Shown here piece by piece: positions 1 to 38,143 of a stretch of 38,143 bases of DNA. Source of the DNA: Myxococcales bacterium (lineage in GTDB: Bacteria; Myxococcota_A; Polyangia; Polyangiales; Houyiibacteriaceae); NCBI GenBank assembly GCA_019637115.1, contig JAHBWH010000068.1, positions 1 through 38,143 on the forward strand, in the 5' to 3' direction. Position numbers and translations under genes: made by a program. The notes below the pieces were generated by a model that worked only from the letters and a program-made list of their open reading frames with translations, was not told the origin of the DNA and did no database searches. How positions within the stretch are numbered: the stretch's first letter is position 1; every line of letters begins with the position of its first letter.

Positions 1-1449
1 GCGGCTGCGATCCGGCGCCGCGCCCGCGCCGAGGGCGCCGCGCTCCTGCGGCGGGTCGCGGCGCGCTGTGATGATCTCGAGATCAAGGCGTGGGCGCGCT
101 TCCGGGCAGGCCGCGCGCTCTTCCAGCTCGGGCGCAACGACGAGGCCTGGGCGGAGCTCGAGGCGCTCGAGGCCGAGGCGGCCACGCACTCCCTCGCCGA
201 CGACGCGCGCTTCCGCCTCGCCCTCGTCGCGCGCGACCGCGGGGACGCCGAGACGACGACCCGCCTGCTCGCCTCGATCCCGGAGCGCTACCCCGCCGGC
301 GACATGCGCGGCGAGGCGCTCTTCGTCCTCGCGCTCGACGCCCGCGCCACCGGGCGGCGCGAGGACGCGCTCGGCTACCTCGACCAGCTCGTGGTCTCGG
401 GGCTACGCGCGGTGCCCGGAGAAGAGCAAGAGGGCCTGCGCGGCCGCGCCGGCTATTGGCGGGCCCAGGTGCTCTTCGAGCTCGGGCGCCGCGACGACGC
501 GCTCGCGGGCTGGGAGGCCACGGCGCGAGCGTGGCCCCTCTCGTACTACGCGACGCACGCCGCGACGCGCCTTCGCCAGCACGCGCCCGAGCGCGCGCGT
601 GTGCTCGAGCGGGCGTTCTCGACCGGGCGCGCCGACGCGCCCTTGCGCTTCGCGTGGCGCGCCGAGCTCGACGCGGCGTGGTTCGAGCGGTTCCTCGAGC
701 TCGGGCGGGTCGGCGCGGAGAGCGAAGCGCGACGCGAGCTCGAGCACGCGGGCGCGCTCGGCTCGGACGAGGAGCTCGTCTGGCTGGTCGCCGCGTGTCT
801 CGCGGAGGTGGGCGCGCTCCCCGAGGTCGCGCGCATCGTTCGGCGGCGCCTCGAAGCCTTCCGCGCCGAGCTGCCGGTCGGCCGCGCCCGCGCGCTCTGG
901 CGCCTCGCGTACCCGCGCGCGTATGCGCCGCTCGTCGAGACGGCCGCGAGCGAGGCGGGCGTGCCCGCGAGCTTCGTGCGGGCCATCGCGCGCGAGGAGA
1001 GCTCGTTCGACCCCGACGCGGTCTCGTGGGCGCACGCCTATGGCCTCGTGCAGGTCATCCTGCCCACGGCGCGCCGCCATGGCGCCTCGCTCGGAGTGCC
1101 GATCGACGCCACCACCTTGCGCAGGCCCGAGGTGAACCTCGCGGTCGGCAGCCGCTTCATGCGCTTCCTCCACGATCGCTACACCGAGAACCCTGGGCTC
1201 GTGCCCGCGGCGTACAACGCCGGCCACGGCGCAGTGGATCGCTGGCTGCGCCTCGGCGGCGAGCTCTCGTTGCCGCGGAGCTTCGGTGCCGAGGCGGGGC
1301 GCGCGATCGAGCTCGACGAGCTGGTCGAGCGCATCCCCTACGACGAGACCCGCCGCTACACGCGGCGCGTGCTGCAGACCTGGGCGGTGTACACGTGGCT
1401 CGACGAGGGGCGGCTGCTCGAGCTGCCGTCCTCTTTGCCGCGCCGGTGA
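1..1449 (+). CDS. Soluble lytic murein transglycosylase (Slt family), 5' end outside window
   Basis: This enzyme cleaves the MurNAc-GlcNAc bond of peptidoglycan without hydrolysis, leaving a 1,6-anhydro end, and acts in the periplasm. The reading frame is open from base 1, so the start codon and any signal peptide lie upstream. The first ~900 bases encode an Ala/Arg/Glu-rich helical region with TPR-like helix pairs, matching the superhelical ring of Slt70. The catalytic domain follows: AIAREESSFDP holds the probable catalytic Glu (codon 997-999), then GLVQVILPTA, then AYNAGHGAV near 1210-1240, all standard motifs of the family. The C-terminal tail is short. The gene ends in TGA and converges on groEL across a repeat region. 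The family call is secure. Which Slt subfamily is not decidable without the N terminus. Confidence 0.9.
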   Translation, partial: AAAIRRRARAEGAALLRRVAARCDDLEIKAWARFRAGRALFQLGRNDEAWAELEALEAEAATHSLADDARFRLALVARDRGDAETTTRLLASIPERYPAGDMRGEALFVLALDARATGRREDALGYLDQLVVSGLRAVPGEEQEGLRGRAGYWRAQVLFELGRRDDALAGWEATARAWPLSYYATHAATRLRQHAPERARVLERAFSTGRADAPLRFAWRAELDAAWFERFLELGRVGAESEARRELEHAGALGSDEELVWLVAACLAEVGALPEVARIVRRRLEAFRAELPVGRARALWRLAYPRAYAPLVETAASEAGVPASFVRAIAREESSFDPDAVSWAHAYGLVQVILPTARRHGASLGVPIDATTLRRPEVNLAVGSRFMRFLHDRYTENPGLVPAAYNAGHGAVDRWLRLGGELSLPRSFGAEAGRAIELDELVERIPYDETRRYTRRVLQTWAVYTWLDEGRLLELPSSLPRR

Positions 1450-1491
1450 GCGCGGCCCGATCGGAGACGCCCGCGTCAGGACTCACCTAGC

Positions 1492-1770
1492 AGCCCGTTG
1501 AAGAACCTAGTTCTTCAACGGAGCCGCGTGTTTTGGGGGAGGCTCCGGTGGGCTGTGCCCTCTGGAGGGGGTCTTTTCGAAAGACCCCAGAAAGAAGAGG
1601 CAGTCCGTTGAGGGACTCGAAGAGTTCTTCAACGGGCTAGTCCTTCAACGGAGCCGCGTGTTTTGGGGGAGGCTCCGGTGGGCTTTGCCCACTGGAGGGG
1701 GTCTTTTCGAAAGATCCCAGAAAGAAGCGGCAGTCCGTTGAGGGACTCGAAGAGTTCTTCAACGGGCTGC
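1492..1770. repeat. Tandem 130-bp repeat with 15-bp inverted ends
   Basis: Two copies of a 130-bp unit lie head to tail at 1511-1640 and 1641-1770, differing at only a few bases. The sequence AGCCCGTTGAAGAAC at 1492-1506 is the exact inverse complement of GTTCTTCAACGGGCT at 1624-1638 and again at 1754-1768. Either copy is therefore bounded by an inverted repeat. Each unit also holds an internal hairpin (GGGTCTTT, TCGA, AAAGACCC in copy 1; one transition in copy 2) and a smaller AGTCC/GGACT stem. No transposase is present. It sits between two convergent genes. It could be a MITE-like or REP-like element, or a compound terminator that has duplicated. Confidence 0.75.
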
Positions 1771-1832
1771 CAGGGCGAGCGGTCCTGCTCGTACATGGTG
1801 CGTCGAGGTCGCGTGCTGCGTCGCCCAAACGC

Positions 1833-1862
1833 GACGAGGCGCCATGGAGGTGGCGCCTCGTC
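1833..1862 (-). terminator. Hairpin downstream of groEL
   Basis: GACGAGGCGCCA and TGGCGCCTCGTC form a perfect 12-bp stem with a 6-base loop, starting about 20 bases after the groEL stop codon. In the minus-strand direction it is followed by GCGTTTGGG, so the T-run is only three long. The position and stem strength support an intrinsic terminator for the groES-groEL operon. Confidence 0.7.
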
Positions 1863-1883
1863 GGGGTCCACGGGGGACGACGA

Positions 1884-3516
<1,633 letters not shown>

Positions 3517-3594
3517 GTTCTTCGTTCCTCCGATGTGTCTGTGATTGTCAGAGCTCGAAGGCGGCCTCGGCGTGCGCGCGAGGCCGCGGCGTCG

Positions 3595-3882
3595 TCAGTC
3601 GATGACCCCGAGGATGTCGTCCTCGCGCAAGATGAGGTGCTCCTCGCCGTCGATCTTCACCTCGGTCCCGGCGTATTTGCCGAACAGGACCTTGTCGCCG
3701 GCCTTGACGTCGAGGCCGTGCACCTCGCCGCGCTCGTCGCGCTTGCCGTTGCCGACCGCGATGACCTCCCCCTCGATGGGCTTCTCCTTCGCGGTGTCGG
3801 GGATGATGATCCCCCCCTTGGTGGTGGCCTCCTGGGGGAGGCGCTTGACGAGCACACGGTCGTTGAGCGGGCGTACCTTCAT
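3595..3882 (-). CDS. groES: Co-chaperonin GroES (Hsp10)
   Basis: GroES forms the seven-subunit lid of the GroEL chamber. The 95-residue product begins [15 protein letters not shown], contains the mobile-loop region around [18 protein letters not shown], and continues with [26 protein letters not shown] and ends [11 protein letters not shown]. These are all textbook GroES segments and the length is normal. The start is fixed by GGAGGA seven bases upstream. A longer in-frame reading exists upstream but runs through the operator region and is rejected. groEL follows after 78 bases with its own GGAGGA site. Expression is probably controlled by the CIRCE element about 100 bases upstream. Confidence 0.97.
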
Positions 3883-3977
3883 CGTCTTTCCTCCAATGGA
3901 CTCGCGTGGGGCGCGTCGCCCCGTCGTCTCGGGTGGGCTGGCGAGCCCGACCGAGGCTCCACTAAGCACCGGCCCGT

Positions 3978-4003
3978 CAGCACTCAAGAGGGGAGAGTGC
4001 TAG
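3978..4003 (-). promoter_or_regulatory. CIRCE operator (HrcA binding site) of groES-groEL
   Basis: On the minus strand the sequence reads TAGCACTC, nine bases, then GAGTGCTGA. The CIRCE consensus is TTAGCACTC, nine bases, GAGTGCTAA. The central 7-base arms (AGCACTC and GAGTGCT) pair perfectly. The element lies in the groES upstream region, where the heat-shock repressor HrcA is known to bind in many bacteria. HrcA itself is not in the window. Confidence 0.88.
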
Positions 4004-4085
4004 CGCGCGTGAGGTAGCTCACGTGGTTGGCGTTGTGCCGTGATTACGGACATTTGCGAGTGGGTCGGTGTCCACAGCCAGGTAG

Positions 4086-4316
4086 GTGCGGGTCCGCGTG
4101 CGGGTCCGTGTCCGCGTCCGGGTCCGGTCCGCGTGCGTCCGGGGCCGTCCTGGTCCGCGTCCAGGGCCGGGGTCCGGTTCCGCGTCCGGGTGCGGGTCCG
4201 CGTCCGCGTCCGGGTCCGGGTCCGCGTCCGGTCCGCGCATCCGGTTCCGCGTCCGCGTCGTGACAGCGTCGTGACAGCGTCTGGGTCCGCGTCCGTGGCG
4301 TCCGGGTCTGGATGCG
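4086..4316. repeat. Hexamer array A (GTCCGN type)
   Basis: A degenerate tandem array of 6-base units, mostly GTCCGC, GTCCGG and GTGCGG on the plus strand, fills the gap between the tolB-like stop codon and the groES upstream region. Near 4253-4285 a short direct repeat GCGTCGTGACA occurs twice. Long ORFs across it in several frames consist of two-residue repeats such as RTRT or DPDA and are not credible genes. Confidence 0.85.
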
Positions 4317-4323
4317 GGCCGTG

Positions 4324-5595
4324 TCAGCGGCGCCGGGGGGCGCCGAGCTCGTCGACGCGCTCGGGGGCGTCGACGATGGGGAGGGGCGGGGGAGGGGGAG
4401 GGCCCCAGCGGACGGTCTCGGCGGGGCCGGTCACCACCACCCGGCGGCGGCTCGGGTCGTCGACGCTCGCGACCACGACACCCTGCCCGCGCGCGACGTA
4501 CGCGACGAAGCGGCAGTCCGGCGAGAAGCTCGGATCCTTCGCGTTCCAGCCGGGCGGGCTCAGCATCCGGCGCGCGCCGGAGGCGACGTCGAGCAGCTCG
4601 ACCCGCATGCCGCGCGAGATGCGCGTGTACGCGAGCTGCAGGCCACGCTCGCCCGCGCAGAGGCTGGGGGTCTGGGTCTCGCCGGGCGGCTCGGTCACGG
4701 GGATCGGCGCCTCGCCACTCACCGACGCGAGGTAGATGCGCGGGGTGCCGTTCCTGTTCGACACGAACGCCATGCGCCCGCCAGCGCAGCTCGGGCTCAC
4801 GTCGATCCCCGGGTGGTCGGTGAGCTTTCGGAGGGAGGAGCCGTCGCGCTCGCCCCACCAGAGCTCGGAGTCGCCGCTGCGCGAGGAAGAGAAGGCCAGG
4901 CCCCCGCCGCAGCCGGCCACGCCCATCTGCGTCCCATCGCCGCCCACGAGCGAGCGGCCCGCGGCGTGCTCGTTCGTCAGGTACATCTCCTGCGGGTCGA
5001 GGACCGTCCACCAGAGCACGTGGCCCACGAAGCCAGGGAGCATCCCCGTGTGCCGCGGGCTCGAGACGCGGTGCAGCCCGAATCCGTCCCAATCCGCGAC
5101 CCAGATCTGCTTGCGGCCGCCGGGCTCGCGACGCGCGAAGGCGAGCCTCCCCGCGAAGGTCGGGCGCGCGCCGGTGAGCGCCGCGACGAGATCGGCCGCG
5201 ACCGCGTGCCCCACGCTCCGCAACCCCGAGCCCCGGTGGCTCGTGAAGAGCGGGGTCGAGGCGTCGTCGCCGTCGAGCTCGAGCGCGACGGCGACCTCGA
5301 GGCCCTGCGGCCGCACGACGACGCGGGCGGTGCGGGCGCCTGCCGGGACGACCTCGACCATCGGGACGAGCACGAGATCGCTGCGGAGCAGCTCGTCGAG
5401 CTCGCGGACGAGGTGCGCGGGCTCCCCGCTGACGCGGAGCGCGACGCGGGCGACGGTCGTCCGGAAGGGGCCCGCGATCGCGTCCGGGGCGGCCTCGATC
5501 TCGAGTGGCGGGGCGGGAGCCTGCGCGACGCCGAGTGAGCCGAGGGTCCCGAGGACGAGGAGCGAAGAGACCACGGCGCGGCGCATCGTCCTCAT
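4324..5595 (-). CDS. tolB: TolB-like periplasmic beta-propeller protein
   Basis: TolB is the periplasmic component of the Tol-Pal envelope system. The 423-residue product starts MRTMRRAVVSSLLVLGTLG, a Sec signal peptide ending near VAQA. An N-terminal alpha/beta region follows (about residues 35-155: VARVALRVSGEP, RSDLVLVPMVEVVPAG, GHAVAADLVAALTG). PD40/WD40-like propeller blades then follow, with motifs such as KQIWVADWDGFGLHRVS, AFSSSRSGDSELWWGERDG, AFVSNRNGTPRIYLASVSGE and FSPDCRFVAYVARG. The C-terminal tail is Pro-rich. No other tol genes (tolQ, tolR, tolA, pal) are adjacent, so it may be a stand-alone TolB-like protein rather than the Tol-Pal member. A second ATG three codons downstream is an equally possible start; neither has a strong ribosome-binding site. 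The frame is open further upstream, but that stretch has no family similarity. Confidence 0.8.
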   Translation of the reverse strand: MRTMRRAVVSSLLVLGTLGSLGVAQAPAPPLEIEAAPDAIAGPFRTTVARVALRVSGEPAHLVRELDELLRSDLVLVPMVEVVPAGARTARVVVRPQGLEVAVALELDGDDASTPLFTSHRGSGLRSVGHAVAADLVAALTGARPTFAGRLAFARREPGGRKQIWVADWDGFGLHRVSSPRHTGMLPGFVGHVLWWTVLDPQEMYLTNEHAAGRSLVGGDGTQMGVAGCGGGLAFSSSRSGDSELWWGERDGSSLRKLTDHPGIDVSPSCAGGRMAFVSNRNGTPRIYLASVSGEAPIPVTEPPGETQTPSLCAGERGLQLAYTRISRGMRVELLDVASGARRMLSPPGWNAKDPSFSPDCRFVAYVARGQGVVVASVDDPSRRRVVVTGPAETVRWGPPPPPPLPIVDAPERVDELGAPRRR

Positions 5596-5810
5596 CGTGC
5601 CACACGAGACGGGTTCCCCGTCGCGCTTGTTCACCGGAGAGAAGCCTCCGCCGATTTCGCAAGCCGCCCCACTGGACGGCGCGCAGCGACCGGAGGCTCG
5701 TGGGAGGGGGCCCGCCGTCACGCCCCGTGGGGGAGGGGAGGGGCTGGCGACCTGGCGACGGCCCCTCATAGGAACCTGCTCACGGAGGGCGCCGAGCGCA
5801 CAAGCCCCTG

Positions 5811-5838
5811 TTGCTGTCACGCCCTGCCGTCCTACAGT
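5811..5838 (+). promoter_or_regulatory. Candidate promoter of tldD
   Basis: TTGCTG at 5811-5816 and TACAGT at 5833-5838 are separated by 16 bases, close to the housekeeping -35/-10 pattern. The ATG begins only 7 bases after the -10 hexamer, so transcription would start at or next to the start codon. That fits the lack of a clear ribosome-binding site. Confidence 0.45.
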
Positions 5839-5845
5839 CCACGGG

Positions 5846-7285
<1,440 letters not shown>

Positions 7286-7293
7286 GGCGCGTG

Positions 7294-8658
7294 ATGCAGA
7301 GACTCGAAGATCTCCTTCAGGTCGCGGACGAGGTCGTGGCGGCCGCCCAGCAGGCAGGCGCCACGGTGGCGGAGGCGTCCGTGCGCTCCGGCCGGCACCT
7401 CTCGACCAAGGTGCGGCTGCGCGAGCCCGAGCTCGTGGAAGAGGCCGCCTCGCGCTCGCTCGGCCTGCGCGTGATGGTCGGCCAGCAAGTGGCGGTCACC
7501 TACACGAGCGACCTCAGCCCGGCGGGCCGCGCGCGCCTCGTCGAGGACGCGCTCGAGCTCGCCAAGCTCTCGCAGCCAGACCCCTTCGCGGGGCCCCCCG
7601 ATCCCTCGCTCCTCTCGCGCCCCGAGCAGCACGTCGACCTCGACACCTTCGACGCGACGATGGACGCGATGGAGGCGGCCGACGCGCTCGCCCGCGCCCG
7701 CGACGGTGAAGACGCGGCGCTCACCTACGATCCGCGCATCACGAACAGCGAAGGGTCGACCTTCAGCCGCGCGAGCGGCGAGAGTGTGCTGGTGACGAGC
7801 GGCGGCTTCCGCGGCACCAGCCATGGCACCTACGCCTCGCTCGTCGTCAGCCCCGTCGCCGACGACGCGGACGGGAAGAAGCGCAGCGGCTACCACTGGG
7901 CGGCGAAGCGGCACCTCGCGGAGCTCGCGGACGCCCGCTCGGTGGGCGAGGAGGCTGCGCGACGGACGCTCCGCAAGCTCGGCGCGACGAAGATCGCGTC
8001 GACGGAGATGCCCGTCGTCTTCGACCCGGACACCGCGCGCTCGATCCTCGGTTTGCTCGCGAGCTGCGTGAACGGCTCGAGCATCTGGCGTCGCTCGAGC
8101 TACCTCGAGGGCCGGCTGGGCTCCGCCGTCGCGAGCCCGCTCGTGACGATCGTCGACGACCCGCTCATCCCGAAGGCGCCGGGCTCGCGCGCCTTCGACG
8201 GTGAGGGCCTGCTCAGCCGCCGCACCGTCGTGGTCGAGAAGGGCGAGCTGAAGACCTACCTGCTCGACAGCTACGCCGCGCGGAAGCTCTCGATGGAGAG
8301 CACCGCGAGCGCCTCGCGCGGCTCGAGCGGGGGCGTGAGCCCGTCGACCACCAACTTCGTGCTGCAGCCCGGCGCCATGAGTCGGGAGGCGCTCCTCGCC
8401 GGGACCCCGCGCGGCCTTTACGTCACGGAGATGATGGGCTTCGGCTTCAACGCCGTGACCGGCGACTTCAGCCGCGGCGCCGCGGGCTTCCTCATCGAGA
8501 ACGGCGAGCTGACGCGACCCGTGAGCGAGGTGACCATCAGCCTCAACCTCGACGAGATCCTCAAGCGCATCGACGCGGTCGCCGACGACCTCGACCTGCG
8601 CACCGCCACCGCGAGCCCGACCTTCCGGGTGAGCGGAATGACGATCGCCGGGCGCTGA
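7294..8658 (+). CDS. tldE: TldE/PmbA, non-catalytic partner of TldD
   Basis: This 454-residue protein has the PmbA/TldE fold and forms the heterodimer with TldD. Family segments include SLGLRVMVGQQVAVTYTSDL near residue 50, VVFDPDTARSILGLLASCVNG, the GSRAFDGEGLLSRRTVVVEKGELKTYLLDSYAARKL region, the STTNFVLQPG motif, and GFGFNAVTGDFSRGAAGFLIENGE near the C terminus. It lacks the HExxxH motif, as expected for TldE. The ATG at 7294 has GAGG six bases upstream. A TTG at 7282, overlapping the tldD stop codon, is an alternative start four codons earlier. The 8-base gap to tldD indicates one operon. Confidence 0.93.
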   Translation: MQRLEDLLQVADEVVAAAQQAGATVAEASVRSGRHLSTKVRLREPELVEEAASRSLGLRVMVGQQVAVTYTSDLSPAGRARLVEDALELAKLSQPDPFAGPPDPSLLSRPEQHVDLDTFDATMDAMEAADALARARDGEDAALTYDPRITNSEGSTFSRASGESVLVTSGGFRGTSHGTYASLVVSPVADDADGKKRSGYHWAAKRHLAELADARSVGEEAARRTLRKLGATKIASTEMPVVFDPDTARSILGLLASCVNGSSIWRRSSYLEGRLGSAVASPLVTIVDDPLIPKAPGSRAFDGEGLLSRRTVVVEKGELKTYLLDSYAARKLSMESTASASRGSSGGVSPSTTNFVLQPGAMSREALLAGTPRGLYVTEMMGFGFNAVTGDFSRGAAGFLIENGELTRPVSEVTISLNLDEILKRIDAVADDLDLRTATASPTFRVSGMTIAGR

Positions 8659-8814
8659 GTCACGAATCACGGGCCGCGCCGACTGGGTTGGTGGCTGCGT
8701 TGCTGGCGCCGCCGCCCCCGCCATGGTCGGGTCCGCGTCGGCGGTCGCGACCGTGTGGGGGGCGTCGACAGTGCGTGGTCCGTCGACCAATGCTGTGTCG
8801 CGCGAACCCGCCCG

Positions 8815-8904
8815 ACGTCCACGTCCACGTCGTCCACGTCCACGTCGTCCACGTCCACGTCGTCCACGTGCCCGACGTGGACGGGCACGTCGGGCACGTG
8901 GACG
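8815..8904. repeat. Tandem 15-bp repeat leading into an 18-bp perfect palindrome (array B)
   Basis: The unit CGTCCACGTCCACGT is repeated three times from about 8816. A fourth partial copy becomes the left arm of a perfect inverted repeat: CGTCCACGTGCCCGACGT at 8861-8878 pairs with 8887-8904 across an 8-base loop. It could terminate tldDE transcription, though it lies 200 bases after the stop codon and has no T-run. It could also be a protein-binding palindrome. Confidence 0.8.
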
Positions 8905-9376
8905 GCACGCGCGTGTACTGGCAGCGTTGCGGAGTGAGTCGAAGCCGGACACGGAGTCTGCTTCGGGTCGCATCCGTCCGCGTCTGCGTCCGTCCGCGCC
9001 GCCTGCGCCGCCGACCCGACGGCCTGTCGACCACCTGCGAAGCGCAGCGCCTCAGCGCGGAGCGGGCAAGCTCAACTCCCGCACCGGGAGACCACCGCAC
9101 TCTCGACACGGGACGTCGCCAACTCGCGCAGGTCGAACCCTGCGAGCGCTGTCGTGCGCGCAGCTCACAACGGCGCTCGCCTCCGACCCTACCTTCAATT
9201 TTCAGGCGTGATGTCCATCGAACGTCCGAAGGCACCGGGCGCGCGTCAGCCTCTGAGGTCGCTCGCACGAATCCGGGTGCGAAGCGCCGTCGTCCGACCC
9301 TCGTGGGACCGGGAGCAACGCAAGTCCCACGACCGAGACCGGCACCGGGAGGCCCCTGAGGTCGCTCGACAGGATA

Positions 9377-9483
9377 GGCGGGGGAGGACACGCCTCGCCA
9401 CACCGTCAAGGCCGATGGGGCTGTCACGAAGTTACAGCCCCATCAGCGCCGCGCCGGTGTGGCGGGGCGCGTCCTCCCCCGCC
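9377..9483. other. Large two-level hairpin, possible structured RNA or element
   Basis: Bases 9377-9405 pair with 9455-9483 with only two mismatches over 29 positions. Inside, GATGGGGCTGT (9414-9424) pairs perfectly with ACAGCCCCATC (9434-9444) around the loop CACGAAGTT. The result is a long outer stem and a separate inner hairpin, about 107 bases in all. Such a shape could be a structured RNA, a MITE-like insertion or a bidirectional terminator. No family was recognised. Confidence 0.55.
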
Positions 9484-9514
9484 GTGGGCGACGCGAAGGG
9501 GTGATCCACGTCTG

Positions 9515-9766
9515 CGCGCCGAGTCCGAGACCGAGTCCGGTCTCAGACCGAGACCGAGTTCGGTCCGAGTCCGGTCCGAGACCGAGTCCGAGACCGAGTC
9601 CGAGTCCGAGACCGAGTTCGAGTTCGAGTTCGAGTTCGAGTTCGAGTTCGAGTTCGAGTTCGAGTTCGTGTCCGGTTCCTCCGAGTCCGGAGTTCGGAGT
9701 TCGAGTTCGAGTTCGTGTCCGGGTCCGGGTCCGATTCCTCCGAGTCCGGAGTCCGAGTCCGACTCG
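9515..9766. repeat. Hexamer array C (GAGTCC/GAGACC/GAGTTC)
   Basis: Degenerate 6-base units (GAGTCC, GAGACC, GTCCGG) surround a pure stretch of nine GAGTTC units at 9614-9667. A composite block containing TCCTCCGAGTCCGGAGT occurs twice (near 9685 and 9735). The array runs right up to the mch stop codon. It yields Ser-run ORFs on the plus strand that are repeat artefacts. Confidence 0.9.
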
Positions 9767-10837
9767 TCAGCCGGGTCGAACCGGCATCGAGAGCCAGCAG
9801 TCGAGGTCGAGGACCACGCTCGGGTGGTGCCGCTCCTTCCCCTCGACCTCCACCATCCGGCTCGGTGCCGACGACTCGTTCTTGTACCCCACGAGCCGGA
9901 CGCGGAGGGCCCCGAGGTCGCTGCGGCCCGGGAGAGGCTGCTTGTCGAGCACCTCCGAGAACGCGTAGAGCGTGTCGCCCGCGAACGTCGGGCTCACGTG
10001 CTGGCCGCCGTTGAAGGCGAGGATGCCCAGCGCGTTCTCGAAACCGTTGAACGAGAGCGCGCGACAGATCGAGATCACGTGGCCGCCGTACATCAGCCGC
10101 TTGCCGAAGCGACTCTCCTTCATCGCGTGCGCGTCGAAGTGCACCTTCGCCGTGTTCTGGTAGAGGCGCGTCGCCAGCATGTGGTCGCTCTCCTCGATCG
10201 TCATGCCGTCTACGTGCTCAATCCGCTCGCCGACCGCGTAGTCGTCGAAGTAGGCCGCGCCGCCGCTCGGCCACCCCTCGTAGCGCTCGAGCGAGAGCGT
10301 CGGAGGGACGACCAACGCCTCGGGAGAGACCCCCGACGGGAGCTCCGGCACGCGGACCTCGCCCTCTGGGGCGCTCGCGTCGCGCTTGTTCACCATCACC
10401 CAGCGGTGGTACTCGAGCACCCGCTCGCCGCGCTGGTTCGTGCCCGTCGTCTCGACCCACACGATGCCCGTCTTCCCGTTCGAGTTCTGCTTGCGCCCGA
10501 CCACCTTCGAGACCGAGCGGAGCGTGTCACCCGGATAGACCGGGGCGAGGAAGCGAAGTCCGGCGTAGCCAAGGTTCGCGACGGCGTTCAAGGAGACGTC
10601 CGTGACCGTCTTGCCGAAGACGACGTGGAAGACGAGGAGATCGTTGACGGTCTCCCGCGCGTACCCGAGCGAGCGCGCGTGCTCGGCGGAGCAATGGAGC
10701 GGGAAGCGATCCCCCGTGAGCGCGACGTAGAGCGCTTGGTCTCCCTCGGTGACCGTGCGCGGCACGGCGTGCACGAGCTCCGCCCCCAGCTCGAAGTCCT
10801 CGAAGAAACGTCCCGCGTTCGTCTTGGCGTTCGACAT
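9767..10837 (-). CDS. mch: Mesaconyl-CoA hydratase / beta-methylmalyl-CoA dehydratase (double MaoC)
   Basis: The enzyme interconverts mesaconyl-C1-CoA (2-methylfumaryl-CoA) and beta-methylmalyl-CoA, a step of the ethylmalonyl-CoA pathway and of related cycles. The 356-residue product has the tandem hot-dog (MaoC-like) layout. Its N terminus, MSNAKTNAGRFFEDFELG then HAVPRTVTEGDQALYVALTGDRF, and the run LLVFHVVFGKTVTDVSLNAVANLGYAGLRF match this family closely. So does the length. The second half has a MaoC-like segment around NTAKVHFDAHAMKESRFGKRLMYGGHVISICRALSF (broken here: NTAKVHFDAHAMKES, then RFGKRLMYGGHVISI). The start is the ATG at 10837, with no ribosome-binding site but a -10-like hexamer just upstream. 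No other pathway genes are in the window, so the physiological role is inferred only. Confidence 0.85.
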   Translation of the reverse strand: MSNAKTNAGRFFEDFELGAELVHAVPRTVTEGDQALYVALTGDRFPLHCSAEHARSLGYARETVNDLLVFHVVFGKTVTDVSLNAVANLGYAGLRFLAPVYPGDTLRSVSKVVGRKQNSNGKTGIVWVETTGTNQRGERVLEYHRWVMVNKRDASAPEGEVRVPELPSGVSPEALVVPPTLSLERYEGWPSGGAAYFDDYAVGERIEHVDGMTIEESDHMLATRLYQNTAKVHFDAHAMKESRFGKRLMYGGHVISICRALSFNGFENALGILAFNGGQHVSPTFAGDTLYAFSEVLDKQPLPGRSDLGALRVRLVGYKNESSAPSRMVEVEGKERHHPSVVLDLDCWLSMPVRPG

Positions 10838-10843
10838 GGGCGG

Positions 10844-10849
10844 GTTGTA
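10844..10849 (-). promoter_or_regulatory. Candidate extended -10 of mch (leaderless)
   Basis: The minus strand reads TGCTACAAC followed by six bases and the ATG of mch. TG-N-TACAAC resembles an extended -10 element. No good -35 is visible. The spacing would place the transcript start at the ATG, in line with the missing ribosome-binding site. Confidence 0.4.
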
Positions 10850-11001
10850 GCACGTCACCGAGCGTGAGCCGCGGCGCCTGCGGTGGCGCGTCGCTGCGAA
10901 CGCATCATCGCGGCAACCCAGTCGCAACCCAGTTCACATGGCCGACAGCCCCGTGAGCGGTTCAGCGGGCCCGTTCGTGATGCACCGCCGAGAGCGGCGT
11001 G

Positions 11002-11059
11002 GCTCGAACGCGTCGAAGCCCCGGGCCGCGGCTCCGGGGCTTCGAGGGGGCGTTCGAGC
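11002..11059 (-). terminator. Nested hairpin after the lipoprotein gene
   Basis: TCGAAGCCCCGG (11013-11024) pairs perfectly with 11034-11045 around a 9-base loop, and an outer pair GCTCGAACG (11002-11010) with CGTTCGAGC (11051-11059) encloses it. The structure starts a few bases past the stop codon of the gene at 11065. No T-run follows, so termination may be bidirectional or Rho-assisted, or the hairpin may protect the 3' end. Confidence 0.65.
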
Positions 11060-11064
11060 GCCGA

Positions 11065-11721
11065 TCAGGGGCGGGGGGCCGGTTCCATCGTGGGCGGTGG
11101 CGGCATGTCGGTGCCTCCACCCGTACCCGCCCCGCTGCTCGTGCCCGTGCTCGAGGAGCCCTCGTTCGAGGCGTTGCCTTCCGCGCTCGGCTGCGGGTGC
11201 GGCGTCCCCCCGACGGGGTTCGTCAGGCGTTGACTGAGGTCCCAACGGGGAGCGAAATCGGCGTCCGCGAAGGGGCGGCTCGGCGTCGGGTGCGGGTCCC
11301 CCGCGACGGCTGTGCCGTCGAAGTCCACCTCGGCCGAGTAGGGCTCGAGCTCCTGGAGGGCGGCGACGTAGCTGTGCCAAAGCACGTCGAGGTCGAGCGA
11401 CCCCGCAACGACCAGCTCACTCTCGACCGCTGAGTAGCTGTCGACGCAGATGACGCAGTCGGCCTCGCCGAGGGCGACCACCAGCTCCGGGGCTCCAGCC
11501 GCGATCCCCCAGGCCTCGATTTGGCCCAGCCGACCCTCGCAGCCCGCGGTGGCGCCTTGCCACGCCGAGACCGGGATGGTCGGGAGGGGCTCGGCGTGTG
11601 CGACGTAGGAGGACGCCGCGTTGACCGCATCCGTCTCCCCCGCGCAAGCCACGAGGAGGGTGAGGCACGCAGCGGAAACGCGAAGGATTCCAGCGCTGTT
11701 GATGAATCTGGGTTGCATCAT
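11065..11721 (-). CDS. Small predicted lipoprotein of unknown function
   Basis: The 218-residue product begins with a lipoprotein signal: a hydrophobic stretch ending LTLLVACAG with the acceptor Cys at residue 26. The mature part has several Cys residues ([29 protein letters not shown]). The last ~50 residues are a low-complexity Gly/Ser/Thr/Pro/Asn tail. No domain was recognised. The start codon overlaps the stop codon of the upstream sigma-54 activator gene in an ATGA arrangement, so the two are translationally coupled; a second ATG directly follows the first. The context suggests a surface or periplasmic protein tied to that regulator, for example as its target or sensor partner, but nothing in the sequence shows this. 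Confidence 0.75.
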
Positions 11722-14700
11722 CCCACCCTCGTCGAGTCCCCGAGCCCGTACTGTTTGACGAGCTGCGAGAGCCTCGGTCGCTTCATGCCGAGCAAATCAG
11801 CGGCCTTCGTAATGTTGCCAGAGGTTTCGGTCAACGCACGAGAAATACATTCCCGCTCGATCACCTTTTTCAGCTCGAAGAGGGACGCCTCGCCTTCGCG
11901 AACCCGGGCGTAGATCGCCTCCTCGAGGGAGGCGACGTCCAGGCGCTCGTTGTCGAGCACGGGGGCCGGGTTTTGCGGCAGCTCCGAGAACGTCGCGAAG
12001 TCGCTGAGCCGGAGGATGTCTCCCTCTGCAAAGAGCGTCGCGCTGCGGAGCACGTTCTGGAGCTCACGGACGTTTCCCGGCCAGCGGTGCCGCGCGAGCA
12101 TCGCCAGCACCTCGGGCGACGGGTGCTTGGCGGGCTCGCCGCGCTCCTCGGCGATCCGCCCGAGCAAGCTCCCGACGAGCTCCGGCAGGTCGTCGAGCCG
12201 CTCGCGGAGCGGCGAGACCTCGAGGGTGACACCCCGGAGGCGATAGTAGAGATCCTCTCGGAAGCTCCCCTCGGCGACCATCTCTTCCAGGTTTCGGTGC
12301 GTGGCCGCGATGATCCGCACGTCGACCTTGATCGGGCTGGTGCCCCCGACGCGCTCGAACTCGCGCTCCTGCAACACACGGAGCAGCGCGACCTGCATCT
12401 TCGGCGAGATGTCTCCGATCTCGTCGAGGAAGAGCGTGCCCCCATCGGCGAGCTCGAACCGGCCCTTCTTGCGCGCCGTCGCCCCCGTGAACGCGCCTCG
12501 TTCGTGGCCGAAGAGCTCGCTCATCAGCAACGTCTCGACGAGCGCGGCGCAGTTCACCTTCACGAGCGGCCGCTCTCGGCGCGACGAGCCCTGGTGCAGC
12601 GCCTCCGCGACCAGCTCCTTGCCCGTGCCGCTCTCGCCGCGGACGAGCACGGTGGCGTCGCTCGGCGCGACCTTGTCGAGCACCTCGAGGAGCTGGGTGG
12701 TGCGCGAAGAGGAGCCGACGATGTCGGGGTACCGACGATCGAGCTCGGCGCTTCGGCGGCGCGCCGGCGGCGGCGCCGACGAGCTCCGCGCGCGTCCGAA
12801 ACGAGCGCGTGCGAGCTGGTCCTCGGCCGCCTCGAGCCGCTGCCGCATCGGCCGGGTGCTCCACCCGACGCGGGAGAGGTCCGGGACCTTCGCCTCGAGG
12901 CTCGCCTCGATCTGCCGGGCTTCCACCAGCGCCTTCTGGCCGGCCACCAGCTGTCCGGCGTCGAGCTGAGCGCGCGCGAGGACGACCAAGCCCTCGAGGT
13001 GCAGCTCCGGGTCGCCCGTGTCTCGGATGACGCGCTCAGCGCGCGACGCGAGCTCGAGCACGTCGTCGCGCCCTTCAGCGCGGGCGAGCTCGGCCTCGAG
13101 CAACGCGAGCTCGGCCGCCGCGGGAGGCGTGTCGAGCTCTGGCGCGCCCTCGAGCAAGGCGCGCGCCCGATCGATCGCGCCCTCGTCCAAGGCGACGCGG
13201 ATGAGGGCGAGTCGCGGGAGGATGCCCTTGACCGCGCCGAGCCGATCGTACGTCTCGAGCGCGCTCTCGAGGTAGCCGCGCGCGAGCCCGAGGCGCCCCT
13301 CCGCGAGCTCGATGCGTCCGCGGAGCAGCACGATCTCGGCGAGGAAATAATCGGGCAGGGTCGCGCCGCCCATGTGCTGTGCGAACTCCGCCAGCGAGCG
13401 CGCCCGCGCGAAGTCGCCGATCGAGTGGTAGAGCTCACCCATGTTGATGCCGATGCGGGCGAGCATCGTGCGGTTGCCGAGGCGCTTGAGGAGCGCCACG
13501 CCGCGCTCGTAGTGGTCGAGCGCGACCGCGAAGTCGCGGCGGAGGTGCGCGAGGACCGCGAGGTTCTCAGTGGCGATCGCGCGCTCTCGCGAGTCGTTGA
13601 CGTCGGCCGCGATCGCCAGCGAGCGCGTGAAGCAGCGCTCCGCATCACCGAGCCGGTGCTGACGCAGCCGCGCGACGCCGAGGTTCGTGAGCGCCTGCGC
13701 CTCGAGGTTGCCGAGGCTGGCCTCGTGCGCGCGCGCCTGGTTGCGCTCGAAGAGCTCCGCGGCCGCGGCGGCCTCCTTCCGCGCGAGCGCGACCTTGCCG
13801 AGCGTGTTGCGCGCTTGGACCTCGAGCGCCGGGCTCGGATGGCTCGTCAGCGCGGTCTCGGCCCAGCGCCCGGCTTCGTCGTACGCGCCGCGCTGGTACT
13901 CGAGCTCGGCCAGCGCGGCCTCGACGGCGACGCGGGTCTCGTCGGCCGACGCGAGGCCGTGCGCGACGCGGAGCTCGCGCGCGGCCTCGTCGAGCCGCCC
14001 AGCGAGCGTCAGGAGCCGCCCGACCTGGTGCGCGGCCTCGGCGTCGTCCGGTCGCGCCATGCGCACGTGCTCCGCGTGATCACGGCCGCGCGCGTAGTCT
14101 CCGACGACGCGGTAGAGCTCGGCGAGCGCCTCGTGCAGCGCGACCGCGTCCTCGGGCGACGGCCCCTCCGCGAGCACTCGCTCGAGCAGCGCGGCGCCTT
14201 CGGAGTGGGCGTGCCGGGCCGCGAGCGTGCGCGCGTCGGCGAGCGCGAGCGGCACCGCCATCGCGAGATCGCCCGCTGCGAGGGCGTGGTGGGCCGCTTG
14301 GTCGCCGCCGCCGCGGGTCGCGAGGAAGTGCGCGCACCGACGATGGAGATCGCGACGGCGCGCGGGATCGAGGGCGGCATACACGAGCGCGCGCTGCGTC
14401 TCGCGCGCGAAGGTGAAGAGGAGGCGGCCGTCGAGGACCGTACGTTGGATCAGCTCGTGGTCGGCGAAGACCTGCCGCTCGGCCGGCGAGACCGCCAGCT
14501 CGACGAGGCCGCGGAGGGCGTCGAGGTCGGTCGGCTGCGCGAGGACGCTCAACCCTTCGACGAGGGCGCGGGTCCCTGCCGGCATGGCCCCGAGCACCCG
14601 CGCGGTCGCGTCTTCCGGGGGGAGGGGGTCGGCCTGGAGCAAGAGGTCGATGCGCTCCGGGATGCCATTCGTGCGGTCCAGCACGCGACGCACCGCGTCC

Positions 14701-15428
14701 TCGCTCTGGAGGTACGCGCGCACGCCCGCGGCGTCGAGCGGGGCGAGGCTCAGGCGGGTGGTCGACGCGCCCTCCCGCAAGGCGTGGACGTCGTCACGCG
14801 CGCAGCCTTCGGCGACGGTCGCGACGAAGAGGGCGCGCAGCGTGCGCTCGACGCCGACGCCGTCGTTCCACGGGCCGGCGCCGTCGAAGACGTAGCGGAG
14901 GAGCTGGAGGGTCGCGGCGTCGGCGCGCTCGAGATCGTGGAGCACGACGAGCGGCGGCCTGACCCTGGCGACGTCCCGCAAGAGCCCACGCACGGCGTCG
15001 AAGAAGCGGAGGCGACGTTCGCGCGCGTCGCGCGTGCCGCCCGCGGGGGCGTCGTCCAGGGCGTGCTGATGCCAGAAGCGGTGGCAGCCGTCGCTGCAGC
15101 CCAGGTCGCGCAGCTCGATGGAGGGCTCCATCGACATGTCGGCGAGGAAGCGGAGCGCGCGGTCGACGATGGTCGCGAAGGGCCCGAAGGCGCGGCCCGG
15201 GTCACACCGGCCCTCGAGGACGACCCCACCGTCGAGGCGCGTGCGCCGCGCGAGCTCGTGGAGCAGGCGGGTCTTGCCGCTGCCGGGCGAGCCCTCGACG
15301 AGCACCAAGCGCTCGCCGTGCTCGGGCGCCTCGCCATGCAGTCGGGTGAGCTGCTCGAGCTCGCGCTCGCGGCCCACACACAGCGGTGCCGGGGTCCCGG
15401 TCGGTCGAACGCTGTTGCTCGTCGCCAT
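11718..15428 (-). CDS. Sigma-54-dependent activator with N-terminal P-loop ATPase and TPR array
   Basis: This very large (1236-residue) enhancer-binding protein has three parts. Residues ~20-300 form an AAA_16/MalT-like NTPase with Walker A GSPGSGKT at 46-53. Residues ~370-880 are TPR-type helix pairs (for example [20 protein letters not shown] and [18 protein letters not shown]). Residues ~905-1140 are a sigma-54 AAA+ domain with Walker A GESGTGKE (~931), an intact GAFTGA loop (~978) that contacts sigma-54, Walker [12 protein letters not shown], and [15 protein letters not shown] Fis-type helix-turn-helix follows ([26 protein letters not shown]). The N-terminal ATPase-TPR part resembles STAND-type signalling modules that sense a ligand or partner. 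A GTG two codons earlier (15434) is an alternative start. A lipoprotein gene overlaps its 3' end by four bases. The sigma-54 role is secure; the target genes are unknown. Confidence 0.92.
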
Positions 15429-15463
15429 CGTCACCTATCCAGCCACACCCCAGCCGACCGCGA

Positions 15464-15492
15464 AGGATACGCGGAAGGGGGCAAATCTTCAA
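15464..15492 (-). promoter_or_regulatory. Candidate housekeeping promoter of the ATPase-TPR activator
   Basis: On the minus strand TTGAAG (15492-15487) and TATCCT (15469-15464) are 17 bases apart, a good -35/-10 pair, about 35 bases before the start codon. It implies the activator gene is transcribed by the main sigma factor and is limited at the protein level. Confidence 0.5.
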
Positions 15493-15510
15493 GGCGGCGC
15501 GGCGAGGCGA

Positions 15511-15624
15511 TGTCCGTGCCCGTCTGTGCTCGTGCCGGTCTGTCCGCGTCCGTGCCCGCGTCAGCGCCCGCGTCAGCGCCCGCGTCCGTGCCCGCGCCCG
15601 CGTCAGCGCCCGTACCCGTTCCCA
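15511..15624. repeat. Hexamer array D (GTCCGT/GCCCGC/GTCAGC)
   Basis: Degenerate 6- and 12-base units, including CGTCAGCGCCCG several times, occupy the space between the FHA activator stop codon (15666) and the promoter of the ATPase-TPR activator. It belongs to the same hexamer family as arrays A, C and E but with more GCCCGN units. Confidence 0.8.
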
Positions 15625-15665
15625 CACGCCCAAACGAGCGCGAGCGATCGGCGCGACCGAGCCCG

Positions 15666-17069
15666 TCAGCGCTCTCGGAACTCGTCGATGTCGATCGCGT
15701 AGCGCTTCATCCAGCGGTGTATCTGCATCCGCTCCTTGCCGAGCTCCCGCGCGACGGCCGCAATGTTGCCTGCGTGCCTCGCCAAGAGGGTGCGAAGCTC
15801 ACGTTCGTCGGGGGCGTCTCGGGCGACGGGGCGCGCCGCAGGGGGAGCCGAGGGGCGACTCGCCACGTCGCCATGACCCGTCAACGCGCCCTGCACGGGC
15901 GTGGGAAGGTGCACGAGATCGAGCTCGCGGCCCTCCGAGAGCGCGAGGGAGAGCTTCACGGCGCTCTCGAGCTCGCGGACGTTATAGGGCCACTCGTAGT
16001 GGGCCAGCGCGAGGAAGTACGGGAACGTCACGCCCACCGAGGCGTGCCCGGCCTGGCGGAGAAAGTGCCGCACCAGCACGTGAAGGTCCTCGCGGCGCTC
16101 ACGCAGGGGCGGGAGCGCCGCGACGAACTCGCGGAGGCGCGCGAGCAGATCGCCTCGGAAGCGGCCCTCGGCCACGAACCCGTCGAGGTCGCGGTGGGTC
16201 GCGCAGACGACCCGCACGTCCACGGCCTGCGGGGCGGTCGCGCCCAGCGGCAGGACCTCCTTCTGCTGGAGCACGCGAAGCAGCTTCGCCTGCGCGTCGA
16301 GCGGCATGTCACCGATCTCGTCGAGGAAGAGGGTCCCACCGTGCGCCGCGCGCACGAGGCCGACCTTGTCGGTGGTCGCGCCCGTGAAGGCCCCCTTGCG
16401 GTAGCCGAAGAGCTCGCTCTCGAGCAGGCTCGCGGGCAACGCGGCGCAGTTGATGGCCTGGAATGGCCCCTTGCGACCGCTGAGGCGGTGGACCTCGCGC
16501 GCGACGAGCTCCTTGCCGGTCCCGGACTCTCCGGTCACGACGACCGCGAGCGGCGTCGAGGCGACCTTCACCAGCCGGTCGAGGAGCGCGTCGGTCTGGC
16601 AACCTCCGACGAGCGGGCTGTCTCGGACGTCATGCCGAACGGGGCGCGCGGCCTCGACGATCGTGCCGTCCAGGCGGTACGCGCCATAGCGGAAGACCCC
16701 CGAAGCGGCGTGCCGGAAGAGGCTGTCGCCCACACGAACGACGTCGTGGGCCTCGAGCCGGTGCTCGGTGACACGGCGCCCGTTCACCACGGTGCCGTTC
16801 GTGCTGCCGAGGTCGACGATCCAGTGGCTTCCGTCGCGATGCTCGACGCGCGCGTGATAGCGACTCACGGCCGCCTCGGGGATGGAGAGCGAATTGTCCG
16901 CCTCGCGCCCCAGCGTGGTCACGTCGCCCGAGAAGGGCAGCGCGGACGGGAGGTCGCTATGGAGCCGCGAGTAGACGAGCACGAGGCCTGGCGTCGGGTC
17001 CTCCGCCGCGTGCAGGCGCGGGAGGGCCTCGACGGAAGCGGTCGTCCAGCCGTGCCTCGCTTCGCTCAT
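15666..17069 (-). CDS. Sigma-54-dependent activator with N-terminal FHA domain
   Basis: This 467-residue regulator couples phosphothreonine recognition to sigma-54 transcription. The FHA domain spans about residues 28-120, with the signature [22 protein letters not shown] and [15 protein letters not shown]. The AAA+ domain follows: Walker A GESGTGKE (180-187), GAFTGA (226-231), Walker [12 protein letters not shown] (~245-255), and [12 protein letters not shown]. The C terminus carries a Fis-type helix-turn-helix ([26 protein letters not shown]). FHA domains bind phosphothreonine, so a Ser/Thr kinase is a plausible input, as described for FHA-type enhancer-binding proteins in Myxococcus xanthus. 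The frame is open 60 codons upstream, but similarity begins after MSEARHGW, and GAGG lies just before that ATG. The next gene downstream is the ATPase-TPR activator, after array D. Confidence 0.93.
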
Positions 17070-17079
17070 CGGAGCCTCG

Positions 17080-17085
17080 ACGATA
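17080..17085 (-). promoter_or_regulatory. Candidate extended -10 of the FHA activator gene
   Basis: The minus strand reads TGGTATCGT, an extended -10-like sequence, ten bases before the ATG at 17069. Transcription would start about three bases before the ATG, so the GAGG seen there could hardly act as a ribosome-binding site. No clear -35 is present. Confidence 0.35.
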
Positions 17086-17170
17086 CCAGTTTTTCCAATC
17101 CGCGCCCGGACGCCAGCGGGGTGGTCGCGGCGACGCGAGGCCGCGCGTCTCGCGAGGGCATCACCAGGTC

Positions 17171-18217
17171 TCAGCCCGTCGCCTCTTGCAGAGCCTCGAG
17201 CCCGAGCGCTTCGAAGAGCTGGCGGCTGTCGAAGGGCTTTCGAAGCCACCGGTCCGGCGCGCTCTCGCCATCGACCTGGGGCATCTGCGGCAGCCCCGAC
17301 ATCGCGACCACGGTCCTCGCGCTCTTCCGCTCGCGCAGCCAGCGGACCACCTCGAGACCCGAGCCGTCGCCGAGCGTGAGATCGACGAGGGCGACGTCGT
17401 AGCGCTGCTCGAGCGACATCGCCTCCTCGGCCGTGCGAGCGGCGTCCACCGCGAGGCCGCGGAGCCGGAGCGTCGTCACCAGCAGATCGCGTACCCCGTC
17501 ATCGTCCTCGACGATGAGGATCCGCTGCGCGACGACGGCGCGCGGGAGAAACCCGGACGACTTCCGCTCGAAGGGCTCGGACGCGTTGTCGAGCGCGATG
17601 CGGAACCGCGTCCCCTCGCCGAGGGTCGAGTCGAGCGACAGCAACCCGCCGGCGTCTGCGACGAGCTGGCGCACGGCCGTCAGGCCGATCCCGTGTCCGT
17701 TCGGACGCTCGCTGTAGCCCGCGCCGAAGATGCGCTGCTGCGTCGCCTCGCTCATGCCCGGCCCGTCGTCCTCGATCAGGAGGGTCGTCTGGGCCCCCTT
17801 CTCGATCGTCAGCACCACGCTGCCGCCCTTCTCGAATGCCTGAATCGCGTTCAGGACCAGGTTCCAGGCGACGCGGAGGGTGGGGGTGTGGCGCGCGCTG
17901 ACCCACGCGGACTCGGGGGCGTCGAGCGAGAGCCGAACGTCGCGCTCTCGCGCTTCGGGGCCCAACAAGCGCAGGAGGTCGCGGCAGATCGCGGTGAGGT
18001 CCGAGACCGCGGGCTCGTCGGTGTGGTCGCCGAGCGCGAGCCGCGCCGTGCGATGCGCGGCGCTCGCGGCGGCCTCGATGGCCTCGATGGCCTCTTGGGT
18101 TGGTACCTCTCCCGTCCGCGCGAGGCGCGCCCACCCCAAAACCGTGCTCAAGGCGTTGGCGATGTCGTGCGTCGCCGCCGTCGAGAGCTCCGTGGGGTCG
18201 TGCTTGTGCGTCTTCAT
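17171..18217 (-). CDS. Hybrid histidine kinase with C-terminal receiver domain
   Basis: The 348-residue protein is cytoplasmic, with no membrane segment or sensor domain. The H-box is [17 protein letters not shown] with the phospho-accepting His at residue 17. The ATPase domain shows the N-box [10 protein letters not shown] (Asn123), the G1 box DDGPGM (150-155) and the G2 box GHGIGL (174-179). The receiver domain starts at [12 protein letters not shown], with the acceptor Asp279 in [14 protein letters not shown] and Lys327 in LRKPFD. Because the His lies so near the N terminus, input must come from a partner protein. The receiver lacks an output domain, so the signal is likely passed to another protein or feeds back. 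It lies 101 bases upstream of the FHA activator in the same direction and may be co-transcribed with it. Confidence 0.93.
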
Positions 18218-18239
18218 GGGAAAGATGCGTTGATGATGA

Positions 18240-18269
18240 AATCTAGCCGGTCGTCTGCGCTTCGGTCAA
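18240..18269 (-). promoter_or_regulatory. Candidate promoter of the histidine kinase gene
   Basis: The minus strand holds TTGACC (18269-18264) and TAGATT (18245-18240) with an 18-base spacer, a reasonable housekeeping promoter. The start codon at 18217 lies about 22 bases past the -10, leaving a short leader without a clear ribosome-binding site. Confidence 0.5.
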
Positions 18270-18475
18270 TGCCAGGCCTCTTCGAGACGCGAAAAGGCGT
18301 CACCATGGTGAGGGGGCGCGGAACGATGTTCGGTTTTTTTTGAGCCCACCGGAAAGAGAATCGGATTCGCGCTGGAGGCGTAACCCCCACGTGTGCGTAA
18401 TCACAGAGGGCGCGGGTGAGCCGCTTTCGCGCCGCCGTACGTTCGTTGCACGCTTGCCCCTTGGAGTCCTTCTCG

Positions 18476-19573
18476 ATGCGCCAGTCTCTCGTCGCCGCCT
18501 CGCTTGCTTTCCTGATCCTCGGTTGCGCCTCCGGCACCGGGGGGCGTCCCGACGGCGGCAACCCCCCCCCGATGGGCGACACGGGGGTCGACGCCCCGAT
18601 GCCCCCGCCCGACTCTGGTACCTGCCCGATGACCTGCGCGCCAGGCGAGCAGTGCATCGGCGGCGAGTGCGTCCGGCTCGAGTGCGATCCCGACACCGCG
18701 TGCCCCATCGGCCAGAGCTGCTGCGACGGGCGGTGCGCCTCGCTACCGGTGGATCCGATGAACTGCGGCGCGTGTGGTCGCGCGTGTGGTGCTCGCGGCT
18801 TCCAATGTCTCTCCGGTCAGTGCCGGTGTGGCGAGGCGCCCGCTTGCGATGAGGGCACGACCTGCTGTGAAGCCGGGTGCGTCGACACACAGACCGACGC
18901 AGGAAACTGCGGGGTTTGTGGAAGGGTGTGCCCAGGAGGGCAAGCATGCGTCGGTGGAACGTGTGTGATCCCACCGTGCGAGCCCGCTTGTGCGGAGGGG
19001 GAGACGTGCGATGCGACCACCCTCGCGTGTCGCTGTGGGGGTTCCGCGGCATGCGGCCCATCTCAGGCATGCTGCGCTGGCACGTGTATCGACGTCGCCG
19101 CCGACCGGAACAACTGTGGCACCTGTGGGAACGCGTGTGCGGCAACCGAAACATGCGCAAGCGGAGGGTGTACCGACGACGTCCCGTGCGACCCTGCCTG
19201 CGGGCTAGGCGAGAGCTGCGTCGGCGGAGGTTGTCGATGCGGTGCGGGGCCCGCGTGCGGCGAGGGGCGGCGTTGTTGCTCGGGCGAGTGCGTGGACATC
19301 TCGTCAAACGTCGGGCATTGCGGGGCTTGCGGTCGGACTTGCTCAGGTTCTCAGGCCTGCTGTTCGGGCTTGTGCGTCGACACCACCTCCAGCTTCGACC
19401 ACTGTGGGAGCTGTGGACGTCGATGTGATTCGGGCACGGCCGACGGGTGCTCTGGCGGGGTGTGCACATGCCGAGGCGCCGCGGAGTGCTTCCCGGCCGG
19501 GACGTGCAGCTGCATTCCGCCGCTGCCGCCCATCACGAGCGGCGGTTGCACGGGCATTTGTTTGGCGCTCTGA
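18476..19573 (+). CDS. Cys-rich Stig1-like lipoprotein
   Basis: The 365-residue product starts with a lipoprotein signal (LAFLILGCASG, acceptor Cys17), then an acidic Pro/Gly linker. The rest is a series of Cys-rich units of about 35 residues. A recurring pattern is CCxGxCVD, then D-x-x-N/H-CGxCGxxC, as in DTQTDAGNCGVCGRVC, DVAADRNNCGTCGNAC, DISSNVGHCGACGRTC and DTTSSFDHCGSCGRRC. This resembles the Stig1 family, which is frequent in myxobacterial proteomes, and predicts a disulphide-rich surface protein. The ATG has TTGGAG about nine bases upstream. Codon use is noticeably less GC3-biased than in the neighbouring housekeeping genes. The function is unknown; adhesion or an envelope role is a guess. 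Confidence 0.85.
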   Translation: MRQSLVAASLAFLILGCASGTGGRPDGGNPPPMGDTGVDAPMPPPDSGTCPMTCAPGEQCIGGECVRLECDPDTACPIGQSCCDGRCASLPVDPMNCGACGRACGARGFQCLSGQCRCGEAPACDEGTTCCEAGCVDTQTDAGNCGVCGRVCPGGQACVGGTCVIPPCEPACAEGETCDATTLACRCGGSAACGPSQACCAGTCIDVAADRNNCGTCGNACAATETCASGGCTDDVPCDPACGLGESCVGGGCRCGAGPACGEGRRCCSGECVDISSNVGHCGACGRTCSGSQACCSGLCVDTTSSFDHCGSCGRRCDSGTADGCSGGVCTCRGAAECFPAGTCSCIPPLPPITSGGCTGICLAL

Positions 19574-19687
19574 CCTCATCACGCGCGCAGGGATCTGCCC
19601 CAAGCGAAATGGCGCAACTCGCGATTCGCAAGGCCGAGTACGGTGCAGGCGCCCGTCGTTCGTGGCAGGTTCGCCTGGAGGTGGGTC

Positions 19688-21259
19688 ATGCGAGGTGAGG
19701 TTCTAGTTTCTCTCTTGGCCGCTGCCGTCGGTGGCTGCGGAGGTCTGCCAGCGAATCCGTGCGGAGAGCTCATCCGAGCAGGGGACCGATGCGTGTGTCC
19801 GGACCGCTCCGTGCCCCTCGACGATTGGTCCTGCCAACTCGAGGACGGCACGGTGATCACCGACCCGAACGCGCCAGACGGGTCGCGTCGTGACGCAGGC
19901 GGGCCTGAGACGTCTTCAGACGTTGGCCCCGTCGATGCTACGACCGAGTGCAGCGTCGTGACGTTGTTCGTCGATGATGACGGCGATGGCTTCGGCGACA
20001 GCACGCGTTCCGTGAGCGCGTGTGCCCCGCTCGACGGGCATGTCTTGGCTGGGGGCGACTGCGACGACACGAATCCCGCCATTCACCCTGGCGCGCGCGA
20101 AACCTGTGACGGAGTTGACCAAGACTGCGACGGTGCCATTGATGAAGGGCTCATTCGCGCGCTTGGTGAGCCAATCGAGGTCGCGCGAGGGCCGCGCCCG
20201 ACGGAGCTCGCTTCGGCCGTCGCCCTGCGTTCGGGGTTCGCTGTGGTGTGGCGAGATGAGGCCGAAGACGTCACGAGAGCGTCGTTCTTCGCACGTTCCG
20301 GCACGTCCATCGAGGCAAACGTTTTCGTTACTGGGCACGATGCCGGCTCGTTTCGGGCTGCCCGCTACGATCGCGGAGGTGTCGACCAAGTCGTCATCAT
20401 GTGGGTGGTGCGGCGCGGACTATGGAGCACGATGTGCTCGTCAGAGGGTGTTTGTACGGTAGCTCGCGGCGTCGCGGAGGTGGACCCCTCCGCATCCATC
20501 GAAGCTATGGTTCAGTTGCGCGGAAGCATCGTGATTCGACTCCGTGAGGCGAGCGGTGCACGACTCCTGTCGATCGACCCAGGGCGAGGGGGAGGCGTTC
20601 GTGGCGAGGTCCGGTTGCCGGCTGTCGAGGGGCAGCTCCGCGCGCTGGGAGGGCTCGCGACGGTAGCAGGACACGAGCCGTATGTGCTCGTGAGCCGCGT
20701 CGAGGGCCGCCTCGAGGGCGGATCCGTTCACGAGGTGACGGCCGCGCTCATGCGGGTCCGAGGTGAAGAACTAAGTTTCAATGAGGAACATGATTTGTCC
20801 CCTTGGGACGTTCGGGAGCGCTGCGTTGGGGATGGAGTCACCCACTGCTTCCCCGCCGTTCTTCCACTGGGTCAGGCAGACATCGACCAGCCCTCGTTGG
20901 TGATCTACGAGGCAATGCTGCGGTTCCGCACAGACGGCTCGAGTTCGGCCTCGCACTGCCTATTCGGGCCGACGCCCCGCTTGGACTCGGCGCCTACGCT
21001 CGAGACTGGGTGCATCGAGGGGGCCACCCGAATGGCGGTTGCTCCGCGAGGAAGCGTGGCCTTACAGGTCTCTGATTTCGAAGCGGAGTGGGGCGCGCGC
21101 GACATTCCACTCGGCGGAACCGCGACCGGAGGCGACTACGCCTCCGTTGGGGCGTTCGAATCGATCGAGTCCGTGTCGATGCTCGGGGCCCACGGAGTGG
21201 TAGTTGGTCCGATGGGGTCGACCTTGAGCGCCGTGCGACTTGGCTGCACACCGCCCTGA
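19688..21259 (+). CDS. Predicted lipoprotein with MopE-type Asp/Cys-rich segment
   Basis: The 523-residue product has a lipoprotein signal (LLAAAVGGCGG, Cys17) and an excellent ribosome-binding site (GGAGGTG, five bases before ATG). Residues ~85-150 hold the MopE-like motif: DDDGDGFGD, then GGDCDDTNPAIHPGARE, TCDGVDQDCDGAIDEG. Its acidic pattern suggests calcium or other metal binding, and it is common in myxobacterial secreted proteins. The remaining ~370 residues look like beta-rich repeats of an extracellular domain, with no recognised family. The stop codon TGA overlaps an ATG in the gatC frame (TGATG at 21257-21261), and the distance to the likely gatC start is 20 bases. The lipoprotein gene therefore probably leads into the gatCAB operon. 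Codon use is less GC-biased, like that of the preceding gene. Confidence 0.8.
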   Translation: MRGEVLVSLLAAAVGGCGGLPANPCGELIRAGDRCVCPDRSVPLDDWSCQLEDGTVITDPNAPDGSRRDAGGPETSSDVGPVDATTECSVVTLFVDDDGDGFGDSTRSVSACAPLDGHVLAGGDCDDTNPAIHPGARETCDGVDQDCDGAIDEGLIRALGEPIEVARGPRPTELASAVALRSGFAVVWRDEAEDVTRASFFARSGTSIEANVFVTGHDAGSFRAARYDRGGVDQVVIMWVVRRGLWSTMCSSEGVCTVARGVAEVDPSASIEAMVQLRGSIVIRLREASGARLLSIDPGRGGGVRGEVRLPAVEGQLRALGGLATVAGHEPYVLVSRVEGRLEGGSVHEVTAALMRVRGEELSFNEEHDLSPWDVRERCVGDGVTHCFPAVLPLGQADIDQPSLVIYEAMLRFRTDGSSSASHCLFGPTPRLDSAPTLETGCIEGATRMAVAPRGSVALQVSDFEAEWGARDIPLGGTATGGDYASVGAFESIESVSMLGAHGVVVGPMGSTLSAVRLGCTPP

Positions 21260-21279
21260 TGGGAGTCGAGGAAGTACAG

Positions 21280-21561
21280 ATGTTGGACGAGGCGGAGGTT
21301 CGGCAGGTCGCGCGGCTCGCGCGGCTAGGGCTGACCGACGAAGAGGTTGGCGTCATGCGCGGGCAGCTCGCGGGCGTGCTCGCGCACGTGCGCGACCTTG
21401 ACGCGGTCGACGTCGAAGGGGTGGATCCGCTCGGGTTGGCCCCGGCCGGGATGGGCTCGCGCGAGGACGACGTCCGCGCGGGGCTCGCGCGCGAGGACGC
21501 GCTCGCCGGGGCCCCTGAGCCGGTGGACGAGGGCTTCGGCGTGCCGAAGGCATTCGAATGA
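21280..21561 (+). CDS. gatC: Asp-tRNA(Asn)/Glu-tRNA(Gln) amidotransferase subunit C
   Basis: GatC is the small belt-like subunit that holds GatA and GatB together in the tRNA-dependent amidotransferase. The 93-residue product MLDEAEVRQVARLARLGLTD, then QLAGVLAHVRDLDAVDVEGVDPL and a C-terminal REDDVRAGLAREDALAGAPE segment, matches GatC in order and length. The ATG at 21280 has GAGGA seven bases upstream. An earlier in-frame ATG at 21259 overlaps the stop codon of the lipoprotein gene and would add seven residues. The gatA start overlaps the stop codon by four bases (ATGA). Confidence 0.93.
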   Translation: MLDEAEVRQVARLARLGLTDEEVGVMRGQLAGVLAHVRDLDAVDVEGVDPLGLAPAGMGSREDDVRAGLAREDALAGAPEPVDEGFGVPKAFE

Positions 21562-22961
21562 CGCGCTCGATCGGCGAGGCCCTCGCGGCTGCGCGAGACG
21601 GGTCCGCGCAAGAGGTCGCCACGGCGGCCATCGCGCGGGCGCGCGACGACCGCTGGGGCGCGCTCCTGCACGTCGACCAGGAAGGCGCGCTCGCTGCGGC
21701 GGCGTCGGTCGACACGGCGGCGACGGAGGGACGCGCCGTCGGGCCGCTCGCTGGCGTGCCCGTCGTGATCAAGGACAACCTCTGCCAGCGCGGGACGCCG
21801 ACGACGTGCGCGTCGAAGCTGCTCGAGGGTTGGGTCGCGCCCTACGACGCGCACGTCGTCGAGCGCCTGTGCGCCGCTGGAGCGGTGATCGTGGGCAAGG
21901 CGAACCTGGACGAGTTCGCGATGGGCTCGTCCGGCGAGACCAGCGCGTTCGGCCCGACCCGCAACCCGTGTGACGAGGCGCGGGTGCCCGGTGGGTCGAG
22001 CAGCGGCTCGGCGGCGGCCGTCGCGGCGGGCATCGTCCCCGCCGCGCTCGGGAGCGACACGGGCGGCTCGGTCCGCCAGCCGGCGGCCTTCTGCGGCCTC
22101 GTCGGCCTCAAGCCGACCTACGGCCGCGTGTCGCGCTACGGGCTCGTCGCCTTCGCGTCGAGCCTCGATCAGGTCGGCCCGATCGCGCGCGACGCCGCCA
22201 GCGCGGCGGCTCTCTTCGACGTCGTCGCGGGCTACGACCCGCGCGACGCGACGAGCGCGGACGCGCCGCGCGGCGAGCACGTCGCGGCCGTCGCGCGCGG
22301 GGTGAGGGGGCTGCGCGTGGGGGTGCCGCGCGACTTCGTCGCGGGCGCCGATCCGGACGTGCGCGACGCCTTCGAGCGCGCGCTCGATCGCCTGGTCGAG
22401 CGGGGGGCGAGCGTCGTGGACGTCGCGCTGCCGCACGCGCGGCACGGGGTCAGCGTCTACTACCTGGTCGCCACCGCGGAGGCGTCGAGCAACCTCGCGC
22501 GCTTCGACGGCGTGCGCTTCGGCCTCCGCGTCGAGGGCGCGGATCTTACCGAGACCTACGAGCGCACCCGGGCGCGCTTCGGCCCCGAGGTGAAGCGGCG
22601 GATCTTGCTCGGCACCTACGCGCTGAGCGCGGGCTATTACGACGCCTACTACCTCCGCGCGCAGAAGGTCCGCGTGCGCATCGCGGAGGACTTCGCGCAA
22701 GCGTTCGAGCGTTGCGACGTCGTAGCGACCCCGACGACGCCGACGGTGGCGTGGCGCCTCGGGGAACGGAGCGACGATCCGCTGCAGACGTGGCTGCAGG
22801 ATCTCTACACCTTGCCCGCCAGCCTCGCGGGCCTGCCGGCGCTCTCGGCGCCCTGCGGGACCGGCGAGGCGGGGCTGCCCGTGGGCTTCCACGTGACGGG
22901 CCGGCGCTGGGACGAGGCGACGTTGCTCGCGGTGGCCGGCGCGCTGGAGGGGGAGCGATGA
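21558..22961 (+). CDS. gatA: Asp-tRNA(Asn)/Glu-tRNA(Gln) amidotransferase subunit A
   Basis: GatA is the glutaminase of the amidotransferase; it releases ammonia that GatB uses to amidate mischarged tRNA. The 467-residue product has the amidase-signature catalytic triad: Lys72 in VVIKDNL, the cis-Ser147 in PGGSSSGSAAA and the nucleophile Ser171 in GSDTGGSVRQPAAFCG. The spacings (75 and 24 residues) equal those of known GatA. The C-terminal segment SLAGLPALSAPCG and GLPVGFHVTGRRWDEATLL are also typical. It overlaps gatC and gatB by ATGA at both ends, which indicates tight translational coupling for a 1:1:1 complex. Confidence 0.97.
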   Translation: MTRSIGEALAAARDGSAQEVATAAIARARDDRWGALLHVDQEGALAAAASVDTAATEGRAVGPLAGVPVVIKDNLCQRGTPTTCASKLLEGWVAPYDAHVVERLCAAGAVIVGKANLDEFAMGSSGETSAFGPTRNPCDEARVPGGSSSGSAAAVAAGIVPAALGSDTGGSVRQPAAFCGLVGLKPTYGRVSRYGLVAFASSLDQVGPIARDAASAAALFDVVAGYDPRDATSADAPRGEHVAAVARGVRGLRVGVPRDFVAGADPDVRDAFERALDRLVERGASVVDVALPHARHGVSVYYLVATAEASSNLARFDGVRFGLRVEGADLTETYERTRARFGPEVKRRILLGTYALSAGYYDAYYLRAQKVRVRIAEDFAQAFERCDVVATPTTPTVAWRLGERSDDPLQTWLQDLYTLPASLAGLPALSAPCGTGEAGLPVGFHVTGRRWDEATLLAVAGALEGER

Positions 22962-24439
22962 GGGTCGAGGTGGGCGGCGTCCCCTACGAGGTCGTCATCG
23001 GGCTGGAGGTCCACGCGCAGCTCGCGACACGGACGAAGCTCTTCTGCGGGTGCCCGACCGAATACGGCGCCGCACCGAACACGCAGATCTGTCCGGTTTG
23101 CCTCGGCCTCCCCGGCGCGCTGCCCGTCCCGAACGCCCGCGCGCTCGAGCTCGCCGCGCGCGCGGGCTTCGCGCTCGGCTGCGACGTGCGCCCGCGCAGC
23201 GTCTTCGCGCGCAAGAGCTACTTCTACCCCGACCTCGCGAAGGGCTATCAGATCTCGCAGCTCGACGAGCCGCTGAACCTCGGCGGCGAGGTGCGCTTCT
23301 CGGTCGAAAGTGGCTCGGGACTTCGAGAGGAGCGCCGCGTGCGGCTCACGCGCATCCACGTCGAGGAGGACGCGGCCAAGAGCACGCACGCGGGGGGTCG
23401 GACGGTGGTCGACTTCAACCGCGCGGGGACGCCGCTCATCGAGATCGTGAGCGAGCCGGAGCTTCGGAGCGGGGCCGAGGCGGAGGCTTACCTCAAGGCC
23501 CTGCGCGAGGTGCTGATGTTCGCGGGGGTGAACGACGGCAACCTCGAGCAGGGCTCGTTCCGCTGCGACGCGAACGTCTCCATCCGGCCCGAGGGGCAGG
23601 AGGCCTTCGGTACGCGCGTCGAGCTGAAGAACCTCAACTCGTTCCGCTTCGTGCGCTTGGCGATCGAGGGCGAGGCGCGCCGACAGGCGCTGCTGCTCGA
23701 GTCGGGCGAGGCGGTGCGCCAAGAGACGCGAGGCTGGGACGAGGGGCGGCAGTCGACCTACCCGCTGCGCTCCAAGGAAGAGGCGGAGGACTATCGCTAC
23801 TTCCCCGATCCAGATCTGCCGCCCGTCGTCTTCGACGAGGCGACCCTCGCGGCCTATCGCGGCGCGACGCCCGAGCTGGCGACCGCCCGTCGCGCCCGAT
23901 GGCAGGCCGAGCTCGGCCTGACCGAGTACGACGCGGGTGTGCTCACGGGGCACCCGGAGGTGGCGTCGTACTTCGAGCAGGTGGCGTCGGGGCTGGCCTC
24001 GAGGGCGACGCTCGGCCTCGCGGTCGCGGGGAAGAAGGCGGCGAACTTCGTGCAGGCCGAGATCCTCGGGTACGTCGAGGCGGCGGGCCTCGAGGCGACG
24101 TTCCCCGCGCCGGCGGCGGAGATCGCGGCGCTGCTCGCGCTGGTCGAGGCGGGGACGATCAACGGCAAGATCGCGAAGGAGGTCTTCGCGACGATGCGCG
24201 CCAACGGCGAGGGGGCCGAGGTGATCGTAGCGCGCGAGGGCCTCGCGCAGGTCACCGACAGCGGCGCCATCGAGGCCGTCGTCGACGAGGTGCTCGCGGC
24301 GAGCGCCGCGCAGGTCGCACAATATCGCGCGGGGAAGACCGCCGTGATCGGCTATTTCGTCGGCCAGGTCATGAAGGCGACGAAGGGCCGGGCCAGCCCC
24401 GCGGAGGTCCAGGCCGCCCTGCGGCGCAAGCTGGACTGA
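22958..24439 (+). CDS. gatB: Asp-tRNA(Asn)/Glu-tRNA(Gln) amidotransferase subunit B
   Basis: GatB carries the kinase/amidotransferase site and recognises the tRNA through its C-terminal YqeY-like tail domain. The 493-residue product begins MRVEVGGVPYEVVIGLEVHAQLATRTKLFCGC, followed by CPVCLGLPGALPVPN, the KSYFYPDLAKGYQISQ motif, HVEEDAAKSTH, DFNRAGTPLIEIVSEPE, RCDANVSIRP and ELKNLNSFR. All are GatB hallmarks, including the Cys residues of the zinc site. It ends GYFVGQVMKATKGRASPAEV, the standard tail. The frame is open upstream of the ATG, but the ATGA overlap with gatA, preceded by GGAGGGGGAG, fixes the start. Confidence 0.97.
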   Translation: MRVEVGGVPYEVVIGLEVHAQLATRTKLFCGCPTEYGAAPNTQICPVCLGLPGALPVPNARALELAARAGFALGCDVRPRSVFARKSYFYPDLAKGYQISQLDEPLNLGGEVRFSVESGSGLREERRVRLTRIHVEEDAAKSTHAGGRTVVDFNRAGTPLIEIVSEPELRSGAEAEAYLKALREVLMFAGVNDGNLEQGSFRCDANVSIRPEGQEAFGTRVELKNLNSFRFVRLAIEGEARRQALLLESGEAVRQETRGWDEGRQSTYPLRSKEEAEDYRYFPDPDLPPVVFDEATLAAYRGATPELATARRARWQAELGLTEYDAGVLTGHPEVASYFEQVASGLASRATLGLAVAGKKAANFVQAEILGYVEAAGLEATFPAPAAEIAALLALVEAGTINGKIAKEVFATMRANGEGAEVIVAREGLAQVTDSGAIEAVVDEVLAASAAQVAQYRAGKTAVIGYFVGQVMKATKGRASPAEVQAALRRKLD

Positions 24440-24447
24440 GAGCTCCC

Positions 24448-24469
24448 CCGGAAGGTCACGAGCTTCCGG
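24448..24469. terminator. Hairpin between convergent gatB and the LCP gene
   Basis: CCGGAAG (24448-24454) and CTTCCGG (24463-24469) form a perfect 7-bp stem with an 8-base loop. It lies nine bases past the gatB stop codon and just past the LCP stop codon on the other strand. A bidirectional terminator is likely. Confidence 0.6.
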
Positions 24470-24486
24470 TTCGCTATACTGAGCGT
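24454..24486. repeat. 33-bp dispersed repeat, copy 1
   Basis: Bases 24454-24486 match 28585-28617 at 27 of 33 positions with no gap, and all six differences are transitions. Both copies lie directly 3' of a minus-strand gene's stop codon. The function is unknown. Confidence 0.55.
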
Positions 24487-24487
24487 C

Positions 24488-25753
24488 TCAGCGGAGCGCG
24501 GCGTCGGCGGGCTGGCAGCGCGCGTGGCGGTGGGGCGCTCCGGGGGCAGGCGCGTCGAAGAGCCCGGCGAGGGCGCGATCGACGGCTTCGGGATCGGCGA
24601 CGAGCATCGCGCGCCCTTCGGGGCCTCGGTGGGCGCGCACCTCGCGGTGCCCGAGCAGCAGGCCGTGCAGCCGCTCGCTTCGGACGCTCGCGGTGCGGCG
24701 CAGCAGCGCGAGCAGCTCGAGGCGGCTCATCGTCGTCGTCACGCCGCCCTCGAGCGCGACGCCGAGGACGGGGCCCCACGCGCTCGGGCCGAGCTCGCGG
24801 ATACGGTCGCGGAGGCCGAAGAGCACCGCCTGTTGGCGCCGCGCGCGGTCCCAGTCCGAGCGCCCGTGGCGGCTGCGCACGTACATCGCCGCCGTCACAC
24901 CGTCGAGGCGTCGGCGGCCCTCCGCGACGTCGAGCGAGCGCCGCCCGCTCGGCGCGCGCGGGTCGATGAAGTTGTCGCGGATGGGGCACGGCACGTCGAT
25001 CTCCACGCCGCCGAGTCGGTCGATGGTGCGCTCGAAGACCTCGAGGTCGCCAACGACGACGTGCCGGATGGGGATCGCGAGGAGGTCTTCGACGATCGCT
25101 CGCAGCGTCTCGAGCGGATCGCGCCCGGCGCGGGTCGCGATCCGGAGCGTGGCGTTGACACGCGCGGGCCCGTGCCCTGGCACGTCGACCCGCAGATCTC
25201 GGGGGACCGAGACGAGGCCGACGTGGCCCGTGGTGTCGTCGAAGACCGCGACCACGAGGGTGTCGGCACGACCCCAGAGGCCCGAGCGTGTGTGGTCGAC
25301 GCCGACCAGCAGGTAGCTCTCGGTCGTGGCGAAGACCGGCGCGGGGGCGCGCTCGGTGTGTTGGGCGCCACGGAAGGGGAGGGTGCGTGTTTCGTCGTCG
25401 TCTCGGGCGTTGCCCTCACGGGCCGCGTCGGGCAGGGCCCCGTCAGTGTCGTCGTCGTCCGGTGGCGCCCCGAGGGCCCAGGAGAGCTCGTCCTGGTCGT
25501 CTCCGAGTGGGTCGTCGTCGAGCCCCTCCGGAGCGTCGAGGAGCACTCGGTTGGGGGGCTGGTAGGTGAAGGGCCGGCGCGTGAGCCAGATCGCGCCTGT
25601 CGCGGCTCCCGCGGTGAAAGCGAGCAGAACGATCGCGAGGGCGCGACGACGAAGGCGCCTGGTCGTCGAGGGTGGCGTCGACGTCGCTTTGGTCGCCGCC
25701 GAGGCGGAGGCGTCGGGGGACGACGGGGCGAGCTGGTGAGGGAGAGGAGCCAC
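24488..25753 (-). CDS. LytR-CpsA-Psr (LCP) family membrane protein
   Basis: LCP proteins are membrane-anchored phosphotransferases that move polymers from lipid carriers to cell-wall or other acceptors. The 421-residue product has a basic cytoplasmic N terminus (RRLRRRA), one membrane helix (ALAIVLLAFTAGAATGAIWL, ~39-58) and then a very acidic linker with repeated Asp runs. The LCP domain covers ~145-300: YLLVGVDHTRSGLWGRADTL, VSVPRDLRVDVPGHGPARVN, RTIDRLGGVEIDVPCP, and YVRSRHGRSDWDRARRQQAV. The conserved Arg and Asp residues of the pyrophosphate-binding pocket are present. The best start is GTG at 25753, with GAGG six bases upstream; the open frame before it has no similarity. LCP proteins are best known from Gram-positive bacteria, so the acceptor here is unclear. 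Confidence 0.87.
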   Translation of the reverse strand: MAPLPHQLAPSSPDASASAATKATSTPPSTTRRLRRRALAIVLLAFTAGAATGAIWLTRRPFTYQPPNRVLLDAPEGLDDDPLGDDQDELSWALGAPPDDDDTDGALPDAAREGNARDDDETRTLPFRGAQHTERAPAPVFATTESYLLVGVDHTRSGLWGRADTLVVAVFDDTTGHVGLVSVPRDLRVDVPGHGPARVNATLRIATRAGRDPLETLRAIVEDLLAIPIRHVVVGDLEVFERTIDRLGGVEIDVPCPIRDNFIDPRAPSGRRSLDVAEGRRRLDGVTAAMYVRSRHGRSDWDRARRQQAVLFGLRDRIRELGPSAWGPVLGVALEGGVTTTMSRLELLALLRRTASVRSERLHGLLLGHREVRAHRGPEGRAMLVADPEAVDRALAGLFDAPAPGAPHRHARCQPADAALR

Positions 25754-25916
25754 GCACGTCCTCACAGCATGGGCCGCGCCAGCCAACGGATCCGGCGACT
25801 TTCGGTGAGAGGCGTGTCTGACGAGCGGCGGTGCGGTTGCCACGCGGACGCACCTCACGCCCACGCTTCGCGCCGCGCCGACTACCGAGGCGCCGACTAC
25901 GGGGTAGGACGCGCGC

Positions 25917-26966
25917 ATGATCATCGTGACGACGCATGAGGGCCTCGAGGGGGTCCTGGCCGAGGAGCTTCGGACCCTCGGGATCGAGCCGACGGCGCTC
26001 GCGCCGGAGGGGCGCGTGGGGACCGTCGCGATCCCGGCCGACGTGGACGTCGCGCCGTTGAGCACGCTGCGCAGCGCCATCCACGTGCGACGCGACCGAG
26101 GCGTCTGGCGTGGTCCGCCGTCCCTTCGGGCCATCGTCGACCTCGCGTCGCGGGCTGACGTCCCCGAGCTCGATCGGGCCGCGAGCTTCGCCGTTCGCTG
26201 CGAGCGCGAGGAGGGCGTCGGTGACTTCCAGAGCCCCGACGTCGAGCGCGCGGTCGGCGCGACGCTCCAAGGGCGCTACGGGGTGCGGGTCGACCTCGCC
26301 GCGCCGGAGGTCCTCGTCGCGATCGACGCGCAGGCTTCCGCCACGAGCCTCGGCGTCCAGCACACCCGCGCGCCGCTCTCTCACCGCTTCTACCCCCGCC
26401 CCTACCAGCAGCGCACCGCGCTCAAGGCCGACGTCGCGTTCGCCTGCCTCCGCGTCGCCGAGCGCGCGCTGGGGGGCCCCCCGACCGCGCTGCTCGACCC
26501 CTTCTGTGGCTCGGGGACGATCCTCCTCGAAGCGGGCGCGAGCCATCCCGAGGTCCGCCTCTATGGCAGCGACAAGAAGCCCGACGCGGCGCTCGGCGCC
26601 GCCGCGAACCTCGAGGCGTTCGGGCTCGGATCTCGCGCGCACGTCGTCACCGCCGAGCTCGACCTCTGCGCGCGCCGACTCGGCGGCGCGCAGGTCGACG
26701 CGATCGTCACGAACCCGCCCTACGGCGTGCGCATGGGCGCGCGCCTCGACTTCCACCAGCTCTTCGCGCGTATCCTCCGGCTTGCGTCGGCGACCCTGCG
26801 CCCGGAGGGCGTCGTGGTGACGCTCGCGGTCCACGAGACGGAGCTCGCGCGCGCCGCCGCGGAGCAGGGCTATGTGCACGAGGTCGCGCTGCGGGTCCGC
26901 ACCGGATCCGTCACCCCCGCGATCGTTCGGCTCCGGCGGGGCGGCCGCGGGACGCCGTCCACGTAG
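25917..26966 (+). CDS. THUMP-domain SAM-dependent RNA methyltransferase
   Basis: The protein probably methylates a guanine base (N2) in tRNA or rRNA. The 349-residue product has an N-terminal THUMP-type RNA-binding region (MIIVTTHEGLEGVLAEELRTLG, then VERAVGATLQGRYGVRVDLAAPEVLVAIDA). The RlmL/Trm14-like linker LSHRFYPRPYQQRTALKADVAFACL follows (shown split: LSHRFYPRPYQQRT, ALKADVAFACL). The Rossmann methyltransferase domain has DPFCGSGTILLEA at 194-206 (SAM site) and NPPYGVRMG at 266-274; NPPY is the catalytic motif of amino-group N-methyltransferases. It is half the length of RlmKL, so a Trm14/TrmN-like or YcbY N-half enzyme is the closest guess. It converges with the ATPase gene downstream. 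Confidence 0.87.
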   Translation: MIIVTTHEGLEGVLAEELRTLGIEPTALAPEGRVGTVAIPADVDVAPLSTLRSAIHVRRDRGVWRGPPSLRAIVDLASRADVPELDRAASFAVRCEREEGVGDFQSPDVERAVGATLQGRYGVRVDLAAPEVLVAIDAQASATSLGVQHTRAPLSHRFYPRPYQQRTALKADVAFACLRVAERALGGPPTALLDPFCGSGTILLEAGASHPEVRLYGSDKKPDAALGAAANLEAFGLGSRAHVVTAELDLCARRLGGAQVDAIVTNPPYGVRMGARLDFHQLFARILRLASATLRPEGVVVTLAVHETELARAAAEQGYVHEVALRVRTGSVTPAIVRLRRGGRGTPST

Positions 26967-27005
26967 GCCGAACGGAAGACACCTGCGCGCCCACAGAGCC
27001 CCGTG

Positions 27006-27038
27006 CCGGCGGCCGTCGCTGTCCCTTGCGGTCGCCGG
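27006..27038. terminator. Hairpin between convergent methyltransferase and ATPase genes
   Basis: CCGGCGGCCG (27006-27015) pairs with CGGTCGCCGG (27029-27038) with one G-T wobble around a 13-base loop. It lies midway between the two converging stop codons, as expected for a shared terminator. No T-run is present. Confidence 0.5.
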
Positions 27039-27049
27039 ACAACCCTGCT

Positions 27050-28261
27050 TCAACCGCGGCCGAGCGGCGCGAGGCCGGCGTCGAGCTCGGCGAAGGTCTC
27101 AGCGGTGACCCAGAGCGCCTCCTCGGCCTGCGGGTAATGGTGGTAGAAGCTCTCGAGCGCGCGCTCGTGTCGGGGCTGCGGGCCATCCCAGCTCACCTGC
27201 ACGGGGCGCACCATCTTCCCCTGCTGAACCACGAAGTCCACTTCGCCGCCCTCGCCGCGCCAGTAGCTCACCGGCCCGAAGCGTCGTCGCAAGGCGAGGT
27301 GCGCGGCGCACTCGAGCGACTTGCCTCGGTCGTCGGTACCGGGCGCCACCACCACGCGGCGCAGGCCGGTGTCGACGGGGTAGACCTTGCGGTTGCGGTG
27401 GGCGCGCTGCCGCTCCGACCAGGCGAAGAAGGGGACCTGAAAGAGCAGGTAGGCGGACTCGGCGGCGTCGAGGTACACACCGGCGGTGTCGGTGGCGAGG
27501 CCGAGCGCGCCGGCCAGGCGGCGCAAGCTCAGCTCGGAGCCGGCGGCCTCGTAGGCCATCTGCACCACCTGCCGGATCGGGCGACTGGAGCGCGCGCCGA
27601 CGCGCTCGCGGATGTCGCGCTCCACGATGTCGTGGAAGTACTGGCGGAGGAGGGCCTCGGCGTCGGGGGTCTGCAGCGGCTCGGGGAAGCCGCCATCGCG
27701 CAGGTGCTCGGCGAGGCCGGCCTCGGGGTTCAGCAGGCGGCGCTCGGCCAGATCGAACGGGAAGAGTTCGAGCGTGAGGTGTCGCCCGGTGAGCGCCGCT
27801 CCCAGCTCGCCGGAGAGGAGCGTGGCGTTGGAGCCGGAGACGACGAAGAGATCTGCCGTGGGGCGCTCGAGCTGGGCGCGCAGCCAGCGCTCCCACCCGG
27901 GCACCTGCTGGATCTCGTCGAGCAAGAACAGGGCGCGCTCGGCCTCGGGCCGCAGCGCACGAAAGCCGCTGACCAACGCGTCGAGCAAGGGCGGCGCGAG
28001 CTGATGGATGAGCCGAGGGTCCTCGAAATTCAGAAAGATCGTGTGCGTTTGCGGCACGTCGTAGCGCGCCGCGAGCTGGCGCATCAGCACAGACTTGCCG
28101 CAGCGCCGCACGCCTTGGATGACCAGGGCCAAGGAGGGCCGAAGGGTCTGCGGCAGCGCGACGCGCCGCGGCACGGAGGGCGGGAGCGGGCGGTCCCAAT
28201 GGCTCCAGGCGGCGGCGATGGCCATCAGCTCGGACATGTTGTCGACTGTAATCGACACCAT
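27050..28261 (-). CDS. AAA_14/DUF4143 ATPase
   Basis: The 403-residue product has the two-part architecture of a widespread but poorly understood prokaryotic ATPase family. The AAA_14 P-loop is VIQGVRRCGKSVLMRQL (Walker A, Lys56), with Walker B RALFLLDEIQQVPGWERWL and sensor VVSGSNATLLSGEL. The DUF4143 domain follows, with a degraded PD-(D/E)XK nuclease-like core: SYWRGEGGEVDFVVQQG then RPVQVSW. The expected ExK is QxS here, so nuclease activity is unlikely. Such genes are sporadically distributed and often acquired by transfer. The ATG at 28261 lies in the loop of an inverted repeat. An ATG eight codons later (28237) is an alternative. Neither has a ribosome-binding site. The biological role is unknown. 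Confidence 0.85.
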   Translation of the reverse strand: MVSITVDNMSELMAIAAAWSHWDRPLPPSVPRRVALPQTLRPSLALVIQGVRRCGKSVLMRQLAARYDVPQTHTIFLNFEDPRLIHQLAPPLLDALVSGFRALRPEAERALFLLDEIQQVPGWERWLRAQLERPTADLFVVSGSNATLLSGELGAALTGRHLTLELFPFDLAERRLLNPEAGLAEHLRDGGFPEPLQTPDAEALLRQYFHDIVERDIRERVGARSSRPIRQVVQMAYEAAGSELSLRRLAGALGLATDTAGVYLDAAESAYLLFQVPFFAWSERQRAHRNRKVYPVDTGLRRVVVAPGTDDRGKSLECAAHLALRRRFGPVSYWRGEGGEVDFVVQQGKMVRPVQVSWDGPQPRHERALESFYHHYPQAEEALWVTAETFAELDAGLAPLGRG

Positions 28262-28312
28262 GTGAAGTGTCGATGGTGTTCGATGGTCGAACGCTTGTCG
28301 ATCGTGATCGAC
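28251..28312 (-). promoter_or_regulatory. Cluster of TCGA-containing palindromes around the ATPase start codon
   Basis: ATCGACAC (28251-28258) pairs with GTGTCGAT (28267-28274), with the start codon inside the 8-base loop. A second perfect palindrome, GTCGATC, GT, GATCGAC, covers 28297-28312. Related TTCGA/GTCGA half-sites lie between them. The arrangement suggests an autoregulatory operator or an RNA hairpin that hides the start codon. Confidence 0.5.
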
Positions 28313-28628
28313 GATATTGGGCGGAGACCCGGTCCGCTCGATGGCTACGCCGCATCCGGCCGGGGACGTACAGCTCTCGTCCGGGGGAAGACGCCCGAGT
28401 GCCGTCGGAACCCAACCACGGCCGCGGGGCCGGTCCCCGTCGCGGTCGAGACCTAAGTACAGCTCCCCATAAGTTCATGACCAGGTGCGGCAGCTCCATC
28501 TCGTCCAGCTGCGTTGCTCCTCAGTCACGGGCCAACAGCCCGCTCCCTCGTCGCGCCTTGCTGGACGGGCGCCTCTTTGCACGTGGTCACGAACTCCTGG
28601 TTCACTGTACTAAGCGTCCTGGGTGCTC
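28262..28628. other. Intergenic region between the ATPase gene and the Clp-like operon
   Basis: Apart from the palindromes near 28297-28312 and the 33-bp repeat copy at 28585-28617, I see no gene, RNA or clear terminator in this stretch. It must hold the 3' end of the Clp-like operon and the promoter of the ATPase gene. ORFs here are short and compositionally unlike the neighbouring genes. Confidence 0.5.
28585..28617. repeat. 33-bp dispersed repeat, copy 2
   Basis: This is the partner of 24454-24486 (27 of 33 identical, all differences transitions). It lies 11 bases past the stop codon of the last Clp-like gene. Unlike copy 1 it does not form the 7-bp hairpin, so the similarity is not explained by a shared terminator stem. 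Confidence 0.55.
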
Positions 28629-30977
28629 TCAGTCCGGCACCGTGATGTCGGCGCGCTCGCTGGGGAGGCCGACCCGCAGGACGCAGTCGCGTAGGTTCGG
28701 CGACGCCGCGAGCTTCAGCGCGGCGGGCGTGATGACGTGGGTCTCGAGCGCGCGCCGCAGCGGGCGCGCGCCGTAGCGGCGATCGTAGCCGAGCTCGGCG
28801 AGTCGGTCTCGGGCTCGGGCGGTGACCTCGAGCCGGACGCCACGGCGCGTGAACCCCTCGCGCGACTGGCTCTGCGCGACCAGCAGATCGGTGATCCGGC
28901 GGACGGATTCGCGCTCGAGGTGCCGGAAGGCGACGACCTGATCGATGCGGCCCAGCAGCTCGGGGCGGAAGGCGTCGCGCACCGCGCGCAGGTAGTCGGC
29001 CTGGGCGCTCGACACGCGGCCCGCGGGGAGAGGCGCGGTCGGAGACGTGGCGTCGGGCGCTCGCGCCTCCGAAGGGGCGCCCGTGAAGCCCACCGCGTCG
29101 CGATCGCGCGCGCCGAGGTTCGAGGTCATCACGACGAAGGTCATCCGGAAGTCCACGAGGCGCCCGAGCGCGTCGGTGAGGCGGCCTTCGCCGAGCACGC
29201 CGAGCAAGAGGTCGAAGACCTCGGGGTGCGCCTTCTCGATCTCGTCGAGCAGCACCACGGCCAGCGGCTCGCGGCGCACGCTCTCGGCGAGGCTCTGCAC
29301 GCCCCGCCCCGCGGCGATGAGGCGCGCCGCGCTGCCGGGCGTCGCGAGCTCGCTCATGTCGACTCGCACGAGCCGCTTCGGATCCCCGAAGAGGTAGGCG
29401 GCGACGTGCTTCGCGAGCTCCGTCTTCCCGACGCCCGTCGGTCCCGCGAAGAGGAGGGTCGCGAGCGGTCGGTCGGGCGGGTGGAGGCCCGCCTTGAAGG
29501 GCGCGATGGCGCGCGCGGTCGCGAGGCAGGCCTCGTCTTGGCCGATGACCCCGGCGCGCAGCCGCGCGGCCACGTGGTCGACGCCGGCGGCGTGCGCGTC
29601 GCTCACGACCTCAATCGGCAGGCCCGTCTGTCGGGCGAACGCCGCCTCGACGTCGGGCGCGTAGAGGGTCGTCGGCGCGTGAGGATCGGCGGCGAGCGCG
29701 TCGAGGAAGCGGTACGCCTTGCCGGGGAAGCGTCGGTCCCTCCGATACGAGGCGAGCAGCTCGAGGCTGCGTCGGAGCGCGCGAGGGTGCAGGCGTTTGG
29801 GCGTGCGCTCGGCGTACGCGCGCAGATCGGTCAGCAGCTCGGCGGGCGAGGGCTCCTCGAGGTGGAGGTGCTCGAAGAGCTCGACGAAGCCCGCGTCGCG
29901 GCGACGCGCGTCGGCGAGCTCGGCCGGCGTGCACTCCGCGACGAGCGTGATCTCGCCCTCGCTCATCGGCCCCGCGAAGAGGTTGGCGAGCGTCGCGCCG
30001 TCCGACTGGGGGCGGAGCAGGGGCGCCAGGCGGTCGACGTAGAGCAGATCGCCTTCGTGCGAGAGCTCGTCGACGAGGCCGAGGACGCGCTCTTGCCACA
30101 TCCCGAGGTAGACCATGCCCGCCAGCAAGCGCTCGGCGCTCGTCGCGAAGAGCCCCGGCGTGGGCGTCGCCCCGCCTTCGGCGGCGCGGCGGCGCTGCAG
30201 CAGGAGGTACGCGAGGTGGCGGAGCTCTGTGGTCTTCCCCACCCCAGGGCCCCCGACGAAGAGCAGCGAGCGCGGCCGCTTGCCTGGCCCCGGGTGCACC
30301 AGCGGGAGCGCGAGCTGCGCGGCCCGCGGCTCACCGACCGGGCGCGGCAGTCGGCGGCGCGCGGCGCGCTCGATCCAGTCGTCGGCGACCTTGGAGAGGA
30401 TGGGTCGGTCGTCCGTCGGGGGCGCCTCCACGTCGTGGTCGCCGCCCAAGAAGCTCGGCGCCCACTCGACGACGTACTCCTCGCCCTCGTGGCGGAAGTC
30501 GTAGAGCCACTTCGGCTCGGCGCCGAGCAGCGCGCCGCTGACCGCGCGGGCGAGCGCATCCTTCGCCGTCTCGAGGTCCTCCAGCACGAGCCACCAATCG
30601 AAGCGCGGCAGCATCACCCGGTAGGAGCCGTCCTTCGCGCGGCACCAGGCGTAGGTCAGGCGCAGGGGCATCACGCGCTTACCGATGACGGGTCGCTTGT
30701 CGACGACGGTGGACGGATGCACCGGGAGCGCGACCGAGCGTGTCTCGAAGCGCTCGGTCCACAGGTAGGGCGCGAGCTGCTCGCCCTCGCTGGAGATGCG
30801 GACCTGGAGGTCGATCGCGAGCTGCGCGAGCACGGCCGCCTCGTCCGCGCCATAGGCCGAGGGGGGCGGCGGCGTGAAGGGGCCGACGGGGCCACGCACG
30901 AGGACGCCGGAGCGCCGTCCATCGGCGTGGGTGACGAAGTAGACCCGCAGGCTCGCGGTCTTGCGCGTCGTGCTCAT
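28629..30977 (-). CDS. Clp-like double AAA+ ATPase, third gene of operon (no C-terminal extension)
   Basis: The 782-residue product has the core order of ClpA/ClpB. Residues 1-200 are a beta-rich region (LRVYFVTHADGRRSGVLVRG, SVALPVHPS) unlike the Clp N domain. D1 has Walker A GGPGVGKTT (242-250), a pore-loop-like AGMVYLGMWQERV, and Walker B LLYVDR (311-316), where Arg316 replaces the catalytic Glu. The D1/D2 link RFPGKAYRFLDAL, TGLPIEVV and VIGQDEA is typical. D2 is complete in its ATPase motifs: GPTGVGKT (512-519), VVLLDE (574-579), TSN (618-620), Arg finger GRID (Arg677) and GAR (Arg738). The D2 pore loop GYVGY is missing. VGF (629-631) lies where ClpA/ClpX-type proteins have the ClpP-docking loop. 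The start is the ATG at 30977, overlapping the previous stop codon as ATGA; an ATG ten codons earlier is possible. Confidence 0.9.
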   Translation of the reverse strand: MSTTRKTASLRVYFVTHADGRRSGVLVRGPVGPFTPPPPSAYGADEAAVLAQLAIDLQVRISSEGEQLAPYLWTERFETRSVALPVHPSTVVDKRPVIGKRVMPLRLTYAWCRAKDGSYRVMLPRFDWWLVLEDLETAKDALARAVSGALLGAEPKWLYDFRHEGEEYVVEWAPSFLGGDHDVEAPPTDDRPILSKVADDWIERAARRRLPRPVGEPRAAQLALPLVHPGPGKRPRSLLFVGGPGVGKTTELRHLAYLLLQRRRAAEGGATPTPGLFATSAERLLAGMVYLGMWQERVLGLVDELSHEGDLLYVDRLAPLLRPQSDGATLANLFAGPMSEGEITLVAECTPAELADARRRDAGFVELFEHLHLEEPSPAELLTDLRAYAERTPKRLHPRALRRSLELLASYRRDRRFPGKAYRFLDALAADPHAPTTLYAPDVEAAFARQTGLPIEVVSDAHAAGVDHVAARLRAGVIGQDEACLATARAIAPFKAGLHPPDRPLATLLFAGPTGVGKTELAKHVAAYLFGDPKRLVRVDMSELATPGSAARLIAAGRGVQSLAESVRREPLAVVLLDEIEKAHPEVFDLLLGVLGEGRLTDALGRLVDFRMTFVVMTSNLGARDRDAVGFTGAPSEARAPDATSPTAPLPAGRVSSAQADYLRAVRDAFRPELLGRIDQVVAFRHLERESVRRITDLLVAQSQSREGFTRRGVRLEVTARARDRLAELGYDRRYGARPLRRALETHVITPAALKLAASPNLRDCVLRVGLPSERADITVPD

Positions 30978-33900
30978 CGGCCGGCCTCCCAGCTCGACGC
31001 GAGCCACGTGAACGGGCGGAGCATCGCGGCGAGGTCTGCGCTCTCCGCGCTCGCGACGTGGGTCAGGCGATGGTCCTCGACCTCATAGGCGGCGCGCCCC
31101 GAGCGACGGCCGTCGACGCGATAGCGCCGCACGACGGGCGCGAGGCCGTCCGGGGCCTCGAGGGTCTCCCCCGCGGCCAGCCGGGCCTCGAAGGTCGCGC
31201 GGTCGCGCTGATGCGCCGCGACGCGAAGGTCGACGTCCAAGGCGACGTCGTGAAGGCGCACCCGGACGATCTCGGAGCCGCCGTCGGCGTTGCTCATCAC
31301 GTGGCAGCCCTCGTCGAACGCGAGCAGCGCGCCGACGTCCACCGCAGAGACCTCCATGACGAGCAGGCTCGCGCGCGCCAGCTCGTCGAGCGATCCCGTC
31401 ACGGGGGCGCCGAGCGCGTCGACGCCGGCCGCCCGCTCGAGCTCCGCGAGCTCGGCGTAGCGCCGCGCGAGCGTCGCGAAGAGGCCGAGATGATCGCGCG
31501 CGCGGCCGACGCGGAGGAGCTCGACCTGCACGCGATCGCCTCCACCTCGGCCAGCGTCCGCGATCGAGGTGATCGCGCGCGCGAGGTGGGCGGCGTGCGC
31601 GAAGGCCTCGAGCAGCGCCGCGCGACGGGGCGGCGCGTCGCCCGCCCGCATCAGGCGCCGGTCGAGCATCCGGACGCGAACCCGGCGGCCATCGAAGACC
31701 GGCGCATGCCCGTAGCCCTCGGTCGCGAGCTCGAGCTCGGCCTCGTGGCGGTGCTGATCGCCGTGCGCGAGGCGCTCGAGCCGGGCGCGCGCGCGGTCGA
31801 CCTCGACCCGCAGCCGGTCGAGGCGGTAGAGCGCGTCGCCCTCTGCCTCCGAGGAGGTGCCTCGGAGCCGCTCGAGGCGCTCGCGGACGCGCTCGCCGAT
31901 CGCCTCCATCCGCGCGTCGCTCGCCGCTTCGTCGAAGCGAGCCAGCGCGCGGGGCAGGTAGCCCTCGAGCTCTGGCAGGCCTGCGTCGAGCAGCGAGCGA
32001 AGCGGTGACTCTCCCGGCAGCGGTGTGGCCTCGCGCAGCGCGTCCGAGTGCAGCGTATAGCGCGCGCTCCCCTCGCGCGCGTAGAGCTGGATGACCTCCA
32101 GGTCCGGGCGCGTGATGGGGCCCTCCGAGGCATCCGCGCCCGAGCCTCCGGCGAGGTGCTCGGCGAGCAGGGAGGCGACGTGCGTCTCGAGGTACCGCCG
32201 GACCGAGCGCGCGCCCGCGCGCTCGTCGAACGCCTCGCCCGCCATCCGGTCGACCGCGCTCTCGTGGGGCACGACGAAGACGTTGCGGTCCGTGAGGCCG
32301 CGGCGACCGAGCAGCGCGGCGAGCTCGCGTGCCGCGATGTCGCGGGCGGTCTCGGCCGACAGGGGCTCGAAGGGGACGACGCGGTCGATGCGGTTGAAGA
32401 GCTCGGGCGGGAAGAAGTCCTTCACCGCGCGCGAGACCTCGGCGGCGCGGCTCGTGGCGCTCGGGGCCCCGAAGCCGACGGGGGGGCGCGGGCTCGCGCC
32501 GAGGTTCGAGGTCATCACGACGACGCAGTGGGTGAAGGACACGCGATCGCCGGCGGCGTCCGTCAGCCGCCCGTCGTCGAGGAGCTGCAGCAGCAGATAG
32601 AGCACGCTCGGGTGCGCCTTTTCGATCTCGTCGAGCAAGAGCAACGCGAAGGGTCGCTGGCGGACGGCCTCGGTGAGCAGGCCGCGCGGCTGCCAGCGAT
32701 CGCCGATGAGGCGCGGCACCGCGTCGGGGCCGGAGAGCTCCCCCATGTCGAAGCGCACGAGCCGATCGCTCGCGCCGTAGAGCGTGCGCGCGAGCGTCTT
32801 CGCAAGCTGCGTCTTGCCCGTCCCGGTCGGCCCGGTGAAGAGGAACGTCCCGTAAGGACGCTTCGGGTCGACGAGCCCCGTGCGGATCTTCAGCGCAAGC
32901 TCCGCGACGGCAGCGACCGCCGCGCTCTGGCCGAGGACCTCCTCCTCGAGGTCGGCCACGACGTCCCGGAGGTCGAGCGGCTCGTCGGCGTGGAGGAGGC
33001 CGTCGGGCAAGCCGGTGCGCTGCGTGAGGAGCGAAGAGACGGCGTCCCCGTCGACCACGGGCGCGTCGAAGCGACGGAGGAGATCCAGCGCCTTGCCGGG
33101 CAGCGCCTGTTCGGGGAAGAGCGGGCTTCCGAGCTCGAGGATCGTCCGGTAGGCCGCGGGCGCGAAGCGGATCCGCGCGCTCGTCTCGATCCTTCGCCCC
33201 TCGTGCAGCAGCATCTTGAGCGTCTCGTCCTCGGTCGCCGGCGCGACGTGCACACGACCGAACGCCGCGGCGAACGAGGGCGCGTCGTCCTCGAGTCGCT
33301 GCCATTGGGTCGGCGTGCAAGCGCCGACCAGCGTGATCTCGCCTCGCTGAACGGGCCCGCGGAAGACGTCCGCCATGCAGCGCTCGCTGTCGCGGCTGCG
33401 TCCGACGCGCCCGAAGGTGTGGAGATCGTCGACGAGGAGGACGAGCGCGCGTCCGCGCGCCGCCGAGAGGATCTCCATGCAGCGGAGTTCCCAATCGCCC
33501 ACGTGGCGCATGCCAGCCAGCAGGCGGCTGCCCGCGACCGAGAAGACCCGCGTGACGCGGTCGAGGTTGCGGTGGGTCGCGTAGCCGTCCGCCTCGAGGA
33601 GATCCGCGACGGCGCGCCGCAGGGCCGTGCGCTTGCCCGCGCCCGGTGAGCCGAGGAGCACGAAGGAGCGCTTCTTCGGGGTGCAGAGCAGCTGCTGCAG
33701 CTCGGTGCGCAGCGGCTCGCGGGGCCGCCCGAGCTCGAGGCTCTCGTCCGCGGCGCGCGCGCTCAGATCCACGCCCACCTGATGGAGCACGGCGAGCGAG
33801 CCCTGTCCCCCCTGGCGCCGCGCGCGGTCGGCCTCCGTGAGCAGATCGTCGAAGGGGCCCTTCTGCTTGCCGGCGCGGTCGAGGAGCGAGCGCGGCCGGA

Positions 33901-34393
33901 GCACCATCGGCAAGCTGCGGAGGGCGTCGCGCGGTTGCAACACCAAGGCCTCGATCATGGCGCCGTCGAGGGCGCCCCAGGCTCGTCCGAAGAAGGGGGT
34001 CAGCTGTCCCTCGAGGGGCGCGTCGGGGTCGAGCGTGAGCACCTCGTTCTGGCGCAGCGGGTGGTACGCGACGCTGAGGCGTGCCTTGCCCTCGAGCCGG
34101 CGCATCTCGACGATGACGGGGAAGAGCCCCGTCTTCTTCGCGCGCCCGCGGGGGGTCTCGATCGTGAGCTCGAGCCGTGGCTTCTCGAGGGTGATGGTGC
34201 GCGGCGCGCCGAGGGCGCGGAGCGCGTGCGGGCTCGCGTCCCTCGCGAAGCTCTCGAGCTCCTGGGTGACGAGCTGGCGGAGCTTGGTCTCGTTGCGGCC
34301 ACGACGGGTGACGGTCGCGGCGCCGAGCCCGATGGTGCTCCAGAGCACCCCGGCGCTGTCGCGGCGTTGGAAGATCTCGATGACGGTGTTCAT
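30974..34393 (-). CDS. Clp-like double AAA+ ATPase with release-factor-like C-terminal extension, second gene
   Basis: The 1139-residue product resembles its two neighbours. Residues 1-235 are an unrecognised domain. D1 has Walker A GSPGAGKRT (248-256; Arg follows the Lys where Ser/Thr is usual) and Walker B LVLLVDD (Asp323 instead of Glu). D2 is intact: GPTGTGKT (521-528), LLLLDE (584-589), TSN (628-630), Arg finger NRID (Arg668), GAR (727-729). The D2 pore loop is shortened to RLIGDRWQPRGLLTEAV, without GYVGY. VGF (639-641) sits at the ClpP-loop position. Residues ~820-1055 form a helical segment followed by VQVELLRVGRARDHLGLFA and LLVMEVSAVDVGALLAFDEG, which align in order with the PCRF core of release factors. 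The GGQ motif is absent. It is preceded by GGAGAAG, and its start overlaps the stop codon of the repeat ORF (ATGA). Confidence 0.9.
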   Translation of the reverse strand: MNTVIEIFQRRDSAGVLWSTIGLGAATVTRRGRNETKLRQLVTQELESFARDASPHALRALGAPRTITLEKPRLELTIETPRGRAKKTGLFPVIVEMRRLEGKARLSVAYHPLRQNEVLTLDPDAPLEGQLTPFFGRAWGALDGAMIEALVLQPRDALRSLPMVLRPRSLLDRAGKQKGPFDDLLTEADRARRQGGQGSLAVLHQVGVDLSARAADESLELGRPREPLRTELQQLLCTPKKRSFVLLGSPGAGKRTALRRAVADLLEADGYATHRNLDRVTRVFSVAGSRLLAGMRHVGDWELRCMEILSAARGRALVLLVDDLHTFGRVGRSRDSERCMADVFRGPVQRGEITLVGACTPTQWQRLEDDAPSFAAAFGRVHVAPATEDETLKMLLHEGRRIETSARIRFAPAAYRTILELGSPLFPEQALPGKALDLLRRFDAPVVDGDAVSSLLTQRTGLPDGLLHADEPLDLRDVVADLEEEVLGQSAAVAAVAELALKIRTGLVDPKRPYGTFLFTGPTGTGKTQLAKTLARTLYGASDRLVRFDMGELSGPDAVPRLIGDRWQPRGLLTEAVRQRPFALLLLDEIEKAHPSVLYLLLQLLDDGRLTDAAGDRVSFTHCVVVMTSNLGASPRPPVGFGAPSATSRAAEVSRAVKDFFPPELFNRIDRVVPFEPLSAETARDIAARELAALLGRRGLTDRNVFVVPHESAVDRMAGEAFDERAGARSVRRYLETHVASLLAEHLAGGSGADASEGPITRPDLEVIQLYAREGSARYTLHSDALREATPLPGESPLRSLLDAGLPELEGYLPRALARFDEAASDARMEAIGERVRERLERLRGTSSEAEGDALYRLDRLRVEVDRARARLERLAHGDQHRHEAELELATEGYGHAPVFDGRRVRVRMLDRRLMRAGDAPPRRAALLEAFAHAAHLARAITSIADAGRGGGDRVQVELLRVGRARDHLGLFATLARRYAELAELERAAGVDALGAPVTGSLDELARASLLVMEVSAVDVGALLAFDEGCHVMSNADGGSEIVRVRLHDVALDVDLRVAAHQRDRATFEARLAAGETLEAPDGLAPVVRRYRVDGRRSGRAAYEVEDHRLTHVASAESADLAAMLRPFTWLASSWEAGR

Positions 34394-34581
34394 CGATCTT
34401 CTCCGAAGGCGTTACTGCTCGGTCTTCCCCGAAGACGGGTGCTCATCGGTCTTCCCCGAAGACGGGTGCTCATCGGTCTTCTCCGAAGACGGGTGCTCAT
34501 CGGTCTTCTCCGAAGACGGGTGCTCATCGGTCTTCCCCGAAGACGGGTGCTCATCGGTCTTCCCCGAAGACGGGTGCTCAT
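34390..34581 (-). CDS. 63-codon repeat ORF linking the first two Clp-like genes
   Basis: This small frame starts in the ATGA that ends the first Clp-like gene and stops in the ATGA that starts the second. It encodes six copies of the 9-residue unit MSTRLRGRP (or MSTRLRRRP) and then SSNAFGEDR. Every unit begins with ATG and carries GGAGAAG or GGGGAAG upstream, so there are six possible starts. The last unit is one base shorter, which switches frame and lets the ORF end exactly at the next start. A basic repetitive peptide may be made, or the ORF may only carry ribosomes from one gene to the next. No homology is recognised. It may be an expanded coupling site rather than a gene with a product. 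Confidence 0.45.
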   Translation of the reverse strand: MSTRLRGRPMSTRLRGRPMSTRLRRRPMSTRLRRRPMSTRLRGRPMSTRLRGRPSSNAFGEDR

Positions 34582-34606
34582 CGGTCTTCTCCGAAGACGG
34601 TGGGGT
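34393..34606 (-). repeat. Array of 27-bp repeats containing ribosome-binding site plus ATGA
   Basis: Six full 27-bp units cover 34419-34580, with a 26-bp variant at 34393-34418 and a partial unit at 34581-34606 that encodes the last residues (VFGEDR) of the first Clp-like gene. Units vary only at one position (CTTCCCC or CTTCTCC on the plus strand). The unit thus appears to be a duplicate of the gene junction itself: the end of one ORF, a ribosome-binding site, and a stop/start overlap. There are no spacers, so it is not a CRISPR. Confidence 0.92.
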
Positions 34607-37600
34607 ACAGGGTCTCGGGCTCGTCGGCGGCGAGGATCTCGCGCAGGGCCATCTCGTCGACGCTCTCGGGTGACCAATAGGCCGAGAGCGGGATGTGGAT
34701 GTAGTCGTCGGGCAGCTTCTGGCCCGGTCGCTCATCCGTCCAGCGACGCGAGCTCTGCCGCAGCAGGTCCCGTGACGAGCCGGGGCGTGTGGGCTGTGCC
34801 TTCGCGTGCGTCCACTCCGCCTCGCGAAGCTCACGGAAGGCCAGGACGTGGATCTCGTGGTGGGCACCGTCGAGCTTCGGGGTGACGCCCAGGTAGCGGT
34901 GGAGGCCAGCCTCGTGGGCGACGAGCGTACCCGCGTGCGGGCCGCGGACGTGCATCAGCGTGACCAGACGATCCCGGACGGGGCGCGACAGGTACTCGGC
35001 CATCCACGCCGCGTCGCGTGGCGGCCCGTAGGGGCGCTCGGCCGGCCACGCCGCCTTGGAGGGGGAAGGATCCTTGAAGAGGTGGAAGGTCGCGGTCCAG
35101 CCGCGTCGCGCGAGGTCGCCGAGGAGCGGCCCGATCCACTGATCCAGCGTGCGGCCCTCGTCGAGCTCCTCGCAGCGCACGGTGATGGCGTGTCGTGCTC
35201 GCCGCTCCAAGAGGAACGCGAGGAGGTTCTGCCGGAACTGCAGCCGCGCCGAGGCGAGCTCCGCGTCGAGCTCCAGCGCCTCGCCGCCCCGCTCGACCTC
35301 GATCCAGCTCGAGAACGTCAGCTCCTCGAGCTCGAAGATCTCGTCGCGCGCCGCGCGGACGCGCTCCCACGGCTGCCCGAGCTGGTGCAGGCGCGTCTGG
35401 AGCGCCGCGATCTCCGAGCCTGCGCGCGCGTGCTCCTTCTTCGAGCGCGGCGCTGCGAGCTGCGCGACGAGCGAGCCGACCTCTTCGACCAGCGGCTCGA
35501 CCGCGGGTCGATCGAGCGCCTCGAGGACCTCGCGGCGCAACGTGCTCGCGGCCTCGAGTGTGCGCAGATCGTCGCGGCGTCCGCCGCTCTCGACCGGGAG
35601 GGCCTCGACGACCAGCCCTCCCGCCGCGCGAACGAGCGCGGGGCTGGACGCGGCGGGCTCGGACTCGTCACGCACGCGCAGGCGCATGGTGCGCGCTCGC
35701 GCGCCGAGCGACGAGAGGGTCGCAGCGAGCGGCGCGGTGAAGCGGTCTTCGACGTGGCGCCGGAGCGCGCGCGCGCCGTAGACGGGGTCGAACCCTTCGG
35801 CCGCGAGCCGGGCGAGGGCGAGCTCGCTCACCTCGACCGCGACGCCGCGGTCGCGCAGCCCGCGGCGCGCGACGACGCGATCGACGGTGAGCCTCGCGAC
35901 CTCCGCGATGTCCTCCGGCGAGAGCGCCGAGAAGGGCACGACGCGATCGAGGCGCCCGACGAGCTCGGGACGGAACGCGCGCCGGACCGCGTCGAGGTAC
36001 GCCCCCTCCGAATCCTCGCGCGCGGCGATGCCCACGCGGCGGCTCCCGTGGCTCGCCCCGAGGTTGCTCGTGAGGATCAGCAGCGCGTTGTGGAAGTACG
36101 CGGTCCGCCCCCTTCCGTCCGTCAGCCGACCCTCGCCGGTGATCTGCAGCAGCAGGTCGAAGACGAGCGGGTGCGCCTTCTCGATCTCGTCGAGCAGGAT
36201 GACCGCGAAGGGTTGCTCGCGGACCTTGCGCGTCAGCAGCCCCTCGCCGCCATCATCGGCCTCGACCAGGCGTCGCGCCGCGTGGCCGTCCGCGTACTCG
36301 CTCATGTCGAAGCGGACGAGGCGCTCCTCGGCGCCGAAGAGCACCTCCGCGAGGGCGCGCGCGAGCTCCGTCTTGCCGACCCCCGTCGGCCCGACGAAGA
36401 GCAGCGTCGCGAGCGGCTTGTCGCCGGGCGCGAGCGCGGCCTTCACGACGCAGAGCGCCTCGACCACCGCGTCTCGCGCGGGCGCTTGGCCGATGAGGCG
36501 CGCGGCGAAGCGCGCCCGGAGGCGCTCGGGGTCGAGGGGGCGGTCGTCGCGCAGGAGCGCGTCGGGGATCCCCGTCTGCGCCGAGAAGCGCGCGTAGACC
36601 GTGCTCGCGCGGACGCGGTCGTGCTCCGTCGCCGCGACCCCGTGGCGTTCGACGGACGCGAGCACGTCGTCGAACAGCTCCGCGGCCTTCCCCGGGAAGG
36701 GCCGGTAAGGGAGGTAGCGCTCGCAGAGGGCCAGCATCGCGGCGCGCGCCTCGGCGTCGACCTCGGCGCGCCCCTCCGCGCTCGCGTGCGCGGCGCGCGC
36801 CTCGAGCAGCGCCGCCGCCTGGGTGCGATCGAGCGGGGGGACGGGGAGGGTGTGGAAGCTCTGGAAGAAGCCCTCGTAGCGGCTCGTGAGGAGATCCGCG
36901 GAGACCTCGTCCAGCTCTCCGACCACGCGGACGCGCCCCTCCTCGAGCGCGGGGCGGATCGCGGCGGGGAGGTCGACGCTCCCGCTGCCGCTCTGATCGA
37001 AGAGATCCGCGAGGTCGTCGAAGACGAGGAGCGCGTCGAGCCGCTCGACGGCGTCGAGGACGCGGCGCAGGCGCTCTTGCCATTGCCCGAGCCCGCTCAT
37101 CCCGGCCATGAGCTGCGCGCCGCTCGTCGCGAACGCGCGCCGCCCCTCGCCCGGCCCGCGGAGCCAAGCGCGGAGGAGCGCGCTCTTGCCGACCCGCTCG
37201 GGGCCGACGAGCAGCACCGAGCGGCGCTCGGTGCCCGCGAGCAAGCCGTCGAGCGTGCTCACGAGCGCGTCACGCCCGACGACCGGCGGCCCCGCGAGGT
37301 GCGCGCCGTCGTGCAGGGGGGTCGCGACCTGGGCGAGGAGCTCGAGGGCGTCCTTGCGCGCGCGCGCGGCGACGAGCTGCGCGTGTTGCTTCGCCGCGCG
37401 CTCGGCGTCGCCCTCGCGGTCGACGAAGAGCCGCAGGGGGACGATCCGCGTCTCGGTCGACGGCAAGAGCGCGAGGCGGGTGGCGGGGTCGGGCGAGAGG
37501 GCGCCGAGGTGACGCCGCAGCTCGTGCGTCACGGTCTCCTCGAGGGGCTCGTTCGCGCCCACGTAGACGACGTGCCGCAGCGCGGGGACGATCACCCACG

Positions 37601-37910
37601 ACGCTCGCTCGTGTGGGACCACGAGCACGTCGAAGGGCACCGTCGGCTCGCGCCGCAGGCGGAGCGGGAGCTCGAGCTCCGGCAACTTCACCGAGAACCG
37701 ACGCGCCTCGCTCGTGGCGGGGAGGGCGAAGCGCGCGACGCGCTCGGGAGGCGCCGTCCCGAGGAGATCCGAGAGGAAGAGGCGCAGCTCGGCGAGGACG
37801 TCGCCTTCGCTCCCGATGGCGGCGAGCTCGGGCTCGACCACGGGGTAGGCGACGCAGGTCCCGTCGGGGAGCTCGTCGAGCACGACGAGCGTGTCGATCG
37901 TCATCGTCAC
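34578..37910 (-). CDS. Clp-like double AAA+ ATPase with release-factor-like C-terminal extension, first gene
   Basis: The 1110-residue product has an unrecognised N-terminal domain (1-205: LVVLDELPDGTCVAYPVVEP, RFALPATSEARRFSVKLPE). D1 has Walker A GPERVGKS (236-243) and Walker B LLVFDD (Asp299 instead of Glu). D2 is intact: GPTGVGKT (507-514), VILLDE (570-575), TSN (614-616), GRLD (Arg653), GAR (712-714). The D2 pore loop is shortened (LVEADDGGEGLLTRKV). VGI (626-628) lies at the ClpP-loop position. Residues ~785-870 are helical. Residues ~907-1030 align with the release-factor PCRF core: AITVRCEELDEGRTLDQWIG, LARRGWTATFHLF, then VRGPHAGTLVAHEAGLHRYL, comparable to G-x-x-A-x-x-L-x-x-E-x-G-V-H-R. 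PGQ at 1062-1064 may be a relic of GGQ. The start may be GTG at 37910, just after a -10-like hexamer, or ATG at 37904; neither has a ribosome-binding site. Confidence 0.9.
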   Translation of the reverse strand: MTMTIDTLVVLDELPDGTCVAYPVVEPELAAIGSEGDVLAELRLFLSDLLGTAPPERVARFALPATSEARRFSVKLPELELPLRLRREPTVPFDVLVVPHERASWVIVPALRHVVYVGANEPLEETVTHELRRHLGALSPDPATRLALLPSTETRIVPLRLFVDREGDAERAAKQHAQLVAARARKDALELLAQVATPLHDGAHLAGPPVVGRDALVSTLDGLLAGTERRSVLLVGPERVGKSALLRAWLRGPGEGRRAFATSGAQLMAGMSGLGQWQERLRRVLDAVERLDALLVFDDLADLFDQSGSGSVDLPAAIRPALEEGRVRVVGELDEVSADLLTSRYEGFFQSFHTLPVPPLDRTQAAALLEARAAHASAEGRAEVDAEARAAMLALCERYLPYRPFPGKAAELFDDVLASVERHGVAATEHDRVRASTVYARFSAQTGIPDALLRDDRPLDPERLRARFAARLIGQAPARDAVVEALCVVKAALAPGDKPLATLLFVGPTGVGKTELARALAEVLFGAEERLVRFDMSEYADGHAARRLVEADDGGEGLLTRKVREQPFAVILLDEIEKAHPLVFDLLLQITGEGRLTDGRGRTAYFHNALLILTSNLGASHGSRRVGIAAREDSEGAYLDAVRRAFRPELVGRLDRVVPFSALSPEDIAEVARLTVDRVVARRGLRDRGVAVEVSELALARLAAEGFDPVYGARALRRHVEDRFTAPLAATLSSLGARARTMRLRVRDESEPAASSPALVRAAGGLVVEALPVESGGRRDDLRTLEAASTLRREVLEALDRPAVEPLVEEVGSLVAQLAAPRSKKEHARAGSEIAALQTRLHQLGQPWERVRAARDEIFELEELTFSSWIEVERGGEALELDAELASARLQFRQNLLAFLLERRARHAITVRCEELDEGRTLDQWIGPLLGDLARRGWTATFHLFKDPSPSKAAWPAERPYGPPRDAAWMAEYLSRPVRDRLVTLMHVRGPHAGTLVAHEAGLHRYLGVTPKLDGAHHEIHVLAFRELREAEWTHAKAQPTRPGSSRDLLRQSSRRWTDERPGQKLPDDYIHIPLSAYWSPESVDEMALREILAADEPETLYPTVFGEDR

Positions 37911-37918
37911 GGCCGCGG

Positions 37919-37924
37919 AGCCTA
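37919..37924 (-). promoter_or_regulatory. Candidate extended -10 of the Clp-like operon
   Basis: The minus strand reads TGGTAGGCT, then eight bases and GTG (37910). TG-N-TAGGCT resembles an extended -10; no clear -35 is seen. Transcription would begin next to the GTG, which would make the operon's first gene nearly leaderless. Confidence 0.35.
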
Positions 37925-37978
37925 CCAGTCCGTCGTCCGTTCTCGGGGGCTTTCGTGCCGCGGCTGGATGAGGGGGCG

Positions 37979-38143
37979 CGGGGTCCGTGTCGGGGTCCGT
38001 GTCGGGGTCCGCGTCCGGGTCCGCGTCGGGGTCCGCGTCTGGGTCCGTGTCTGGGTCCGTCTCGGGGTCCGTGTCTGGGTCCGTGTCGGGGTCCGTGTCG
38101 GGGTCCGTGTCGGGGTCCGTGTCGGGGTCCGTGTCGGGGTCCG
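37979..38143. repeat. Dodecamer array E, continues beyond the window
   Basis: About 13.5 copies of the 12-base unit GGGTCCGTGTCG run from 37981 to the last base. The last five full copies are identical; the copies nearest the operon differ at one or two positions (GCGTCC, GTGTCT, GTCTCG). The array begins about 55 bases upstream of the -10-like hexamer of the Clp-like operon. Its full length cannot be judged. Confidence 0.93.

What the first reader, a model, noticed from the sequence alone, without database searches (positions are those of the whole stretch)
28629..37910. Operon of three tandem ClpA/ClpB-like ATPases with a non-Clp N-terminal region
Three adjacent minus-strand genes encode paralogous double-AAA+ proteins of 1110, 1139 and 782 residues. 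They share the D1/D2 order and link motifs of Clp/Hsp100 proteins, but all begin with a ~200-residue region without the repeated helical Clp N domain. Tight coupling (ATGA at both junctions, through a repeat ORF in one case) suggests that the products work together, perhaps as a mixed ring. I do not know of a described system with three such paralogues in a row. ClpV of type VI secretion is not supported, as no secretion genes are present.
Basis: partly seen in the sequence, partly recalled or inferred. Interest (0 to 1): 0.85.

Follow-up and report, generated by a model that had tools for sequence, protein, structure and literature searches.

The report
Three-part AAA+ machine with release-factor arms
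Three neighbouring genes, always found together in large-genome relatives of myxobacteria, encode ring-type ATP motors, two of which carry a disabled copy of the protein that normally ends translation, which suggests an undescribed machine that acts on ribosomes.

Summary
In detail: A (1110 aa), B (1139 aa) and C (782 aa) are tandem, translationally coupled Clp/Hsp100-like double-AAA+ paralogues without a Clp N domain. The C-terminal ~350 residues of A are a class-I release factor without its catalytic GGQ domain (AlphaFold2 model, pLDDT 92; the significant Foldseek matches are all release factors; profile E 7e-8). B carries the same domain; C has none. Stand-alone relatives support the ancestry: one matches RF2 over nearly its whole length (prfB E 2e-31) with the GGQ motif gone. 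In all three paralogues D2 is catalytically intact but lacks the substrate-gripping GYVG pore loop (82/82 sequences), and D1 has lost its catalytic glutamate and arginine fingers. In 377 Myxococcota genomes A and B occur in the same 31, and C in 30 of them (the missing one is cut by a contig end). In four genomes C is unlinked yet still present. The best reading is a hetero-oligomeric, ribosome-directed AAA+ remodelling machine. Ribosome binding is inferred, not shown. I found no description of such a fusion in the open-access literature searched.

The parts
34578..37910 (-). gene A, 1110 aa: N domain, D1, D2, release-factor-like C-terminal domain
37245..37910 (-). A N-terminal domain (residues 1-222), homologous to B's N domain (hhalign 93%, E 2.4e-7); no Pfam match
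36561..37289 (-). A D1 AAA+ domain (about residues 208-450): Walker A kept, catalytic Glu and Arg fingers lost, pore tyrosine replaced by Gly
35706..36533 (-). A D2 AAA+ domain (about residues 460-735): all catalytic residues kept, GYVG pore loop deleted
34581..35630 (-). A C-terminal release-factor-like region (residues 761-1110): helical domain 1, PCRF domain 2 and domain 4, without the GGQ domain
34390..34581 (-). 63-codon repeat ORF bridging A and B: starts in ATGA with A's stop, ends in ATGA with B's start
34378..34600 (-). 27-bp minisatellite (8.3 copies) that duplicates the A/B start-stop junction
30974..34393 (-). gene B, 1139 aa: N domain, D1, D2, release-factor-like C-terminal domain
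33716..34393 (-). B N-terminal domain (residues 1-226)
32144..33733 (-). B D1 and D2: D1 dead (Asp for Glu in 25/25), D2 catalytic residues kept, GYVG loop deleted
30983..32122 (-). B C-terminal release-factor-like region (residues 758-1137)
28629..30977 (-). gene C, 782 aa: N domain, D1, D2; ends right after D2, no release-factor-like region
30273..30977 (-). C N-terminal domain (residues 1-235), modelled at pLDDT 85, no significant fold match
28698..30401 (-). C D1 (Walker-B Glu usually Arg in the family, pore Tyr kept in 29/30) and D2 (catalytic residues kept, GYVG loop deleted)

Best explanation
The operon encodes one hetero-oligomeric AAA+ machine of three Clp-like subunits. Shown by sequence or model: A and B each end in a domain descended from a class-I release factor (nearest RF2) that keeps domains 1, 2 and 4 and lacks the peptide-releasing GGQ domain; C has no such arm; only D2 keeps the full set of ATP-hydrolysis residues; D2 has no aromatic pore loop; and the three genes are kept or lost together. 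Inferred: the release-factor-like arms dock in or near the ribosomal A site without reading stop codons or releasing peptide. D1 forms a non-hydrolysing ring that may grip with its Tyr/Trp loops. D2 hydrolysis drives a motion that remodels stalled or idle ribosomes or what sits in their A site. The function would be ribosome quality control or rescue without direct peptidyl-tRNA hydrolysis.
For: Release-factor ancestry: A's C-terminal model (pLDDT 91.8, pTM 0.87) matches PDB class-I release factors in all 33 top Foldseek rows (best E 5e-5, probability 1.00) and scores Z 11.8 over 260 residues at 7.4 A, with the PCRF part alone at Z about 10, 3.1-3.9 A over about 140-155 residues. hhalign of A against release factors: 94.6%, E 7.3e-8, score 62.5 versus 18.2 for the best of 40 column shuffles. 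A against B: E 6.4e-6. B against stand-alone Clp-RF proteins: 95.6%, E 1.3e-8. Those stand-alone proteins match prfB at E 2e-31 to 1e-12 and PCRF at E down to 3e-16, and none has GGQ at the catalytic position. Joint function: A and B in the same 31/377 genomes, C in 30; four genomes with C on another contig; 4-bp coupling; mirror-tree r 0.91-0.94; each paralogue a clade. Motor state. Weak ribosome hint: half L7/L12 C-terminal domains in three homologues.
Against: No ribosome binding has been shown. The codon-recognition tripeptide (SPF/PxT) is not conserved in the release-factor-like domains, so the domain could have been repurposed. Flanking genes give no link to translation. A release-factor-like arm on a large hexameric ring needs room and flexibility that were not modelled. 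Stoichiometry and mixing in one ring are untested.
Confidence: 0.5

Rival explanations
1. The release-factor-like domain no longer meets ribosomes. It now binds another RNA or protein, or holds the ring together, and the machine remodels an unknown non-ribosomal client.
For: Stop-codon tripeptide and GGQ are both gone; the A and B domains are strongly diverged (25-53% identity of orthologues to the window's copies); no translation genes nearby.
Against: The PCRF fold and the G-x-H-R and domain-4 R-x-x-D signatures persist across many genera and in stand-alone relatives, and ribosomal L7/L12 fragments recur in some homologues.
Confidence: 0.27
2. The ring is a ClpP partner: the arms bring it to ribosomes and it feeds nascent or stalled chains to ClpP, like a release-factor-guided ClpC.
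For: A hydrophobic-Gly-hydrophobic tripeptide sits where ClpA/ClpC/ClpX carry the ClpP-binding IGF loop: B 24/25, C 22/29, A 19/27.
Against: The D2 pore loop that would hand substrate to ClpP is deleted in all 82 sequences, and D1 is not expected to power translocation. The tripeptide may be inherited without function.
Confidence: 0.12
3. It is a defence system that halts or clears translation on phage infection.
For: Patchy distribution in 31 of 377 genomes; weak PADLOC matches to AAA+ proteins of candidate systems.
Against: The PADLOC matches cover only the generic AAA+ domain. No defence genes were seen in the Pfam scan of the window. The N domain has no plasmid relative.
Confidence: 0.06
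4. It is an ordinary divergent ClpB/ClpA-type chaperone, or ClpV of type VI secretion.
For: Overall D1-D2 architecture and best family scores.
Against: Scores are about a quarter of the curated cut-offs for ClpB and ClpV; no Clp N domain; D1 dead; D2 pore loop deleted; release-factor domain added; canonical Clp proteins are present elsewhere in the genome.
Confidence: 0.05

Closest known systems
ClpB / ClpA / ClpC (Hsp100 class I, two AAA+ rings)
   Same: D1-D2 order, all D2 catalytic motifs, ClpB_D2-small domain, ClpA-like position of an IGF-type tripeptide
   Different: no Clp N domain; D1 without catalytic Glu or Arg fingers; D2 GYVG pore loop deleted; release-factor domain after D2; three co-dependent paralogues
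Class-I peptide chain release factor RF2 (prfB) and RF1
   Same: domain 1 hairpin, PCRF domain 2 and domain 4 fold and motifs; full-length profile match in the stand-alone relative L170
   Different: no GGQ, domain 3 lost or degenerate, no SPF/PxT stop-codon tripeptide, fused behind an AAA+ motor
Cdc48 with Vms1 (eukaryotic ribosome quality control)
   Same: analogy only: a double-ring AAA+ motor coupled to a release-factor-type protein
   Different: unrelated release-factor fold (eRF1 type), separate polypeptides, and Vms1 is a hydrolase; known from PMC6514570
ClpV (TssH) of type VI secretion
   Same: Hsp100 architecture
   Different: ClpV score 4-5 times below its cut-off, no secretion genes seen

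Membership tests
ClpB/ClpA/ClpC Hsp100 | curated family score | tested here: not met
   296-303 bits against a cut-off of 1232 (ClpB) and 269-301 against 993 (ClpA)
ClpB/ClpA/ClpC Hsp100 | repeated helical Clp N domain | tested here: not met
   no Clp_N match, Pfam E up to 1
ClpB/ClpA/ClpC Hsp100 | two AAA+ domains in Clp order with active D2 | tested here: met
   D2 Walker A/B, sensor 1, Arg finger and sensor 2 in all sequences that cover them
ClpB/ClpA/ClpC Hsp100 | hydrolysis-competent D1 (Walker-B Glu, Arg fingers) | tested here: not met
   Glu in 1/27 A, 0/25 B, 1/30 C; Arg fingers mostly absent
ClpB/ClpA/ClpC Hsp100 | aromatic D2 pore loop G-Y-V-G | tested here: not met
   absent in 82/82, present in 5/5 canonical Clp proteins of the same genome
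ClpV (TssH) | curated ClpV score and T6SS context | tested here: not met
   190-232 bits against 885; no T6SS domains in the scanned window ORFs
Class-I release factor (RF1/RF2) | PCRF / domain 1-2-4 fold | tested here: met
   for A; for B (profile only); for stand-alone relatives
Class-I release factor (RF1/RF2) | GGQ catalytic motif in domain 3 | tested here: not met
   no GGQ at the catalytic position in 13 stand-alone proteins; no GGQ in A or B (sequences)
Class-I release factor (RF1/RF2) | SPF or PxT stop-codon tripeptide | tested here: not met
   for stand-alone proteins; for A and B by inspection of the alignment only
Class-I release factor (RF1/RF2) | binding to the ribosomal A site | not testable with these tools
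   needs biochemistry or cryo-EM
ClpP-dependent unfoldase | IGF/L-type ClpP loop in D2 | tested here: inconclusive
   tripeptide present in B 24/25, C 22/29, A 19/27; ClpP binding itself not testable
PADLOC candidate defence systems (PDC-M37B, DolB) | match beyond the generic AAA+ domain | tested here: not met
   best stretches confined to the D2 AAA+ domain

The most novel reading that the evidence does not exclude
A new class of bacterial ribosome-acting machine: a three-subunit AAA+ ring that uses decommissioned release-factor arms to enter the A site and mechanically clear or split stalled ribosomes. It would be a bacterial counterpart, by convergence, of the Cdc48-Vms1 coupling in eukaryotes.
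Probability: 0.4. Interest if true: 0.93.

Novelty: categorically new. Interest (0 to 1): 0.82.

Why it matters
Clp/Hsp100 motors and release factors have not, to my knowledge or in the papers searched, been found joined in one protein. The joining was kept across Myxococcota classes, both as stand-alone proteins and as co-dependent triplets, while the release activity was lost. That points to a mechanical, ATP-driven step at the ribosome in bacteria that has not been looked for. It can be tested in cultured organisms such as Plesiocystis pacifica and Enhygromyxa salina, which carry the triplet. The combination of a dead D1 with an active D2 that lacks its pore loop also does not fit the usual threading model for this ATPase class.

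Tried and rejected
N-terminal domain: no Pfam match, no Foldseek match below E 0.001. The best VIA rows are release-factor domain 3, at both halves (residues 8-65 and 100-157), but only at Z about 4.4, and profiles give no support, so I do not claim it. ClpV and ordinary ClpB: rejected. Operon partners outside the triplet: none conserved except local synteny among close relatives, none for stand-alone proteins. Single-sequence Pfam scans of A missed the release-factor domain; it showed in 3 of 12 orthologues (best E 0.0044) and then by structure and profiles. A first profile comparison used a wrong ORF for the release-factor set and was redone. C at first looked alone in four genomes; A and B were found on other contigs. 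Plasmids: no N-domain relative; among annotated hits the stand-alone C-terminus found genuine prfB. The viral scan could not run with the diverse alignment. Phyla outside Myxococcota could not be surveyed properly. Paper searches found no description.

Full report
The observation. Three minus-strand genes at 28629-37910 encode double-AAA+ proteins of 1110 (A), 1139 (B) and 782 (C) residues. They match ClpB, ClpA and ClpV profiles over D1-D2, but at about a quarter of the curated cut-offs for ClpB, ClpA and ClpV. They have no Clp N domain and are 32-39% identical to each other over D1-D2. B and C overlap by ATGA. A and B are joined by a 63-codon ORF made of a 27-bp minisatellite; its start overlaps A's stop and its stop overlaps B's start. 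The window is a whole contig of an 8.88-Mb draft genome. Named relatives are Sandaracinaceae and other Myxococcota.

Conservation. The A-B-C order recurs in more than 20 other genomes. The 4-bp overlaps are usual: 10 of 14 A/B and 13 of 14 B/C junctions in the second set, and nearly all in the first. Named carriers include Sandaracinus sp., Enhygromyxa salina and Plesiocystis pacifica SIR-1. In 377 genomes of the phylum, A's C-terminal profile and B's hit the same 31 genomes. C's N domain hits 30 of them; in the one missing, G038, the contig ends inside B. In four genomes C lies on a different contig from the A-B pair, so linkage alone does not explain the co-occurrence. Phylogenetic relatedness of the genomes is not corrected for. 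The D2 tree puts A, B and C in separate supported clades (98.9, 100 and 92.9 SH-aLRT). Their distances correlate at r 0.91-0.94, which simple vertical descent would also give. No outside gene is regularly linked.

The C-terminal domain. Behind D2, A and B have about 370 residues that C lacks. Pfam finds PCRF, the release-factor domain, in 3 of 12 orthologues of A (best E 0.0044). The AlphaFold2 model of A residues 761-1110 is of high confidence (pLDDT 91.8). All 15 Foldseek matches with E below 0.001 are class-I release factors, as are the first 33 rows. VIA-align gives Z 11.8 over 260 residues at 7.4 A, and about Z 10 over about 140-155 residues at 3.1-3.9 A for the PCRF part alone. Some unrelated helical proteins reach Z 11 on the hairpin part alone, so the weight rests on the PCRF part and on sequence. 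The profile comparison of A with release factors gives 94.6%, E 7.3e-8, score 62.5, against at most 18.2 for 40 column shuffles. For B the direct score is weaker (34.8 against at most 23.7), but B matches A and the stand-alone fusions strongly (E 1.3e-8).

Stand-alone fusions. A PCRF search of the order hit a 1141-aa ORF in G048. It is a Clp-like protein with the same C-terminal domain. Relatives occur in other classes of the phylum: 23 of 377 genomes at E 1e-105, a threshold that also lets in some members of other tandem triplets. Their C-termini match prfB with E 2e-31 (L170, nearly full length), 8.5e-22, 8e-20, 6e-16 and 1e-12, and PCRF above the gathering score. Aligned to true RF2, most keep G-x-H-R and the domain 4 motif. 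None of the 13 has GGQ at the catalytic position, and the SPF tripeptide is not kept. Two of the 13 (L166, L167) have no alignable PCRF core. Further tandem triplets of another type occur in L168, L169, L171 and L038. In the D2 tree the L168-L171 members do not group with A, B and C one to one, so triplets may have arisen more than once.

The motor. Across 82 sequences D2 keeps Walker A, Walker B, sensor 1, the arginine finger and sensor 2 wherever covered, but the G-Y-V-G pore loop is deleted in all, while all five canonical Clp proteins of the same genome have it. D1 keeps the Walker A lysine in nearly all. Its catalytic glutamate is Asp or Asn in A, Asp in B and mostly Arg in C, and the arginine-finger positions are lost, though the exact alignment there is less certain. 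The D1 pore loop keeps Tyr in C (29/30) and often in B (16/25) but is mostly Gly in A, with a Trp four residues on in most sequences. A tripeptide at the ClpP-loop position is common (B 24/25, C 22/29, A 19/27).

The N-terminal domain. It is absent from the stand-alone L130, whose open start lies just before D1, and its fold is unknown. A and B share it; homology with C is not shown by profiles. The model for C (pLDDT 85) has no significant match.

Mechanism. Shown: ancestry, missing catalytic motifs, motor residues, co-occurrence. Inferred: a mixed ring, ribosome docking through the arms, remodelling of stalled or idle ribosomes by D2 hydrolysis. I put about 0.95 on the release-factor ancestry of A's C-terminus, 0.9 on B's, 0.85 on joint function of the three, and 0.5 on ribosome-directed action. 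A purely repurposed domain is the main rival.

Known or not. The survey of release-factor evolution (PMC6514570) names no Clp fusion: 'Clp' has no occurrence in its main text. Other full-text searches found none. Only open-access papers were searchable, and only one phylum could be surveyed.

Noticed in passing
window 34378-34600: 27-bp minisatellite of 8.3 copies that duplicates the start-stop junction, each unit with a GAAGACCGATGA-like start signal; it keeps A-B translational coupling across 185 bp.
   Followed up: partly
window 37979-38143: 12-bp tandem repeat (13.8 copies, encoding DPDTDP in A's frame) at the contig end just upstream of A; probably broke the assembly.
   Followed up: no
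L170 8313-11912 (-): Clp-like protein with a nearly full-length RF2 behind it whose GGQ is replaced (SGKGLL); looks like an intermediate in the loss of domain 3, with a repeat-like N-terminus by eye.
   Followed up: partly
L033 A C-terminus, L035 A C-terminus, L034 B residues 469-495: Half of a ribosomal protein L7/L12 C-terminal domain appears in two A orthologues and one B orthologue (E 3e-5 to 1.8e-4, just under Pfam's cut-off).
   Followed up: partly
L168, L169, L171, L038: Other tandem triplets of Clp-like proteins, with release-factor-like ends detected in several members; in L168 the third member also appears to carry one.
   Followed up: partly
L074, L075, L078, L081: Four genomes where C is far from the A-B pair yet still present.
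   Followed up: yes
window 30273-30977 (C N domain): Both halves of the modelled N domain align with release-factor domain 3 at low Z (about 4.4); unproven.
   Followed up: partly
window 4736-8658 (+): Adjacent TldD/PmbA pair, the first with a ~400-residue N-terminal extension that has no Pfam match.
   Followed up: no
window 11718-17249: Long open frames on both strands without a Pfam match on the + strand; related ORFs lie near triplets in L074, L082, L083, L084.
   Followed up: no
window 18416-21259 (+): STIG1-like repeat protein next to a protein with a MopE-type metal-binding motif.
   Followed up: no
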